Of a stretch of 64,000 bases of DNA, positions 1-64,000 are shown piece by piece; within the stretch, counting starts at the first letter, position 1; every line of letters begins with the position of its first letter. The notes below the pieces were generated by a model. It was not told the DNA's origin, ran no database searches, and saw only the letters and a program-made list of their open reading frames with translations. This DNA comes from Acidobacteriaceae bacterium (GTDB lineage: Bacteria; Acidobacteriota; Terriglobia; Terriglobales; Acidobacteriaceae): NCBI GenBank assembly GCA_021323655.1, contig JAJPKO010000032.1, forward strand, positions 1 through 64,000, in the 5' to 3' direction. Both the position numbers and the translations under genes were made by a program.

Positions 1-144
1 GCACCGAGGACGCCCACTGTCCTGATATCACTCATCCATGTCTCCCTTGCAAACAAATGAGTGTATCAAGCAAGTCAGCAAGTCAGCGAGTCAGCATAAG
101 GCCTTATCGCTGACATGCCGAAGACATAGATGGCTGCGGACCCG
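1..144. other. Gene-free edge with short repeats
   Basis: No convincing gene is seen. An 8-bp unit, AAGTCAGC, occurs three times in tandem at 72-95 (third copy GAGTCAGC). It runs into a perfect 12-bp palindrome, ATAAGGCCTTAT, flanked by GTCAGC and GCTGAC. The structure lies just past the stop of the minus-strand phosphatase gene and may form a cruciform or a weak 3-prime-end hairpin; no T-run follows on either strand. Confidence 0.5.
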
Positions 145-861
145 CTACTCCACCCTCACCACAACAACCGTAATGTTGTCTGTGCCACCAGCTGCATTCG
201 CTTCATCAATCAACTGCTGGCAAATCGCATGCGGATTCGCTCCTTTGAGGAGAACCTCTTCGACCCGCGCCTCGGCAACTTCTTTCGTCAGACCATCGGA
301 ACACAGCAGAAAAACATCTCCCTTCTGCACCGGAAGCCCCTGGATTTCTGGCGTGACGGTGGCCCTTGTGCCCACCGCGCGCGTAATCACGTTCCGCAGT
401 GGAGACCGCTCAGCCTCCGTGGGAGTCATCTGTCCCAGCCGCACCTGTTCGTCTACAAGAGAATGATCGTGTGTCTTCCGCTCCAGGTGTCCATCACGAA
501 AGCGATAGCAACGGCTGTCACCCACGTGAGCAATCCAGGCCACACCGTCGTGCAGCAGGAGCGAAACCAGTGTCGTGCCCATTCCAGACAGCGAAGGCTC
601 CCGCTCTGAGCGGGCAAAGACGCGCTGGTTCGCCATCGCAATCAGTTTTTCCAGCAAGGTGTTCGGGGCCTTGCCCGCCTGCTTTTCAACAAACTCAAGC
701 GCTGTGGCCACTGCCATCTGGCTGGCAACTTCTCCGGCCGCCGCGCCCCCCATTCCATCGCAAACGAGAAAGAAGTTCGCTTCCCTCACAAGCCCGTAAG
801 CGTCTTCATTGGCCGAGCGAAGGCGGCCCACATCGGTCAATGCTGCTGCTTCCACACGCAT
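145..861 (-). CDS. PP2C-type serine/threonine protein phosphatase
   Basis: Metal-dependent phosphatase that removes phosphate from Ser/Thr residues, the usual counterpart of bacterial Hanks-type kinases in the cytoplasm. The PP2C motifs appear in order: ANEDAYG, CDGMGG (metal-binding Asp), GMGTTLV, HVGDSRCYR, CSDGLTKEV and the final GGTDNITVV. At about 238 residues it is a single catalytic domain with no membrane segment, like the bacterial Stp/PrpC proteins. The start at 861 puts the first conserved strand right after the Met. An upstream start at 912 would overlap the acyltransferase stop as ATGA, so translational coupling from 912 (255 residues) is a real alternative; neither start has a strong ribosome binding site. 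No partner kinase gene is in the window. Confidence 0.9.
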   Translation of the reverse strand: MRVEAAALTDVGRLRSANEDAYGLVREANFFLVCDGMGGAAAGEVASQMAVATALEFVEKQAGKAPNTLLEKLIAMANQRVFARSEREPSLSGMGTTLVSLLLHDGVAWIAHVGDSRCYRFRDGHLERKTHDHSLVDEQVRLGQMTPTEAERSPLRNVITRAVGTRATVTPEIQGLPVQKGDVFLLCSDGLTKEVAEARVEEVLLKGANPHAICQQLIDEANAAGGTDNITVVVVRVE

Positions 862-908
862 GATTGTTTGCCACTGACCACGATACACGATAGTCAGCGA
901 TGGGCCGT

Positions 909-2075
909 TCATCGGAACACGTGGACGGCCTGGCCCTCTGATTTTGCTTTTTCCGCCTCGCGCTTCAGGCGCTTTGCCCGTTGGTTGCGCACCTCCCGGA
1001 CGGCCACCAGCACCAGCCCGGCAAATGTACCAGCCAGAAGAACAACGGCAGGCCAGCCGTGCAACTGCGGCACATCATTCACCAGCAGGGCCAGTCCTAC
1101 AAACACAAAAAAAACATGCGCGCAAAAGACATGCAGCGAGGCCTTGCCCAGAGTGAGAAAGGGTTCAATGGCAACCAGCCTGAACACATATTTCCGCAGC
1201 CAGTAGAACACAATCGTAAACGTCACCAGGTTGATGACGCGCAGAGGGCCAATCTGCCATTTATCGAGCTTCATTCCCAGTGCCTGCTGCGTCAGAGCCG
1301 GGCCCCACCAGCTATGCCGCACTCCAATAAAGAAGAGGCATACCAGCGCGCAGAGCACTATGGCGTATCCGGGAATGCGCCGTAGGGGCACCTCTCCCGT
1401 TGCTGATTTTGCGCCCAGCCACAAACCCGAAATCCAGACAGCCTGCCATGCGAAGAGATTAAAGGCCCCCGTCTCCTGCAAAGGAATCGGCAAATGTGTT
1501 ATGTGGACGATCACGTTATGCACCACATCGCGCAGCCCGAACTGCGCAAAGAGCCAGAAGGCCATGCTCGCCGCCAGAATGCCGCCCCAACCTCGCTTGA
1601 CTGCCAAAGTCAGCACGATCGGAGTAAAGAAAAGAAAGATGACGTACATTGGCAGAATGTCCAGCAGCGGCGGGCAATAAAGCAGCAGCACCGAGCCGAT
1701 GATCGCGACAAAGGGATGCGCAAGATAAAAGTCGAGCAGATTGTAAATGGCCGCACGATGAGTCCTTACTCCATAGGCAGCGGCCACGGTGAAGGCCAGC
1801 GCCAGCATCAGCAGGTGATATCCATAGATACGCAGCGACCGCTTCCAGAGCGTGGCACGCAGCGCGACCCCGCTTGCCAGCGCCAGACGCATATACACGC
1901 GGCCAACCAGCAGCGCTGACAGAAAGACAAACCCCTCAGCCGAAGAAACAAAACCGATGGGCTGGTTCACAAAGTCGCTGAACCGCGTCGGCAGGTGCGT
2001 CAGCGTCATCCAGACAAGAAAAAGCCCCCGCAAGGCGTCGAGTTCGGGCTGTCTCTGGGGCTTGGGTATATGCAT
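909..2075 (-). CDS. OpgC-like membrane acyltransferase
   Basis: 388-residue polytopic inner-membrane protein with about ten hydrophobic segments. The N-terminal ELDALRGLFLVWM, followed by the THLPTR stretch and a hydrophobic core, matches the OpgC/acyltransferase-3 superfamily, in which the first Arg-rich segment begins the first helix. In proteobacteria OpgC succinylates osmoregulated periplasmic glucans, and its length (about 385) agrees with this protein. The true substrate here is unknown, because no opgG/H glucan synthesis genes are nearby. The gene ends four bases into a possible start of the phosphatase gene, so the two may be co-transcribed. The start at 2075 has no obvious ribosome binding site. 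Confidence 0.8.
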   Translation of the reverse strand: MHIPKPQRQPELDALRGLFLVWMTLTHLPTRFSDFVNQPIGFVSSAEGFVFLSALLVGRVYMRLALASGVALRATLWKRSLRIYGYHLLMLALAFTVAAAYGVRTHRAAIYNLLDFYLAHPFVAIIGSVLLLYCPPLLDILPMYVIFLFFTPIVLTLAVKRGWGGILAASMAFWLFAQFGLRDVVHNVIVHITHLPIPLQETGAFNLFAWQAVWISGLWLGAKSATGEVPLRRIPGYAIVLCALVCLFFIGVRHSWWGPALTQQALGMKLDKWQIGPLRVINLVTFTIVFYWLRKYVFRLVAIEPFLTLGKASLHVFCAHVFFVFVGLALLVNDVPQLHGWPAVVLLAGTFAGLVLVAVREVRNQRAKRLKREAEKAKSEGQAVHVFR

Positions 2076-2117
2076 ATAAAAAGACGAAAAGCGACAGCCG
2101 CATGATGTTATCGAAGC

Positions 2118-2140
2118 CTGTCTCTCTCTCTCTCTCTATT
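2118..2140. repeat. CT dinucleotide run
   Basis: A short CT microsatellite in the space between the divergent acyltransferase and MarR genes. It may vary in length through slippage, but it is too far from either start to judge an effect. Confidence 0.6.
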
Positions 2141-2241
2141 AGAAACCACTCCAGAGATGCTTGTTGCGCCGGAATGAGTATAGATGCGCCGGTTCAAAAG
2201 CAGACTGCCTGGGATCGCTGAATCCTTTTGCCGCCTGAAAC

Positions 2242-2257
2242 ATCTTGATATCAAGAT
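2242..2257. promoter_or_regulatory. Perfect palindrome at the MarR start, likely operator
   Basis: ATCTTGATATCAAGAT is a perfect 16-bp palindrome ending two bases before the MarR start codon. MarR dimers bind such dyads and often repress their own genes. Its position leaves no room for a Shine-Dalgarno, so the mRNA may be leaderless or start inside the dyad. The ATCT-N-GA-N2-TC-N-AGAT layout resembles, from memory, operators of quinone-sensing MarR proteins such as MhqR; this is inference. Confidence 0.65.
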
Positions 2258-2259
2258 AA

Positions 2260-2724
2260 ATGAAGCCGCGCCCCCAAAAACCCGAAACGGATGCAACCGG
2301 GATCCACCTCTGGCTCGTGCTGTGGAAGGCATTTCACGCCGTCGAGGCCCATGCCCTCCAGCACATTTCCAGTCTGGGCATGGTCTACAGCGACTTTGGC
2401 GTACTTGAAGCGCTTCTGCACAAAGGGCCTTTGACGATTGGCCAACTGGGCGAGAAAGTACTGCTGACCAGCGGTTCCATGACCGCATCCATCAACCGCC
2501 TGGAAAAGCGTGGGCTGGTATCGCGTAAAGAAGCCGCGGGAGACCGAAGAACGCGGATCGTGGACCTTACCCCAAAGGGCAAAATGCTGATTCGCGAGGC
2601 CTTTGAAGACCACAGGCGGGCCATGGAAAGCGCCGTGGATGGGGTTTCGCCGCGTGACCGCGAAACGTTAGTAGACCTGCTGCGCCAGCTCGGGCTGGGT
2701 GCTGCCGCAAAGTGTAAGAAGTAA
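2260..2724 (+). CDS. MarR-family transcriptional regulator
   Basis: 154-residue winged-helix regulator. The N-terminal helices (residues 1-45) should form the dimer interface. The DNA-binding part covers about 55-105, with the recognition-helix stretch GSMTASINRLEKRGLVSRK and the wing containing DRRTRIVDLTPKG, the hallmark DxR of MarR proteins. It lies 14 bases upstream of the pirin gene on the same strand with a ribosome binding site between (AAAAGGAG), so the pair is probably one operon. The palindrome at 2242-2257 suggests autoregulation. MarR/pirin pairs commonly respond to phenolic or quinone stress; the ligand here is not shown by the sequence. Confidence 0.9.
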   Translation: MKPRPQKPETDATGIHLWLVLWKAFHAVEAHALQHISSLGMVYSDFGVLEALLHKGPLTIGQLGEKVLLTSGSMTASINRLEKRGLVSRKEAAGDRRTRIVDLTPKGKMLIREAFEDHRRAMESAVDGVSPRDRETLVDLLRQLGLGAAAKCKK

Positions 2725-2738
2725 AAAGGAGTAGTGCC

Positions 2739-3629
2739 ATGTCTGAAATGAAAAAAGTACTGGGCGTATACGGTCCAGGATCCAACCATTGGGTAGGCGA
2801 CGGCTTCCCTGTGCGCAATCTCTTCCCGTCGAACGGTCTGCGCGATGAAATCAACCCGTTCCTGATGCTCGATTACGCTGGGCCGCAGTATTTCCAGCCG
2901 GCTTCGCAGTCGCATGGCGTCGGGGAGCATCCGCATCGCGGATTCGAGACCGTGACCATCGCCTATCAGGGCGCAGTTGAACACCGCGATTCAGCCGGAA
3001 ACTCCGGCGTGATCTATCCAGGCGATGTGCAGTGGATGACCGCGGCCTCCGGCGTGGTGCATGAAGAGATGCACGAGAAGGAGTTTGCAAAAACAGGTGG
3101 CATCTTTGAGATGGTACAGCTCTGGGTCAATCTGCCCAGGGCCGTGAAGATGTCCCAGCCGCGCTATCAGGGCATCAGCAAGGAGCAGATTCCCTCCGTG
3201 GACCTGGGCCATGGCTCCTATGCCCGGATTATTGCTGGCGAGCTCGAAGGCACAAAAGGCCCGGCGCTGATCTTCACTCCGGTGGACTTGTTTGATCTGC
3301 GGCTGAAGGCCGGAACCAAAGCTGCACTGCACCTCCCCGAGTGGCACAACTCCGGCGTAGTTCTGCTCAAAGGCGATGTCGTGCTCAACGATGTAGATTC
3401 GATCAAAGGTGAAGCCAGAATCGCCACTCTGGGGCAGGAGGGGACCCTCGTTTCGCTCGAGGCAAAAGAGGACTCAATCCTGCTCGTCCTCAGCGGTGAG
3501 CCGATCCACGAACCGGTCTTCAGCTATGGTCCGTTTGTGATGAACACGCGCGACGAGATCATGCAGGCCGTGCAGGACTACCATGACGGAAAGATGGGGC
3601 ACCTGCCGCAGCAAAACCATTCGTTATAA
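2739..3629 (+). CDS. Pirin family protein (quercetinase-like bicupin)
   Basis: 296-residue cupin protein. The N-terminal cupin holds the metal ligands in HPHRGFETVTI (H64, H66) and VVHEEMH (H108, E110), matching the His-His-His-Glu iron site of human pirin. The C-terminal half (about 175-285) is the Pirin_C domain. Bacterial members (YhhW type) open flavonoids such as quercetin with dioxygen, and some act as redox-linked cofactors. The intact metal site supports an enzymatic or metal-dependent role. It is the second gene behind MarR and is followed by a strong terminator at 3684-3725. Confidence 0.92.
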   Translation: MSEMKKVLGVYGPGSNHWVGDGFPVRNLFPSNGLRDEINPFLMLDYAGPQYFQPASQSHGVGEHPHRGFETVTIAYQGAVEHRDSAGNSGVIYPGDVQWMTAASGVVHEEMHEKEFAKTGGIFEMVQLWVNLPRAVKMSQPRYQGISKEQIPSVDLGHGSYARIIAGELEGTKGPALIFTPVDLFDLRLKAGTKAALHLPEWHNSGVVLLKGDVVLNDVDSIKGEARIATLGQEGTLVSLEAKEDSILLVLSGEPIHEPVFSYGPFVMNTRDEIMQAVQDYHDGKMGHLPQQNHSL

Positions 3630-3683
3630 CGAATATGTTCCGGAAATCAATGCCCGGTCCTTATACTGAAATTAAGGATCAAG

Positions 3684-3725
3684 AAAGGGGCCATAGCCTT
3701 CACCAGCCTGGCCCCTTTTGCTTTT
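3684..3725 (+). terminator. Rho-independent terminator after pirin
   Basis: Perfect 10-bp stem AAAGGGGCCA (3684-3693) with TGGCCCCTTT (3709-3718), a 15-nt loop and a T-rich tail TGCTTTT. It closes the MarR-pirin unit. Confidence 0.9.
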
Positions 3726-3820
3726 ACGGGAAGTCAATATTTTCAATCGCTTACACCAAGCCAATCTAAATCATTGAAAACAAGCGATTCCCGCACAAAG
3801 AAAGGAGGCCTTCTCGAAAT

Positions 3821-4999
3821 CTAATAAGCGGGGACCCCCGTAATGCTCTGCCCGATGATCAGCGTATGGATGTCGTGCGTACCCTCATAGGTCTTCACCG
3901 ATTCCAGGTTCATCATATGGCGCATGATCGGGTAGTCATCGGTAATGCCATTTCCGCCAAGAATGTCTCGCGCGAGGCGGGCGCATTCGAGCGCCATCCA
4001 TACATTGTTGCGCTTGGCCATGGAGATATGCTGGTGCTCAACTTTGCCGGCATCTTTCAGGCGGCCAACCTGCAGGGAAAGAAGCTGCGCCTTGGTGATC
4101 TCCGTAATCATCCAGGTCAGTTTTTCCTGAACGAGCTGGTGGCTGGCGATCGGCTGGTCGCGGAATTGCTTGCGCACTTGTGAGTACTGCAATGCCGTGT
4201 CATAGCAGGACATGGCAGCGCCAATCGCACCCCATCCGATGCCATAGCGCGCCTGGTTCAGGCACATCAGCGCCGCCTTCAGGCCGTCCGTGCCGGGCAT
4301 CAGATTTTTTGCCGGGACCCGGACGTCCTGCAGCGAAAGCCCTGAGGTTACCGATGCCCGCAGCGACCACTTGCCATGGACATCATAGGCCGAGAAACCA
4401 GGGCGGTCCGTTTCCACCAGAAAGCCCCGCACCCGGCCATCTTCATCATCTACCTTGGCCCAGATGACGGCCACGTCGGCAATGGTCCCTGAGGTGATCC
4501 ACATCTTTTCACCGTTCAGGACGTATTCGTCGCCCTCCTTGCGGGCCCGTGTTCTCATGCCTCCGGGGTTCGAGCCGAAATCAGGCTCGGTGAGGCCAAA
4601 GCAGCCGAGCTTTTCTCCTCGCGCCAGCAGAGGGAGCCAATAGTCCTTCTGCTCGTCAGACCCAAAGGTGTAGATGGGATACATGACCAGCGCTGACTGC
4701 ACGCTGACGAAGCTGCGCACGCCGGAGTCACCGCGCTCAAACTCCTGCATCACCAGCCCGTATTCCACATTGGACATGCCGGCGCAGCCGTACCCATGCA
4801 GGTTTGCGCCGAAAAATCCCAGTTCGCCCATCTGCGGAACAAGCTCGCGCGGAAAGCGTCCTTCGCGGTTGCATTCCTCGATGACAGGAATGAGATTGTC
4901 TTCAATAAACTGGCGTGCGGTGTCACGCGTAAGGCGCTCGTCTTCGCTCAGAAGCGCGTCAAAACCGATAAAGTCCACGCCCTTGAATTTGAAGGCCAT
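3821..4999 (-). CDS. gcdH: Acyl-CoA dehydrogenase, glutaryl-CoA dehydrogenase type
   Basis: 392-residue flavoenzyme with the three acyl-CoA dehydrogenase domains: N-terminal helical (about 15-130), middle beta with GCFGLTEPDFGSN and EKMWITSG (about 133-230), and C-terminal helical (about 240-385). The end reads VKTYEGTHDIHTLIIGQ; E372 in YEGTHDIH is the position of the catalytic base of glutaryl-CoA dehydrogenase. The expected reaction is oxidative decarboxylation of glutaryl-CoA to crotonyl-CoA in lysine, tryptophan or aromatic degradation, with electrons going to ETF. No other gene of that pathway is adjacent. The start at 4999 fits the family start (MAFKFKGVDF). It lies downstream of the sulfatase gene on the same strand. 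Confidence 0.88.
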   Translation of the reverse strand: MAFKFKGVDFIGFDALLSEDERLTRDTARQFIEDNLIPVIEECNREGRFPRELVPQMGELGFFGANLHGYGCAGMSNVEYGLVMQEFERGDSGVRSFVSVQSALVMYPIYTFGSDEQKDYWLPLLARGEKLGCFGLTEPDFGSNPGGMRTRARKEGDEYVLNGEKMWITSGTIADVAVIWAKVDDEDGRVRGFLVETDRPGFSAYDVHGKWSLRASVTSGLSLQDVRVPAKNLMPGTDGLKAALMCLNQARYGIGWGAIGAAMSCYDTALQYSQVRKQFRDQPIASHQLVQEKLTWMITEITKAQLLSLQVGRLKDAGKVEHQHISMAKRNNVWMALECARLARDILGGNGITDDYPIMRHMMNLESVKTYEGTHDIHTLIIGQSITGVPAY

Positions 5000-5078
5000 G
5001 TGTATGAATGCTCCGTTCTGTAAGTGAAACCTTCCAGACTAGCAGAGCGGAGCGGCGGTGGCAAAAGCGCACAGGGCA

Positions 5079-6530
5079 TCAGCTCGCCGGGCGCGTAGGC
5101 TCCTGCGGAGAGACGCCGTCAGGATCATTCACGCGGGCTCCCGGAGGCGCAGCGACGGGGCCGTGCAACAAAGGATCATTGGTAGACACCATCCAGCGGT
5201 GAAGTCTGTCACGCATCTCGCTGAGCGTGGCCTGATGGGCCGGATCACTGGCAAGGTTGTTGTGCTCCGTCGGATCGAAGAGCAGATCATAAAGCTCTTC
5301 CTGCGCGACGGGCTGCGACTTCCATCCCGCGTCGAGCCAGAGAGTTTTGCTGGGGCTGTCATCGCAGTTAGGCAGCACAGGAGTCGTCCTGTCACCGAAG
5401 CGACGGATATACTTCCACCGCGTGGTCCTTACGGCACGCTGTGGCTCATAGGCCGCGTGGTAATTTATCTCGGCAAATATCTCATCATGTATTTCACGCG
5501 CATTGCCTTTCAAAATGGGCAGAAACGATTTGCCCTGCAGCCACGACGGGCGCTCAATGACAAGGTAATCGCAAAGAGTAGGAAACACGTCGAGTTGCGA
5601 GACCAGCGCGTCATAAACTGTGCCCGGGCTGATTCCGGGGCCGCGCAGAATCAGTGAGACGCCCCATCCGTCATCGGTCAGGTTGCACTTCATGCGCGGA
5701 AAGGAAACGCCGTGATCGGTGGTGCTGATGATGAGCGTGTTCTCTCTGAGGCCGTTCCTGTCAATCGCATCCAGCACCTGTCGCACGCCTTCATCCAGAA
5801 TTCTGGCGCTCGCGCGGTAGCTGGCGAAATCGCGGCGTGTTGCGCCCACATCGGGAATGGGGCGGGGCGGCGCGGTGTAGTTCAGGTCTTCAGGCTCGGG
5901 ATCAGGATACTCGCGGTGCGTCTCAAAGAAGCCTACATCGAGGAAGAAGGGCGTCTGCGGCCGTGTGTCCAGAAAAGCAGCGGCAGCAGGAGCAACCTCG
6001 CGCGCACTCAGGCGTCCGGAAGCGTAGCTTCGTGTCTTCACTGGCTTCGCTGCAAGTATCTGACTGAAGCCGATGTCCGCTGGAGCAAGGAGTCTGTCAA
6101 AACCGATGCGGTGCGGGTCTGGGGCAATGTGCTGAAGTCCCGCAAGCACCGATGTGTATCCATGCGCGCGCAGAGTGTACAGAATGTGCTGGCTGTAATC
6201 ATTCAGAGAAAAGCCGCGATGTGCCAGACCCAGCATCCCGTTGTTATGCGGGTAGAGCCCCGTCAGCAAAGCTGCCCTGCTCGGCGAGCACGTAGGTGCG
6301 GCGCTGAATGCATTGCGAAAGACCGCGCCTTCGCTGGCCAGCTTCTGCAGTGCAGGAGTAGATACGTCCGCGCCATAGGGCTGCAGATAACGGCCTGAGT
6401 CATGCGAATGAATGTAGACAATATTGGGCCGGAATGGCTGAGGGGCCTTGCCTGTAAAGTGTGAGGCGACACCTGCTGCAACCGCGCCTGCAAGAAAATG
6501 CCGCCGCGTCAGTTCTCTTGAATCATTCAT
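5079..6530 (-). CDS. Secreted sulfatase, heparan N-sulfatase-like
   Basis: 483-residue type I sulfatase exported by the Tat route: the N-terminus reads TRRHFLAGAVAAGVA. The formylglycine signature C-S-P-S-R is at 81-85, so a maturase (FGE or anSME) must act on C81; none is in the window. The metal site includes HSHDSG near residue 42 and TTDHGVSF in the second half. The overall pattern resembles the N-sulfoglucosamine sulfohydrolase (S1_8) group; the real substrate is not determined. ATG at 6530 with AGG eight bases upstream is preferred over GTG at 6539. The gene follows receptor 1 on the same strand by about 120 bp and may be read through from it, suggesting uptake and desulfation of a common glycan. 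Confidence 0.9.
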   Translation of the reverse strand: MNDSRELTRRHFLAGAVAAGVASHFTGKAPQPFRPNIVYIHSHDSGRYLQPYGADVSTPALQKLASEGAVFRNAFSAAPTCSPSRAALLTGLYPHNNGMLGLAHRGFSLNDYSQHILYTLRAHGYTSVLAGLQHIAPDPHRIGFDRLLAPADIGFSQILAAKPVKTRSYASGRLSAREVAPAAAAFLDTRPQTPFFLDVGFFETHREYPDPEPEDLNYTAPPRPIPDVGATRRDFASYRASARILDEGVRQVLDAIDRNGLRENTLIISTTDHGVSFPRMKCNLTDDGWGVSLILRGPGISPGTVYDALVSQLDVFPTLCDYLVIERPSWLQGKSFLPILKGNAREIHDEIFAEINYHAAYEPQRAVRTTRWKYIRRFGDRTTPVLPNCDDSPSKTLWLDAGWKSQPVAQEELYDLLFDPTEHNNLASDPAHQATLSEMRDRLHRWMVSTNDPLLHGPVAAPPGARVNDPDGVSPQEPTRPAS

Positions 6531-6593
6531 TTTTTGCACCTGTCTTTTTGAAATCTAAATTGTCACGACTGAAGAATGCAGAGGGTGAGGGAG

Positions 6594-6629
6594 GACCCAG
6601 ACGATCGTTCGCGTGCATCGCCCTGGGTC
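6594..6629. other. Intercistronic hairpin between receptor 1 and sulfatase
   Basis: Stem GACCCAG (6594-6600) with CTGGGTC (6623-6629), extended inside by CGAT/ATCG. No T-run follows on the minus strand, so it is more likely an mRNA processing or stability element than a terminator. Confidence 0.45.
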
Positions 6630-6650
6630 TTTCCCTTTCCCAACTGCGCA

Positions 6651-9600
6651 TTAGAACGTGAACCGCAACGCGAGTTGCAAAATGCGCGACTGGTTGCCCG
6701 CCTGCAGTCCGGTAATGCGCCCAAAGGCGCTGTCGCCGAACGAGGTATTCGGGTTCGCCAGGTTTGCATGGTTCAGCACGTTGAGGGCCTCAGCGCGAAA
6801 TTGCAGCGTTGTGGCCTCGGCAAAGCGGAAGTCCTTCAGCAGAGATGCGTCAGCTGTAGCCAGGCCCGGACCGCGCCCGAATGTTCTGGGAGCGTTACCG
6901 AAGGTGTATGCGGGGTTCTGCGCAAAGGCTGAAGTATCGAACCATTGTGCCACCTTCTGCACGCGCGGTCGCGAATGCGAAAGATCATTCGGATTACCGA
7001 CCAGGTTGGGTCGTACTCCGTCTGAATATGTGCCCGTGTTGTTGGTCGCATCAATGGGACTGAGCGCCGTTCCTGAATGGACCTCCGCAATCGCGCCCAC
7101 GGTCCATCCGGCAGCAGCCACGTTCACCCAACGATTGCCGGGCTGGACCCACTTGCCTGGGCCGATGGGAAGCTCATACAGCACGTTGCCGATGATGCGA
7201 TTGCGAACATCATTTCCTGAAAGGCCCCAACGGTCTTTTGGGTGGTAGTAGTCGGTGAACGAATCGGTGCCCGGATAGGCTGCCAGTTCGTTTCTCGACA
7301 CCTGATTGTCACGGAATTTGGACCAGGTGTAATTCACCTGGAACTGAAGGCCGGATTCATACCGCTTCTGAATGCCGAAGTTCACTCCGTTATAACCGGA
7401 CTGGCCCACATCGGCAGCAAGAATGCTGACGTTGCCAAACTGCGGGAATGGCCGCAGCGTCTGCGTGTTCTTTGTTGTCGGCAGCAAGGCTGCTTTGTCC
7501 GGCGCAACCTGATTGATGTTCTCAGCGTTGACGGCGGGCAGATGATGGCCAAAGGTGCCCAGATAACCAATGTCAAAGACCACAGAGTTGCTGAGCTGTT
7601 GCTGAATATCAAGGCTGGCCTGATAAATATATCCGGTCACGCGCCTGCGCTGAAAGAACTGCGGCGCAAGCACCACTTTGCTACCGACGGGCACAGCACC
7701 GAATCCGGCGGTAAGGTCAGAGGAAGCAGGATAGGTGGCCTTGCCTGTTCCATCCGTAGCGTTGTTCTTCAGCAGAAAGGCAGGTGTTCCTGCTCCCGCG
7801 TTGGGAGAAGAAAGGCTGATGGACTTGGCGAAGCCGGAATACGCGACGATGGGTGTGGCCTGGTCGTACTCGCCAGGATACAGAATCGCTCCGCCGCCGC
7901 GTATGACCGTTCGGGGACGCGCCGTCCATGCAAACCCAGCGCGCGGCCCGATGTTGTGGTAGTCCCAGTTGTTGGCGTACTTGCTCACTCCGTTCACGCC
8001 GGAGAAGGTCACCACCCCAGGCGTTCCCGAGACAGGATTGATGGCCGTCGGATCAAAGGAGTTCTGCCGGTTGTGGGCCTCATACCGCGGCGAATCCACG
8101 TCATACCGAATGCCAAGGTTCAGCGTCAGCCGTGGAGTAACGTGCCAGTCGTCCTGAAAATATGCGCCCCAGCTATATGCCTTGGTCAGCAGCGTTTCCG
8201 TTTCCTGCAGGCTCGCTGAGGCAACGCGGCCGAGCAGCAGATTGGCAAGGCTTCCCGCTGCCGTGTTTGTGCTGGTGCCAATGTTGTTGAAAGCGAAGAT
8301 ACCTCCGGCCGATGGCTTGTACTGGTCGGTATTACTGGAGGTGCGCAGTTCCACCCCGGCCTTGAACTGGTGCGCGCCGCGTTCAAAGGAAAGATTGTCA
8401 GCATACTGGTTGCTGATAACCGGAGTCTGCAGGCGCTCCTGCTGCGTGTTGCCGAGCTGTTCAAGGCCAGAGAGCGTGACCGTGGGGAAGAAGTTGCCGT
8501 TTGTGCCGCCCAGGCCAATTTCAGAAGCAAGCGTAGTGTTGGCCCCGGCGGAAATGTAAAGATATTGTCTGCGCGAATAAGTCCCCACCAACTGGTTAAT
8601 CACTGTAGGAGAGAAATTGTGATACCAGTTGCCGGACACATTGTAGAAATAGTCGTGCACCAGCGTGCCGTAATTGTCTGTTCCGGGAGTGGGAAAGACC
8701 GAGGCCGTTTTCGTGTGGTCAGTCTGCGCCAGCAAACGCCCGAAGATACGGTTCGATTCGTTGATCACATGGTCCACACGTGCAACATATGCATCCACTA
8801 CGGTCACTGCCGGATCATTTGCAATAAAATTTGAGGCGTTCGCGCTGGCCCCCGCAACATTCGGTGCGGGATAGAACGAAGCCAGCTTTGTGCCCACAGG
8901 GTCCAATTCGCTGGGCGGCAGCACATTCAGCCTGCCGTTGTATTGGGCCTGCTGTCCCGTATTCGGATCAATGACAGGGGTTGAAAGCGCGGAGAAATCG
9001 CCGGTGACCTCAGCCTGTGTGGGAACATTGAGGATCTTGGTCGTAGTCTGGGTTGTGCGCCGTCCTTCGTAATTGAAGAAAAACTGCGTCCTGTCCTTCC
9101 GGATGGGCCCTCCAAGGCTCGCACCGAAGAGGTTATAGCGCAGCTCAGGGTTCTTGCTTGCGAAGTACGGAACTGCCTGCAACGCATCATTACGGAAATA
9201 TTCATAGGCAGAGCCATGGAAGCGGTTCGTCCCTGACTTTGTGGTCATCTGAATGACAGCGCCGCCGGTACGTCCCAGTTCCGCAGCATAGTTACTGATG
9301 GCAACATTGAATTCCTGCACCGATTCAATCGGGGGATCAAACGTGAGAATGGCAACACCCAGCAGAAGGTTCTGCGCCGAACCGCCATCAATCAGGTAGT
9401 TGGCATTGTTGCCTCTTCCGCCCGCAGTGGCGAATGTTGCGTTTGATCCTGTGCCATTCCCCACGACAAATCCATTCAACCGCTGTAGCTGAGACGACCG
9501 GCGGTCGAGCAGCGGCATGTTGTTAATGGTCTGGTTTTCCACCACCTGCCCTACGGCGGCAGAAGCAGATTGAAGCAGAGGTACAGAGGCATCGACATTC

Positions 9601-9947
9601 ACCACCTGCTCCACCTTCCCAACTGCCAGCCTGATGTTGATGGTGCTGACCGCACCGGTTTCAACTACGATGCCCTTCTGCTCCTGTGCTTCGTAGCCAT
9701 CTCGCTCAACCTTCAGCGAGTAATGCCCCGGCAGCAGCAAAGGAAAGGCATAATAGCCTTCGCTGTTGGAAGTTTCTTTTCTGATGTCGCCTGTTTCGAG
9801 GCGTGTAAGTGTAAGGCCCGCGCCTGAGACTGCCGAACCGCTCGTGTCCAGCACTTGCCCGGAAACCTGAGAACTCTGCGCATTCACACGCACAGCAGCT
9901 GCCAGCGTAAACAGCGCTATTGTCCAAACGAAAATTCGCCTGTTCAT
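6651..9947 (-). CDS. Oar-like TonB-dependent receptor 1
   Basis: 1098-residue outer-membrane receptor. A signal peptide (MNRRIFVWTIALFTLAAAVRVNAQ) is followed by a carboxypeptidase-regulatory-like Ig domain (about 25-110: SGQVLDTSGSAVSGAGLTL), a plug-like region (about 120-260) and a long beta-barrel ending in Phe (LALRFTF). This architecture is the Oar group abundant in Acidobacteria and thought to import glycan fragments. The start at 9947 is chosen because GAGGGGGT lies eight bases upstream and the signal peptide begins there; a longer frame to 9995 would run into a terminator-like hairpin. It lies upstream of the sulfatase on the same strand. Confidence 0.92.
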   Translation of the reverse strand: MNRRIFVWTIALFTLAAAVRVNAQSSQVSGQVLDTSGSAVSGAGLTLTRLETGDIRKETSNSEGYYAFPLLLPGHYSLKVERDGYEAQEQKGIVVETGAVSTINIRLAVGKVEQVVNVDASVPLLQSASAAVGQVVENQTINNMPLLDRRSSQLQRLNGFVVGNGTGSNATFATAGGRGNNANYLIDGGSAQNLLLGVAILTFDPPIESVQEFNVAISNYAAELGRTGGAVIQMTTKSGTNRFHGSAYEYFRNDALQAVPYFASKNPELRYNLFGASLGGPIRKDRTQFFFNYEGRRTTQTTTKILNVPTQAEVTGDFSALSTPVIDPNTGQQAQYNGRLNVLPPSELDPVGTKLASFYPAPNVAGASANASNFIANDPAVTVVDAYVARVDHVINESNRIFGRLLAQTDHTKTASVFPTPGTDNYGTLVHDYFYNVSGNWYHNFSPTVINQLVGTYSRRQYLYISAGANTTLASEIGLGGTNGNFFPTVTLSGLEQLGNTQQERLQTPVISNQYADNLSFERGAHQFKAGVELRTSSNTDQYKPSAGGIFAFNNIGTSTNTAAGSLANLLLGRVASASLQETETLLTKAYSWGAYFQDDWHVTPRLTLNLGIRYDVDSPRYEAHNRQNSFDPTAINPVSGTPGVVTFSGVNGVSKYANNWDYHNIGPRAGFAWTARPRTVIRGGGAILYPGEYDQATPIVAYSGFAKSISLSSPNAGAGTPAFLLKNNATDGTGKATYPASSDLTAGFGAVPVGSKVVLAPQFFQRRRVTGYIYQASLDIQQQLSNSVVFDIGYLGTFGHHLPAVNAENINQVAPDKAALLPTTKNTQTLRPFPQFGNVSILAADVGQSGYNGVNFGIQKRYESGLQFQVNYTWSKFRDNQVSRNELAAYPGTDSFTDYYHPKDRWGLSGNDVRNRIIGNVLYELPIGPGKWVQPGNRWVNVAAAGWTVGAIAEVHSGTALSPIDATNNTGTYSDGVRPNLVGNPNDLSHSRPRVQKVAQWFDTSAFAQNPAYTFGNAPRTFGRGPGLATADASLLKDFRFAEATTLQFRAEALNVLNHANLANPNTSFGDSAFGRITGLQAGNQSRILQLALRFTF

Positions 9948-10276
9948 GAAAAATACCCCCTCTCTGGAAAAGAAAAAAATGGCCCACCGGAGCAAACTCC
10001 GGTGGGCCTGGATGTTCGTGATCAGATCAGCGGGAACATCGGAGACACTTGTCCGGAGCTGCGCTCAATAGAGACAGGGAACAACAATGGAAAAAACACT
10101 TCATCGATCTGTGTCCTCGTACCCGAAGGCCGCAGATATAGCGGGCGCCTGAATTTGCTGGAAGATGGAAGGCCTGTGCAGGCCTGAGTTTACTTCAGGG
10201 AAAGGCAACAACAGAACCGGGCTGGAATATGCGGACGCATTGCCCAAAGTCTCTCATGAAACAGAACACGCGTCAA
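9948..10276. other. Intergenic leader region of receptor 1
   Basis: No gene is seen on either strand. The notable items are the strong hairpin at 9972-10008 next to the receptor start and a short palindrome GGCCTGTGCAGGCC at 10171-10184. No clear sigma-70 promoter could be picked by eye for the receptor gene, so it may start near 10200 or be read from the small membrane genes upstream. Confidence 0.5.
9972..10008 (-). terminator. Terminator-like hairpin in the leader of receptor 1
   Basis: Perfect 12-bp stem GGCCCACCGGAG (9981-9992) with CTCCGGTGGGCC (9997-10008), loop CAAA, followed on the minus strand by ATTTTTTTCTTTT. It sits directly before the ribosome binding site of receptor 1, leaving no space for a promoter between. 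It either ends transcription of the small-membrane-protein pair or acts as an attenuator in the receptor mRNA. Confidence 0.8.
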
Positions 10277-10456
10277 TCAGCGGCGAATGAACCACATCAG
10301 CCAGCTTGCCGCAATCACCGATCCAACAAACAGCACCCAGCAGTAAAGCCCATAGCGAAACATGGCTTTCGGTGTGGCACGCTGCGTGATTCCAAAAACA
10401 ACGGACGCAAAGGTGGCAAAGAGCAGGACCGAGCTGAAATGCGAAAGCGTGATCAT
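10277..10456 (-). CDS. 59-residue two-helix membrane protein
   Basis: Short gene with two hydrophobic segments (about residues 8-22 and 38-57) separated by a basic stretch, ending FIRR. Its ATG overlaps the stop of the preceding DUF6677-like gene as ATGA, a strong sign of a real, translationally coupled gene. No function is recognised. It could be a small partner or stabiliser of the larger membrane protein upstream. Confidence 0.7.
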   Translation of the reverse strand: MITLSHFSSVLLFATFASVVFGITQRATPKAMFRYGLYCWVLFVGSVIAASWLMWFIRR

Positions 10457-10866
10457 GAGGCCTTCCTGCCAATATAGAGATTGTGAGCGTCCACCGCAGA
10501 GATGATATTCAGTAGACCGCTGACCACGATGAACTTTGTCCCATAGTCGGCCGTGGCGAGCTGGATGGCCCCATGCCCCAGGTCGAAGATGCGGCCAATG
10601 ATGTAGAGGCCTCCGCCGCCAAGGTCACCGACGAAGCCGAGCATCTCCAGCATGTCACCCGTGTTGGCGTGGTACAGTTTGCCCTGCATCAGCAGGCCAA
10701 GAACAAACATCAGGGTGATGGAGCCGAACAGCAACAGCGCGCGAATCCAGTGTTTTGTGACCACATGTCCAAGGCCGGGAACAAGCCAGCCCAGGAGAAG
10801 GGCCAAATAAGGAAACCCGGAGGACTTTACCTCCGGCCTTGCGCTTACCTGCACTTTGGAAGCCAT
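10453..10866 (-). CDS. TM2/DUF6677-like small membrane protein
   Basis: 137-residue integral membrane protein with about three hydrophobic segments. The motif PYLALLLGWLVPGLGHVV (residues 19-36), with the G-W-x-x-P-G-x-G-H pattern, is typical of TM2-like and DUF6677 proteins found in Acidobacteria. Function is unknown. It is the first gene of a two-gene unit with the 59-residue protein at 10277-10456 (overlap ATGA). The start at 10866 is the only in-frame ATG that keeps the N-terminal soluble part. Confidence 0.75.
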   Translation of the reverse strand: MASKVQVSARPEVKSSGFPYLALLLGWLVPGLGHVVTKHWIRALLLFGSITLMFVLGLLMQGKLYHANTGDMLEMLGFVGDLGGGGLYIIGRIFDLGHGAIQLATADYGTKFIVVSGLLNIISAVDAHNLYIGRKAS

Positions 10867-11025
10867 TATTCATGACTATACAGCAGATGGCCCCGGTATG
10901 ACCTCCCGTCATGGCCTCGTAGAACAGTACACCTTGAAATTGCTCTCACTCCAGGGACCAGGCCATCCGCTTACGGACATCCTACATAAAACTTGATATC
11001 ATAAGAGACAGCAGTCCCCTCCTGA

Positions 11026-11102
11026 AGGCGCGTAGCTCAGTTGGTTAGAGCGCTACCTTGACACGGTAGAGGTCAGCGGTTCGAATCCGCTCGTGCCTAC
11101 CA
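11026..11102 (+). tRNA. tRNA-Val (anticodon GAC)
   Basis: A full cloverleaf can be drawn: acceptor AGGCGCG with CGTGCCT (one G-U pair), D-arm GCTC/GAGC, anticodon stem CTACC/GGTAG around TTGACAC giving anticodon GAC, T-arm AGCGG/CCGCT around TTCGAAT, discriminator A and encoded CCA. It sits alone on the plus strand between a minus-strand membrane gene and the GH127 gene. Confidence 0.95.
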
Positions 11103-11386
11103 TATCTTCAAACACTTACAGCATCCCTTACGTGGCTGAAGTCCCGAATCATATTTGGGATGAGAACACGCGATTATACAAGCTGGTGGCGGACCCCGGT
11201 CTGGACCAGGAAGCGCTGCAATCGGTGATAAGAAAAGGGCTGGAGCTCGCAGTCGAGCAGGTTCAACAGCAGGTTGCCTTCAGTAAGCGGCAGGCCTGCG
11301 GGCTCCTCACTTGTTCGCCGCGAAGTTATCCCTTCACGTCATCCAGCACAGGCCACGCGGTAACTCTCAGCTTGGCCGCAGCATAG
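11093..11386 (+). other. Open frame reading out of the tRNA, probably not a gene
   Basis: A 97-codon frame begins with GTG inside the tRNA 3-prime end and overlaps the last 60 bases of the GH127 gene. Codons from about 11130 to 11290 read like ordinary protein (for example DPGLDQEALQSVIRKGLELA), but there is no independent start or ribosome binding site. It may be a remnant of a gene lost next to the tRNA, or chance. Confidence 0.2.
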
Positions 11387-13362
11387 GGAACAAGCGTGAT
11401 CTGCTTTTCCGGCTGTGTGCTTGTGACGGGGCTTTCCGGCACAGGATTCGCCACATTGTCCACACTCATCCACGACGGGAGCTGCCGGGCGCTGACCTGG
11501 AGCTTCACCGGCGCGCCTTCTTTTGTGAACGGGGCCTGTCCCATGCGTGCCTCGGCTACGGAGACATGCTCAGCGGCGCTTTCCGGCTGAACGGCGAGCG
11601 CGTAGTTCCATTCCGTGGTGGGGTAGACCTGCCAGTCGGCGGTGAGTCCGCGATTGCGAAGCTTGAGCCAGTCTTCGCCGATGCTATAGGAGAAGACCAG
11701 CGGGCCGCGCTCCAGGCTAATGGAGTTGTTGTATCCGCGCGAGGCCCGAGGTACGAGCGAAAAAGCGATCTCCACTTTGTCACCTTTGTTCCACGAGCGC
11801 TCGATGCGGGCGAAGCTGCCCGGTTGTGGTGCGGCGTCCAGCTCACGGCCATTCACCTTCACGCTCGCCTTCTCTGCCCACGCGGGAATGCGCAGCAGCA
11901 ACGGAAAATCCAACGGCGATGCGGGATTTACGGTGAGCCGCACGGTTCCACGGAAGGGATACTCTGTTTCTTCCTGAACATGCACAGGCGTGCTGCGAAT
12001 GACTGTGCGCACTTCGCACGGAGCATAGGCGGCGGCAACGAGGCCATCGTCTGCCGAAAGCATGAAGAGGCTGGCGGTGAATTTGGGCCACCCCTGCCCG
12101 AAGTTTGCGGTGCAGCAGCCGAAGTTGGGATCAAGACCGAAGAGGTTGGATTCCGGGCCGTCGGTGGTCCACGGCGCTCTTTGGAGACTTACAGTCACCT
12201 GATTGGGCTGCTGGTTGTACTGGTGCGCCCACATGTCGTCGGTGAAGGCGCCCGGCAGCGCGTTGAAGGCGATCTTCTCGAGGCGATCTCCGAGCGAGGC
12301 GTCTCCGGTGATGGCGAGCGACTGCTCAAGCGAGAACATGGCCTCGACCACGGTGCAGAGCTCAGTGCCCTGCGAGGGATTGCGCCCGGCGAGGTGCTCG
12401 TCGGCAGAGAAGATTCCATTAGGCAGGCCGTGATAGCGGTCGAGCTCTTCCAGCATATGGAAGATGGCGCGGCGGTCCGTCTGGCTTTGCGTCAGTAGCG
12501 CGCGTACCGGTGACATCTTCAGCGCCATCGCGACATTGACGCCGTGCGTCTGCATGGCGCTGTCCGTGAGCGGAGAGTTGGGTGAAAGCCCGATGGCCTC
12601 AGGCGTAATTCGCTTTGTGAACTGGAAATTGGCAAACTCGGCCTGCCAGTCGAAGCCCTGCTGTTGCAGCAGACGGAAGAGGTCGAGCAGCTTTGTGTCT
12701 CCAGTGCGGTTGTAGAGCCAGATGACGGAAAGGGCCTCATCATGCCAGCGGTATTTTCCCCAGTCGCGGAGCGGGCGTGAAGGCAGCTCTGCAAGCTGAT
12801 GCGCAAAATACTTTGAGAGCACCGGGACGACGCGTGGATCGTTCGTCGCTTCGTGATACTGCGTCAGCACCTTGGTCATGACCATACGCGGCCACCAGTC
12901 GTCGTTTGACTTCGGGCCGATCATGCCGTCGGACGCAGTGTTTTCCAGCGTCCAGTCGAGGAACTTCTGCGCGATCGCCTTAAGGCGCGCATCGTCAAGC
13001 TGATAGGCAAGCGGAACAAGGCCGTCGAGATAGTAAGGGCCTCGCTCCCAGGATTCGCCCTTTCCGCCGAGCCATCCGCTGTCCGGACCTACGTCAGCCC
13101 ATGTTTCTCCCAAATGTCCGGCCAGGCCGTTTGCCTGAATGGTAAGCTGGCCGCGCAGCCAACCTGTGGGTCGGATAGAGCCCAGAGGCAGCATGGTAAA
13201 CGCGCTTTCTGCCAGAGGCGCGCGGTTCCTGACCGGAGCAGACGGCGTATATGCCGGCGTGTCTGTGTGCGAGAAAGCAAAGGCGTTCCGAGAGACAGAG
13301 GCGACACCTGCTGCTCCAAGAAGGGCGAGAAAACGGCGGCGGGAGAAGTCAGAAGAACACAT
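11326..13362 (-). CDS. GH127-type beta-L-arabinofuranosidase (DUF1680)
   Basis: 678-residue secreted glycoside hydrolase with a Tat signal (SRRRFLALLGAAGVA). The (alpha/alpha)6 barrel spans about 50-460, followed by beta-sandwich domains. The GH127 zinc/nucleophile cluster is present: E334 and C336 in GTELCTVVEA, and C416-C417 in GCCTANFGQGW, matching Glu338, Cys340, Cys417 and Cys418 of HypBA1, where Cys417 is the nucleophile. The likely reaction is release of beta-linked L-arabinofuranose, though relatives (GH146 and others) vary. It follows receptor 2 on the same strand and has its own hairpin plus a copy of the locus motif 46 bp upstream. No good ribosome binding site is visible at 13362. 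Confidence 0.9.
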   Translation of the reverse strand: MCSSDFSRRRFLALLGAAGVASVSRNAFAFSHTDTPAYTPSAPVRNRAPLAESAFTMLPLGSIRPTGWLRGQLTIQANGLAGHLGETWADVGPDSGWLGGKGESWERGPYYLDGLVPLAYQLDDARLKAIAQKFLDWTLENTASDGMIGPKSNDDWWPRMVMTKVLTQYHEATNDPRVVPVLSKYFAHQLAELPSRPLRDWGKYRWHDEALSVIWLYNRTGDTKLLDLFRLLQQQGFDWQAEFANFQFTKRITPEAIGLSPNSPLTDSAMQTHGVNVAMALKMSPVRALLTQSQTDRRAIFHMLEELDRYHGLPNGIFSADEHLAGRNPSQGTELCTVVEAMFSLEQSLAITGDASLGDRLEKIAFNALPGAFTDDMWAHQYNQQPNQVTVSLQRAPWTTDGPESNLFGLDPNFGCCTANFGQGWPKFTASLFMLSADDGLVAAAYAPCEVRTVIRSTPVHVQEETEYPFRGTVRLTVNPASPLDFPLLLRIPAWAEKASVKVNGRELDAAPQPGSFARIERSWNKGDKVEIAFSLVPRASRGYNNSISLERGPLVFSYSIGEDWLKLRNRGLTADWQVYPTTEWNYALAVQPESAAEHVSVAEARMGQAPFTKEGAPVKLQVSARQLPSWMSVDNVANPVPESPVTSTQPEKQITLVPYAAAKLRVTAWPVLDDVKG

Positions 13363-13400
13363 AGTCGGGGCCGATTCTTATCTTAATAAGTTGGTTCCAG

Positions 13401-13432
13401 CCGCCGCATAGTCCGAATGGTCTATGCGGCGG
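13401..13432. promoter_or_regulatory. Hairpin holding the core of the shared locus element
   Basis: CCGCCGCATAG (13401-13411) pairs perfectly with CTATGCGGCGG (13422-13432). Bases 13408-13423 match 12 of 14 fixed positions of the ATAGTA-N2-AATGGACT core found upstream of receptor 2 and the glycosidase. It lies 46-62 bp before the GH127 start, so it may be both an operator and an mRNA hairpin. Confidence 0.4.
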
Positions 13433-13462
13433 TAGAAGGGTCTGTTGAATATTCCGCAGTCG

Positions 13463-13505
13463 GTCATCCTGACGAGCAAAGGACGCCCAAGCTCTTCAGA
13501 ATGAC
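13463..13505. repeat. REP-like inverted repeat
   Basis: GTCATCCTGA and TCAGAATGAC form a 9/10 stem around a 23-nt loop, just after the receptor 2 stop. The GTCATCCTGA arm recurs at 43071, suggesting a dispersed palindromic repeat family. Confidence 0.5.
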
Positions 13506-13514
13506 GGGAATGTG

Positions 13515-16500
13515 TCAGAACTCGATTCTCGCGCCGAGCTGGCCCTGGCGCGGAATCTGCGTGCTTGTAGATGTGCCGAAGGCCGAACCGCTGGCAGCAT
13601 CGGAGTTCACGCCGTTCAGGTTCACGCGATTGAACAGGTTAAAGAAGTCCACGCGCAGATCGAGCTTCACTTTCTCTGTAATGTTCGTAAGCTTGCGGAA
13701 TGTCGCATCCACCTGAGCAAAACCCGGATTGCGGAACTGATTGATGCGCTCTGTTCCCTCCTGTCCTAATGCCGGGAAGGAGAACGGGCCGCAGTTATCA
13801 ATGTTCGTGCCAGAGCAGCGCGGAAAGACGCCGTGAATATAGCTGCGGCGGCTGTGGGAGATATGGTACGACGAGACATTCGGATAATCTCCGTTTGAGC
13901 CGTCGGCATTGAAGTCGCCAGAGTCCGGCAGATAGTAAAGATTGCCGGCTGCATCCTTCGCCACATCGAGAGGAGCACTGCTAAAGACGCTGAAGGGTTC
14001 ACCCGACTGCAAGGCCGTCACAGAAGATATTTCCCATCCGGAAGCCACTCTGCCAAGAAGGCCATGCCCATTGTGCAGAGATGGAAGCTGATAGCTCCAG
14101 CCGAGCGAGAAGCGGTTGGGCACGTCCCATGCCGAGGGACCGTAGAACCTTTCCAGCGAATACTCAATGGGATAGTTTGCCGAGTTGTCCTTCGATACGG
14201 AGCGCGTGTAAGAGGCAGTCACAAAGCCCCTCTGCGCAAAGCGCCCTTTGAGCGCGAGGATCAGCCCGGAGTAGTTTGACCACGGCCCATTGAATGTATA
14301 GTTGATGGCGCCAAAGCTGGAGTTGAGCCTGGTCTGCGTGCCTACGCAGGTGGCCTGCTGCCCGTTGGGCGGAGTAACAGGAGTGCAGGAGAGATGCTGC
14401 AACAGGTCGCCTTCGTAGAGATTGACGTCGCCGCCAAACGCATTGCTGAAGGCATTGCCGCCGCCATATTGCAGGTCGCCGGAGTGCTGCCCCACGTACC
14501 GGATGCCAGCAACCATGTTGTTTGTAAGCTGGCGCTCCACGCCGATGGACCAGGTTTCTGTATGGGGCGATTTAAGATTGCCATCCACGCCGCCTACGTT
14601 GATCTGCTGGCCAGGAATGCCGCCTTTGGCATCGAGCGGCGTGCCCTGAAAGGCTGGGTATGGAAAGCCGAAGGGATAGGTGTTGGACGTGCCGTAACCA
14701 AAGATGGGCGGCGCGGTGGAGCCGTTGTTATAGAAGGTGGGCAGCACAAAGCCCGGAGGATTGCCCTTGAGGTTGTTCTCTGCGTTGCCCAGGGTGACCC
14801 AGTCGCGATAAACGCCGAAGCCCCCGCGGAAGACCCACTTGCCGCTGCCTGTCGGGTCCCACGCAAATCCAGCGCGTGGGCTGAAGATCCAGTTCATGTC
14901 CTGGTTGTAGACATGGCCCTGCTGGCGGTTGTAACCGTTCGCGACTTTTTGTGCGAAGGTCGAGCCAGCACCGAGGTGGAAATTCGCGAGGGGCGTTCCG
15001 GCAGTGGGATAAGGATTGCCGTAGTTGTCATAACGCAGGCCGTAGTTCAGCGTGAGCTTGTGAGTAACGCGCCACGTGTCCTGCGCAAAAATGCCGAAGG
15101 TGCTCTGCGCATACTCATACTGGCCGGGCATGGGTTTCCCGGTCACAGGATTGTAGGAGAGGCTGGTCTCGGAATATGGCTTGTCATTGATCAGGTCAAT
15201 CATGCTGTTGTACTGGAAGTTGGGCTGCGCGTAGGCAGGCGCAAAGAGGGCGAGGTCGTCGCCGTGCCAGCCTTCATAGCCCACGCTGATGGCATGCTCT
15301 CCCTGAATATGTGTGAGCACATCGCGCCAGTGGTAGTTGTGCTCTGCATATTGCGAGTCGGCAAAGCCTGCGCCCCAGCCAACGCCGAGATTGTTAACAT
15401 TCACCACGGGCACAGAGAAGAGTCCCTTTGGCGCGTAAGTGGATTGCAGATAGTTGTAGCCGAAGTATGCCTGGTTCAGGGTGTTGGCGGAGAAGGTGTG
15501 CGTCTCGCTGCCCTGAACAGCCAGGACCGAGGACAGGCTGTAAGTATTGAATGCCGGGCGGACCGCCGGACCGCCAGCCTTACTGGTATCGCGAAAGATG
15601 GTGCCGTAGATGCGGTCCTTGTTGAAGTACTTGTCTATGCGGACGTTGTACTGCTTGGCGTTTTCATAACTGGATGAGTTGAAGACACCGTTATCGAAAA
15701 CGGGCAGAGAGCACGGCACGTTGTCTGTGCTGGGAGTGCCGCATCCGGTGTTGTTGGCCAGGTTCTGCGGGCCGAAGGCGTCCTGCGCGGTAGCTGCGAC
15801 TCCGGTCGTTGTAGCGCCGCTGGGCGGATACTTGGCCATCAACTGGACTTCCGGTGAGTTGGGCCGCACCTGCTGGGCAAAGGAAACAAAGGCCGGGTCT
15901 TCATAGGTCAGCACGCTGTTCCCGTTTGATGTGAGCGACAGATACGGCTCAATCGAGAAGAAGAAAAAGAACTGCTTCTTCGGGATAACAGGGCCGCCGA
16001 TGCCAAAAGACATATTGGTTGTGTGGAATGGCTGGATTTTTACGCCAGCTGGAAAGAACTCTCCCTTGGCATTCAGCCCCTGATAGGTGTAGTAGATGCT
16101 GCCGAAGCCGTGATACTGGTCCGTACCGGAGCGGGTGGTCATCACCGTCTGCATCGAGCTGGTCTTGTTGTAGTCCACCGTGTAGGTGTTGGTCTGCACG
16201 CTCATTTCAGAGAGTGCATCGGCGTTGGGCACGAGCGTCATCACGCCGGGGTTCACGTCAATGTTGATGTCCAGCCCGTCGAGGATGTACTGGTTGCCGT
16301 TGTCGCCGCGACCGTTTGCGCTATAGTCGGCGTTCTCGGTAAAGAAATTGTTGTATCCGGCAGCGCCAAGCCCGGTGACACCTGGCGTCAGCGTGATGAG
16401 TGAAGTAGGATTGCGTGCAGCTAGCGGAAGCGACTGGATGGCTTGCGTGTCAATCGTCAACTGATTGCGGCTGTCCGAGGTATCAAGCAATGGCGCCTGC

Positions 16501-16853
16501 GCTGTAACGGAAACCGTGGAGGCAACTTCGCCCACGGCGAGCGTCAGTGAGACTTCACGGTTCTCGCCCGTTTCCAGGGTGAAGGCGACCTTCGATGTAG
16601 TGAAGCCGGGAGATGTGGCGGAGATTTCGTAGTGTCCCGGAGCGATGCTCACAAAACGATACGCCCCGGAGTCATCTGTGAGCTTGGTTGCAATCACCTG
16701 CGTGTCCACGTTGACCAGTGTGACCGTGGCTTTGGGAACGACGGCCCCTTTGGCATCAAGAACATTGCCCTGGACGCTGGATGAGAATTGCGCAAAGCAT
16801 TGCACCCCAGTGAGAAAAAAACACAACGCTAACAGACCTGAATATCTACGCAT
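13515..16853 (-). CDS. Oar-like TonB-dependent receptor 2
   Basis: 1112-residue outer-membrane receptor. A signal peptide (start MRRYSGLLALCFFLTGVQCF) precedes a carboxypeptidase-regulatory-like domain (about 25-110, GNVLDAKGAVVPKATVTLV), a plug region with DSRNQLTIDTQAIQSLPLAA, and a very long beta-barrel ending LGARIEF. The start at 16853 has AGGAGA ten bases upstream; an upstream frame to 17018 would cross the promoter element. It lies between two secreted glycosidases and shares a 44-bp promoter element with the upstream one (17031-19433), so it is the most likely importer for the glycan they release. Confidence 0.93.
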   Translation of the reverse strand: MRRYSGLLALCFFLTGVQCFAQFSSSVQGNVLDAKGAVVPKATVTLVNVDTQVIATKLTDDSGAYRFVSIAPGHYEISATSPGFTTSKVAFTLETGENREVSLTLAVGEVASTVSVTAQAPLLDTSDSRNQLTIDTQAIQSLPLAARNPTSLITLTPGVTGLGAAGYNNFFTENADYSANGRGDNGNQYILDGLDINIDVNPGVMTLVPNADALSEMSVQTNTYTVDYNKTSSMQTVMTTRSGTDQYHGFGSIYYTYQGLNAKGEFFPAGVKIQPFHTTNMSFGIGGPVIPKKQFFFFFSIEPYLSLTSNGNSVLTYEDPAFVSFAQQVRPNSPEVQLMAKYPPSGATTTGVAATAQDAFGPQNLANNTGCGTPSTDNVPCSLPVFDNGVFNSSSYENAKQYNVRIDKYFNKDRIYGTIFRDTSKAGGPAVRPAFNTYSLSSVLAVQGSETHTFSANTLNQAYFGYNYLQSTYAPKGLFSVPVVNVNNLGVGWGAGFADSQYAEHNYHWRDVLTHIQGEHAISVGYEGWHGDDLALFAPAYAQPNFQYNSMIDLINDKPYSETSLSYNPVTGKPMPGQYEYAQSTFGIFAQDTWRVTHKLTLNYGLRYDNYGNPYPTAGTPLANFHLGAGSTFAQKVANGYNRQQGHVYNQDMNWIFSPRAGFAWDPTGSGKWVFRGGFGVYRDWVTLGNAENNLKGNPPGFVLPTFYNNGSTAPPIFGYGTSNTYPFGFPYPAFQGTPLDAKGGIPGQQINVGGVDGNLKSPHTETWSIGVERQLTNNMVAGIRYVGQHSGDLQYGGGNAFSNAFGGDVNLYEGDLLQHLSCTPVTPPNGQQATCVGTQTRLNSSFGAINYTFNGPWSNYSGLILALKGRFAQRGFVTASYTRSVSKDNSANYPIEYSLERFYGPSAWDVPNRFSLGWSYQLPSLHNGHGLLGRVASGWEISSVTALQSGEPFSVFSSAPLDVAKDAAGNLYYLPDSGDFNADGSNGDYPNVSSYHISHSRRSYIHGVFPRCSGTNIDNCGPFSFPALGQEGTERINQFRNPGFAQVDATFRKLTNITEKVKLDLRVDFFNLFNRVNLNGVNSDAASGSAFGTSTSTQIPRQGQLGARIEF

Positions 16854-16960
16854 GATCACTGTCTCCTGAAAAAATGGCAGTAGAGCGCCTGGAAGAGGAG
16901 GAGCTTTCGTGCTCTCCGCCCTGAATTCAGCGAGGGTAACGGTTGCGGTATAGTGTTTGC

Positions 16961-17004
16961 ATGAACCAGTCCAACCCCTAAGAAATAGTACAAATGGACT
17001 GTCC
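16961..17004 (-). promoter_or_regulatory. Shared 44-bp locus element upstream of receptor 2
   Basis: Identical at 28 of 44 positions to 19506-19549, with no gap. The fixed positions cluster in two blocks: ATG-N2-CCAG-N-C-N2-ACC, then (after 8 free bases) ATAGTA-N2-AATGGACTG-N-CC. The arms CAGTCCA (16967-16973) and TGGACTG (16995-17001) form an inverted pair here. It sits 108 bp before the receptor start. It is probably a binding site of the adjacent response regulator; this is inference. Confidence 0.6.
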
Positions 17005-17030
17005 AGGCGAAGCTGCACCAGGTCAGGAGC

Positions 17031-19433
17031 TCACACTCCGGACAATCTCAACCTGTATCGTGAAAAATTCTCCGTTTGAAAATGCCAGCGGCCGGGTTGA
17101 TGCTGGGTTTCCACAGCCTGACCGCTGCTCAGGTCCATAAGAGAAGCCAGCTTTACACTTTCCGGCAATTCCAACTCAGTGTGCAGCGTGCGGCTGTCAG
17201 CGAAGGTATAGCGCAGCGTGATCCATTGCTGCGCATAAGGCAGGCGTTCGATTCCATACTGCTTGCCAGCACCTGCGAGCATCGGGCTGAAGCCGGGAGC
17301 GAGAATGAGTTCTCCTGCCTTTTCTGTTTCGCGAAGGCCAATCAGGTTGCGGATGATGTGCGCGGGCATGACGGCACCCCAGCCATAGACTTCGCCGCCG
17401 AAGGCCCCATGCGCGCCCCAGATTTCGCAACTGACGCCCGGCCAGCCAAGCCGCGGGCCTTTCGCGCTGGGATGCGGTACGCGGCGGTCCATGCTGCGGT
17501 AGATGCGTTCGCAGATGTTTTCGACGGTTTTTGAGACAAGCTCGCCGTCTCCGCAAGCCCACGCTGATTCGAGGTAGGGCAGAACAAAAGAAGACCAGTC
17601 GAGAGAGTAATCGGCCGAAGATTCAGGAATGCGGGCCTGTGCCAGCATCTCGTCATACATTTTGTGCAGGGTGGAGAGGAGCTTCTTCTTCTGCTCGTCC
17701 GTCGCGATGCCGCAGAATGCAGGCGCGGCCTGCGATGGATCGCGGTCGGGAATATTGACCAGCTTCATCGAACGGGCGTCAAAGTCGTGGAACCAGTCGC
17801 CTTCCCACAGCTGCTGCGTTTTCTCGGCGAAGTCTTTCTGAATGCGCTGCCACTCGGCGATGCTGGCATGGTCAGGAACCAGCTCTGCGAAGCGCGCGAG
17901 GATGCCGGCGGCCTGGGACGTCGCAGCCTGCAGTTCCACCAGCCGCAGGAAGTCCACCAGCTCGCCTCCGGTGGGCTGCTGTATCTGGAAACGCTTGGAG
18001 GCATCCATACCGGTTTCCCAACTGCATTTACCAACGACGTAGCCGCCTGAATCGGTGCGGTGCCTGAGCGTCCAGCGCACAAACGCAGCCATGCGTGGAT
18101 ATAACTGGCGCAGCCATGCCAGATCGCGCGTGCGGTTGTAGATGGACTCCGCGCAGAAGAACGGGAAGCACCAGGAGATGGCGGTGCCGCACTCAGAGCC
18201 ATCGGTTGCAACCATGTTCATCACGCCGTCTTCGCGCATGCAGGGAATGTTGTCCTCAATCGCGTCGAGAAACTGGCCGGCGAAGACGTCTTTCGCCATT
18301 GCAGGATTGGCGTAGCTCAAGGCCCACATGTCAATCGAAGTTTCGGCAAGCACATTGCGCGGCGCCTGTATCTGCATGGCGTCCCACGGATGCTTGTAGA
18401 CACCGATGGGCCGCCGCACCATGGTGCGCAGTGTTTCAAAATCATAGACCCAGCCGTGCTGCCAGTGCTTCGGCCAGTCTCCGATGAGACGAGGGGCGCC
18501 GCCCCAGAAGACCGCGTCTTCGTGGAGCTTCTGTGCCATCACGGTCTTTGCTTCAGACAATGAACTTTGGGCATGCTTCAGCACGGTGGGCAGATTGGCT
18601 GCGCGCGCCATCAGGACCACAAATTCCTTTTGCCCGTGCGGAGCGAGAGACAAGTCATAGCGGACCCCGCCATGGAGCGGGTTCGTATCATAGGCGAGCT
18701 TTTCTCCGCGTTTTGCGCTGGAGCTCAGCCATGTTTTCCGGTCATCTGCCTTCGTCGAAAAGAAGTGCTCGGAAGGCTGCGCGTTTGCTGTGACCGCAAA
18801 TACGGTTCCCGCAGCAAAGGAGTGCGTCCAGAGCGCGTTTGTGTCCTTGTCAAACTCGCCGGCAATGCCATCGCCGCCCCACCACTGGCTGCCTCCAAGC
18901 TGATAGGTGTGCAGTGCTAGTGCGCCAACGGATTTAGCGCTGCCGGATGAGTTGGTGAGCAGGACGTGCACTGCCAGGGCATCTTCATTCACGAGAAAGA
19001 AGCTGCTCTCAATGGCAACACTATCCTGTTCAAAGTGGTAGCGGAGCAGATTTTTCGTATGGTGTGGGGCGGTGAGCTGGTCAGGGCTGAAGTCCTCCGG
19101 CCCGGTAAAGATGCGGTCACCGATCCTGAAGCCAAGTGCAAGCTCCGCTACATAGATGCCGTTGCGATGGTAGTCAAAGTAACCGCCGGGGCCAGCCGGG
19201 TAGTAGAGACCGAATCCAATCCCGGGCAGCGAGCGAAGGACCCCGCTCTGGTGCATGTCCCATGTGTGCCACGGGTTGTCGAGATAGCCGAAAGGCGTGT
19301 AGTCGCTTTGGGGAAAGCCCGCCTTCTGTGTGCCCGCGACGTCGGGCGCACTGATACCGGCAAAGGACGGTGGCATTCTCAGCGCGGCGGAAGCGGCGGC
19401 AAGCAAAGAGACAAATTCGCGGCGGTTCAGCAT
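17031..19433 (-). CDS. Secreted (alpha/alpha)6-barrel glycosidase, GH63/trehalase-like
   Basis: 800-residue exported protein beginning MLNRREFVSLLAAASAAL, a Tat-like signal, with GAGGAG upstream of the ATG at 19433. An N-terminal beta-rich domain (about 30-290) precedes a helical barrel. The motif WETGMDAS (about 470) and WGAHGAFGGEVYGWGAV (about 670) recall the WESGMDNS and C-terminal motifs of clan GH-G enzymes (GH63, GH37) and MGH1-type domains. The exact family and bond cleaved are uncertain. It is divergent from the sugar-binding protein and sensor operon and carries the shared 44-bp element 73 bp before its start, linking it to receptor 2. Confidence 0.8.
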   Translation of the reverse strand: MLNRREFVSLLAAASAALRMPPSFAGISAPDVAGTQKAGFPQSDYTPFGYLDNPWHTWDMHQSGVLRSLPGIGFGLYYPAGPGGYFDYHRNGIYVAELALGFRIGDRIFTGPEDFSPDQLTAPHHTKNLLRYHFEQDSVAIESSFFLVNEDALAVHVLLTNSSGSAKSVGALALHTYQLGGSQWWGGDGIAGEFDKDTNALWTHSFAAGTVFAVTANAQPSEHFFSTKADDRKTWLSSSAKRGEKLAYDTNPLHGGVRYDLSLAPHGQKEFVVLMARAANLPTVLKHAQSSLSEAKTVMAQKLHEDAVFWGGAPRLIGDWPKHWQHGWVYDFETLRTMVRRPIGVYKHPWDAMQIQAPRNVLAETSIDMWALSYANPAMAKDVFAGQFLDAIEDNIPCMREDGVMNMVATDGSECGTAISWCFPFFCAESIYNRTRDLAWLRQLYPRMAAFVRWTLRHRTDSGGYVVGKCSWETGMDASKRFQIQQPTGGELVDFLRLVELQAATSQAAGILARFAELVPDHASIAEWQRIQKDFAEKTQQLWEGDWFHDFDARSMKLVNIPDRDPSQAAPAFCGIATDEQKKKLLSTLHKMYDEMLAQARIPESSADYSLDWSSFVLPYLESAWACGDGELVSKTVENICERIYRSMDRRVPHPSAKGPRLGWPGVSCEIWGAHGAFGGEVYGWGAVMPAHIIRNLIGLRETEKAGELILAPGFSPMLAGAGKQYGIERLPYAQQWITLRYTFADSRTLHTELELPESVKLASLMDLSSGQAVETQHQPGRWHFQTENFSRYRLRLSGV

Positions 19434-19505
19434 TCGGCAGGCTCCTCTAAATGGCGGGAAAGAAAATCTTTGCACAATAATAGAGAAATGGAAGGTGTAA
19501 ACAGC

Positions 19506-19549
19506 ATGGGCCAGCCATACCAACGGCTCATAGTATGAATGGACTGGCC
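19506..19549 (-). promoter_or_regulatory. Shared 44-bp locus element between glycosidase and sensor operon
   Basis: Second copy of the bipartite element at 16961-17004; the 20-bp core ATAGTA-N2-AATGGACTG-N-CC matches at 17 positions out of 20. It lies in the divergent space, 73 bp before the glycosidase start and about 30 bp before the sugar-binding-protein start, so one bound regulator could control both directions. Confidence 0.6.
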
Positions 19550-19581
19550 ATCAGTGGTGAGTGCAGTGCATTCTGAATGAT

Positions 19582-20535
19582 ATGCCATGGTGCTGTGCGC
19601 GAAAGATCTTCGCTGCCAATCTTGTTCTGCTTGCGATGATGGGGTGCCGCTCCGGTCCTCCGGTGGTCGCAGTGATTCCGCGTACAACCGGCATGTCTTT
19701 GTGGGAGCCGGAGCGCGCGGGCGCAGATGCCGCCGCGAATGCACATGGCATGAAGATTTACTGGAATGCTCCTACGCGCGAAGACGATGTGCAGGGCCAG
19801 ATTGCTCTGGTCGAGAAAATCATTGATGAGAAATATGCGGGACTTGTTCTTGCGCCAGACCAGTCGCTGGCGTTGATGACGCCCGTGCGCCGCGCTGTTT
19901 CCAAAGGCATCCCTACAGTTGTGATTGGCTCTGCGTTGCCGCTGAATCCGGGTGGCAGGCTTTCTTACATCGTCAGCGATGATGAGCAGGCGGGGCAGAT
20001 GGCCGCCGCGCGCGTTGGGGCGATCCTGAACGGCAACGGTACGGTCGCCATCATCGGCATCAATCCTGATATCGCCGGAGTGCTCGAGCGCGTGCGTTCG
20101 TTTGAGGCAACAATGGCAGCGCAGTTCCCGCAGATCCACATTGTTGAAAAGCGAATGGGATCATTCAACGTTCCCTATGAGCAGCAGATTACGGAAGAAG
20201 TACTGATGGGCCATTCGGACCTGGGCGCGGTCCTTGCTGTTACGGCAGACGCAACGCGGGGGGCCTACTCGGCGCTGAGCGAGCTGCACCGTACTGGAAG
20301 CGTAAAGCTGGTTGGTTGTGATCAGGACCTGCTCGCCCCGCTGGTGAGCGGCGAAATGGATTCCGTTATTGCTGAAGACACCTATGAGATGGGCCACCGT
20401 GCCGTGGAGTGGATTGCACTGGAGCGGCAGGGGAAAACAGCGCCCGCATTCCAGAAGGTTGCACCGCGCCTGGTCACGAAAGAAAACCTGAACTCGCCAG
20501 ACATTCGGCGCATCCTGGGGCTGGTGGCGCAATGA
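19582..20535 (+). CDS. Periplasmic sugar-binding lipoprotein (Peripla_BP_4)
   Basis: 317-residue binding protein of the ribose/galactose-binding type. A short hydrophobic leader ends LLAMMGC, an imperfect lipobox, so it is probably a lipoprotein. The body has the two-lobe pattern: VVAVIPRTTGMSLWEPERAGADAAA at the start of lobe 1, GLVLAPDQSLALMTPVRRAVSKGIPTVVIGS in its second half, and VKLVGCDQD with GHRAVEWI in lobe 2. No ABC permease or ATPase is adjacent. Instead the stop overlaps the kinase start (ATGA), so this protein most likely hands a sugar signal to the kinase. ATG 19582 is preferred because the signal sequence starts there; GTG 19561 is possible. Neither has a clear ribosome binding site. 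Confidence 0.85.
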   Translation: MPWCCARKIFAANLVLLAMMGCRSGPPVVAVIPRTTGMSLWEPERAGADAAANAHGMKIYWNAPTREDDVQGQIALVEKIIDEKYAGLVLAPDQSLALMTPVRRAVSKGIPTVVIGSALPLNPGGRLSYIVSDDEQAGQMAAARVGAILNGNGTVAIIGINPDIAGVLERVRSFEATMAAQFPQIHIVEKRMGSFNVPYEQQITEEVLMGHSDLGAVLAVTADATRGAYSALSELHRTGSVKLVGCDQDLLAPLVSGEMDSVIAEDTYEMGHRAVEWIALERQGKTAPAFQKVAPRLVTKENLNSPDIRRILGLVAQ

Positions 20536-22655
20536 AGGCGCGCCTTCAAAGGTGGAAATGGCCTGCTCTGGCCCTGGCCGCGGCGTGTGCCGTGGCTGCA
20601 TTCCTTTTTCTGCTATACCTGCGCAGCCCGAAGCATGGGCTCCCTTACCATGACTCTTTTGCGCAGGGAGGGGCCGACGAGTGGGAAGCATTCGGCGGAA
20701 CGTGGGCCGTCTATGACGGTGGAATGCGCAACGACTCTGACGAGCGCGGCGCAAAGCTGATGACGGGCTCGCCCTACTGGAAGAATTATCTGGTCGAGGC
20801 CGACGTAATGCTGCTGGGCGAGGATGGCGATGCCGGGCTCATCATCCGCGCAAGCGACGAAGAGCAGGGCGTGGACTCCTACAGCGGCTATTACGCAGGG
20901 CTGCGCACGCGTGACAACATGCTGACGCTGGGCCGCGCCAGCCATGGGTGGCTGGAATACCGCAATGTCTCCATGCCGGAGAGCGTGCGGGCCTTCCAGT
21001 GGTATCACCTGAAGTTGCTGGCGTATGGATGCGACATCGTTGCTTCGGCAACCTTTCCTCTGAACAGCGGACATACGACCACTGCTTCGATGACGGACAA
21101 GAACTGCCTCGTATCCGGACGCATCGGCCTGCGCTCTTACTCAGCCGGGGGCTTCTGGAGAAATATTCAGGCGCGAGTAGCAACGGAGAATGATCTGCGC
21201 GCCATGCTCGGCAACACAAGGACGCAAACAGGCAGCAGCGAGCAGGTGGCGGGAAACGGCATCACCATCTTTGGCTCCGGCTCGTTGCCATCGCACCTGA
21301 ATGCGCAGGTACGGCCTGCTGCGAATGTGGAACCGGTGAGCAGTCTTCGCCTGGTATCAAGTTCGCAGCCCATCACAGCAACTATTCGCGGGGTCGTTTC
21401 GCTTACAGCGCCGCTCTATGTGCAGGACTCCACAGGAGGTATCTCGGTCCACACCAGTACAAGCCCGCCGCTCAAGGTCGGAGATGAAATTCAGGCAACA
21501 GGAACAGTGTCGCCCGGGGCCTTCCACTCGACGCTCGAGGATGCGAAGGTGCAACTGCTATGGGCAAGAACACCAGTGCAGCCTGTGGCGGTGACGGCAT
21601 CGCAGGCAGCCACCGGTGCGTTCGCGGCGATGTTCATTGAAGTAGAAGGCCATTTGCGCAGCAAAGAACGCGAGGCCGAAAACAATCTTGCGCTGGGCCT
21701 GGAAGATGGGCAGCAGTCCTTTCGCGCCGTGGTCAATGCCGGGCGAGGCGACCTGCTGTTCAACAAGCTGAAACCAGGAAGCCTGCTGCGCTTGCGCGGG
21801 GTGTGCGTGGTGGACTCAGAGTATACGCACAATCTGACACCATTCGTTCTGCTGCTGCGTTCGACCGATGATATAGAAGTGGTAGCGGGGCCCCCGTGGT
21901 GGAATGCGCGGCACGTGATTGCCGCAGGGTTCGTGCTTCTATTGCTGCTGCTGATCGGGCACTTCATCTATAGCCGCATTGAGCAGTGGAGGCTGCGTGC
22001 CATTCTGGAAGAGCGCGAGATGCTGGCGCATGAGATGCACGACACGCTGGCGCAGAGCTTTGCCGGACTCGGCTTTCAGCTTCAGGCCATCCGCAACCGC
22101 ATGCCTGAGGACATGCCTGCTCTCCACAAGCAGATTGAGCTGGCCTGTGATCTGGTACGGCACAGCCATGAGGAAGCACGCCGTGACATCATGATGCTGC
22201 GCACCGAGTCCTTTGAGCAGATGGAACTGACGCGGATGCTGGAACAATGCGCGAAGAAGATGCTGGATGGCGGAAACGTTGAAATTGCGGTGTCGCAGAC
22301 AGGAGACCTGCGCCCACTTCCTCTGCGCATCAATGACACTCTCTTTCGCATCGGGCAGGAAGCGCTGGCCAACGCTGTGCGCCATGCCACGCCAAAACGC
22401 ATCTCCATTATGACGGCCTACACAAAAGATTCCGTGCAGATGGTGATTGAAGATGATGGCAGCGGATACGATGCGGGCAGCGAAAAGAAAGGCTTTGGTG
22501 TGCGCGGAATGAAGCGGCGCGCAGCGGCCATCTCTGCTGCGATTGAGATTGCTACTTCTCCAAACCTGGGCACGCGGGTACAGGTCACGGCACCGTTGCC
22601 GGCAGGTATGCACCTCAAATACTGGGCGGGAAAGAAGAGGAAGTCCGATTCATGA
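20532..22655 (+). CDS. Sensor histidine kinase with periplasmic lectin-like and OB-like domains
   Basis: 707-residue membrane kinase. Helix 1 is at about 10-30. A periplasmic concanavalin-A-like domain follows (about 36-220: WEAFGGTWAVYDGG, YWKNYLVEADVML, DAGLIIRAS), then an OB-fold-like domain (about 275-445: IRGVVSLTAPLYVQDSTGGISV, DEIQATGTV). Helix 2 is at about 461-481. The cytoplasmic part is a HisKA_3/NarX-type kinase with H503 in HEMHDTLAQ, an N-box with EALANAVRHA, and DDGSGYD plus GFGVRGMKRRA for ATP binding. The start at 20532 overlaps the binding-protein stop and its own stop overlaps the regulator start, so the three are coupled. The lectin-like domain suggests direct contact with a glycan or with the binding protein. 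Confidence 0.9.
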   Translation: MKARLQRWKWPALALAAACAVAAFLFLLYLRSPKHGLPYHDSFAQGGADEWEAFGGTWAVYDGGMRNDSDERGAKLMTGSPYWKNYLVEADVMLLGEDGDAGLIIRASDEEQGVDSYSGYYAGLRTRDNMLTLGRASHGWLEYRNVSMPESVRAFQWYHLKLLAYGCDIVASATFPLNSGHTTTASMTDKNCLVSGRIGLRSYSAGGFWRNIQARVATENDLRAMLGNTRTQTGSSEQVAGNGITIFGSGSLPSHLNAQVRPAANVEPVSSLRLVSSSQPITATIRGVVSLTAPLYVQDSTGGISVHTSTSPPLKVGDEIQATGTVSPGAFHSTLEDAKVQLLWARTPVQPVAVTASQAATGAFAAMFIEVEGHLRSKEREAENNLALGLEDGQQSFRAVVNAGRGDLLFNKLKPGSLLRLRGVCVVDSEYTHNLTPFVLLLRSTDDIEVVAGPPWWNARHVIAAGFVLLLLLLIGHFIYSRIEQWRLRAILEEREMLAHEMHDTLAQSFAGLGFQLQAIRNRMPEDMPALHKQIELACDLVRHSHEEARRDIMMLRTESFEQMELTRMLEQCAKKMLDGGNVEIAVSQTGDLRPLPLRINDTLFRIGQEALANAVRHATPKRISIMTAYTKDSVQMVIEDDGSGYDAGSEKKGFGVRGMKRRAAAISAAIEIATSPNLGTRVQVTAPLPAGMHLKYWAGKKRKSDS

Positions 22656-23293
22656 ACAAGCACGACAGCAAACCTGTTCGCATCCTGATAGTGGATGACC
22701 ATCCCGTAGTGCAGGCCGGCCTTGCAAGCATGCTGACCACGCACAAAGGCATTGAGGTAGTCGGCTCCGCCTCAAGCGGTGAAGAAGCGGTGGCAATGGT
22801 GCAGCAGGAAATGCCCGATGTCATTCTGCTTGATCTGCGCATGCCTGGAATGAGCGGCATAGATACGCTTCGGGCGCTTAAAGAGATCAAGGCAACCGCG
22901 CGGGCCATTATTCTTACAAGCTTTGAGACAGATGAGAATATTTATCGGGCGATTCAGGCCGGGGCGCAGGGATACCTGCTGAAAGACACCTCGCAGAACC
23001 AGATGCTCGAGGCGATTGCGACAGTCCATGCAGGCAAGCGGTATATTCCGCGGCAGATTGCCGCGCGGCTGGCAGAAAGGATGCTGCGGTCGGACCTGAC
23101 TTCGCGTGAGCTTGAAATCCTTGAGATGCTGGCCAAAGGTCTGACGAACAAGCAGATTGGTCATGCACTCGAGATCAGCGAAAACACAGTGCGCAACCAC
23201 GTCAACAGCATTATGGAAAAGCTGGAGGTCTCAGACCGCACGGAGGCTGTTGCCGTTGCCATTCAGCAGGGAATCATTCAGATTTCAGGGTGA
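22652..23293 (+). CDS. NarL/FixJ-type response regulator
   Basis: 213-residue regulator. The receiver domain (8-125) has the acidic pair D15-D16, phospho-acceptor D61 (LLDLRMPG), T89 and K111 (YLLKD). The LuxR-type helix-turn-helix (about 148-205) contains LTSRELEILEMLAKGLTNKQIGHAL and SENTVRNHVNSIMEKL. It overlaps the kinase by four bases and is its evident partner. A likely target is the 44-bp element between the glycosidase and this operon; this follows from position only. Confidence 0.95.
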   Translation: MNKHDSKPVRILIVDDHPVVQAGLASMLTTHKGIEVVGSASSGEEAVAMVQQEMPDVILLDLRMPGMSGIDTLRALKEIKATARAIILTSFETDENIYRAIQAGAQGYLLKDTSQNQMLEAIATVHAGKRYIPRQIAARLAERMLRSDLTSRELEILEMLAKGLTNKQIGHALEISENTVRNHVNSIMEKLEVSDRTEAVAVAIQQGIIQISG

Positions 23294-23297
23294 TGAG

Positions 23298-24755
23298 ATG
23301 ATGCTGAAATTCAGCTGCCCTTTGGCCCTGGGCGCGATTCTTGCTCTTTCATGTGCAATGGCATTCGCGCAGGTGCCCGACCCGCAATTTTCTGCAGCGG
23401 TGCAACAGTTGCAGCAAAGGAACTTTGCGCAGGCAGTCGGGTTGGCGCAGAACGCATTGGCGAAGACGCCAAAGGACTGCCGTTGGTTGACTCTCCGAGG
23501 CATGGCGCTGAATGGATCAGGCAGGCAGCAGGAGGCGCTTGCATCGTTTCAACATGCTGCAGAGTATTGTCCGAAATATCTGCCCGCGCTGGAAGGTATG
23601 GCGCAGATCCAGTACGCACAGCGCTCGCCGCAGGCTATTGCCACTTTGGAACATATTCTTGCGTTGCGGCCAGGAGATGAAACCACGCACGCGATGCTCG
23701 CGGCCCTCTACTGGCAGAAGAATGACTGCGAGCACGCTCTGGAACATTTTGCCGAGGGCGGCCAGATCGTCGAGAACGACCCGACTGCACAATCTGAGTA
23801 CGGCCTCTGTCTGCTGGAGACGGGAAAAGCACAGCAGGCAGAAGAGCTGTTTCAGCGTGCCGTGCAGCGCGGCGACTCTTCCCTTGCCCGCATGAGGTTT
23901 GCATACGCGGCATGGAAAAACAAAGACAATGCGCGTGCGCTCGATGCGCTGTCTCCGCTGGTGCGGACAGGTCCCCCAAATGCGATGGCGCTGCGGCTTG
24001 CGGCCCAGATTGCCGAGGACAAGGGAGACACGGCGGACGCGGTAAAGTGGCTGCGTGAAGCGATTCTGGCTGAGCCGAAAAATCCTGACGCCTACCTCAC
24101 CTTCTCAAATATTGCATTTGCGCACAGCTCCTATCAGGTAGGAATAGACATGCTGAACGCCGGAATCACGCAGCTGCCCAGTGATGCGCGGCTCTACCTT
24201 GCGCGTGGAGTGCTGCTGGTGCCGCTGGGAGAATACGAGAAGGCCATTGCCGACTTTGAACGTGCCCACAAGCTGGCTCCGGAGCTGTCACTGGCCGAAG
24301 ACGCCATCGGGATGATGAGCAGCGAAAAGCACAACACGGCCGCTGCGCTGGAGATGTTTCGCAGCCAGTCGCAGCAGCATCCGCATGATGCATTGCTGCA
24401 GTATCTCTATGCCGAAGCGCTTTCCCAGGGAAATGAAGGCGCTCAGCAGACCACGGAGGCCATCGCCGCGCTCAAGCGCGCAGTTGCCATTGAGCCGGAT
24501 TACCGCCCCGCGCATGACCTGTTGAGCGTGCTCTATCTGCGCGCGAATGATTTGCCATCTGCGGTGCGCCACGCTGAGATCGCGCTGAAGCTGGACCCGA
24601 ACGATGACACGGCGGTGTATCAGGAAATTCTTGCCTACCGGCGTATGGGAGCGAAAGAACGGGTGGAACCGCTGGTCGCGCGATTGAAGCAGATCAAAGC
24701 TGAGCAGCAATCCAGAAGGGTGAAGGCACTTCTGGTGGAAGCGCCTTCACCATAG
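23298..24755 (+). CDS. Secreted TPR-repeat protein
   Basis: 485-residue protein with a signal peptide (MMLKFSCPLALGAILALSCAMAFAQ) and about ten tetratricopeptide repeats covering nearly all of the mature chain, for example AVGLAQNALAKTPKDCRWLTLRGMA early and RPAHDLLSVLYLRANDLPSA late. TPR arrays hold protein complexes together; here it should act in the periplasm or at the outer membrane. It begins four bases after the response-regulator stop, so it is the fourth gene of the sensor operon and may serve in signal relay or envelope assembly. No enzymatic motif is seen. It converges with the AhpD-like gene 11 bp downstream. Confidence 0.85.
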   Translation: MMLKFSCPLALGAILALSCAMAFAQVPDPQFSAAVQQLQQRNFAQAVGLAQNALAKTPKDCRWLTLRGMALNGSGRQQEALASFQHAAEYCPKYLPALEGMAQIQYAQRSPQAIATLEHILALRPGDETTHAMLAALYWQKNDCEHALEHFAEGGQIVENDPTAQSEYGLCLLETGKAQQAEELFQRAVQRGDSSLARMRFAYAAWKNKDNARALDALSPLVRTGPPNAMALRLAAQIAEDKGDTADAVKWLREAILAEPKNPDAYLTFSNIAFAHSSYQVGIDMLNAGITQLPSDARLYLARGVLLVPLGEYEKAIADFERAHKLAPELSLAEDAIGMMSSEKHNTAAALEMFRSQSQQHPHDALLQYLYAEALSQGNEGAQQTTEAIAALKRAVAIEPDYRPAHDLLSVLYLRANDLPSAVRHAEIALKLDPNDDTAVYQEILAYRRMGAKERVEPLVARLKQIKAEQQSRRVKALLVEAPSP

Positions 24756-24766
24756 CGAACCAGATT

Positions 24767-25384
24767 TCAATCTCTGGTGTAACCTCTCTCCGCCATTCTT
24801 TCTGAATATTGACGGAAGGCGTCATCGGAGACAGGATGCACGCCACTGGAGGAAACAATCCTGTTATAGAAATTGAACAGGGCACTCGAAAAGATGGCGT
24901 AGTAGATTTCAGCATCATTCCAGCCAATCGAACGAAGCTCCGCGGTGTCTTCAGATGTAATGGATGCCGGGGCTGAAGTCACTTTCCTGACAAAGCGGAG
25001 CAGGGCCTTTTCTTTGTCTGGCAACGGCGAGCTTTCCAGGTCCCGGATGACGCTCCAGACAAGCTCTTCATTCTCGTACAAGTGTCCGGCCACGGCTGCA
25101 TGGGCCTTCATGCAGAACTCGCAGTGGTTCAGCGATGAAGTATATGCGGCAATCAGCTCACGTAATGCCGGAGTGAGAGGCGCTGGCTCATGCATGATGA
25201 CGTGAGAGAAACGCGCCAGATGCCTGGAAGCCTCGGGGCGAAACGCCAGAAGGTTCCATATCTGCCAGTATTCGTTTCCATTGTTCTTTGCCGCTTCAAT
25301 CAGGTCGCGGTATGGGCTGGGCTGCGGGTTGTCTTCCACTTCAGGAAGAAACATTGGTTCCATGACGGTTTTTATGAGTGGCAT
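24767..25384 (-). CDS. AhpD-like carboxymuconolactone decarboxylase family protein
   Basis: 205-residue all-helical protein of the AhpD/CMD superfamily. The redox motif CEFCMKAHAAVAGH gives C88, C91 and H95, the Cys-x-x-Cys-x-x-x-His of alkylhydroperoxidases. The C-terminal half repeats the helical fold (SITSEDTAELRSIGWNDAEIYYAIFSSALFNFYNRI). Such proteins reduce peroxides or act on related substrates. The start at 25384 has AGGAG eight bases upstream. It begins 16 bp after the stop of receptor 3, so the two are likely one operon, with the peroxidase second. Confidence 0.88.
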   Translation of the reverse strand: MPLIKTVMEPMFLPEVEDNPQPSPYRDLIEAAKNNGNEYWQIWNLLAFRPEASRHLARFSHVIMHEPAPLTPALRELIAAYTSSLNHCEFCMKAHAAVAGHLYENEELVWSVIRDLESSPLPDKEKALLRFVRKVTSAPASITSEDTAELRSIGWNDAEIYYAIFSSALFNFYNRIVSSSGVHPVSDDAFRQYSERMAERGYTRD

Positions 25385-25400
25385 CTTCTCTACTCCTGAT

Positions 25401-28400
25401 TTAAAAGCGCAATCTGGCAGCAAGCTGGAAAGCGCGCGGGCCCCCGGAACCGAATACACCTCCGGCAGTGTTTACAGGCTTTCCAAAGCTTGAGGAAAAC
25501 GTGGGATTGTTGCGATCGGGAGCGAGCACATTCGCAAAGCCGGAATAGTTGAGATTGCTGCTGCCCAGAATGTTCGTGACGTTGAAAATATTGAATGCTT
25601 CGCCGATGAGATTCAGGCTTACGCGGTCGCCGAATGCAAAGGTGCGGTCCAGGCGGAAATCGAGCGCCTGAAAGCTGTCGTTAAAGTGCGCCTTGTCGCT
25701 CACCAGTGGCAGCATTACGTATCCGGTAGATCCCGGGGTGGTCTCATACACACCACCCGCGGCATTGGTTTTCTGAATAAAGGCATTCAACTGGGCCGCG
25801 TTCTGGAATTTTCGTCCACCGGCATTGCGCTGCAAAGTGGGCACACGTTCTGAGCCATCCGGCATAAGAATGTCCATTGGGACTCCCGATGCGATGGTCC
25901 ATATGGGCGAGAAGCGGAATTTGCAGGGAAGGTTCGCCACACCCGAAAGGACAACGCGATGACGCTGATCGTTTGGTGGAGGGCCATATTCGCGCTGCAG
26001 ATTATTAGAATCAATCGGTGAGTAGTTGAATGGAATCTGGTCGTCGTTGGCGTAGTTGTACGCTTTGGCCCAGGTGTAAGCGGCGTCAAACTCGCCATAG
26101 CTGGCCAGGCGCTGACGCACACTCAGCCAGAGAGCGTCATATTTGGTATTTACTGCCGATTCCAGGTCAGTGACGTTGTCCGGGCCGCCAGTAACTGGAT
26201 TGAAGACTGAGCCAACAGGGCGCCCGATAACAAAGCGTGTGCCCAGGTTATGGATGCCATCAAGCTTGATCAGGAGCCCCTGGCCAATCTGCTGCTCAAT
26301 TCCCAGGTTGAATTGCTGCACCATGGGATTGCGCAACCGGTTATTGATAATGTCTATTCCGGTAGAGCCAGCGCCGACGAGGAGAAATCCGCTGAACGGA
26401 CTGGCCAGCAACTGCGGTGCTCCCGGGCGGAAGGTGCCATCGGGGTTCAGATATGCAGGATTGCCATTCTGGTCTGTGATCGCATTTCCGGCAGTTACAT
26501 TGAGCGCGAGTGCGCGGCCGTCAAATCCTTTCTCCAGAGACATGATTTCGAGGACGATGCGGTCATAGTAGATTCCATAGCCGCCGTGAAGACTTGTCTT
26601 CGGCCCCGCTGCAAAATTAAAGCCCACTCGCGGTCCAAAGTTAGCAAAATTGTGGTGGCGCAACCCCTGATAGAACGACTGCACGAGCGGATTGCGGTTC
26701 TTGTACCAGCTCAGGTTGTTCAAGTTGGTGTCCATCTCCCAGCGGAGGCCAAGATTGAGCATCAGCCTTTGTGTTGCCTTCCAGTCGTCCTGCACAAAAG
26801 CAGCCAGGTAGTAGTTGTCATTGTTGGGCAGAAAGAGTGGTCTGGTTGGAGTGGAACTACGCAGCGCTACTGCGAATAGCAGGTCATTGTCATCCACTTT
26901 GCCATCACCATTGCGGTCAAAGTCAGGAAAGTCTTCGACGGCCTGGATATTTCCCTGCTGAAAGACGCCTAAATTGAAGTCCGCATCAATGCTCTGCACC
27001 TCTCCGCCAAAGCTCAGTGTGTGGCTGGCTTTGGACCAGGTCAGCGTGTCGTCTCCCTGCAGGCGAAACTGCTTTGTTTCCTGCGGATCGCGATAGGTCG
27101 CACCATCATCCAGATCAGGAAAGCTGATTTGAGGAGCATTGGTTGTTGGTGCAGTATTGTTCAGGAAGTTGTTATCGGCAAAGCTGAGCCGGTTTATCAG
27201 CGTAGGACTGAAGACATGCACCCAGTCTGCGATTAGGCCCTGCCAGTGGTTTACCGCCATCTGTCTGTATGCGCTTGTCCCCAGAGAGCGGTCCAGCTGG
27301 CTCTGGCTCAGGTCATCTTCCAGTTCAAGCGAATGGCGAAATCCGATGCGATCATGGTCCGAGATCTGCCAGTCGATCCGTTCGGTCGTCAGATAGTCGT
27401 GCAACGGAGCGGTAGCAAAGGTGCGGTCAATACGCCGGGCTTCGACGTTGCGTACGCCAATCAGGTCCGCCCCTAGCTGCTGGCGGTCTTCCATGGCAAC
27501 AAACCACCAGGCCTTGTCGCGGCGGATGGGACCACCGATGTCGCCCGCATATTGCTGGCGGTGAAAGGGCGGTGTTTTGCCAATGGTGGGATCGTAAGTA
27601 GCAGGAAGCCCTTGCAGCACCTTGTCGCGTTCAAAGACGCCGATCCCGCCATGCAGAGTATTGCCTCCCTGCTTTGTCACGACGTTGGTCACGGCCGAGC
27701 CGGAGCGGCCGAGCGTTGCGGAAAAGCGGTTGGTCGCAATCTGGAATTCCTGCACCGCGTCCTCTGGAATATTTACCAGCGAACCGCCGACAACATCGTC
27801 ATTGTTGTCCGCACCATCTACGGTCACGTTTCCGCCGCGCCCCACCTGCCCCGCGGACGAAATCACAACTGTGTGTACCTTCGTCGGGTCAAAGTTGGGG
27901 GCGGGCGTGTTTCCCGGAACAAGCAGAGACAGCTCGAGATAATTTCTGCCATTCAGCGGCAGGTTCTCAATCTGGCGTGCGTGGATCACACTTCCTACCA
28001 CAGAGGTGGTAGTATCCACAGCCGGAACAGCATCGGTACCCACCTGCACCTGCGTCTGCCCCGAAGCAATGCGCAGCGCAACCGGCACTCGAAGCTCCTG
28101 CCCTACCAAAAGATCGAGAGACTGCTGGTATGGAGCAAAGCCGGAAGAAGCTGTGATGCTCAGGCTGTAATGCGCTGCTTCCAGAGTCGTAAAGGAGAAG
28201 GAGCCGTCATTCTGGGTTGTGAAGGAACGTACCGTGCCCTGGGCCACGTTCGTCAGCGTGACAGTGGCCTGCGAAACCGGCCGGCCTGCCGGATCGGTAA
28301 CACTCCCGCTAATGTTTGCCGTTGCAAGCTGTTGAGCATAGGACGCAAATGTGGAGAGACAAAGAAGCGCGAACAGGGCCACTGCTGCTCTGCGAAACAT

Positions 28401-28412
28401 GAATATATGCAA
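25401..28412 (-). CDS. Oar-like TonB-dependent receptor 3
   Basis: About 1000-residue outer-membrane receptor: signal peptide (FRRAAVALFALLCLSTFASYAQQ), carboxypeptidase-regulatory-like domain (about 30-110, GSVTDPAGRPVSQATVTLT), plug with GRNYLELSLLVPGNTP and VDGADNNDD, and a barrel ending LAARLRF. A calcium-type DFDRNGDGKVDDNDLL loop (a dockerin/EF-like DxDxDG repeat) is seen inside the barrel part. Start choice: GGAGG lies five bases before TTG 28412 but 17 bases before ATG 28400, so the TTG start is favoured and ATG is the alternative. It is followed by an AhpD-like gene and divergent from a second, broken one. Confidence 0.92.
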   Translation of the reverse strand: MHIFMFRRAAVALFALLCLSTFASYAQQLATANISGSVTDPAGRPVSQATVTLTNVAQGTVRSFTTQNDGSFSFTTLEAAHYSLSITASSGFAPYQQSLDLLVGQELRVPVALRIASGQTQVQVGTDAVPAVDTTTSVVGSVIHARQIENLPLNGRNYLELSLLVPGNTPAPNFDPTKVHTVVISSAGQVGRGGNVTVDGADNNDDVVGGSLVNIPEDAVQEFQIATNRFSATLGRSGSAVTNVVTKQGGNTLHGGIGVFERDKVLQGLPATYDPTIGKTPPFHRQQYAGDIGGPIRRDKAWWFVAMEDRQQLGADLIGVRNVEARRIDRTFATAPLHDYLTTERIDWQISDHDRIGFRHSLELEDDLSQSQLDRSLGTSAYRQMAVNHWQGLIADWVHVFSPTLINRLSFADNNFLNNTAPTTNAPQISFPDLDDGATYRDPQETKQFRLQGDDTLTWSKASHTLSFGGEVQSIDADFNLGVFQQGNIQAVEDFPDFDRNGDGKVDDNDLLFAVALRSSTPTRPLFLPNNDNYYLAAFVQDDWKATQRLMLNLGLRWEMDTNLNNLSWYKNRNPLVQSFYQGLRHHNFANFGPRVGFNFAAGPKTSLHGGYGIYYDRIVLEIMSLEKGFDGRALALNVTAGNAITDQNGNPAYLNPDGTFRPGAPQLLASPFSGFLLVGAGSTGIDIINNRLRNPMVQQFNLGIEQQIGQGLLIKLDGIHNLGTRFVIGRPVGSVFNPVTGGPDNVTDLESAVNTKYDALWLSVRQRLASYGEFDAAYTWAKAYNYANDDQIPFNYSPIDSNNLQREYGPPPNDQRHRVVLSGVANLPCKFRFSPIWTIASGVPMDILMPDGSERVPTLQRNAGGRKFQNAAQLNAFIQKTNAAGGVYETTPGSTGYVMLPLVSDKAHFNDSFQALDFRLDRTFAFGDRVSLNLIGEAFNIFNVTNILGSSNLNYSGFANVLAPDRNNPTFSSSFGKPVNTAGGVFGSGGPRAFQLAARLRF

Positions 28413-28534
28413 GACTTCCTCCGTTTGCTGGCCTCAAACAAATGAACACTGCCGGATGTTTTTGTTGATTGAACTATGCGAAAAGCTACGCGATAGCAGT
28501 GGAGAATGTCTTGAGCTGAACGAATGGGGAATAT

Positions 28535-28552
28535 ATCCACCGGAAGGTGGAT
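28535..28552. promoter_or_regulatory. Inverted repeat between receptor 3 and the AhpD pseudogene
   Basis: ATCCACC and GGTGGAT are perfect 7-bp arms around GGAA. The dyad lies in the divergent space, 57 bp before the plus-strand gene, where a repressor could act. No candidate regulator gene is adjacent. Confidence 0.4.
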
Positions 28553-28608
28553 GATTATGTTTTGAGAAGCCGCGTATGATGGCCTTTATCTCCGCAAAAG
28601 GAATCGAG

Positions 28609-29180
28609 ATGCCTCATATCGCACTCCCTGAAGGGCTGCCCGGAATCCGCGGCGCCATGGCCTTCCGCCCGGAAACAGCGAAGCCGCTCAACGAACTTGC
28701 CGAGATTCTTATGCGTGGCCCGGGCACACTCTCTCTTGCGGACCGCGAGCTGATCGCAACCTACGTCTCGTATCTCAACGACTGCTTTTATTGCCAGATG
28801 TCCCATGGTGCTATCGCCGCGGCCCACCTGGACGGCAATGAAGAGCTGGTGAAGCGAGTGAAGGCCGACTTTGAGCACGCTGATATTTCCCCGAAGCTCA
28901 AAGCGCTTCTGGTGATTGCTGCGAAAGTGCAGAAAGGCGGCAAGAACGTGACCGCTGACGACGTGGCCCGCGCGCGCAGCCTGGGAGCAACGACCTTGAG
29001 ATACACGACACCGTGCTGATCGCGGCTTCCTTCTGCATGTACAACCGTTATGTGGATGGCCTGGCCACCACCCAGCCTCAGGATGAGGCCTCTTACCGTG
29101 AACGCGGCAATGCAGTCGCGCGCAATGGATACATTGCGGTCAGCAAAACCTATCTGCCTGCTGAGGCCCTCGGACGCTAG
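28609..29180 (+). pseudogene. AhpD/CMD-like gene with a one-base frameshift
   Basis: The N-terminal part begins MPHIALPEGLPG and contains RPETAKPLNELAEILMRGPG and the redox motif with C59, C62 and H66 (NDCFYCQMSHG). After SLGAT, near 28990-28995, the frame breaks: the current frame stops at 29019, while the next frame continues with DLEIHDTVLIAASFCMYNRY and YRERGNAVARNGYIAV up to TAG at 29178-29180, exactly the family C-terminus. One added base would restore about 190 residues. ATG 28609 has AAGGAA upstream. This is either a real inactivating deletion, a programmed shift or a sequencing error. It is a paralogue of the gene at 24767-25384. Confidence 0.8.
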
Positions 29181-29233
29181 CGGACCGGCCGTCGTGCTTG
29201 CGATTGCGAGCAGGATGCGATTCAATCAGTGTA

Positions 29234-29626
29234 TTGCGCAAAGTATTTTCCATACTGCTGCTGTTTGCTGTGGGGCTTCTCATAGCAGCTCCGCTTTTTG
29301 CTGGCGCCGCTGCCAACGAAGCCAACCTGCCTGCGTGCTGCCGCAAAAATGGCAAGCACCACTGCATGATGAGCATGGCCGAAAAGCAGATGCTCGCGGC
29401 TGGCGAAGGCAGTGCGCGGCATTGGACGGCACCAGTGGAACGGTGCCCTTATTGTCCTTATGCTGTGGCCGGATTTCACCTGGATCCGTTTGCTGCTCCC
29501 AGGGAGCAAGGCATCTTTGCCGGTGTTGTAAGCCATCCGGCCGTAGCGCCTCAGACTGAATCCAAACGGCGCGTCTCCACCGAACGAACCAGAAACAAGC
29601 GCGCTCCTCCAGCTTTCTCCCTCTAA
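29234..29626 (+). CDS. Small secreted Cys/His/Met-rich protein
   Basis: About 130 residues: a hydrophobic leader (VFSILLLFAVGLLIAAPLFAGA), then CCRKNGKHHCMMSM and a later RCPYCPYA. The clustered Cys, His and Met residues look like a soft-metal (copper) or redox site; no named family was recognised. The start is unsure: TTG 29234 fits the signal peptide, and the frame opens at TTG 29198; there is no good ribosome binding site. It precedes a TonB receptor and a PepSY protein on the same strand (gap 90 bp), supporting a role in metal handling at the cell envelope. Confidence 0.6.
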   Translation: MRKVFSILLLFAVGLLIAAPLFAGAAANEANLPACCRKNGKHHCMMSMAEKQMLAAGEGSARHWTAPVERCPYCPYAVAGFHLDPFAAPREQGIFAGVVSHPAVAPQTESKRRVSTERTRNKRAPPAFSL

Positions 29627-29716
29627 CTGGACCCGTATTGATTGCAGCTCGGCGTGCGTGCTCTTGTGCGCGCTCGGGCAAATCCACGTGTGTTTTCTCC
29701 GCTCCAGTGAGGTCGT

Positions 29717-32203
29717 ATGCAGTTTTCAAAGGGTATGCGCAGGTGTATTTGTACGCTTGCAGTGGTGTTTTCTGTGTCTGCCTTTTCGCAGAACACAAAA
29801 AGTGTGGTTGTGTCCGGCGAAGTGCTGGACCCTTCGCATGCTGCCATTATCGGCGCGACGGTCGAGGTCCATTCGCAGAGTGGTATGACGGCGAGGCTTG
29901 TGTCCGGGCCGGATGGTCACTTTCAGGTGGATCTTCCTGAAGGCATGTATAACGTGGTTGCCAGCCATTCCGGATTCAAGGAAACGGCGAGGCAACTGAG
30001 AGTCACGGCGGGAGCTCCTGCGGAGCTGCAGCTGGTGATGCCGGTTTCTTCCATGAATACAAGCGTCACCGTTTCAGCGGAATTGCCGCTGGTGACGGAA
30101 TCACCCGTTGGGCAGACGCAGACGACGGTAAGCCGTGAAGATTTCAAGAACACGCCCGCAACAACGGTCGCAGACATTCTGGGCCTTGCGCCGGGAGTGA
30201 CGCTGATGCAGGGAAATGGCCCGCGCGACGTGGTCATCTCGGTGCGGGGATCGAATGTACGTCAAACCTATGGAATCCGTAATGTAAAGGTCTTCGAGGA
30301 TGGCTTTCCGGTGACGCAGCCAGATGGGCTCGCCCGCACTGATCTGGTGGATCCTCATGCTTACTCGAGTGTGGATGTGGTGCAGGGACCATCGTCTGCG
30401 CTCTATGGAAACTATGCAACCGGCGGCGCAATTAATTTTCATACGCGCACGGGGAGCGAAATTCAGGGACTGGAAGTTGGCGCGGACTTTGGCAGCTTCG
30501 GTTATTTCAATGACTACGGAGCATATGGCAAGTCAGGAGATCATTACCAGATTGCAGGGTTCCTGAGCAATGTCCGGTCAAAGCAGGCCACGGCACACTC
30601 TGGTTACAACACCATCACGGCAAACCTTCTTGCAACAGCCGAAATCACGCCCCATGACCGGCTGACGTTCAAATTCATCAACAATGATCTGGATACGGAC
30701 CTTTCGCTGCGGCTCTCGCTTGCGCAGTATCGCGTCAATCCGTTTCAGAAGGGATGTCAGGTGCAGGCGTCGGCTGCGCCCGGATGCGCCACCGCCAGTG
30801 TCTTTGTGAATGGGTTCAATGGTCCGAACGTTTCGCTGAGCGCAGCAGAGCTGGGGCTTGGCCGCTTTGACCGGCGCACGATTGCCGGTGCGCGCTGGGA
30901 GCATGATCTGACGGACCGTACCGCGTGGTTGACACAGTTTGTGTTTGATAATCGCGATGCGAACCAACCGACCAGTTCGCAGAGCTATCGGGGCACGGTA
31001 CCTTCGTTCAATCTGACGAGCGATATCGTGCGGCGAGGGACCTCCACTTCTTATGGCGGCTTCTTCTTCAACTACGAAAACATCAAGTCATACAGCTACA
31101 ACGTGGCGCCGGGTGGTAACGGCACGCTTGGCGGACTGGTGCAGTCTGTCGGCGGCAGGCACATGAACACCGGCTTCCACCTGCGCGAGGAGCTTGGGCT
31201 GGGAGAGCACTGGACGGTGGTGGCCGGACTTGGCGGCGAGTTCACCGGTCTTCAGGCGCTGGCAAATAACTACTCGTATCCGGTAGGCAGCACGCCGACG
31301 GTTACGCTGGTGAGCGCAGACCGCACCTTCTTTGACCTGGCGCCGGAAGTATCGGCACAGTACCGGGCTACAGAAGCGCTGAGGCTCCACGCGCGTTTTG
31401 GTGCAGGGTATGGCACGCCACAGGTGACACAGCTCTTTGTAACGCCGCAGGGCGTCTACGGAAACAACACGCAACTGAAGACACAGCGCAATAATGGCGT
31501 GGAGCTTGGCGTTGAGTGGAACTTAGGACAAGCACTGCAAGCGTCCGTAACAGGCTTTTATGAGTGGTTCCACAATGAGCAGGTGACGCAGTCGCCGGGC
31601 GTAAATCTGCAAAGCTACACGTTTAATGCTCCGTCCTCGGAGCATCGCGGCGTGGAAGCGGGGCTCGACTGGAGGCCCGTGGCTGAGGCTATTCCCGGGT
31701 TGCGCATGCGAGCGTCCTATCTGTACGACAACCAGATTTACACGAAGTACACTGAGCAGCTCACAACAGGAAAAGTAAGCGCATCGTTTGATCGCGCGGG
31801 CCACTGGATTCCAGGTGTGCAGCCTCATTTTCTGAATGGCCGTGTGCTCTATGACCAGACTGCAGGAAAGCTGAACGGTCTGGGAGGATTTGCGGAGGTG
31901 GTCTGGCGCGATGCTTATCCGCTGGACAACGGAAATCTGCTGCACGCGCCTGGATACACATTGCTCAACCTGAATCTGCACTATGCCGCACCAGCGCGGC
32001 ACGGGATCTTTGCGCGCACGCAGTTCTTCTATGAGGTGGAGAACCTCGCCAACAAAACATGGGTGGCCTCAGCAAACAACATTACCAACACACTCAATGC
32101 ACAAGGGCAGCAGAACGGTCCAGATGTTCTTATGAATGCAACCGGTTCAGTCTATGCAGGAATGCCGCGCGCTTCGTATGGCGGCGTGAAGGTGAGGTTC
32201 TGA
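29717..32203 (+). CDS. TonB-dependent receptor with carboxypeptidase-regulatory domain (metal/siderophore type)
   Basis: 828-residue outer-membrane receptor: signal peptide to about residue 24, carboxypeptidase-regulatory-like domain (about 30-105), a classical plug (about 120-235: TVSREDFKNTPATTVADILGLAPGV, then VRGSNVRQTYGIRNVKVFEDGFPVT and DVVQGPSSALYGNYATGGAINF) and a 22-strand-type barrel ending YGGVKVRF. Its size and plug are those of FecA/CirA-like transporters rather than the 1000-residue Oar group. GAGG sits four bases before the ATG. Its stop overlaps the PepSY start (TGATG), so the receptor and PepSY protein are translationally coupled. Confidence 0.92.
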   Translation: MQFSKGMRRCICTLAVVFSVSAFSQNTKSVVVSGEVLDPSHAAIIGATVEVHSQSGMTARLVSGPDGHFQVDLPEGMYNVVASHSGFKETARQLRVTAGAPAELQLVMPVSSMNTSVTVSAELPLVTESPVGQTQTTVSREDFKNTPATTVADILGLAPGVTLMQGNGPRDVVISVRGSNVRQTYGIRNVKVFEDGFPVTQPDGLARTDLVDPHAYSSVDVVQGPSSALYGNYATGGAINFHTRTGSEIQGLEVGADFGSFGYFNDYGAYGKSGDHYQIAGFLSNVRSKQATAHSGYNTITANLLATAEITPHDRLTFKFINNDLDTDLSLRLSLAQYRVNPFQKGCQVQASAAPGCATASVFVNGFNGPNVSLSAAELGLGRFDRRTIAGARWEHDLTDRTAWLTQFVFDNRDANQPTSSQSYRGTVPSFNLTSDIVRRGTSTSYGGFFFNYENIKSYSYNVAPGGNGTLGGLVQSVGGRHMNTGFHLREELGLGEHWTVVAGLGGEFTGLQALANNYSYPVGSTPTVTLVSADRTFFDLAPEVSAQYRATEALRLHARFGAGYGTPQVTQLFVTPQGVYGNNTQLKTQRNNGVELGVEWNLGQALQASVTGFYEWFHNEQVTQSPGVNLQSYTFNAPSSEHRGVEAGLDWRPVAEAIPGLRMRASYLYDNQIYTKYTEQLTTGKVSASFDRAGHWIPGVQPHFLNGRVLYDQTAGKLNGLGGFAEVVWRDAYPLDNGNLLHAPGYTLLNLNLHYAAPARHGIFARTQFFYEVENLANKTWVASANNITNTLNAQGQQNGPDVLMNATGSVYAGMPRASYGGVKVRF

Positions 32204-33567
32204 TGCGAGGCCCACTTTCTGACTCACGCCCATATTGGCCCGGATACAGAGCAGTCTGGCGATGGCACTTTTATGCCGGGCTGTTCTGCGTACCCTTCAT
32301 CCTCTGGCTCTCTGCGACGGGAGCGATTTATCTGTTCAGGCCGCAGATTGAGGACTGGCTCGACCGCCCGTATGAAAACCTGAGCATTTCCGGAGTGCTG
32401 GCCACTCCGGAAGAACAGGTGATGACAGCGGTAGCAGCGGTGCCGGGGTCGAACTTTCATTATTACGAGCTACCGCGCACCTCGCATTCGGCTGCGCGTG
32501 TAATCGTAGGCAAAGGAGCGGAGGAATATCGCGTCTATGTCCATCCACAAACGTTGCGGGTGCTGAAGGTCATCAACGAAGACAAGCGGCCCATGCGAAT
32601 TGTCTTCCATCTGCATGGCGAGCTGATGGCCGGAGACTGGGGATCGCGGCTGGTGGAGCTGGCTGCCTCCTGGGCCATCGTCATGATCCTCACCGGACTC
32701 TATCTCTGGTGGCCACGACAATCAGAAAAGCTGGCCGGCGTGCTGTGGGTCAGGCTGAACAAAGGGAAACGCATCCTGTGGAGGGACCTGCACGCGGTGA
32801 CTGGCGTGTGGGTGTCCTCGCTGGCGCTGTTCCTGTTGCTCACCGGCCTGCCATGGGCGAAGGGCTGGGGAGGCTATCTTAAGCTGGTCCGCTCTTGGGG
32901 AGCACACGGCGCAGTGCAGCAGGACTGGCCAACAGGCCGTTCATCAGAAATTGCGCAACGCATGGCGATGGACCATCACAGCCACGCGATGGGTGGCATG
33001 GTGCACGACTACTCTCCGCTGAACAGACTGGTGCCCGCAGCGGCTTCGCTGCGGCTTGCCTATCCTGTACAGGTTTCACCACCGATGGACAAAAGCAACG
33101 AGTGGATCGCAAAGTCAGACGCGCAGAATCGCACACTAAGGGCGACCGTCAAGCTGGACCCGATGACGGGAGCTGTCCTCTGGCGGGAAGATTTCCGCCA
33201 GCGAAGTCTGGTGGACCGCATCGTCGGCATAGGGGTGGCTGCGCATGAAGGGCAGCTCTTTGGCCTCGCAAACCAGATGCTCGGTTTGTTTACGGCTCTT
33301 GCGCTGGCCACACTGAGCATCAGCGCGGTGGTGTTGTGGTGGCGCAGAAGAGAGACCGGGGTGTTGGGCGCACCATCGCCGGGCAACAAACCCAGGTGGT
33401 CCGCCGGGTTTGCTGTTACGGTGATTGCGCTGGCCGTCTATCTGCCAGCCATGGGAGTGTCACTGGTCGCGGTGTTTCTGCTGGAGAGGTTCGTCTTGTC
33501 GAGGATCCCTCCGGTGAGCAGATGGCTGGGCCTGGCCCCGGCACAGCCAGTCATTCGTGAACTCTAA
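32203..33567 (+). CDS. PepSY-domain transmembrane protein with His/Met-rich loop
   Basis: 454-residue inner-membrane protein of the PepSY_TM (DUF337) family. Helices appear near 20-45, 155-180, 210-235, 365-390 and 405-430. The family hallmarks VWRWHFYAGLFCVPF, FHLHGELMAGDWG and LHAVTGVWVSS supply His residues that may bind haem. Residues 257-268 read DHHSHAMGGMVH, an unusual His/Met cluster suited to copper. Such proteins often act as ferric-siderophore reductases beside TonB receptors. The start at 32203 overlaps the receptor stop by one base. The pairing points to uptake and reduction of a metal complex. Confidence 0.88.
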   Translation: MRGPLSDSRPYWPGYRAVWRWHFYAGLFCVPFILWLSATGAIYLFRPQIEDWLDRPYENLSISGVLATPEEQVMTAVAAVPGSNFHYYELPRTSHSAARVIVGKGAEEYRVYVHPQTLRVLKVINEDKRPMRIVFHLHGELMAGDWGSRLVELAASWAIVMILTGLYLWWPRQSEKLAGVLWVRLNKGKRILWRDLHAVTGVWVSSLALFLLLTGLPWAKGWGGYLKLVRSWGAHGAVQQDWPTGRSSEIAQRMAMDHHSHAMGGMVHDYSPLNRLVPAAASLRLAYPVQVSPPMDKSNEWIAKSDAQNRTLRATVKLDPMTGAVLWREDFRQRSLVDRIVGIGVAAHEGQLFGLANQMLGLFTALALATLSISAVVLWWRRRETGVLGAPSPGNKPRWSAGFAVTVIALAVYLPAMGVSLVAVFLLERFVLSRIPPVSRWLGLAPAQPVIREL

Positions 33568-33695
33568 AGAAAGAACAGGTCTGTTGTGTCTTCCCACAGC
33601 CTGAAGCATCCACATATAGGGAGGACTTGTTTGTGTCGCAGTTCGGGTTTGTTTTTTTGAAGAGGCACGGCTTTTAAGTGAAAAGAAGAGGCTTT

Positions 33696-33741
33696 TGCCT
33701 CGGAAGCAATTTGGAAATTCCAACTGAGGCACTACTTTTGT
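33696..33741 (+). terminator. Likely terminator after the PepSY gene
   Basis: TGCCTC (33696-33701) and GAGGCA (33726-33731) enclose a perfect TTGGAA-A-TTCCAA palindrome (33711-33723), followed by CTACTTTTGTTCT. It should end the receptor-PepSY unit before the suf promoter. Confidence 0.5.
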
Positions 33742-33751
33742 TCTCACAAAG

Positions 33752-33780
33752 TTGATTTATTGGGGACGGCGTAATATACT
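33752..33780 (+). promoter_or_regulatory. Sigma-70 promoter of the suf operon
   Basis: TTGATT (33752-33757), a 17-base spacer and TATACT (33775-33780). It places the transcription start near 33787, about 40 bases before sufB, directly in front of the dyad at 33789-33807. Confidence 0.7.
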
Positions 33781-33788
33781 AACAAATA

Positions 33789-33807
33789 TACGACCAATTT
33801 GGTCCTA
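33789..33807. promoter_or_regulatory. Dyad TACGAC-N7-GTCCTA, likely Fe-S/iron regulator operator
   Basis: TACGAC-CAATTTG-GTCCTA lies just after the suf -10 box, a classic repressor position. A perfect version, TACGAC-N7-GTCGTA, overlaps the promoter of the siderophore receptor at 45701-45725. The GAC-N7-GTC layout is that of IscR type 1 sites (Rrf2 family), as recalled; the regulator itself is not in this window. Confidence 0.6.
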
Positions 33808-33826
33808 TTTTAGAAAAGGAGACGTG

Positions 33827-35284
33827 ATGGGTTCTACCGTCAATGAACTTCGCGACCTCAGCCAGCAGGAGTACAAGTGGGGCTTTGTCACGGACATTGA
33901 AGCCGAGCACGTCCCTCGCGGATTGAACGAAGACATCATCCACACCATCTCAGCAAAAAAACGCGAGCCGGAGTTCATGCTCGAATGGCGGCTGAAGGCG
34001 TACCGCTACTGGGCGAAGCTGGAAAAATCGCAGGCAGAGCCAAAGTGGGCCAATGTTCACTATGGCCCCATTGATTACCAGGACATCATCTACTATTCCG
34101 CCCCAAAACAGAAGCCGGGCATCAGGAGCCTCGACGAGCTCGATCCTGAAATTCTGCGCACCTATGAGAAACTCGGCATCCCACTCGCCGAGCAGCAGCG
34201 CCTTGCTGGGGTCGCCGTAGATGCGGTCTTCGACAGCGTCTCAGTCGCAACCACCTTCAAGGAAAAGCTCGCAGAAAAGGGCGTCATCTTCTGTTCATTT
34301 TCTGAGGCTGTAGAAAAATACCCCGAACTGGTGCAGAAATATCTTGGCACCGTTGTTCCCTATACGGACAACTTCTTCGCCGCGCTCAACTCCGCGGTCT
34401 TCAGTGACGGCTCATTTGTCTACGTGCCCAAAGGCGTGCGCTGCCCCATGGAGCTTTCCACCTACTTCCGCATCAACGCGGCAGAAACAGGACAGTTCGA
34501 GCGCACGCTCATCATTGCCGACGAAGGTGCGTACGTCAGCTATCTTGAAGGCTGCACGGCGCCCATCCGTGATGAAAACCAGCTCCACGCGGCTGTCGTC
34601 GAGCTGGTCGCGCTCGACAATGCTGAAATCAAATACTCGACCGTGCAGAACTGGTACCCCGGCGACAAGCAGGGTCGCGGCGGAATCTACAACTTCGTCA
34701 CCAAGCGCGGCAAATGCTCAGGCATGAATTCCAAAATCTCCTGGACGCAGGTCGAGACCGGTTCCGCTATCACCTGGAAATATCCGAGCTGCATCCTCCA
34801 GGGTGACAACTCCATCGGTGAGTTCTACTCCGTTGCGCTGACCAACAACTACCAGCAGGCCGACACGGGAACGAAGATGATCCACATCGGCAAAAACACG
34901 CGCAGCACCATCGTCTCGAAAGGCATCTCTGCCGGACACGGGCAGAATACCTATCGCGGCATGGTACGCATCCAGAAAGGCGCAACGGGAGCGCGTAATT
35001 ACACGCAGTGCGATTCCCTTCTGATCGGCGATCAGTGCGGCGCACACACATTTCCCTACATTGAAGTAAAGAACTCGACGGCGCACATGGAGCACGAGGC
35101 GTCCACATCCAAAATTGGCGAAGACCAGCTCTTCTATTTGCAGCAGCGCGGACTCAATCGCGAAGATGCGGTTTCCATGATCGTGAATGGCTTCTGCAAA
35201 CAGGTCTTTCGTGAACTGCCCATGGAGTTTGCCGTAGAAGCACAGAAGCTGCTGGGCGTGAGCCTGGAAGGCAGCGTAGGCTGA
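33827..35284 (+). CDS. sufB: SufB, Fe-S cluster scaffold subunit
   Basis: 485-residue SufB. It is the central subunit of the SufBC2D scaffold that builds [4Fe-4S] clusters in the cytoplasm. Diagnostic stretches are [56 protein letters not shown]-type end (here [19 protein letters not shown]) and [20 protein letters not shown]. The long beta-helix core contains [23 protein letters not shown] with the conserved Cys. The start at 33827 has AAAGGAG five bases upstream. It is the first gene of sufB-C-D-S-U-T, all on the plus strand, with overlaps or gaps of at most 11 bp. Confidence 0.97.
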
Positions 35285-35291
35285 GGAGAAA

Positions 35292-36056
35292 ATGATGAAC
35301 TTGCTCGAAATCAAAAATCTGCACGCCACAGTAGACGGCAACGAAATCCTCAAAGGCATCAATCTCACCATCGGCCCAGGTGAAGTCCACTCCATCATGG
35401 GGCCAAACGGCTCCGGCAAAAGCACGCTTGCCCAGGTGCTGTCGCGGCGCGAGTCTTACGAAGTGACAGCGGGTAAAGTCCTCTTCAATGGCAAAGATCT
35501 TCTCGCCATGAAGCCAGAAGAAGCCGCCTGCGAAGGCGTCTTCATGGCCTTCCAGTATCCGGTCGAGATTCCCGGCATCAGCAATGCTTATTTTTTGCGC
35601 AGCGCGGTGAACGCCGTCCGCAAATACCGCGGTCTCGACGAGCTGGATGCAATGGATTTTCTTCCGGTCTTCCGCGAACGCCTCAAACTGCTCGAAATGG
35701 ACGAGAAGATGATGAACCGCTCCATCAACGAAGGCTTTTCCGGCGGCGAGAAGAAGCGCAATGAGATTCTGCAGATGGCCATGCTCGAACCAAAGCTGGC
35801 CATCCTCGACGAGACCGACTCCGGACTGGACATTGACGCGTTACGCATCGTGGCCCAGGGCGTCAATGCGCTGCGTAGTCCCGAGCGCTCCATGCTTGTC
35901 ATCACGCATTATCAGCGTCTGCTCAATTATGTCGTTCCTGACTTTGTGCATGTGCTGGTAGATGGAAGGATTGTACGTTCCGGTGGCCCCGAGCTTTCGC
36001 TCGAACTCGAAGAAAAGGGCTACGGCTGGATTGAGTCAGAAGCAGTCTCTGCGTGA
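35292..36056 (+). CDS. sufC: SufC, Fe-S assembly ATPase
   Basis: 254-residue ABC-type ATPase that energises the SufBC2D scaffold; it has no membrane partner. It has Walker A (GPNGSGKST, about 37-45), the SufC-specific insertion with FMAFQYPVEIPGISN, the signature FSGGEKKRNEI, and Walker B with LAILDETDSGLDIDAL followed by the His switch VITHYQRLLNYV. GAGGAG precedes a double ATG (35292 and 35295); the second ATG has the better spacing, so the mature start could be one codon later. Seven bases separate it from sufB. Confidence 0.97.
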   Translation: MMNLLEIKNLHATVDGNEILKGINLTIGPGEVHSIMGPNGSGKSTLAQVLSRRESYEVTAGKVLFNGKDLLAMKPEEAACEGVFMAFQYPVEIPGISNAYFLRSAVNAVRKYRGLDELDAMDFLPVFRERLKLLEMDEKMMNRSINEGFSGGEKKRNEILQMAMLEPKLAILDETDSGLDIDALRIVAQGVNALRSPERSMLVITHYQRLLNYVVPDFVHVLVDGRIVRSGGPELSLELEEKGYGWIESEAVSA

Positions 36057-36067
36057 GAGGAACAACC

Positions 36068-37438
36068 ATGGCAGTCGAACTCGCACAGCTTGAAAGCTAT
36101 CTCGAGAGCTTTACCAGATTCACGCAGCAAAGGTCCACGCAGGCTCCCCAGTGGCTGCGCAACCTGCGGGAAAATGCCTTCGCTCGCTTCTGCAAAACAG
36201 GGTTCCCCACCACGCGCGAGGAAGACTGGCGCTTTACCAACCTCGCAGCACTGGCGCGAACACCTTTTCAACTCGCGCTCAAAGATGCAGTCATAGTCAC
36301 ACAACAGCAAGCGGCAAACTGGCAGATCGAAAACGTAGCAGCCCGCCTCGTCTTCATCAACGGCCACTTTGCGCCCGGGCTGTCCACGGTCAGCGAGCAG
36401 GCCGGCAACCTCCGCGCCGAATTCTCAAACGAGCACTCACTCGTAGCTCATCATCTTGGCCGCTATCTCAACACCGAGCGTGACCCCTTCTGCGCGCTCA
36501 ACACCGCTTTCGCCGAAGACGGCGCATACATTCACATCCGTCGCGGGTCCGTTGTAGACACGCCCATCCACTTGCTCTTTATCTCGACAGCATCCGAAGT
36601 GCCCCTCATGACGCATCCGCGCAACCTGGTCCTCGTCGAAGACCAGGCACAGGTCTCTATCGTCGAGGAGTACGTCTCGCTCGGCGAAGAAACACCGGCC
36701 TTCTCCAATGCCGTTACCGAGCTTGTCGCCGGGGGGGACTCCAACGTCACCCATATGCTCATCGTTCGCGAGCATGCGCAGACCTTCAACTTCTCCACCC
36801 TGCGAACAGAGCAGGCACGCGGCGCAAATGTCTCTTCGCACTCACTCCTGTTGGGTGGCGGCCTCGTGCGCAACAATGTGCATCCCGTACTGGCGGGCGA
36901 GGGCGGCGAGTGCCTCATCAACGGGCTCTTCATCGGCAGCGGCCATCAGCACCTCGACAACTACATGCTGGTCGAGCACGCGAAACCGCACTGCGCCAGC
37001 CGTCAGTTTTACAACGGCATTCTCGACGAGCAATCGCACGGTGTCTTCCACGGGCGTATCATCGTCCACAAAGATGCGCAGAAGACCGACGCCAAGCAGA
37101 CCAACCGGAACCTGCTGCTCTGCGATGACGCGCAGATTGACACCAAGCCGCAGCTTGAAATCTACGCCGACGACGTAAAGTGTACGCACGGCGCCACCAT
37201 CGGTCAGATGGAAGAGAATGCGATCTTCTATCTGCAATCGCGCGGCATCGCAGAAGCAGAAGCGCGCCGTCTTCTCTTGCAGGCCTTTGCCGGTGAATGC
37301 CTTGACCGCATCCAGAACGGCCCCGTGCGCGCTTACACGCAGGCAGCGGTAGAAGCGCGTTTGTTCGCTCTGGCTGAAGCTCCGCATACCCGCAGTACAA
37401 CGTCCACACGCAATCAGAACTGGGAGGAAGTCGGATGA
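36068..37438 (+). CDS. sufD: SufD, Fe-S scaffold subunit
   Basis: 456-residue partner of SufB in the scaffold. The N-terminal helical part (about 1-130) contains the TREEDWRFTNLAAL motif of SufD. The beta-helix core follows, with AFAEDGAYIHIRRGSVVDTPIHLLF and VLVEDQAQVSIVEEYVSLGE. The C-terminal region has HGVFHGRIIVHKDAQKTDAKQTNRNLLL, DDVKCTHGATIGQ with the conserved His, and YLQSRGIAEAEARRLLLQAFAGE. ATG 36068 with GAGAGGA seven bases upstream is chosen over a GTG at 36053 that overlaps sufC. Its stop overlaps sufS (ATGA). Confidence 0.96.
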   Translation: MAVELAQLESYLESFTRFTQQRSTQAPQWLRNLRENAFARFCKTGFPTTREEDWRFTNLAALARTPFQLALKDAVIVTQQQAANWQIENVAARLVFINGHFAPGLSTVSEQAGNLRAEFSNEHSLVAHHLGRYLNTERDPFCALNTAFAEDGAYIHIRRGSVVDTPIHLLFISTASEVPLMTHPRNLVLVEDQAQVSIVEEYVSLGEETPAFSNAVTELVAGGDSNVTHMLIVREHAQTFNFSTLRTEQARGANVSSHSLLLGGGLVRNNVHPVLAGEGGECLINGLFIGSGHQHLDNYMLVEHAKPHCASRQFYNGILDEQSHGVFHGRIIVHKDAQKTDAKQTNRNLLLCDDAQIDTKPQLEIYADDVKCTHGATIGQMEENAIFYLQSRGIAEAEARRLLLQAFAGECLDRIQNGPVRAYTQAAVEARLFALAEAPHTRSTTSTRNQNWEEVG

Positions 37439-38679
37439 GTGTACACACCACAGTCGCTCCATCCTACGATGTGGAGGCCGTCCGCGCTGACTTCCCTATT
37501 CTGCGCGAGCAGGTCCACGGACACCCTCTCGTTTATCTTGACAACGCTGCCACCACGCAAAAGCCAACCGCGGTGATTGATGCGCTGGTGCGCTACTACC
37601 ACCACAGCAACGCGAACATCCATCGCGGCGTGCATCTGCTCTCCGAGCGTGCGACGGAAGACTACGAAACTGCCCGCTCCAAAGTGCAGGCTTTTCTGCA
37701 CGCCCGCGAGCCGCGAGAGATCATCTTCACCCGCGGAGCGACCGAGGCCATCAATCTCGTCGCGCAGACCTATGGCAAAGCCAATGTCACCGCAGGAGAC
37801 GAAGTCCTCATCACTGCCATGGAGCACCACTCGAACATCGTGCCCTGGCAGATGCTTTGCAATGAAAAAGGCGCGCATCTGCGCGTCTCGTCAATCAACG
37901 AGCGCGGCGAACTCGACTTCGACGCATTTCAGAACCTGCTGGGACCGCGCACAAAGATCGTCGCCATCGGTCACGTATCCAACGCGCTCGGCACCGTCAA
38001 TCCTGTAAAGCGGATCATCGAAAAGGCCCATGCCGCCGGAGCGCGCGTCCTGATAGACGGCGCCCAGGCCGCGCCCCACATTCCGGTAAATGTTGAGGAT
38101 CTCGACTGCGATTTCTATGCCTTCTCCGGACACAAGGTCTACGGCCCAACAGGCATCGGCGCACTCTACGGCAAGGCCGAGCTGCTTGAAGCCATGCCCC
38201 CCTACCAGGGCGGAGGCGACATGATCAGCTACGTCACTTTCGAGAAGACTCTGTACAACAAAATTCCGCACAAGTTTGAGGCCGGAACGCCGGACATCGC
38301 CGGAGTCATCGGTCTCGGTGCTGCACTCGATTATCTTCAGCAACTGGGCATCGAAAAAATCGGTGCACACGAGCACGCACTCCTTGAGCAAGCCACCGAA
38401 CGCATTGCCTCCGTCCCCGGCGTGCGCATCATCGGCACAGCGCGGGAAAAGGCCAGCGTCCTTTCCTTCGTAGTGGAAGGCATTCACCCGCACGATATCG
38501 GCACCATCCTCGACCGCGAAGGCATCGCCGTACGCACCGGTCACCACTGCGCGCAGCCTGTCATGGACCTCTTCGCCATCCCGGCCACCGTGCGTGCATC
38601 CTTCGGCCTGTATAACACAAAGCGTGAAGTCGATGCCCTCGCCCGGAGCATCGAAAAAGTAAAGGAGATTCTGGGCTGA
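37435..38679 (+). CDS. sufS: SufS, cysteine desulfurase
   Basis: 414-residue group II cysteine desulfurase that takes sulfur from cysteine and forms a persulfide for cluster assembly. The PLP lysine is K234 in FSGHKVYGPTG, and the persulfide-forming cysteine is C372 in RTGHHCAQP. Other fold-type I marks are YLDNAATTQKP, the GATEAINLVA loop, HHSN near 132 and DGAQAAPHI. The start overlaps the sufD stop as ATGA and the stop overlaps the sufU start (TGATG). The natural sulfur acceptor is the SufU protein encoded next. Confidence 0.97.
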   Translation: MSVHTTVAPSYDVEAVRADFPILREQVHGHPLVYLDNAATTQKPTAVIDALVRYYHHSNANIHRGVHLLSERATEDYETARSKVQAFLHAREPREIIFTRGATEAINLVAQTYGKANVTAGDEVLITAMEHHSNIVPWQMLCNEKGAHLRVSSINERGELDFDAFQNLLGPRTKIVAIGHVSNALGTVNPVKRIIEKAHAAGARVLIDGAQAAPHIPVNVEDLDCDFYAFSGHKVYGPTGIGALYGKAELLEAMPPYQGGGDMISYVTFEKTLYNKIPHKFEAGTPDIAGVIGLGAALDYLQQLGIEKIGAHEHALLEQATERIASVPGVRIIGTAREKASVLSFVVEGIHPHDIGTILDREGIAVRTGHHCAQPVMDLFAIPATVRASFGLYNTKREVDALARSIEKVKEILG

Positions 38680-39125
38680 TGGCTGACCTGCGCGATTTGT
38701 ATCAGGAAGTGATTCTCGAGCACTCCAAGGCCCCGCGGAACTATCGCGTGCTTGCACCTCCCTCCACCCAGGCCGAAGGCTTCAACCCGCTTTGCGGCGA
38801 CCGCTGCACGGTTTATCTTTCGCTCAAGGGCGACGTCATTGAGGACATCTCCTTCCAGGGGTCCGGCTGCGCCATCTCCCGTGCATCGGCTTCCATGATG
38901 ACGCAAAGCCTCAAAGGCAAAACCACACACGAGGCCGAACAGCTCTACGAGCAATTTCACAGCATGGTAACGGGCGCCACCAACGCTCATTCTGAGCAGA
39001 TTGGCAAACTCGCCGTCTTCGCCGGAGTTTCTGAGTTCCCCGCGCGCGTAAAGTGCGCCACCCTTGCCTGGCATACATTCAAGGCCGCGTTGCACAACGA
39101 GCGCGAGCCCATCACTACGGAGTAG
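38679..39125 (+). CDS. sufU: SufU, zinc-dependent sulfur transferase
   Basis: 148-residue SufU. The Zn/sulfur ligands C39, D41, C64 and C126 are in CGDRC, GSGCAISRASASMM and KCATLAW, matching Cys41, Asp43, Cys66 and Cys128 of the Bacillus protein. The extra segment between the second and third ligands (about 80-105) separates SufU from IscU. It accepts persulfide sulfur from SufS and passes it to SufB. Its start overlaps the sufS stop by one base. Confidence 0.95.
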   Translation: MADLRDLYQEVILEHSKAPRNYRVLAPPSTQAEGFNPLCGDRCTVYLSLKGDVIEDISFQGSGCAISRASASMMTQSLKGKTTHEAEQLYEQFHSMVTGATNAHSEQIGKLAVFAGVSEFPARVKCATLAWHTFKAALHNEREPITTE

Positions 39126-39134
39126 GACTTCACT

Positions 39135-39722
39135 ATGTTTGATACCATTCAACTCAATCGCGATTGCGAAGTCATCGCCGTGCCCAGCGGCAACCGTGAG
39201 ACGTTGCCAGCCGGAACGGAAGTGCGAATCATGCAGTCGCGCGGCGGCAGCTTCACCGTCACCACACCCAAATACGCCATGTACCGCATTAACGGTGCCG
39301 ACGCGGACGCCCTCGGCCTCGCGCCGCCCGGCGGAACCACAGTATCCACACCGCAACACGAAGGCCCGCTGACCGAGGACATGGTCTGGGACACGCTTAA
39401 GTCCGTCTACGATCCCGAAATTCCCGTGAATGTCGTTGACCTCGGCCTTGTCTACTCCTGCGAAATCACTCCCTGCGAAGGCGGCGGCAAGGCCATCTCC
39501 GTGCAGATGGCCATGACCTCGCCCGCCTGCGGCATGAGTAATGTGCTCAAAGCCGATGTCGAAACCCGTCTCCAGCGCCTGCCGGAAGTGAAAGAAACAA
39601 AGGTAGAGGTCGTCTTCGACCCGCCATGGAACCAGGGCCGGATGTCCGAGGCCGCCAGGCTCCAGCTGGGGTTAGACCTCGAAACCGGCCCGGGAAACGC
39701 ACCCTACGTTCGCATCTCCTGA
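39135..39722 (+). CDS. sufT: SufT, DUF59/MIP18-family Fe-S maturation factor
   Basis: 195-residue protein. The N-terminal part (1-75) is specific to SufT, with the EVRIMQSRGGSFTVTTPKYAMYRI pattern. The DUF59 domain (about 85-180) holds TLKSVYDPEIPVNVVDLGLVYSCEI, the conserved MTSPACGMS with its Cys, and EVVFDPPWNQGRMSE. SufT helps deliver or repair clusters in target proteins. It follows sufU by nine bases and closes the operon; SufR/IscR, SufA and SufE are not in the operon. Confidence 0.93.
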   Translation: MFDTIQLNRDCEVIAVPSGNRETLPAGTEVRIMQSRGGSFTVTTPKYAMYRINGADADALGLAPPGGTTVSTPQHEGPLTEDMVWDTLKSVYDPEIPVNVVDLGLVYSCEITPCEGGGKAISVQMAMTSPACGMSNVLKADVETRLQRLPEVKETKVEVVFDPPWNQGRMSEAARLQLGLDLETGPGNAPYVRIS

Positions 39723-40072
39723 AACAATCCTGCGGAAAGGTTGAATCCGCGCATCGCGGGGCAGCCGCAACTAGGCCCCTAACTCATTACTTATAAGCAG
39801 TTTATGGTCTCATAGCATCTATCCGGAACAACCCGGCAAGCAAAAGAAACAAAATCCCGTTTTCCACATCTAATTCTTTGGGATCGGAAAATTCCGGACA
39901 CGCAGAATGTATGATAAGTGTCCCGCCCGTGTTATTCTAAAAGTCTTTGGTGGACGTGCGCCTTTTACCCCGCGACATGATCGCTCCGGGACATGCCTGA
40001 TATGGCCTCAATCGCACCTCGTCCGCTCCAGGCACACACAAAGATCCTAATTTTTCCCGGGAGACGACCCGC
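39723..40072. other. Intergenic region between suf and rpoD
   Basis: No gene is seen. It holds an inverted repeat CGGAA-AA-TTCCG (39885-39896), a -10-like TATGAT (39910-39915) without a matching -35, and a second AT-rich patch GTTATTCTAA near 39931. One or more rpoD promoters should lie here, but none can be fixed by eye. No T-tailed terminator follows sufT. Confidence 0.5.
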
Positions 40073-41764
<1,692 letters not shown>

Positions 41765-41783
41765 CCCCCAAAAATGCAGCATC

Positions 41784-41812
41784 CTGTCCTTTCGCGAAAG
41801 CGAAAGGACGGG
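41784..41812. terminator. Hairpin between convergent rpoD and PepSY genes
   Basis: GTCCTTTCGC (41786-41795) and GCGAAAGGAC (41800-41809) form a perfect 10-bp stem with a GAAA tetraloop. Tails are weak (ACTTTC on plus, CATTTTTG a few bases later on minus). It is probably a shared terminator for both genes. Confidence 0.6.
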
Positions 41813-41818
41813 AGACTT

Positions 41819-43054
41819 TCATCCCTTCATCATCCTGCGCCTTCGTCCAGGCACTCTTCGCCACCACATCAGAAACCCGGTAAAAAAGAGCAGCCCCGGA
41901 GCAAATCCCAGCACCACCCACGCCATGCGCGACCAGTTCCCGGCAAAGCTCCCAACGTGCAGCGGCCCCATAAAAAGCACGGCCCGCACAGCTAAACCCG
42001 ACCGGCGTGAATCCACCTCGCGCAGAAGCTTCCCCGAATACTGGTCAAACGCAAGCAGAACAAAATCTCCCCGATCCTCAGCATGAGGCGGCGCCAGCCG
42101 CACCAGCACTGAGCCCGATGGGCCTGCGGCAGGCGTAATCCCATACAGCGATGAGTCCCGGTGCGCGGCAAGTGCGGCTGACACCATCGGCTCAATCGCA
42201 GCTGGCGCGGTGTGGCTCATCACCGATTCCGGAGCAGAAAACAATTGCTTCACCCGCTCCGCGTCCCCGCCAAGCAGCGTCACCAGCAGCGTTGCCACTG
42301 GCAGATAAAAGCAGAACAGCACCCCGGTGAGCGCTTCAATCGAGAGCGGTAGTGCGGTCCAAAACCCGATTACGTTATGCAGGTCCCAGTTCAGGCGCGG
42401 CCAGCGTGCGCGCCAATGGATTTTCAGGTGCGAGCGGCAATGCCGCCGTCCCGGCCACCAAATAATGGTCCCGCTCACGCACAACACAAACAGCAGCGCT
42501 GCCCCGATGCCATTCACAACCAGCCCCGTGTCTCCCGCAAGCAGACGATAGTGCAGCTCGGCGACCCAGTCCACAAAACCAGCAGGATGCAACGCCGTCG
42601 AACGCCGTGTCTCACCCAGCAGCTTCCCGCTTCCAGGGTCAACATACGCAAGCACATCGTCTTCAAACGGTCTGCTGCCCGGCGGAGCAATATAAAAGAT
42701 CCAGGGATCGGGAGCAGACGCCGGACTCGCCTCCTCCGTCGCAATGTACTCAATCCTCCATCCCGGATGCAGCCCTTGTGCCCTGGCCATCAGAATATCT
42801 GCCGCCATTCGCGGAGCGTTCGTGGTCTGATAAAGCGCAGGCGCCAGCCGCTTCTCCAGTTCATGTTTATAGACGATGGCGCTCCCCGAAACACCAACAA
42901 CGGTAGCGATCAGCCCAATCGCGATTCCCGCCCAAAGATGAATCTGAAACAACGCGCGTCGCAGAAACGTCTCGCGCGGCCGATGCATCATCCTCCAGAG
43001 AAAACTATGCTTGTTCGCTTCCTCTGCGATTTTTGTGGTCAAAGATGTCCCCAT
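41819..43054 (-). CDS. PepSY-domain transmembrane protein, siderophore-linked
   Basis: About 411-residue inner-membrane protein of the PepSY_TM family. Family marks include [23 protein letters not shown] (helix 1), [37 protein letters not shown] and a last helix with [22 protein letters not shown]. Conserved His residues in QIHLW, LHYRL and DLHN may bind haem. It lies directly downstream of a FhuA-like siderophore receptor on the same strand, the usual place for a ferric-siderophore reductase. The start is unsure: 43054 gives a sensible cytoplasmic N-terminus, while ATG 42991, right after GGAGG, is an alternative. Confidence 0.85.
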
Positions 43055-43070
43055 TTCCTTGCGCCGGTTG

Positions 43071-43117
43071 GTCATCCTGAGGCAGGTCCGGTTCCCCACA
43101 TCTCGCAGAGATGTGGG
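43071..43117. repeat. REP-like palindromic element
   Basis: GTCATCCTGA (43071-43080) is followed by CCCACATCTC (43095-43104) and GAGATGTGGG (43108-43117), a perfect 10-bp stem with loop GCA. Parts recur at 13463 (GTCATCCTGA) and 63355 (GAGATGTGGG). It lies between the siderophore receptor and its PepSY partner and could tune their relative mRNA levels. Confidence 0.55.
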
Positions 43118-43145
43118 AGTTAGACGAGAGAACAAGTGCGCCTAT

Positions 43146-45542
43146 TCACTCTTTCCGCCACATCCGAGACAGGTCCCAGCTTGCACTTCCCGTCACATTG
43201 CGCGCCGCCCCATAGTTGCAGTACGCAACCGTGCTGCACACCGCGATATACCGCTTGTCCGCAAGGTTCGTCGCGTTCACTGCGAACCGCATTCCATGCA
43301 CACTGTAGCCAAAGTTCGCGTCGTACAGCGTGTAGCCCGGCACAGGCAGCGATCCATCCGGAGCGCCCGCCGTAATACCGATGTACCGCGCGCCCCCGCC
43401 CAGTTCCACGCCTTTCAGCGAAGTACGCTGCAAGGTGTAATCCAGCAGCAGACTCGCCGTCTGCTCCGGCACCAGCAGCGGACGGTGCCCCAGGCTGTCA
43501 TCATTCGCCTTCGTCACCACCATGTCGTCGTAGCCATATCCGGCATGCAGCTTCAGCCCCAGCGCCAGATTCGTCACGCCTTCCAGCTCCACGCCTCGCG
43601 AGCGCACTTCTCCTGTCTGTACCGTATTTTTTGGATTGGCCGGGTCCGTGGTCTGAACATTCTGCTTCGTCACGTTGTAAAACGAAGCCGTCAGAAAACC
43701 ACTCCACCTGCGCGGCTGATACCTCGCTCCCACTTCGTACTGCTTGCCCGTGGCCGGCCTGAACGCCACTCCATTCAGATTTGTACCTGTGGTAGGCACA
43801 AATGAGGTCGAATAGCTGAAATACGGCGCCAATCCCGTATCGGTCAAATATGACACTCCCGCCCGGCCAGTGAATTTGCTGTCATTCTGACGCTGATAAC
43901 TGTTCGGCACCAGCGTGTCACGCATGCGAAACGTGGCCCAGTCCTCGCGCCCGCCGAGCGTAAAAACCAGGTGCTGCTTCCACTTCACCTGGTCCTGTAC
44001 ATACACGCCGTTCTGCGATGATGGCGAGTGCGGCCATGAATAAGGCACATAATTTGTCGTAACCGCTCCATAGACCGGATGAAAGACATCAATCACGCCG
44101 CCATCTCCGGCAGAAGAAAGAATCTGCTCATATGCATTCGAGTAGTCCTCGCCAATAAGCAGTGTGTGCGCAATATTGCCTGTATCAAATACCGCTTCCG
44201 CCTGCGTGTCCGTCGAGTACAGATGCGAACTCATCAGATAGCCCGAAGCGTAGCGCTGCAATGTCCGGTAGTCCGTTCCTGCTCCAAAACCAAAGCCGTA
44301 ATGTACGTTCCCGTTGTTGGAAATGTTGGCGTAGCGCAAATTCTGCCGCAGCGTCCACATATGGTTAAAGTGGTGCTCCAGCAGAGCTCCCGCACTCCAC
44401 TGCTGCCGCCTGTAAAAATCAGAAGGCTCACCCAGATAGCGGCTGATGGGAATGATGCCGTTGGGGTTCGGCAGCAGGCTTCCCTGTCCCGGCAGAAATT
44501 GCTCCCAGTTCGTCCGGTCATACTGCCATTCACCCAGAAACGTCAACGCCGTCTTGCTGCTCAGGTTCCACATCAGCGATGGCGCAAGAAATCGCCGGTT
44601 GTACGGAACAAAATCCACCTGCGTATTGCTGTTTCGTAAAAGACCCACCACGCGATACAGCACTTTGCCCTGAACATCAAGTGGTCCTCCGAAGTCCGCC
44701 CGTCCCTGGCGCCGATCATAGTTGCCTTCATCCAGCTCCACGCTCATCAAAGGAACAGACAGCGGCCGCTTCGAAACAAAATTGATCACCCCTCCCGGCT
44801 CACTCTGCCCATACAGCACCGAAGCCGGCCCTTTCAGCACATCAATCTGCTCCAGCCCAAACGGCTCAATCTGTCCTGATGTGTCGCTGCTCTGCCATCG
44901 CAGGCCGTCCCGAAACATCCCATAGCTCTGCGCCGCAAATCCGCGGACCGTAATCCAGTCAAAGCGCGTGTCCTCGCCATACACCGCCGGGGCCACTCCA
45001 GGCGTGTATGCAATCGCATCGTTCACGCTTTGCGGATTCCGCATCATCAGATCGTCCGCCGTAATCACTGACACCGACTGCGGCGTCTCCATCAGCGGGG
45101 TGTTCGTTTTGGTCGCCGTCAGCGTGTCGCCGGGAACGAACCCGCTGTTGGCCGAAACCGTCACCGTGTTTACCGCCGTGTCCACCACCAGTGCGAAGTT
45201 CAGCGGTGCAAACTCCATGTTTGGGGCCAGTACAAGCGAGCGCGAAACCGGTGCAAAACCTGAAGCATAAACGCTCACCTGGTAATGTCCCGCCCGCAGC
45301 ACCAGCGAAAATCCACCGTCCGCCGCCGTGACCGTGCTGGTTCGCTCGTCCCTGCATGCGAAAACCACCGTGGCGGATGAAACTGCCGCTCCAGATGGGT
45401 CCGTCACAGTACCACGCAATGTTTGTGCTTCTCCCCGCGCATCGCAGGGCAGAGGTGGAGGATCAGCAACTTTCGCAAATCCTGCGGCTGTTACGGCAAT
45501 AAGAAAGGCAAACCCGGACCACAGACGGGACAAATGAACCAT
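43146..45542 (-). CDS. FhuA-like TonB-dependent siderophore receptor
   Basis: 798-residue outer-membrane receptor. The signal peptide (to about 24) is followed by a carboxypeptidase-regulatory-like domain (about 42-115, GTVTDPSGAAVSSATVVF), a siderophore-type plug (about 145-260: ETPQSVSVITADDLMMRNPQSVNDAIAYTPGV, ITVRGFAAQSYGMFRDGL, IDVLKGPASVLYGQSEPGGVINFVSKRP) and a barrel (about 265-798). The plug motifs are those of hydroxamate-type receptors of the TonB-siderophor family. It is expressed from a promoter overlapped by a 25-bp dyad and has a terminator-like hairpin in its leader. It is followed by a PepSY reductase-like gene, forming an iron-uptake pair. Confidence 0.93.
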   Translation of the reverse strand: MVHLSRLWSGFAFLIAVTAAGFAKVADPPPLPCDARGEAQTLRGTVTDPSGAAVSSATVVFACRDERTSTVTAADGGFSLVLRAGHYQVSVYASGFAPVSRSLVLAPNMEFAPLNFALVVDTAVNTVTVSANSGFVPGDTLTATKTNTPLMETPQSVSVITADDLMMRNPQSVNDAIAYTPGVAPAVYGEDTRFDWITVRGFAAQSYGMFRDGLRWQSSDTSGQIEPFGLEQIDVLKGPASVLYGQSEPGGVINFVSKRPLSVPLMSVELDEGNYDRRQGRADFGGPLDVQGKVLYRVVGLLRNSNTQVDFVPYNRRFLAPSLMWNLSSKTALTFLGEWQYDRTNWEQFLPGQGSLLPNPNGIIPISRYLGEPSDFYRRQQWSAGALLEHHFNHMWTLRQNLRYANISNNGNVHYGFGFGAGTDYRTLQRYASGYLMSSHLYSTDTQAEAVFDTGNIAHTLLIGEDYSNAYEQILSSAGDGGVIDVFHPVYGAVTTNYVPYSWPHSPSSQNGVYVQDQVKWKQHLVFTLGGREDWATFRMRDTLVPNSYQRQNDSKFTGRAGVSYLTDTGLAPYFSYSTSFVPTTGTNLNGVAFRPATGKQYEVGARYQPRRWSGFLTASFYNVTKQNVQTTDPANPKNTVQTGEVRSRGVELEGVTNLALGLKLHAGYGYDDMVVTKANDDSLGHRPLLVPEQTASLLLDYTLQRTSLKGVELGGGARYIGITAGAPDGSLPVPGYTLYDANFGYSVHGMRFAVNATNLADKRYIAVCSTVAYCNYGAARNVTGSASWDLSRMWRKE

Positions 45543-45622
45543 TTCCGCTCCTGTATTGAAGCCGTTGCCGCAACGGCCCTATACTCAGAGCCAGTCGTCA
45601 GCCTCACGGCTTGGCGATCGCA

Positions 45623-45680
45623 AAAACCCTCGCGGCGGCTTCGCCAAAAGACAGCCGCGAGGGTTTTCTTCTTTCCTCTT
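45623..45680. terminator. Strong bidirectional terminator-like hairpin between divergent genes
   Basis: AAAACCCTCGCGGC (45623-45636) pairs perfectly over 14 bp with GCCGCGAGGGTTTT (45654-45667), followed by CTTCTTTCCTCTTT on plus and TGCG on minus after five Ts. No gene ends here. It lies inside the 5-prime leader of the siderophore receptor mRNA, so it may act as an attenuator, or it may end an unseen small plus-strand transcript. Confidence 0.8.
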
Positions 45681-45699
45681 TAGATTCAAATACTAAGCA

Positions 45700-45728
45700 A
45701 AATTACGACAATTTAAGTCGTAATTCAA
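45700..45728 (-). promoter_or_regulatory. Promoter of the siderophore receptor with overlapping dyad
   Basis: On minus: TTGAAT (45728-45723), 17 bases, TAATTT (45705-45700). The dyad AATTACGAC (45701-45709), seven bases, GTCGTAATT (45717-45725) fills the spacer and touches both boxes, so a bound protein would block polymerase. The same TACGAC-N7-GTC-N-TA pattern follows the suf promoter. Confidence 0.65.
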
Positions 45729-45920
45729 TGCCTGCCAGCGAAACGGACGAATTTCATCCTGAATGGAAGCTTTGAATCATTTTTCGGTAGCGAAATCCTG
45801 TTCGCAACGCCAGCCGGAATCCCCCTGAAGCGGTTGGAAGCACCTCGGAAAAAATCCTGTTCCAACCTGTAACGCTTTCGTGCAATATAACGACCATCCC
45901 CCAGGAACAGGAAAACCACT

Positions 45921-47021
45921 GTGGCGCTTTATGACATCGTCTTCAAAGGTGGCGGCGCAAAAGGCATGGCATTCGTTGGAGCACTCGAAGCCTTTGCCGC
46001 CGCCGGACATCAGCACCGCCGTCTGGTCGGCACCTCCGCCGGGGCCATCACAGCCATCATGACCGGAGCAGGCTTCTCTCCGCAGGAACTGCTCTCCGAA
46101 TGCACCAAAACCGATCCCGTTTCCGGCAAGCCGGTCTTCGCCACCTTTATGGATCCCCCTCAGGAAACTGACTTTTCCCCGGAGATGATCAATAACTGTG
46201 AGACCATCACCCTCATCCGTCAGGCGGGGCTTTCCATCATCGGCCTCAGTGCCATCGAGGAGAAGATCATCAAGGGCCTGCTCCACCTTGAGCTATATCG
46301 CGAACTCTTCTCCTTCAACGAATGCGGCGGCTTTTACGCCGGCGACACCGCACTGAACTGGATCCGCCAGCGCCTCGCCCAAAAAGGACTCGCTCCCGAC
46401 ATCACCTGGGCGCAATTTCAGAAGGCCACAGGAAAGGATGTTTCGGTCGTTACTACCGATGTGACCGAAGAGGAAATGGTCGTGCTCAACTACCGCACCG
46501 CACCTGACTGCCCCGTCGCCGAATCCGTGCGCATGTCCATGAGCATTCCCTTCGTCTGGCGTGAAATGGTCTGGCAGCCTCAGTGGGGGCAGTATCTCGG
46601 GCGCGACAAAGCCGGACACATATTCGTGGACGGCGGCGTACTCTCTAATTTCCCGCTGCGCCTCATCGCCGAATCCACGCCCGACGTGGTCGCGCTCATG
46701 GGCAACACCGATCCAAACGGCGCGCTCAATCTCGGCCTCTTCCTCGATTCCTCCGTCATGGTACCCGGTGCCGAAGTCTCCGATACCGTCCGCCCACGCC
46801 TGCACGTCGCCGACCGCGTCACTCACCTTATGGACACCCTCACCGACAGCGCCGATCTCGCCGTCATGCGCGCCTTCCAGGCCGAAGTCTGCCGCATCCC
46901 GGTCGGCGGATACGGTACGACCGAGTTCCGCATGTCCGCCGCACGCCAGCATCTGCTCATCGCCTCAGGGAAAACTGCCATGCAGCAGTATTTTGCTCAC
47001 GGCCTCCCTGCATCTCAATAA
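45921..47021 (+). CDS. Patatin-like phospholipase
   Basis: 366-residue lipid acyl hydrolase with no signal peptide. The oxyanion loop is FKGGGAKGMAFVGAL (9-22), the nucleophile is S39 in GTSAG, and the catalytic aspartate is D237 in IFVDGGV, giving the patatin Ser-Asp dyad. The middle part (about 70-170) is a family-variable lid. It starts with GTG at 45921, with AGGA eight bases upstream. Possible roles are phospholipid turnover or defence-type membrane attack; nothing nearby supports defence. A 57-residue membrane protein begins four bases after its stop. Confidence 0.9.
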   Translation: MALYDIVFKGGGAKGMAFVGALEAFAAAGHQHRRLVGTSAGAITAIMTGAGFSPQELLSECTKTDPVSGKPVFATFMDPPQETDFSPEMINNCETITLIRQAGLSIIGLSAIEEKIIKGLLHLELYRELFSFNECGGFYAGDTALNWIRQRLAQKGLAPDITWAQFQKATGKDVSVVTTDVTEEEMVVLNYRTAPDCPVAESVRMSMSIPFVWREMVWQPQWGQYLGRDKAGHIFVDGGVLSNFPLRLIAESTPDVVALMGNTDPNGALNLGLFLDSSVMVPGAEVSDTVRPRLHVADRVTHLMDTLTDSADLAVMRAFQAEVCRIPVGGYGTTEFRMSAARQHLLIASGKTAMQQYFAHGLPASQ

Positions 47022-47024
47022 GAA

Positions 47025-47198
47025 ATGCGGGGACAATGGTCGTACATCATCTGGTTCGTGGGGGCCGTGGCCTGGTTTTTTGATGCTGCCCTGCAGGTCT
47101 ACTCCGGGACCCGCATCCACGCCATTCTGGCCATCGTCATCTCTCTGCTCTTCCTGGTCGCAGGCGTCTATTTCCGGAAACAGACCCTGCGAAAATAA
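47025..47198 (+). CDS. 57-residue two-helix membrane protein
   Basis: Begins three bases after the patatin stop and encodes two hydrophobic helices (about residues 6-23 and 32-50), an aromatic-rich start (WSYIIWFVGAVAWFF) and a basic tail (RKQTLRK). The close spacing suggests co-translation with patatin, perhaps as a membrane anchor or partner. No family was recognised. Confidence 0.6.
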   Translation: MRGQWSYIIWFVGAVAWFFDAALQVYSGTRIHAILAIVISLLFLVAGVYFRKQTLRK

Positions 47199-47252
47199 AA
47201 AAATCCGCGGCCTTGCAGCGCGACAATCTGCGCATCTACGGCGTCCGCCCCA

Positions 47253-49886
47253 TCACTTGAGTGGAAGTGCCTGCTCTGCGATGTTCCATCCGGAAATCAC
47301 AACAGCTGTATTCTCTGGAAGGTGCGGAGGCAGGGTTGCCGTGATCGCCCGCGATTCTCCCGGCATCATCTCAAGATAATTGTCTGACCACACCACGGGA
47401 GTGATGTCCTTCCCGTGTGCATCCCGCAGCGCAACAGCAATTTGAAACGCCAGCGCCGCAGATGGGTTGCGCAGATGCAGTGTGACCGTCTTCTTTCCCG
47501 CCGCAATGCTGGTGCGGACCTCGGCCTGGATGCGAGCCGCTGGCAGTTGTGCGAGGGCCTTCATGTTCTCGTGCTGGAGCGCAGGCGTGTGCGTGTAGTC
47601 GGTCTTTGTCCAGTCGAAGTTGGTCAGGGTAGAGGGGACCCAGTAAAAGTTCCGGTCTACAATTTCGCCAGATTCATTTCTGAGCGTCAGGTCCACGAAG
47701 TACACGCCCGAAGTACCTGCGAACACCTGGTCCGGAATAGCAACGGCCTTCAGAGATGAATCCGCATCCACGGCGAATGATTGCTCTTTCTCAAAAAGCT
47801 GCTTCAGGTGGATGTCATACACATCTGCCTTCAGCGACAACCGCCGGGACGGCTTATAGGTGCTGTTCACTACAACAATGCTGTGATCGTCATACGAGTA
47901 CTGCACGTGCAGTGGCGCGCACGCCTTCTTTGTGCCATAGTAACCTCCGCCTGCATCAAGGTAGTAGTCAAACAGATGCCAGATGGTGGAAGGCCACGCA
48001 TTGTTCAGCATCCACTGGACCACCCCGGTAGACGCATACTTGTTGCGCGAATATGCCTCAAACATCGCGCGCTCGCCGTCATAGGTCATGGTTTGCGCGA
48101 TGCGCACGTAGTCCTTCAGGTTTTGCGGGGCGCCATAGGTCGCGTCCATCGCTTCATTAAAGACCACAAGCTGAGTGAACTTCCCGCTGCCATTGTGATA
48201 ATTCCACGCCGGGTTGCTCGGAGGCCAGAGCTGGTCTGCCGGAATGAATTTCTTCAGGCTGCTGATGCTCGGGATCGCTGGTCCAGGACTCGTCTCCGTA
48301 TTGAAGCCCCACGCACCGCCGTATTTGTTGTCCACATACCAGTAGGATGGTGCGACGTAATCGTAAGGTCCGGTCATCTTTACGCCGCTTGGGCCAGTCA
48401 CACTTGTGGCGCGCGCCGATGCCGAAGACAGCACCGGATTGGGCCAGTGTGCCTCCGCTTCCACATCGAGATACATGCGCTCTACATCCGGCGGCGGAGG
48501 GTTGTCACTTCCGTTCAGCCAGACGAGCAGGCTTGCGTGGCCACGGATGCGCAGCATCTGTGAGCGCAGTGATTCTTTCGCTACCGCGTAATTTTCCGGG
48601 GTCCATTTGCTCCAGTGCTCCCACTGGTCGCAGCAGCACCAGCCCAGCATAACAAGGACGCCCTGCTCATCGGCAAGGCGAAAAAAGTCCTCGGTCTCCA
48701 GCTTGCCTTCCAGACGAATCGTATTCAGGCCCATGCCGCGCACCAGCATAAATTCATCACGCAGATGCTCCGGGTCCTGGCGCAGCAGCATGTCTGGAGA
48801 CCAGCCCGCACCGCGAATGAGAATCGGTTTGCCATTCACGCGAAAGAGGCGATGACCTTTGTCCGTTAGCTCCGACGTCATCTCACGGATGCCAAAGTGT
48901 ACCGACTGCTCGTCGGAAATCCTGCCTTGCGTCACGAAACGCAGGTCCAGCGTTTCCAGATGCGGAGTGCCCATCTGATATGGCCACCACACCTGTGGGT
49001 TGCGCATCTGCAATTGCGTGAATCTCTGCGGATCAAAGATGACCGTGCGGTCTTCCTTTGCGGCGAGTTCCACTGGCTGCTCAATTCTGGTCCCTGCAAC
49101 TGTTCCGGTTACAATTCCGTGCACCGGTTTGTCCGTAGCGTTATGCAGCTCGGCGTAGACAGTCAGGTCCGCCTGGCTGAGAGTATTGTCAGTAAAGTGC
49201 GTCACCACCAGAGGCGAGCGCAAAGACACGGGGCCGCTCGTCACCAGGTCCACGCCTCCCCAAAGGCCCATGTCTTTGTCCGGCGGACACGGGTTCCAGT
49301 CCACCCAGTTGATGCCAAGGTCGGTTTCTGTCGGGGCGAATGTTTCTACCGCAAGCACATTCGGCTTGCCGTAGACCAATGCATCTGTCACATCCAATTC
49401 ATAGGTGCGATACGCACCGGCCACCTGTGAGGAATCCGCAATGCGCTTTCCATTGAGCCAGATATCAGCGCGATAATTAATGCCGCCGAAGCGCAGCCAT
49501 TGCCTGCGGCCCTTTCCTCCGGCAGGAACAGCAAACTCCTTGCGGTACCACCATCCGCAGCGATAAGGGCTGTCCTCCGGCATAGGCAGGTTGGCAAAAA
49601 TTTTGCCAATCGGATAAGTAGTCCCGGGAATCTCGCGCAGGTTTGTTCCGAAATATGGGTCTTTATAAATGCCCGCATTCACCTGCACCGTGAGCACAGT
49701 TGCAGGAACGCTGGTCTTGTACCAGCCTTGCACTCTGTAAGCATTCGACGAGATACTCGCGCCATCTGCCTGCAACTTGCAGGCAGACTGCACCGTCCAT
49801 CCATCACGAAGAGCAGTGGCGTGTGCCGTGGGGAAGGCAGCCCAGAAAAGCAGTGTGAGAGAAGGCCCCGCAATCTTTCGCAGCAT
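47253..49886 (-). CDS. GH2 exo-beta-D-glucosaminidase-like enzyme
   Basis: 877-residue secreted glycosidase: signal peptide to about 24, a GH2 sugar-binding domain (about 50-215, with RCGWWYRKEF and WLNGKRIA), an Ig-like sandwich (about 220-330), a TIM barrel (about 340-620) and C-terminal Ig-like domains. The acid/base site reads WLNGSDNPPPP (D461) instead of the usual Asn-Glu, and the nucleophile is E531 in GFNTETSPG. This Asp/Glu pair matches Asp469 and Glu541 of the exo-chitosanase CsxA, so release of glucosamine from chitosan-like chains is likely; mannosidase activity is a lesser option. It converges with patatin and its small partner. Confidence 0.88.
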   Translation of the reverse strand: MLRKIAGPSLTLLFWAAFPTAHATALRDGWTVQSACKLQADGASISSNAYRVQGWYKTSVPATVLTVQVNAGIYKDPYFGTNLREIPGTTYPIGKIFANLPMPEDSPYRCGWWYRKEFAVPAGGKGRRQWLRFGGINYRADIWLNGKRIADSSQVAGAYRTYELDVTDALVYGKPNVLAVETFAPTETDLGINWVDWNPCPPDKDMGLWGGVDLVTSGPVSLRSPLVVTHFTDNTLSQADLTVYAELHNATDKPVHGIVTGTVAGTRIEQPVELAAKEDRTVIFDPQRFTQLQMRNPQVWWPYQMGTPHLETLDLRFVTQGRISDEQSVHFGIREMTSELTDKGHRLFRVNGKPILIRGAGWSPDMLLRQDPEHLRDEFMLVRGMGLNTIRLEGKLETEDFFRLADEQGVLVMLGWCCCDQWEHWSKWTPENYAVAKESLRSQMLRIRGHASLLVWLNGSDNPPPPDVERMYLDVEAEAHWPNPVLSSASARATSVTGPSGVKMTGPYDYVAPSYWYVDNKYGGAWGFNTETSPGPAIPSISSLKKFIPADQLWPPSNPAWNYHNGSGKFTQLVVFNEAMDATYGAPQNLKDYVRIAQTMTYDGERAMFEAYSRNKYASTGVVQWMLNNAWPSTIWHLFDYYLDAGGGYYGTKKACAPLHVQYSYDDHSIVVVNSTYKPSRRLSLKADVYDIHLKQLFEKEQSFAVDADSSLKAVAIPDQVFAGTSGVYFVDLTLRNESGEIVDRNFYWVPSTLTNFDWTKTDYTHTPALQHENMKALAQLPAARIQAEVRTSIAAGKKTVTLHLRNPSAALAFQIAVALRDAHGKDITPVVWSDNYLEMMPGESRAITATLPPHLPENTAVVISGWNIAEQALPLK

Positions 49887-50035
49887 AAGTCGTTACTGGC
49901 CATCATATAGGCTTTCGTTTGTGCAGGGCTGCTGCTTCATCAGCTCACCGGGGCCTTTCAGTGTCAGCACGATTGCATCATTGGCAAAAGACCGGATGGC
50001 GCCGGCCTCGCATAACAGATGGGGTGGACCGAAGA

Positions 50036-50773
50036 CTACGCCCTCTCATACATGGAAACATGCGCGCCGCTGCCGGACGTAAACGGAGCACCCTCCCAGT
50101 TGCTCCAGCGCTCTTTCAACCGCAAGCCAGCGAGTTGTGCCATCAGGTCAAGCTCGCTCGGCCACGCATACCGAATCTGCACAGGAAAAAGCTGCGTCTG
50201 CCCCTGCGTGATGACCACATGTTGCGCCGTCACGCGCTGGTGTACTGGATCATGCTGGGAAACATCGAACCGCACTTCATCCAGGCCGATGCGGGAAACC
50301 ACGACGCTCTGATTGCGTGTAAAGCGCGAAAGGTCGGGGACAAACGCCTCAATTACAAACAGCCCGCCAGGCAGCAGATGCGCAGCCACGCTGGCAAAAC
50401 AGCGCACCTGCGCTTCCTGTGTGGTCAAAGCAAAAAATGTATTGAAGGTGACAAAAATGAGGCCAAATTTTCCTTCGACCGGTACATGGCTGAAATCACC
50501 CATCACGACGGGAATGCTTTCGCCGCCCGGCTTCTTACGCAGTTCCTCAATCATCTTTGAGGAAGCATCAATACCGCAGACCTCCAGCCCTTTTTCTCTG
50601 AGCGGAAGCGCAACGCGCCCGGTTCCGATGCCCAGCTCCAGCACACAACGGCCCTGCGCCAGCTGCGCCAGGGCCTCTGCTTCTACCTGTGTTTCTTCCG
50701 GAGTAAACTGCCTCAGCCCATCATAAAGGTGAGCAATGCGGTCGCCATAGGTCGAACTGTCATATTCCTGCAT
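50036..50773 (-). CDS. Class I SAM-dependent methyltransferase
   Basis: 245-residue Rossmann methyltransferase. Motif I is CVLELGIGTGRVALPL (about 43-58), the acidic ribose-binding residue follows in VCGIDASSKMI, and motif II/III are in FGLIFVTFNTFFAL and HLLPGGLFVIEAFVPD. The C-terminal part (about 150-240) varies and sets an unknown substrate. ATG 50773 is chosen because MQEYDSSTYGDRIAHLYD is a typical family start; a longer frame to 50839 overlaps the zinc-ribbon gene. It follows that gene on the same strand by 16 bp. Confidence 0.85.
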   Translation of the reverse strand: MQEYDSSTYGDRIAHLYDGLRQFTPEETQVEAEALAQLAQGRCVLELGIGTGRVALPLREKGLEVCGIDASSKMIEELRKKPGGESIPVVMGDFSHVPVEGKFGLIFVTFNTFFALTTQEAQVRCFASVAAHLLPGGLFVIEAFVPDLSRFTRNQSVVVSRIGLDEVRFDVSQHDPVHQRVTAQHVVITQGQTQLFPVQIRYAWPSELDLMAQLAGLRLKERWSNWEGAPFTSGSGAHVSMYERA

Positions 50774-50789
50774 CGCATTCAGATTTCGT

Positions 50790-51458
50790 TTAGGTATTGG
50801 TAGAGAGCCGCTGCCGCGTCCCGAGCATGCGCGCGCCAAGAATTCCGCCGACCGCCGAGAAAGCGATCATCATAATCGCGGCAAAGCCGGACATCATCAG
50901 CACCATGGCCGCGTGCCCATCCGGTGAAAGCCAGAAGGACAGGAACCACGGAATCTGCTGCGCCGCATCCGGATTCTGCCGCGCCATCTGCTCAGTCATC
51001 TGCTGCGTCATCGCGCTCAGGCGCTGATCAATGCGCGCGCCGTGGTGCAGGCCATAGCGTTCCAGCACCATACCTGCGCCATCAATCAGGCTTGCGCAAA
51101 AAGCCGACAACAGTCCCGTCAGCATGCCAATGCGCCAGCCTGTTCCGGTATTCACCGCTCTCATCGTTTTCTTGCGATAGAGTGCGATCGTGCAGAAGCC
51201 GCCTGCCAGCATCCACAAGACGCCAAAGTCCCACAGGGAGCTTAGCAGTCCTACGGGCAGTGCAAGTATCAATGCAGCCTGTATCGCCGCTCGCCATTCA
51301 ATGGCATGAACAATGCGAAACTGCGCACCCACGGTCTGGCTGCGCGGCGCCGGCTGTTCTTCAGAAGGTTCTATGCGCAATTGCGGCGCGCCACAGTGCG
51401 GGCAGAACACTTCAGACGAACTGAGCGCATTCCCACAGCGGTGGCAAACCGGATCCAT
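50790..51458 (-). CDS. Zinc-ribbon membrane protein of unknown function
   Basis: 222 residues. The N-terminal zinc ribbon has two CxxC pairs: CHRCG (5-8) and CPHCG (19-22). About four hydrophobic segments follow (about 58-100, 108-130, 170-195 and 195-215). Proteins of this layout are common in Acidobacteria and have no assigned job. A methyltransferase gene follows, and the stop-to-start gap of 16 bp suggests an operon. The start at 51458 puts the zinc ribbon at the N-terminus, as is normal. Confidence 0.75.
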   Translation of the reverse strand: MDPVCHRCGNALSSSEVFCPHCGAPQLRIEPSEEQPAPRSQTVGAQFRIVHAIEWRAAIQAALILALPVGLLSSLWDFGVLWMLAGGFCTIALYRKKTMRAVNTGTGWRIGMLTGLLSAFCASLIDGAGMVLERYGLHHGARIDQRLSAMTQQMTEQMARQNPDAAQQIPWFLSFWLSPDGHAAMVLMMSGFAAIMMIAFSAVGGILGARMLGTRQRLSTNT

Positions 51459-51542
51459 AATTTGACCCTATCGCACTGGACAAGGAATCGCAATGCGCGC
51501 AGCTTGCTCGATCATGGCGCCTGTTCTGTGCCGGATGCAAAC

Positions 51543-52145
51543 TCACTGGCTGTCTTTACCACTCTCAGACCCTTCCGGCAGTTCCAGTTCAACCAGCGCG
51601 AACTGTGTCTTTCCAACACTGCTGTTCTTATCAATGCCAACAATGTGCTGATGGTGTGGTGATCCCGCGCGTAAACTCCGTTCAATATCAGCTGCATCCA
51701 CCTTCGAGTTCTTTCCACTGTCTGCACAGCTCAGCCCTTCATGGGTCATGGTTGGGCTTCCCACCGGACTCTTCCCGTTGCACTCAATCACATTGCCAAA
51801 GCGGCCCATCGCCTTGCGGTAGAAGGCCAGCACGTTGTCCTGCGTATCCGGTGTCTGATACTTGATCACCTTCACCCTGAGTTGCCACTTTCCAAAACCC
51901 ATGTGGATATCTACAGACTTGTTGTCGTCCTTACGATTACTATCCGCCACAAGTTGCGCTCCCGGATACACAGGCAGGCCTACATCGGCGGCGCTCATCT
52001 GGTCAGTGCGTACGTGCAGACCTCCCATGGGTGTTTCTATCTTTACGTTCTTATCGTCACCACCCTTTGCCTTGTCTACCTGAATGCGGCATCCGCACAC
52101 GGCGATGATTGAAAAAGCCAGGACCGGCGGTATCAATCGCTTCAT
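51543..52145 (-). CDS. Predicted lipoprotein of unknown function
   Basis: 200 residues with a lipoprotein signal (PPVLAFSIIAVCGC, lipidation probably at C19). The mature part carries DVGLPVYPGAQLV, a short motif seen in many uncharacterised Acidobacteria envelope proteins, then a mixed alpha/beta region with TQDNVLAFYRKAMGRFGNVIECNG. No catalytic motif is seen. It is a single gene on minus. Confidence 0.7.
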   Translation of the reverse strand: MKRLIPPVLAFSIIAVCGCRIQVDKAKGGDDKNVKIETPMGGLHVRTDQMSAADVGLPVYPGAQLVADSNRKDDNKSVDIHMGFGKWQLRVKVIKYQTPDTQDNVLAFYRKAMGRFGNVIECNGKSPVGSPTMTHEGLSCADSGKNSKVDAADIERSLRAGSPHHQHIVGIDKNSSVGKTQFALVELELPEGSESGKDSQ

Positions 52146-52209
52146 CAGAGACTTCCTCTCTTAAAAACATACGGCTGCCGGAATTCGAATGTTCCCGCAC
52201 TATTTTCTG

Positions 52210-52235
52210 TGCAGATTTTCATTGACATATCTGCA
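52210..52235 (+). promoter_or_regulatory. TTGACA box within an inverted repeat
   Basis: TGCAGAT (52210-52216) and ATCTGCA (52229-52235) flank TTGACA. No good -10 box is seen at 17 bp (CAACAT); TACAAC at 15 bp is the nearest option. It is probably the start of the candidate RNA, with an operator over the -35 box. Confidence 0.4.
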
Positions 52236-52249
52236 CTGCGGATACAACA

Positions 52250-52400
52250 TATAGGACGGCTGCTGGATTTGCTCCTATTAGTAGTTCAGACGCAGTTCCG
52301 AACACACGCCCTTTTAGGGAGAGGCGCAACGGAGGCAAAAATTGCGTCAGCAAATCGCAGCCATCCAGAGGCTTCCCGTTGTGTGAAGCCTCTTTTTTTC
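52250..52400 (+). ncRNA. Candidate small RNA or riboswitch-like leader
   Basis: About 150 nt bounded by the TTGACA promoter and the terminator at 52367-52400, on the strand where no protein gene ends. It contains short complementary segments, but I could not match it to a known riboswitch family. It could be a free small RNA or an attenuated leader of the Old Yellow Enzyme gene 126 bp downstream. Confidence 0.35.
52367..52400 (+). terminator. Rho-independent terminator without an upstream gene
   Basis: AGAGGCTTC (52367-52375) pairs perfectly with GAAGCCTCT (52385-52393), with a nine-base loop and a run of Ts after it. The nearest upstream gene lies on the other strand. Confidence 0.85.
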
Positions 52401-52525
52401 TGCGCAGAATCCATCCCGCTCATCCGCGGGCTGGACGCGGGCAGAAGCGGGCCTGGAGCGAAATGCTCCCGGGCCGCTTTGTGCTTCTGATTCTTTTCCT
52501 CTCCCTCAAGCATCTATCCCATGGA

Positions 52526-53665
52526 ATGCTAACCGAAACCGCCAGTCTCTTCTCGCCTTTTCAGATCGGGAACATCACTCTGCCCAACCGCATCGTCGTT
52601 TCTCCCATGTGCCAGTATTCGGCTGAGGACGGCTCCGCCACGGACTGGCACCTGGTCCACCTGGGCAGCCGTGCCGTAGGCGGTGCCGGTCTGGTCGTAG
52701 CCGAAGCTACCGCCGTCTCGCCCGAAGGACGCATCAGCCCCAGTGACCTCGGTATCTGGAAAGAAGAGCATGTTGCCCCTTTCAGGCGCATCGTAGATTT
52801 CCTGCATCAGCAGGGCGCCTTTGCCGGAATCCAGCTTGCCCACGCAGGACGCAAGGCAAGCATGTGCCGTCCCTGGGAGGGCGAACGCATCGCAACCGTG
52901 GAAGAGGGCGGATGGACCAACGTTCTTGCGCCCAGCGAGATTCCCTTCGCGCCGAACTACTCGCGCCCGAAGGCACTCGATGAAAATGGGGTCCGCGCCA
53001 TCATTCATGCCTTTGCCCAGGCTGCGCGCCGCGCCCGTCTTGCAGGTTTCGACGTGGTGGAGATACATGCCGCGCACGGCTATCTTCTCAATGAATTTCT
53101 CAGCCCGCTGTCCAATCATCGCAGCGACGCCTTCGGAGGATCCTTTGAAAACCGCACTCGCCTTCTGCTGGAAATCGTAGACGCCGTCCGCAAAGAATGG
53201 CCCCCCAGTCGCCCTTTGTTCGTTCGCATCTCTGCAACTGACTGGGCCGAAGGAGGATGGACGCTCTCGGACTCCATCCAGCTCGCCCGCATCCTCCGCC
53301 AGCGCGGAGTAGACCTGATCGACGTCTCTTCCGGCGGCCTTGTTCCTGGTGTAAAAATTCCCGTCGGTCCCGGATACCAGACCCACTTCGCGGAACAGAT
53401 TCGCAGAGAAGCCGGAATCCCCACGGGCGCCGTCGGCATGATTATTGAACCGGCGCAGGCCGACCACATCCTTCGCACCGGACAGGCCGACCTCGTCTTC
53501 CTGGCGCGCGAATTTCTGCGTGATCCATACTGGGCCCTGCACGCTGCCCAGCACCTGCGCCAGAAAATTTCGTGGCCCGTTCAATATCTGCGCGGAGCAG
53601 GGACAGACGTGCCTTCCCGCGAACCAGTCTCCGCCGAAGAAGCCGAGTCGCTGCGCATCTCCTGA
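52526..53665 (+). CDS. Old Yellow Enzyme family NADH:flavin oxidoreductase (YqjM-like)
   Basis: 379-residue FMN-dependent ene-reductase with a TIM-barrel fold. YqjM-class marks are PNRIVVSPMCQYS (the Cys and Tyr near the flavin), GIQLAHAGRKAS (His pair region), VEIHAAHGYLLNEFLSPLSNHRSDAFGGSFENR and LVFLAREFLRDPYW near the end. It reduces activated C=C bonds, such as those of quinones and enals, with NAD(P)H in the cytoplasm. The Met at 52526 is the only start compatible with the family; no strong ribosome binding site is seen. The aldehyde dehydrogenase gene follows by 114 bp on the same strand. Confidence 0.9.
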   Translation: MLTETASLFSPFQIGNITLPNRIVVSPMCQYSAEDGSATDWHLVHLGSRAVGGAGLVVAEATAVSPEGRISPSDLGIWKEEHVAPFRRIVDFLHQQGAFAGIQLAHAGRKASMCRPWEGERIATVEEGGWTNVLAPSEIPFAPNYSRPKALDENGVRAIIHAFAQAARRARLAGFDVVEIHAAHGYLLNEFLSPLSNHRSDAFGGSFENRTRLLLEIVDAVRKEWPPSRPLFVRISATDWAEGGWTLSDSIQLARILRQRGVDLIDVSSGGLVPGVKIPVGPGYQTHFAEQIRREAGIPTGAVGMIIEPAQADHILRTGQADLVFLAREFLRDPYWALHAAQHLRQKISWPVQYLRGAGTDVPSREPVSAEEAESLRIS

Positions 53666-53779
53666 CCGCGCTTTCCCGTCTTCAGGACCGGGGTGTATCA
53701 TGGTGCGCAGCGCGGCTTCGGCCCTCCTTTCTTCTCCCTGAGTAAGCCTTATCGGGCCGCCCGCCAAAGGAGCATCCCT

Positions 53780-55279
53780 ATGGCAACCATTGCCCTTGAT
53801 CCTCGCCTCGATAAAAAGGCCGCTGAGTTCATCTCCCAGCAACACCGCATGTACATTGACGGAAAATTTGTCCACGCCGCAACGGGCAAGACCTTTCCTG
53901 TCTTCAATCCCGCAACCGGAGAAGTCATGGCCCAGGTTCCCGAAGCAGAGAAGGCGGATATAGATCGCGCTGTCAAGGCCGCGCGCCGCGCCTTTGATGA
54001 AGGTCCCTGGCCGAAGATGTCCGCGTCGCAGCGCGGACGCCTCATCTGGAAACTGGCCGACCTGCTCGAACAGAACCTCGAAGAGCTTGCCGAAATCGAA
54101 TCCATGGACAACGGCAAGCCGCTCTCTGTAGCGCGCGTCGCCGACGTGCCTCTCGCCGTGGATCTCTTCCGCTACATGGCCGGATGGTCCACCAAAATCA
54201 TGGGGCACACCTTTCCCATCTCCGTTCCTGGCGATTACCTCACCTACACCTTGCGCGAACCCATCGGCGTCGTCGCCCAGATCATTCCCTGGAACTTCCC
54301 TCTGCTGATGGCCGCATGGAAGCTCGGTCCCGCGCTCGCCGCCGGATGCACCACCGTGCTCAAGCTCGCCGAGCAAACACCGCTCTCTGGCCTCCGTCTC
54401 GCTGAACTCATTCATGAGGCCGGCTTCCCGGAGGGCGTGGTCAACATCCTTACCGGATACGGCGAAGGCGCGGGTGCTCCGCTCGCAGCGCATCCTCTGG
54501 TGGACAAGGTCGCCTTCACCGGCTCGACGGAAGTCGGCAAGCTGATTGTGCAGGCCGCCGCTGGCAATCTCAAAAAGGTCACTCTGGAACTCGGCGGCAA
54601 GTCGCCCGTCATCGTCTTTCCTGATGCTGATCTCGAACGCGCCGTTCCCGGCGCCGCCTCAGCCATCTTCTTCAATCATGGGCAATGCTGTTGCGCAGGC
54701 TCGCGCCTCTTCGCGCACAAGGACGTGTACGACAAAGTCGTCGAAGGCGTGTCCAACATCGCTTCAAAGATCCGCGTCGGCAGCGGCCTCGACCCGCAGA
54801 CCGAGATGGGGCCACTCGTCTCCGAAGAGCAGTTCCAGCGCGTCACCGGATATATCGAGTCCGGCCTGAAAGAAGGGGCCCAGGTGGCGGCGGGAGGCAA
54901 AAAGGCCTCCGATCGCGGATACTTCGTGCAGCCCACCGTCTTCACGCGCACTACGCCGGAGATGAAGGTCGTCCGCGAAGAAATCTTCGGCCCGGTCGTC
55001 TGCGCCTTGCCTTTCTCTGACGCCGACCTCGACCGCATCGCCCAGGAAGCAAACAATACCGAATACGGCCTCGCTGCCAGTGTCTGGACGCGCGACATCT
55101 CCATCGCAAACAAGATGGCGAAGCGCATCCGCTCCGGCACCGTCTGGGTCAACTGCCATAACGTCTTCGACGCCGCGCTCCCCTTCGGCGGTTACAAGCA
55201 ATCCGGATGGGGCCGCGAAATGGGCGCCGAAGTGCTGAACAACTACACCGAAGTAAAGTCCGTCGTCACGGCCCTGTAA
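53780..55279 (+). CDS. NAD-dependent aldehyde dehydrogenase
   Basis: 499-residue cytoplasmic ALDH that oxidises aldehydes to acids. Catalytic and binding residues are visible: N172 in PWNFP, E270 in LELGGKSP, catalytic C304 in GQCCCAGSR, and EIFGPVV plus PFGGYKQSG near the C-terminus. The N-terminal linker QQHRMYIDGKFVHAATGKTFPVFNPATGEV is typical of the ALDH1/2 or retinal/betaine type. AAAGGAG lies eight bases before the ATG. Together with the upstream ene-reductase it suggests detoxification of reactive carbonyls; a terminator follows at 55293. Confidence 0.94.
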   Translation: MATIALDPRLDKKAAEFISQQHRMYIDGKFVHAATGKTFPVFNPATGEVMAQVPEAEKADIDRAVKAARRAFDEGPWPKMSASQRGRLIWKLADLLEQNLEELAEIESMDNGKPLSVARVADVPLAVDLFRYMAGWSTKIMGHTFPISVPGDYLTYTLREPIGVVAQIIPWNFPLLMAAWKLGPALAAGCTTVLKLAEQTPLSGLRLAELIHEAGFPEGVVNILTGYGEGAGAPLAAHPLVDKVAFTGSTEVGKLIVQAAAGNLKKVTLELGGKSPVIVFPDADLERAVPGAASAIFFNHGQCCCAGSRLFAHKDVYDKVVEGVSNIASKIRVGSGLDPQTEMGPLVSEEQFQRVTGYIESGLKEGAQVAAGGKKASDRGYFVQPTVFTRTTPEMKVVREEIFGPVVCALPFSDADLDRIAQEANNTEYGLAASVWTRDISIANKMAKRIRSGTVWVNCHNVFDAALPFGGYKQSGWGREMGAEVLNNYTEVKSVVTAL

Positions 55280-55292
55280 TCAGGATGGAGTC

Positions 55293-55335
55293 GGGCTGCG
55301 CGAGCATCACGCATTCGATCGCAGCCCTTCTCTAT
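55293..55335 (+). terminator. Terminator after aldehyde dehydrogenase
   Basis: GGGCTGCG (55293-55300) pairs with CGCAGCCC (55320-55327), then TTCTCTATCC. The stem is perfect but the tail has few Ts. Confidence 0.55.
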
Positions 55336-55421
55336 CCAAATAAATCTGTTGCAACCTCGCCCTCCCGGCAAACTTAGATTGCACTTTCCCCTCAGCGCCA
55401 CTTCAGTTACTCTCGACACGT

Positions 55422-56303
55422 ATGTTGCGGCAGCTCTGGATACATTTACGGAGGGCGGCGTGGAGTGCTTTCAACCACGGTGCTTTTGGCATTGCCAAAG
55501 CTGCGGCGTACTCCGGTGTGCTGAGTCTCTTTCCGGCGATCCTGGTGGTGACCACCGTGCTGGCCCTCAGCCAGAACTCCGATACCGTGAATGACATCCG
55601 CGCGGCGTTCTATGACATTCTGCCGCCAGACACAATGGACGTTGTCCAGACCTATTTTCAGATGAACCATGCGCGGTCGGTGCGCCTGGTGTGGTCGGCC
55701 ACCATTGTGACCATCTTTGCCGCGTCTGGATTTATGCTTTCGCTGATGCAGGGGTTTCGCCGCGCCTATAAATTGCCGCGCGGCACCTGGGGCTTCTGGC
55801 GGGAGCGGGCCGTGGCCTTCGGGCTGATTCCGATCACACTTGTGCCCATGCTCTTTGCCACCATGCTGATTGTCTTCGGCCACCAGATTGAACGCTGGAT
55901 GATTGACAATGCCAACCACGATTTCCAGACCTATGTACTGTTCCTATGGAGGCTGGTGCGGTGGGCCATCGCGATGCTGACCAGCGTTGCCGTGCTGGCC
56001 GTGATCTATCACTTCGGCACTCCCGGAACGCAGGACTGGCGGCGCGTAGTGCCGGGAGCGCTGCTGGCCACAGTGACATGGTTCCTGACCACATTGTTGT
56101 ATGGCCTTTACGTCACGCGTTTTGCTGATTATTCCGTCATCTATGGATCGTTGAGCGCGGCGGTGGCCACGCTGGTCTGGCTCTATATGGTTTCGATGAG
56201 CATCCTCGTCGGCGCTGAGTTCAACGCGCAGATATTTCCTGTGCCCCGCTCACGGGGAGACGATGAAAATGCATTTACAAAAGAGCAGCAGCAACTCGTC
56301 TGA
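55422..56303 (+). CDS. YihY/BrkB-family integral membrane protein
   Basis: 293 residues with about six hydrophobic segments. Family marks are AFGIAKAAAYSGVLSLFPAILVV at the first helix, SGFMLSLMQGFRRAYKLP in the middle, PGTQDWRRVVPGALLATVTWFLTTLLYGLYV, and YGSLSAAVATLVWLYMVSMSILVGAEFNAQ at the last helix. BrkB/YihY proteins are widespread with no settled role; they are not RNase BN. The short cytoplasmic tail is polar (DDENAFTKEQQQ). The start at 55422 places the first helix correctly. Confidence 0.88.
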   Translation: MLRQLWIHLRRAAWSAFNHGAFGIAKAAAYSGVLSLFPAILVVTTVLALSQNSDTVNDIRAAFYDILPPDTMDVVQTYFQMNHARSVRLVWSATIVTIFAASGFMLSLMQGFRRAYKLPRGTWGFWRERAVAFGLIPITLVPMLFATMLIVFGHQIERWMIDNANHDFQTYVLFLWRLVRWAIAMLTSVAVLAVIYHFGTPGTQDWRRVVPGALLATVTWFLTTLLYGLYVTRFADYSVIYGSLSAAVATLVWLYMVSMSILVGAEFNAQIFPVPRSRGDDENAFTKEQQQLV

Positions 56304-56388
56304 CCTGAAATGCCCCCGCTGGCAGGGTAGAATAAAGATGATTTCACACTACAACTCATTCGTTTGAGTCGTGTTGTTTGGGGGATGG

Positions 56389-57945
56389 ATGAACTTTACA
56401 TCTGCCGGTCCTTTCGCTGCGCGCCGCGCAAAGATTGTCGGGACGCTGGGTCCGGCATCAAACCATGAATCTACCTTTCGCGAGCTTGTTCGTGCCGGAC
56501 TGGATGTTGCTCGACTGAATTTTTCTCACGGAACACATCAGGAAAAGCTCGCCCTGATCGAAATGGTGCGCAAAGTTGCGCGCGAAGAAAACAAGCCCAT
56601 CTGTATTCTGGGTGACCTGCAGGGCCCGAAGATCCGCACCGGCCGCCTCAAGAACCGCATCCCGGTGCAATTGAAGGCCGGGCAGACACTTACCATTACT
56701 CCTCGTGATATTCCCGGGACCGCAAACCTGATCAGCACCACCTTCCCGACGCTGGCAGAAAATCTTGAGCCCGGAGCGCGCATCCTGCTCTCCGATGGCC
56801 TGATTGAGCTGCGTGTGCTCAGGGTCCCGGGAGAGGATGTGGAGTGCGAGGTCGTCAATGGCGGCCTTCTGGGAGAAAACAAGGGCATCAACCTTCCCGG
56901 AATCGCAGTACGCGTACCGTCCCTGACAGAAAAAGACGAGCGCGATCTGGAGTTTGCCGTCAAGCACGATGTGGACGCGATTGCGGTCTCATTTGTCCGT
57001 ACAGCGGAAGATGTCCGGCTGGTCAAGTCGCGCATTGCCGCGCTGGGTGCAGACACCTGGGTGATTGCGAAGCTTGAAAAACCGCAGGCCATTGATAATC
57101 TCGAAAGCATTCTCGAGGTGTCCGATGGCGTAATGGTGGCCCGCGGCGACCTCGGCGTGGAAGTCCCGCCGGAGAAGGTGCCCGCAATCCAGAAGTACGT
57201 CATCCGCTGCGCAGGCGAGCACCGCAAGCCAGTCATCACCGCAACACAGATGCTCGAATCCATGATTGAAAACCCGCGCCCCACCCGCGCGGAAGCCAGC
57301 GACGTCGCCAACGCTGTGTATGACGGCACCGACGCCGTAATGCTTTCGGCTGAGAGCGCCGCCGGCAAGTATCCGGTAGAAGCCGTGAAGATGATGGCGA
57401 AGATTGTCGCCGAGACCGAGTCGCAGAAGCTGGTGCCTTCGGCATCCGCGCAGCGTCCGAGCCAGGCGCGCCTCTCCATCGCCGAAACCATCTGCGAATC
57501 CATGGCGCATGCCGCCGAAGACCTCGAGATTGCCGGAGTGGCTGTCTTTACGGAAACAGGCACAACCGCGCGCCAGCTCTCGAAATACCGCCCGAGGGCG
57601 CCGATTTATGCGCTTTCCAGCATCCCTCCCGTCATCAACCGCATGAACCTGCTCTGGGGCGTACACCCGATCCAGTGCGCCAAGGCACACACCACCGAGC
57701 AGATGGTGGACATGGCCGAAGAACTCCTCGAGAAGAATGACCTTGCGCATCCGCAGGACATTGTCGGCATCGTGGCCGGTACGCGCACTAAGTCCGGCTC
57801 CACAAACTTCCTGCGTCTGCACGTTCTGGGCGACCGGATTACAGAGTCGGCAAAGAAGACCACGGTACCAGCGAAGCAGCGACCAGCGAAGCAGCGAAAG
57901 GTGCAGCCGAAGAATGCCTCTGTAAAACCGAAAAAGACCCGGTAG
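56389..57945 (+). CDS. pyk: Pyruvate kinase with a basic C-terminal tail
   Basis: About 518-residue glycolytic enzyme making pyruvate and ATP from phosphoenolpyruvate and ADP. It has the standard A/B/C domains: RRAKIVGTLGPAS and ARLNFSHGTHQEK at the start, VMVARGDLGVEVPPEKVP, and TRAEASDVANAVYDGTDAVMLSAESAAGKYP near the middle. The PK C domain (about 355-475) ends HVLGDRI. A Lys/Arg-rich tail of about 30 residues then follows, built from near repeats PAKQR-PAKQRK and ending KPKKTR, which normal pyruvate kinases lack. ATG 56389 after GGGGGATGG is preferred over the GTG at 56371. Confidence 0.93.
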   Translation: MNFTSAGPFAARRAKIVGTLGPASNHESTFRELVRAGLDVARLNFSHGTHQEKLALIEMVRKVAREENKPICILGDLQGPKIRTGRLKNRIPVQLKAGQTLTITPRDIPGTANLISTTFPTLAENLEPGARILLSDGLIELRVLRVPGEDVECEVVNGGLLGENKGINLPGIAVRVPSLTEKDERDLEFAVKHDVDAIAVSFVRTAEDVRLVKSRIAALGADTWVIAKLEKPQAIDNLESILEVSDGVMVARGDLGVEVPPEKVPAIQKYVIRCAGEHRKPVITATQMLESMIENPRPTRAEASDVANAVYDGTDAVMLSAESAAGKYPVEAVKMMAKIVAETESQKLVPSASAQRPSQARLSIAETICESMAHAAEDLEIAGVAVFTETGTTARQLSKYRPRAPIYALSSIPPVINRMNLLWGVHPIQCAKAHTTEQMVDMAEELLEKNDLAHPQDIVGIVAGTRTKSGSTNFLRLHVLGDRITESAKKTTVPAKQRPAKQRKVQPKNASVKPKKTR

Positions 57946-57953
57946 TCAGAACC

Positions 57954-58004
57954 CTGTGCCCCACCCCGTCGCACAACAAAGTGCCTGCAGGGTGGGAAGC
58001 ACAG
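57954..58004. repeat. Imperfect inverted repeat after pyruvate kinase
   Basis: CTGTGC and CCACCC on the left pair with GGGTGG and GCACAG on the right around a 23-base centre. It looks like a REP-type element. A further weak hairpin CCAGG/CCTGG with a CTTCTTCGTTTTT tail (58078-58111) may end the pyk transcript. Confidence 0.45.
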
Positions 58005-58197
58005 AAGCACGTCCTTTCACTTCCCAACTGCCCCACCCGGACCTTACCGGGACAGTTCTCCTTGTCTCCTCAGCCATCCAGGTTTTCTAAGCCTGGCTTC
58101 TTCGTTTTTAAGGAACAGGACGGCCCCTTGCCGATGAGCGCGGGATCGTACCGCGTTTCATCTTCTCTCCAGCAGAAGTGCGCTATAGTACGCACAA

Positions 58198-58929
58198 GTG
58201 AATCCCTGGATGCATTGGTGGACCGACGCCGTACCTTTATGGCATCAACCGACATTTCCGCGTCTGCTCGTAGCGCTCGTGCTCGGTGTTTGCGTCGGCG
58301 CTGAGCGGCAGTGGAGACAGCGCGCCGCTGGCCTGCGCACAAACACCCTTGTCTGCCTGGGTGCAGCCGCGTTCGTGGACCTCGGGCTCACTGTGGCCCC
58401 AAACACAACTCAGGTCATCGCCTATGTAGTCTCTGGTGTTGGCTTTCTGGGTGCTGGCGCCATCATGAAAGACGGCGGCAGCGTCCGTGGGCTGAATACT
58501 GCCGCAACCTTATGGTGTTCGGCTGCGGTTGGGGCCTGTGCCGGCGCGGGCGAACTGCTCGACGCCGTCTTTGTTGCCGCGCTGCTCATCGGCGTCAACT
58601 CCGTGCTGCGCCCGCTCTCCCGCTATATTGATCAGCGCTCCCTCGCTTCCGTCAACGCGCACGTGCTCTACCGGGTGCGTCTGGTCTGCGAAAAAGACCA
58701 TCAAACCGATGCGGAGTTTCAGGTCACGCGCGCCATCGCAGCGCGCGATCTTGTCCTGCGCGAACTGCGGGCAGGGCCAATTGAAGACACTGAAACCTCG
58801 ATCGTGCAGGCCGTCCTCGAGTCCCACACGCAAGACGCCACCGGACTTCATGAGCTGACCGAAGAGCTCCGCGTCTTCCCCTGGACCGAATCGGTGGACT
58901 GGACCGAAACCGAAGCCGAAGCCGAATAA
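58198..58929 (+). CDS. MgtC/SapB-family membrane protein
   Basis: 243 residues. Four to five hydrophobic segments fill the first 150 residues, with the family marks LVLGVCVGAERQWR, GLRTNTLVCLGAAAF, GVGFLGAGAIMKDGG and GLNTAATLWCSAAVGACAG. A soluble C-terminal part (about 160-243) ends in an acidic TETEAEAE run. MgtC proteins help cells live at low magnesium and act on membrane ATPase or potassium balance. It starts at GTG 58198 inside a GTGCG/CGCAC dyad region. No magnesium riboswitch could be recognised upstream. Confidence 0.87.
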   Translation: MNPWMHWWTDAVPLWHQPTFPRLLVALVLGVCVGAERQWRQRAAGLRTNTLVCLGAAAFVDLGLTVAPNTTQVIAYVVSGVGFLGAGAIMKDGGSVRGLNTAATLWCSAAVGACAGAGELLDAVFVAALLIGVNSVLRPLSRYIDQRSLASVNAHVLYRVRLVCEKDHQTDAEFQVTRAIAARDLVLRELRAGPIEDTETSIVQAVLESHTQDATGLHELTEELRVFPWTESVDWTETEAEAE

Positions 58930-59126
58930 CGCACGCGTGTTCGCAGCCAGTGAAATCCCTGAATCGATGGATACCTGTGCATTGACTCGCAAGCGCGAAC
59001 CAGTTACGCTCCAGACAGTGACTGCTTTTTCTTTACCTTCCGGCCTCTGCCCCTGTTGTCGCTGAATCTGCGCGCACATCTCTTCGTTCTCTGGATCATT
59101 GTCTCTGCTCGAAAGAAGGCCACATC

Positions 59127-60032
59127 ATGAAAGCTCTGCGTCCTGTCATTTTTTTCTCTCTCTTATCTCTGGCGGCGTTTTTTGCAGTTGCGGCAACGGT
59201 GGATACCCACTGGAAATCGGACCTCCTGCAATGGCGCCAGGAGCGCGCCACGCAGCTCTCCTCCCCCGATGGATGGCTCACGCTTGTAGGACTTGAATGG
59301 CTGAAACCGGGAGCGAACGCATTCGGCGCCGCTGCGGACAATCCCATCCATCTCAACGCACCCGTTGACGCGCACCTCGGCGTGCTCGATCTGAAGAGTG
59401 ACGGTGTCTATCTCTCCTTGCCCGCGCCGTCACTGCTGGAAAACGGCGCCCCCGCCCGTCCGGGAAAAATCGAGACGGAGGGCGAAAATCCCACGGTGCT
59501 GAAAGCAGGAACACTGACTCTGCTGGTCATCCATCGCGGAGACCGTTACGCCCTGCGGATCAGGGACTCGCAGGCGCCGACACGCATTCACTTTCAGGGG
59601 CTGCACTGGTATGCACCCGACCCGCGTTATCGCATCACTGCCAGATGGATTCCCTTCAATCCTCCACACCAGGAAGCGATTCCCACCATCATCGGCACAA
59701 CGTTGAAGCTGCCAGTTCCAGGCGTGGCCGAATTTACACTGGACGGGCAAACAGTGCAGTTAGAGCCGGTACTCGAAGGCCCCGGCGAAAAGCAGCTTTT
59801 CTTTATTCTGCGTGACGCCACCAGCCGCACAACCACGTACGGTGCATCTCGATTTCTCTATACCGACTTTCCCGACCACGGGCTCGACAAACCGGGACAT
59901 CTGGTTCTGGACTTCAACCGCCTGCAGAACCCACCCTGCGCCTACACACCCTATGCGACCTGCCCATTGCCTCCGGAGAAGAACAAGCTGACTATCGCGC
60001 TGCCCGTAGGCGAAAAACGTTACTCCCACTAA
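59127..60032 (+). CDS. DUF1684 secreted protein
   Basis: 301 residues with a signal peptide (ALRPVIFFSLLSLAAFFAVAAT). The DUF1684 body is clear: SPDGWLTLVGLEWLKPGANAFG (about 45-68), RTTTYGASRFLYTDFP, and the near-invariant end LDFNRLQNPPCAYTPYATCPLPPEKNKLTIALPVGEKRY. The family is widespread in soil bacteria and marine Bacteroidetes, with no known activity. The start at 59127 is the family start. It is a single gene on plus with no partner close by. Confidence 0.9.
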   Translation: MKALRPVIFFSLLSLAAFFAVAATVDTHWKSDLLQWRQERATQLSSPDGWLTLVGLEWLKPGANAFGAAADNPIHLNAPVDAHLGVLDLKSDGVYLSLPAPSLLENGAPARPGKIETEGENPTVLKAGTLTLLVIHRGDRYALRIRDSQAPTRIHFQGLHWYAPDPRYRITARWIPFNPPHQEAIPTIIGTTLKLPVPGVAEFTLDGQTVQLEPVLEGPGEKQLFFILRDATSRTTTYGASRFLYTDFPDHGLDKPGHLVLDFNRLQNPPCAYTPYATCPLPPEKNKLTIALPVGEKRYSH

Positions 60033-60108
60033 GGCAGTTTTTTCGAGGGCCCCATCGCCCGGGTCGATGCGAGTCCAGCGGGCCTTCGCGCTGTCAACCC
60101 TTACGAAG

Positions 60109-60158
60109 GTAACATCAGCCTATAAGCTTTGTATAATCAATGGCATATCTAATATGCC
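60109..60158 (+). promoter_or_regulatory. Candidate promoter with downstream palindromic operator
   Basis: Perfect TATAAT with GTAACA (4 of 6) at 17 bp, followed five bases later by a 17-bp palindrome GGCATAT-CTA-ATATGCC. It points rightwards into a stretch without a plus-strand gene. Confidence 0.45.
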
Positions 60159-60300
60159 CTTGGCCGGTTATTTCGGGCAGGTTTGATATCCTGAATCTAA
60201 GAGCTTAAGGCACGCCCCGAATACGGCGTGTCACCAGCAGATCCCCTTGTAAGTTATTGAAAACACTAGGTTGAAGTTAACTCAAGCAGAATCAATAAGA

Positions 60301-60323
60301 TAGCGGGGGATAATCCCCCGCTA
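60301..60323. terminator. GC-rich hairpin downstream of the thioredoxin-like gene
   Basis: TAGCGGGGGA pairs perfectly with TCCCCCGCTA around TAA. It lies about 50 bp past the stop of the minus-strand thioredoxin-like gene and may end that transcript or the putative plus transcript from 60145. T-runs are weak on both sides. Confidence 0.5.
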
Positions 60324-60374
60324 AGTGCTTGAAAACAAAGAAAACCGCTCCCGCACAGGGGGAGGGGAGGGGGT

Positions 60375-60854
60375 CTACACCTTCGTCGGCTTCCACTCGT
60401 TCAGAAACTGAGTTACCGATGTGGCATCCATCCTGCGCATCGCCTCGAACTCGCCGTTCTTCTGGCTGTACAGCAGCTTGCCTGAAGCGCTCAGAACGGC
60501 CAGCGCCGGCACGCCCTTCTTCAGCGGAACCTGGTACTTCTCGGCCAGGTCGGTATTCTTGTCAAACCGCCCCACATTAATGTGGACCAGCACGAAGTAT
60601 TTATTCAGCAGGTCAAGGTTGGGTTCCTGATGGAAATAAATGTCCAGCACCTGGCAGTCGCCGCACCAGTTTCCGCCAAAGTCCAGAATCACGCGTTTAT
60701 GTTCCTGCTTCGCCTGCGCCAGTGCCTGCTGAATGTCCTTGTGCGCATCCGCGGTATCGGAATAAATGTTGCGCGTCTGCGCATGACCGCTGAGGCCAGC
60801 AAGAAGAACTACGGCAAGAATGACGAAAAGGCTTTCCCGAATGCGTGTATACAT
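60375..60854 (-). CDS. Thioredoxin-like periplasmic protein
   Basis: 159 residues with a signal peptide (FVILAVVLLAGLSGHAQ) and one thioredoxin fold. The active site is WCGDCQ (C64, C67), a CGDC variant rather than CGPC, preceded by VILDFGGN. The cis-proline loop is KKGVPALAVL. It is likely a periplasmic disulfide reductant or a DsbD-gamma-like partner; the Asp between the cysteines is typical of a DUF953/thioredoxin_7-like group. It follows the membrane-anchored gene at 60907 on the same strand. Confidence 0.85.
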   Translation of the reverse strand: MYTRIRESLFVILAVVLLAGLSGHAQTRNIYSDTADAHKDIQQALAQAKQEHKRVILDFGGNWCGDCQVLDIYFHQEPNLDLLNKYFVLVHINVGRFDKNTDLAEKYQVPLKKGVPALAVLSASGKLLYSQKNGEFEAMRRMDATSVTQFLNEWKPTKV

Positions 60855-60906
60855 GGTGTAAATAGGATGCCACAGACATCCGCAGGATTCTGGCAGGATT
60901 CTGGCC

Positions 60907-61386
60907 TCAGGGCCCGACGTAAAGCTCTACCGGCGAAAACCCGACCTGTTTGCTCTTATCATCCACCCGCAGAAAGATCGGCGTTTTGCCTCCGTTAATG
61001 TCCACCCCCATCACCACACCATTCCCGACTGCTTTTGAAATCGCAATATGATGGCTCTTGATCGTGCCATAATCGCCCGAAGGACCCCAGTCCTTATAAA
61101 ACTGGTTGAAGTCATACGGCTTGTACTGGTCAGGATGCTGCTCCCAGTTCGGATCATTCGTCCAGATCGTGAAGGCCTTCTTGTAGTCGCTCGATTCGAG
61201 CGCAGCAAAGAACTTATTCACACGGTGCTCGGCCGGAACCGTCCTGAAGAACCACCCATGCCCGCTCACGAAACCCAGGACCCCAAACAGTCCGACGGCA
61301 ACAATAACCGTAACAATCGTAATGACAATGTTGCGGTTTCGTTTTGCGCGGCGGACATCATACGCAGGCGCATCGAGCAGGGTCAT
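60907..61386 (-). CDS. Membrane-anchored protein of unknown function
   Basis: 159 residues: a short basic cytoplasmic start (DVRRAKRNRN), one membrane helix (about 20-42) and an extracytoplasmic domain. The segment VNKFFAALESSDYKKAFTIW looks like the first helix of an NTF2-like fold (DUF4878-type), but no catalytic residues are evident. It lies between ddl and the thioredoxin-like gene in the same orientation, so it may be part of an envelope operon. Confidence 0.7.
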   Translation of the reverse strand: MTLLDAPAYDVRRAKRNRNIVITIVTVIVAVGLFGVLGFVSGHGWFFRTVPAEHRVNKFFAALESSDYKKAFTIWTNDPNWEQHPDQYKPYDFNQFYKDWGPSGDYGTIKSHHIAISKAVGNGVVMGVDINGGKTPIFLRVDDKSKQVGFSPVELYVGP

Positions 61387-61442
61387 GGGCGGAAATCTCC
61401 TTACCTGATTTTGACACCACCAGACTACCGGATGTTTCCCCT

Positions 61443-62624
61443 TTACCGCGAATACTGCGTTCGGTCTTTCTCGGCGCGCCGTTCCATCGCCAGCGCAATC
61501 AGGCGGTCAATCAGTTCCGGATAACGCACCCCCGAAGCAGCCCACAGCCGCGGATACATGCTGATGGCCGTAAACCCCGGCAACGTGTTGATCTCATTCA
61601 GATAGATACGCTCCGATTTGCCCGGCTCCATCAGGAAATCCACGCGCGCCAGCCCTGAGCAGTCGCAGGCCTTGAATGCCGTAATGGCCATCTCCTGCAC
61701 CTGCTTCATCTGCTGCTTTGTCAGCTTTGCCGGAATAATCAGGTCTGAACCTTCACTCAGATACTTGGCTTCGTAATCGTAGAACTCCTTGATCGGCACC
61801 ACCTCGCCCACCACGGAGGCCTTTGGATCATCATTGCCCAGCACGGCAACCTCCAGCTCACGCGCCTTGCCGCGCTTGCCGCCAACTCCCTGCTCCACCA
61901 CAATCTTGCGGTCATAATTCGCCGCAAGATCAATCGCCGGGCCAAGCTCTCTGCGATCATGCGCCTTGCTGATGCCTACGGAAGAACCTAGGTTCGCAGG
62001 TTTCACAAATACCGGATACTTCAACGCTGCCTCAACCCGCAACACAATCTTCTTCGGCCCGCGCTCCCACTCTCCGCGCAGAAATGTGACGTGCTTCGTA
62101 ATTGGCAGCCTGGCCGAAGCAAAGAGGCGCTTCATCACGTCCTTGTCCATGCCTGTGGCCGAACCCAGCACGCCAGAACCCACATAGGCAATTCCGGCCA
62201 GCTCAAACAGCCCCTGGATCGTCCCGTCTTCGCCAAAGGTCCCATGCAGCACAGGAAAAATCACATCCACACTCAGCGCCTCGTGCGCCGGGTGCCGTTC
62301 CGTTTCGAACGGAACCAGCGACCCCGTCTTTGATTCCGACGGCACTGGAGGAACAATCACTGCTTCGCCCCGCGCCAGGACCGCGGCCGCGGCCGTCGCC
62401 TCCGGATCTCCCGCGCGAAGCTGTCGCGGAGCTACCGCTTCGCCTGCAAGCAGGCGCTCGGCATCGGTTGCCGTCACCCATCGGCCCTCTTTGGTAATGC
62501 CAATGGGAATGACTTCGTACTTCTTCCGGTCAATCGCCTTCAGAATCGAAGCAGCTGAGAGCAGCGAAACCTCATGTTCACCGCTGCGCCCGCCAAACAG
62601 AACACCAACTCGCAATCTGGACAT
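61443..62624 (-). CDS. ddl: D-alanine--D-alanine ligase
   Basis: 393-residue ATP-grasp enzyme joining two D-alanines for peptidoglycan. The marks are VGVLFGGRSGEHEVSLLSA at the start, PVLHGTFGEDGTIQGLFELAGIAYVGSGVLGSATGMDKDVMK, KPANLGSSVGISKAHD (the Ser-Val-Gly loop), and LNEINTLPGFTAISMYPRLWAASG at the end. The first ATG of the family pattern is 62624 (MSRLRVG); a longer frame to 62663 has no support. An insertion around 70-105 (EATAAAAVLARGEAV) is longer than in E. coli DdlB. It is divergent from the DUF1275 gene by 43 bp. Confidence 0.95.
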   Translation of the reverse strand: MSRLRVGVLFGGRSGEHEVSLLSAASILKAIDRKKYEVIPIGITKEGRWVTATDAERLLAGEAVAPRQLRAGDPEATAAAAVLARGEAVIVPPVPSESKTGSLVPFETERHPAHEALSVDVIFPVLHGTFGEDGTIQGLFELAGIAYVGSGVLGSATGMDKDVMKRLFASARLPITKHVTFLRGEWERGPKKIVLRVEAALKYPVFVKPANLGSSVGISKAHDRRELGPAIDLAANYDRKIVVEQGVGGKRGKARELEVAVLGNDDPKASVVGEVVPIKEFYDYEAKYLSEGSDLIIPAKLTKQQMKQVQEMAITAFKACDCSGLARVDFLMEPGKSERIYLNEINTLPGFTAISMYPRLWAASGVRYPELIDRLIALAMERRAEKDRTQYSR

Positions 62625-62667
62625 ACTCAATAAACCGAGTGTACCGTGACACACTGCATCCATAAGA

Positions 62668-63324
62668 ATGACGACTATGGTTCCTGTCCGCCGCGCCTAT
62701 GTGCTGATTGCTCTTCTCTGTTGCGTCGCTGGCGCCGTAGACGCTCTGGCCTACCTGCGCCTCGGCCATCTCTTCGTCGCCAACCTCACCGGCAACACCG
62801 TCCTCTTTGCCTACGAGGCGTCCCAACGCCACTGGCTGCTCGCCGCCGCGCGCCTGGCCCTCGTCCTTGGCTTCTTTAGCGGAGTCGTCACCAACCGCCT
62901 CCTCGCCCGCTGGATCACTATCAAAGACCCCACGCTCCAGCCCTCCACGGTAAGCCTGGTCATCGAATGCGCCGTATTGTGCGCCTTCGCCTTCCTCGGC
63001 TTGAACGGATATCTGCGGACCACTCTGCTGATTGCCCTCGCCTGGACCATGGGCCTTCAGAATGACGCCTTCCAGAAAATCGGCCCGGTTGCCCTGAACA
63101 CAACATTTATGACCGGAGATATTGAAAAACTGGGCACCGCAATTGTCGGCGATCATGAGGTGCACCGCCGCTAGAAGATCATCGCCTTCGCCACCGCCTG
63201 GACAGCCTACGGATGCGGCGCCGTCATCGGCTCCATCGGCGGCCATTTCTTCGGGACACGCGCCCTGCTTGTTCCAGCGGCCCTTGCAGCGATCGTGTTA
63301 ATGATGGGATTGCGCGGGAAGTAA
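62668..63324 (+). pseudogene. DUF1275 (YoaK) membrane protein with an in-frame amber codon
   Basis: The first 168 codons encode the DUF1275 pattern: AGAVDALAYLRLGHLFVANLTGNTVLF, AAARLALVLGFFSGVV and WTMGLQNDAFQKIG. A TAG stands at 63172-63174. The same frame continues without another stop as KIIAFATAWTAYGCGAVIGSIGG to TAA at 63322-63324, giving the family length of about 218. Only one codon is damaged. The gene may be a recent pseudogene, or the TAG may be read through. Two or three helices are lost if it is not. Confidence 0.8.
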
Positions 63325-63341
63325 CGCCGGCAAATGGGTGC

Positions 63342-63365
63342 CCCATGTTCCGAAGAGATGTGGGT
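63342..63365. repeat. REP-like remnant
   Basis: CCCCAT...GAGATGTGGG, related to the hairpin at 43095-43117 (shared GAGATGTGGG). It lies between the DUF1275 gene and the arginase stop. Confidence 0.35.
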
Positions 63366-63427
63366 TCGCATGATCAGAGGACCAGCAGAGTGTCCAGGCA
63401 GATCGGGCTGATATAAGCCGGAGCACT

Positions 63428-64000
63428 TTACAAAATCTTCTTCCCAAACGCCGACGAAATCAGCTCCACTGCCAGGTCCGCCGTGCGATTATGCTCATCA
63501 ATCACCGGGTTCACCTCGACCACTTCCAGGCTCAGCATTCGCCCGTGGTCGGCAATGATCTCCATCGCCAGGTGCGCCTCTCGGTACGTCGCTCCTCCGC
63601 GCACCGGCGTCCCCACTCCCGGAGCATCCTCAGGGTCCACCCAGTCCATATCAAGTGAAACATGATAGCCCGCCGTCCCGCGTCCAGCCGCGCGCAGCGC
63701 CTCTTCCATTACCGCCCTCATGCCGCGCTCGTCAATGTCGCGCATGGTGTAGACCTCGGTCAGCCCGGCCCGCTTGATGTTCTCCTTCTCAGTCGCATCA
63801 ATGTCGCGCACGCCAATCAACACCGTGTTTTCTGGCAGCACTTTCGGTGAAAAGCCGCAGATGTTCTTGAGCGAATCCGGCCCCAGCCCCAGCAGCGCCG
63901 CCAGCGGCATCCCATGCACATTGCCACTCGGCGAGGTCTCCGGAGTATTCAGGTCCGAGTGCGCGTCAATCCAGATCAGGCCAATCTTCTGCCCCTTGCG
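63428..64000 (-). CDS. Arginase (partial, cut by the window edge)
   Basis: C-terminal 190 residues of an arginase/agmatinase-fold hydrolase; the start lies beyond base 64000. Metal ligands are visible in [23 protein letters not shown] (Asp-Ala-His-x-Asp) and [18 protein letters not shown] (Asp-x-Asp). The [16 protein letters not shown] stretch is that of true arginases (RocF) rather than agmatinases. The enzyme cleaves arginine to ornithine and urea with manganese. Confidence 0.9.

Follow-up and report, generated by a model that had tools for sequence, protein, structure and literature searches.

The 64,000-nucleotide stretch analyzed here (the window, from contig JAJPKO010000032.1 of an Acidobacteriaceae bacterium) holds a glycan locus built from two divergent gene sets. 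On the minus strand lie genes for a GH127-like secreted glycosidase (11326-13362; PF07944 at 43.6 bits against a cut-off of 24.9, and PF20736 at 77.5 bits), an Oar-type TonB-dependent receptor (Oar2, 13515-16853; PF25183 and CarboxypepD_reg), and a GH63/MGH1-like six-hairpin secreted enzyme (GH63L, 17031-19433; PF22422 at 45.1 bits against a cut-off of 27). On the plus strand follow genes for a periplasmic sugar-binding protein that is likely a lipoprotein (BP, 19582-20535; PF13407 at 125 bits, cut-off 35.1), a sensor histidine kinase (HK, 20532-22655), a NarL-type response regulator (RR, 22652-23293; REC plus GerE, PF00196), and an exported TPR protein (23298 or 23301 to 24755). Every gene that an earlier, sequence-only reading had named at 11326-24755 is present, and the ATGA overlaps that it described are exact (20532-20535 between BP and HK, and 22652-22655 between HK and RR); the TPR gene, which starts 4 or 7 nucleotides past the RR stop, does not overlap RR.

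Six of these genes form a core that is kept in the same order, at 72 to 90% identity (90% for Oar2), in the congener, the only other genome of the genus compared, where the flanks differ. By eye, an integrase-like fragment adjoins the congener's cassette. Related loci were gathered with one peptide pattern, the best 80 being kept, and BP lies immediately upstream of the kinase in 75/75 non-redundant full-length kinase loci; in 37 of 40 loci, a candidate start of the kinase gene overlaps the stop of BP (NTGA). A response regulator is encoded within 3.2 kb in 69 of the 75 kinase loci (58 on the same strand and 11 on the opposite one), and 70 have an Oar gene no more than 8 kb away. The sequence-only reading had named lack of conserved gene order among relatives as evidence against itself; the order is kept in the congener and in related loci. 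The enzymes are less constant, and because GH127 orthologs occur in 19/75 loci and GH63L in 5/75, this family of sensors is not bound to a single substrate.

The proposal that a sulfatase and a second receptor (receptor 1; together 5079-9947) also belong to the cassette is rejected: neither is found beside the congener's copy, receptor 1 has no operator-like element upstream (−0.6 bits), and both are separated from the locus by a tRNA-Val gene at 11026-11102. The membership proposed for the TPR protein holds in part. Its gene is not beside the congener's copy, but a relative is present in 29/75 loci, often beside an Oar gene; it is probably the last gene of the sensor operon in the window and lies outside the conserved core.

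When the window GH127 is aligned to solved GH127 members, from which it is distant (partial matches only), the E-x-C and CC columns are present, and these residues are catalytic in GH127. GH63L matches YgjK weakly, over 36 residues only, and its predicted structure is poor (pLDDT 59.9, pTM 0.47). A SusD_RagB search (PF07980) gave no match in the whole genome of the window's organism, with a positive control in Bacteroides ihuae.

As had been proposed, the sensor is split, the BP gene being adjacent to the kinase and regulator genes. The best sequence matches of BP are structures of sugar-binding proteins; its lipobox (LLAMMGC), judged by eye, is weak in the window, and a simple lipobox rule (satisfied in 19/75 loci) was discarded as too crude. 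HK consists of a transmembrane segment, a CBM66-like module, an OB-like region, a second transmembrane segment, HisKA_3, and HATPase. The CBM66-like module corresponds to the lectin-like domain noted previously. Its best structural match is CBM66, with a Z score of 22.4 over 158 residues (root mean square deviation of 1.9, 18% identity), and a joint profile of kinase and enzyme modules matches CBM66 at 5e-19; the kinase sensor alone has no CBM66 match by sequence, and CBM66 is absent from the 50 Foldseek matches listed. By these structural and profile comparisons, the module is related to CBM66 in fold and sequence. The same module is fused to secreted GH127-like enzymes 40 to 42% identical to that of the window, and relatives also occur on secreted GH43, GH2, and arabinofuranosidase-B enzymes (for L161, no Pfam family was found). 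Arabinan, extensin, and a sulfated glycan are candidate substrates; the evidence leans weakly toward a glycan that bears furanoside ends.

The OB-like region, for which strands are predicted, scores 18.7 bits against PF01336, under the cut-off of 27, and matches YgiW at an E value of 0.012. BP is present with 75/75 kinases having both the lectin-like and OB-like parts and with 10/10 OB-only kinases (7 found with the window BP as query and 3 more only with a clade-member query) but with 0/9 lectin-only and 0/2 tandem-OB kinases. The OB-only set comprises 10 distinct loci in which the lectin part has a gene of its own; L151 is cut before the kinase part, and L186 and L188 were excluded because they duplicate the contigs of L155 and L152. 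Relatives of the OB region also lie within 4/4 GGDEF-type proteins scanned. One idea suggested by these sequences is that the OB region could be the docking site for BP.

The shared promoter element that the sequence-only reading had put forward is real and takes the form of a 7-2-7 inverted repeat, TAGTnCA-nn-TGnACTA, at three promoters. The motif was learned de novo from relatives, with the window and the congener excluded from the training set. Its copies in the window are AATAGTACAAATGGACTGTC before Oar2 (16984-17003; 17.9 bits), CATAGTCCGAATGGTCTATG before GH127 (13407-13426; 13.9 bits, with the congener copy at 8.8 bits), and CATAGTATGAATGGACTGGC in the divergent GH63L/BP promoter (19529-19548), the last of which scores 8.1 bits, under the 12-bit threshold and tied seventh in the window, and draws its support mainly from the congener copy (10.4 bits). 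No sigma-70-like promoter was found beside these operators except for one weak match upstream of GH63L. A hairpin before GH127 (arms 13401-13414 and 13419-13432) was considered as a terminator and rejected, as a terminator scan found none and the congener, by eye, keeps the repeat core and not the long stem.

Several controls bear on the motif. Its expectation-maximization (EM) score is 227.8 versus 99.9 to 105.6 for three shuffled sets, with unequal effort (60 iterations from an earlier-found seed for the real set, and 10 iterations from 40 random seeds for each shuffled set). Sites of at least 12 bits occur at the BP or Oar start in 31 of the 36 later loci and at 7/9 GH127 starts, compared with at most 2 and at most 1, respectively, for 30 column-permuted matrices; over all 75 loci, the real matrix yields 103 matches and the permuted matrices 21 to 60, the latter almost never at starts. 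The motif is kept at loci whose kinases share only 31 to 60% identity, and GH127 genes located elsewhere also carry it. No site of at least 12 bits is present at BP or Oar starts in 17/75 loci, 8 of which constitute a clade with LacI-type regulators (see below) and 9 of which fall outside it; among the latter, L053 has relatives of Oar2, GH63L, and GH127.

Within genomes, a search pattern built on the sites of the window and the congener, allowing at most one mismatch, has three matches in the genome of the window's organism, all at the cassette's three promoters, and four in the congener, three of them at the same promoters. The family consensus TAGTNCANNTGNACTA, at the same stringency, yields the Oar2 site alone in the former genome, where its backwards control also matches at one place; in the congener the control matches at 8 places versus 2 for the consensus. 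Because the control matches at least as often as the consensus in both genomes, genome-wide scarcity rests on the pattern made from the sites themselves.

Presence of the repeat follows the DNA-binding domain of the linked regulator. It occurs in 54/60 loci with an intact regulator helix-turn-helix (HTH) versus 1/10 scored as degenerate (Fisher test, 7e-7), and the lone exception, L060, reflects a slicing error: in the complete translation, its helix is intact. From this count L106, cut by a contig end, was dropped, 4/75 loci gave no regulator, and the regulators taken at L075 and L126 lie kilobases away. Regulators of the paralog clade, whose members come from contig 56 of the window's own genome, the congener, Acidobacterium sp. 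S8, Granulicella sp. L46, Edaphobacter lichenicola M8US30, and others, carry a C-terminal LacI-type HTH (PF00356 in 8/8 scanned, 56.7 to 62.2 bits, cut-off 27). Their loci are without the 7-2-7 repeat, and LacI-type operators are present in 7/8 of them versus 4/67 other loci, by a pattern that was fixed after the association with HTH class, a similar word having arisen de novo earlier. We give even odds to the view that this sensor family swapped its output, the response regulator having lost a recognizable GerE recognition helix and gained a LacI headpiece while LacI-type operators, often paired, replaced the 7-2-7 repeat. The result would in effect be a LacI-type regulator split across the membrane, with BP (related to the LacI sensor domain) as the sugar half and the DNA-binding half under phosphorelay. 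No LacI-type output on a response regulator appears among the open-licence literature matches listed, including the available portion of PMC1183210.

We propose, with a probability of roughly 75%, that the locus is a self-regulated glycan-use cassette whose NarL-type regulator acts through the 7-2-7 repeat, a reading founded on the genes, their overlaps and linkage, the element, the scarcity of its local form, and its tracking of the linked regulator's DNA-binding domain, all as read from DNA. A sugar that ends the target glycan or is released from it would be sensed by BP, possibly docked on the kinase, together with the CBM66-like and OB periplasmic part of HK; the kinase would phosphorylate RR, and RR would bind the repeat upstream of GH127, Oar2, and GH63L as well as within the divergent sensor promoter. 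Binding would most likely activate Oar2 and both secreted enzymes and adjust the expression of RR's own operon.

The repeat might instead be bound by a regulator encoded elsewhere, with the linked NarL-type protein acting on other genes, so that two independent layers coexist. The repeat does occur at loci whose regulator is encoded on the other strand or lies several kilobases off, and a few loci (4/67) combine LacI-type operator-like words with an intact NarL-type regulator, but site presence tracks the class of HTH in the linked regulator and LacI-type-HTH regulators are paired with the matching operator type, which makes this arrangement unlikely. Two loci, L067 and L070, do not separate it from binding by RR, because both are without a detected regulator and without a site. 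Somewhat less probable still is that the cassette serves glycan sensing and remodeling with an aim other than feeding, directed for example at the cell's own exopolysaccharide or a competitor or host surface glycan: a Pfam scan recognized no sugar catabolic genes within the cassette, and GH127 and GH63L are secreted, but a receptor, secreted enzymes, and a sugar-binding sensor are the usual make-up of an uptake locus, and the enzymes vary among loci around a constant sensor/Oar core. We consider it very improbable that the genes simply travel as an island without joint function and that the motif is inherited intergenic sequence; the differing flanks of the congener's copy and the adjoining integrase-like fragment would fit such a history, whereas retention of the motif across divergent kinases and at GH127 genes in other positions, together with its covariation with regulator type, argues against it.

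Acidobacteria are abundant in soils, and the question addressed is how they detect and import glycans without SusC/D. If the self-regulated cassette is correct, the triad of BP, CBM66-type kinase, and regulator, along with the operator, marks the Oar receptor and secreted enzymes serving one glycan, which would allow orphan receptors and enzymes to be assigned to groups, and ligands to be tested, from sequence. The regulators with LacI-type output, beside sister systems with the usual output, would constitute a natural operator-swap experiment.

The likeness to a Bacteroidetes polysaccharide utilization locus (PUL), with SusC/D replaced by an Oar receptor, drawn by the sequence-only reading, is borne out: a receptor, glycosidases, and a dedicated sensor-regulator lie together in a genome without SusD. 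As in the SusC/SusD PUL, one cassette combines a receptor of the outer membrane with secreted enzymes and its own sensor-regulator. Different are the Oar-type receptor without SusD and the separate BP, kinase, and NarL-type regulator, where Bacteroidetes PULs have a hybrid two-component or ECF sigma/anti-sigma system. The module of HK has the same fold as the CBM66 of Bacillus subtilis levanase, which is there an enzyme appendage and here a kinase sensor, and by profile scores over the cut-off, the window GH127 shares the catalytic and middle domains of GH127 beta-L-arabinofuranosidases. RR has the REC and GerE domains of NarL/FixJ regulators, and the inverted repeat, whose two heptamers are spaced by 2 bp, has the 7-2-7 geometry of NarL operators, although the half-site differs. 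Among the open-licence literature matches listed, including the available portion of PMC7074687, none describes a glycan locus, Oar-based or acidobacterial, that has such a sensor. Sensors split between a binding protein and a kinase do have precedents: according to the available portions of the sources, solute-binding proteins work with sensor kinases in XylFII-LytS, TorT-TorS, and LuxP-LuxQ (PMC6321045) and in CuaDSR, whose three genes are adjacent (PMC10384115). What sets the present system apart from these precedents, as they are described there, is its linkage to an Oar receptor and secreted enzymes, its CBM66-like and OB-like input, and its NarL-type output.

The genes that the sequence-only reading had drawn together as one locus are all present, from 11326 through the TPR gene. 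The minus strand carries genes for two enzymes, one GH127-like (11326-13362) and the other a GH63/MGH1-like six-hairpin protein (GH63L; 17031-19433), on either side of an Oar-type TonB receptor (Oar2; 13515-16853). Divergent from these, the plus-strand genes run from a Peripla_BP_4 binding protein (19582-20535) through a HisKA_3 kinase (20532-22655) to a NarL-type regulator (22652-23293); an exported TPR protein comes next, its start, at 23298 or 23301, falling 4 or 7 nt past the regulator gene. Both the binding-protein/kinase and the kinase/regulator junctions are the ATGA overlaps proposed earlier. The congener, the sole other genome of the genus examined, has the same six genes in identical order and on identical strands (79% identity for GH127, 90% for Oar2, 72% for GH63L, 81% for the binding protein, 79% for the kinase, and 90% for the regulator) within different flanks, where SufS/SufU-like genes and a fragment resembling an integrase were recognized by eye. 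No TPR, sulfatase, or receptor 1 gene was found in the 20-kb stretch around this copy, and in the window a tRNA-Val (11026-11102) intervenes before the sulfatase and receptor 1 pair (5079-9947); the suggestion that this pair belongs to the locus is therefore dropped. Sulfatase-like genes are present at some relative loci (L069, L072, and L079), and SusD has no match anywhere in the window's genome.

Conservation of the gene order extends beyond the genus. The kinase sensor has matches at 1e-20, partial ones counted, in 43 of 200 sampled family genomes, and a scan of named genomes with one peptide pattern kept the 80 best loci. Its full-length matches (those with both the lectin-like and OB-like modules) all belong to records whose titles name Acidobacteria groups or genera, including Edaphobacter, Granulicella, Acidipila, Silvibacterium, Bryocella, and “Ca. 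Sulfotelmatobacter.” Once loci with an identical kinase stretch are removed, 75 full-length loci are left. A binding protein directly precedes the kinase in 75/75 (a possible kinase start overlaps its stop in 37 of 40 examined, the exceptions being L057, L063, and L080), a regulator follows within 3.2 kb on the same strand in 58 and on the opposite strand in 11, and an Oar gene lies within 8 kb in 70, divergent to the sensor in 52. GH127 orthologs occur in 19 loci, GH63L orthologs in 5, and TPR relatives in 29. The constant part is thus the sensor-regulator triad with its Oar receptor, and the variable part is the enzymes. The window's genome has further GH127-like genes at G000:C1:74948-75730 (L011) and G000:C34:1705-2133 (L010), with no kinase-sensor match reported nearby in the genome search.

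The promoter element said to be shared within the locus also recurs in relatives. De novo motif discovery upstream of 39 Oar genes, window and congener excluded, returned an inverted repeat, ATAGTnCA-nn-TGnACTAT (later refined), scoring 227.8 against 105.6, 99.9, and 103.6 in three shuffled sets (best of 40 seeds each), although iterations were unequal, with 60 from an earlier-found seed for the real set and 10 from random seeds for the shuffled ones. Among second-scan loci, which differ in sequence but do not come from unrelated organisms, 31 of 36 have a site of at least 12 bits at the binding-protein or Oar start. The motif had been trained on Oar promoters, which makes GH127 promoters an informative check, and 7 of 9 GH127 starts have such a site. 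For these two counts, the maxima over 30 column-permuted matrices were 2 and 1, respectively (means, 0.57 and 0.03). When the motif was refined, 7/9 GH127 upstream regions reach 12 bits and 8/9 reach 8.8 bits, that of L051 having no site.

In the window, candidate sites lie at 16984-17003 (17.9 bits), 13407-13426 (13.9 bits), and 19529-19548 (8.1 bits). A pattern derived from the sites of the window and congener, AGWCCATTYRKACYAT, was searched with up to one mismatch and matches these three places only in the 4.59-Mb genome and, in the congener, the three corresponding places plus one other (backwards controls, 0 and 1); since it was built to fit its own sites, what is informative is the absence of other matches. 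The extra congener match, with one mismatch, is outside the cassette (G001:C1:3168351-3168366). In the window's genome, the family consensus finds the Oar2 site alone, with a backwards control that is not lower, so the family form by itself is not rare genome-wide. A 14.9-bit match (45524-45543) coincides with the start of a further TonB receptor gene on the minus strand (43146-45542), and a GH2-type enzyme (47253-49886) lies nearby. Four loci with an opposite-strand regulator (L069, L079, L127, and L132) have a variant repeat center, roughly TAGTGCYGYAGCACTA by eye, which suggests that operator specificity shifts by clade.

Regulator type and operator type vary together. A candidate site is present in 54 of 60 loci whose regulator has a recognizable GerE recognition helix versus 1 of 10 scored as degenerate (Fisher, 7e-7); L060, which supplies that single case, was misassigned through a slicing error, and the full translation shows an intact helix. 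Eight of the other nine (the ninth is L075) carry a C-terminal LacI-type HTH (PF00356; E, 2e-15 to 4e-17 in 8/8 scanned). These regulators, consisting of REC, a GerE remnant, and the LacI-type HTH, sit beside paralogous binding-protein/kinase pairs in L008 (contig 56 of the window's genome; regulator at 13205-14002), L061 (the congener's copy), L058, L068, L117, L120, L122, and L146. Words that differ from TGGAAGCGCTTCCA or TGTAAGCGCTTACA at no more than 2 positions occur upstream of the Oar or binding-protein gene in 7 of these 8 loci versus 4 of 67 others (Fisher, 1.3e-6): the divergent promoter contains two or three of them, spaced 20 to 98 bp, in L008, L058, L061, L117, and L146, and a single word lies near an Oar gene 6 to 7 kb off in L120 and L122, with none at the Oar or binding-protein upstream regions of L068. 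At 1e-17, the LacI-output region matches at least 4 of 200 family and at least 3 of 396 phylum genomes, at least 5 distinct genomes in all, and all four family matches sit at kinase-sensor loci of the 200-genome survey. This association of HTH with operator is the strongest in silico support for the view that each regulator reads the promoters of its own locus, which would include those of the window.

In the predicted model of the kinase input (pLDDT, 87.9; pTM, 0.80), a beta-sandwich is followed, after a low-confidence linker (231-259), by an OB-like region, with a transmembrane helix before the sandwich and a second helix after the OB-like region. Upon realignment of the top 1000 Foldseek hits, CBM66, not among the best 50 of Foldseek's own ranking, comes first (Z, 22.4; rmsd, 1.9; 158 aligned), followed by the galactocerebrosidase lectin domain (Z, 21.1) and thrombospondin (Z, 18.8). 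By sequence, CBM66 is not found when the kinase sensor is the sole query, but a profile built jointly from kinase and enzyme modules matches it at 5e-19. Three Bacteroidota records (L157, L158, and L170) show the module fused to a GH127-like enzyme, 40 to 42% identical to that of the window. In the other seven proteins scanned, the module accompanies GH43 in four and GH2 in two (of which one also has AbfB), and one gave no Pfam match. In two family genomes (L180 and L183), the module occurs on an arabinofuranosidase-B-type enzyme, which in L180 adjoins a lectin-only kinase. Because CBM66 is tabulated as fructoside-binding in PMC10992016, a furanoside-type ligand is our leading guess, and no more.

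Kinase modules recombine. Lectin-only kinases (9 loci) and tandem-OB kinases (2) have no binding protein that we could find, and OB-only kinases (10 distinct loci) each accompany a binding protein and a separate, oppositely oriented lectin gene. In L148, L149, L150, L152, L153, L154, L155, L185, and L187, this lectin gene lies between the binding protein and the OB-only kinase, an arrangement that looks like the outcome of an inversion that removed the lectin segment from the kinase gene. Relatives of the OB region inside GGDEF or GGDEF/EAL proteins (L189, L190, L192, and L196) suggest a sensory module common to kinases and GGDEF proteins in these bacteria. On contig 8 of the window's genome, L009 (510-9046) is a version of the same system without the binding protein, with a lectin-only kinase, neighboring regulator, Oar gene, GH92-like enzyme (by eye), and operator-like sites at 2756 and 2780.

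We consider it likely (probability of about three in four), on sequence grounds, that the binding protein and CBM66-like kinase sense a sugar and that the regulator acts at the repeats that precede the receptor gene, both enzyme genes, and the sensor operon, the direction of control being presumed. In the open-licence papers that our searches listed, we saw no CBM66-like kinase input paired with an Oar receptor, no family-wide operator of this kind, and no LacI-output response regulators with matching operators. Each ingredient of the locus nonetheless has a known relative, and PMC6321045 and PMC10384115 provide precedents for kinases driven by binding proteins.
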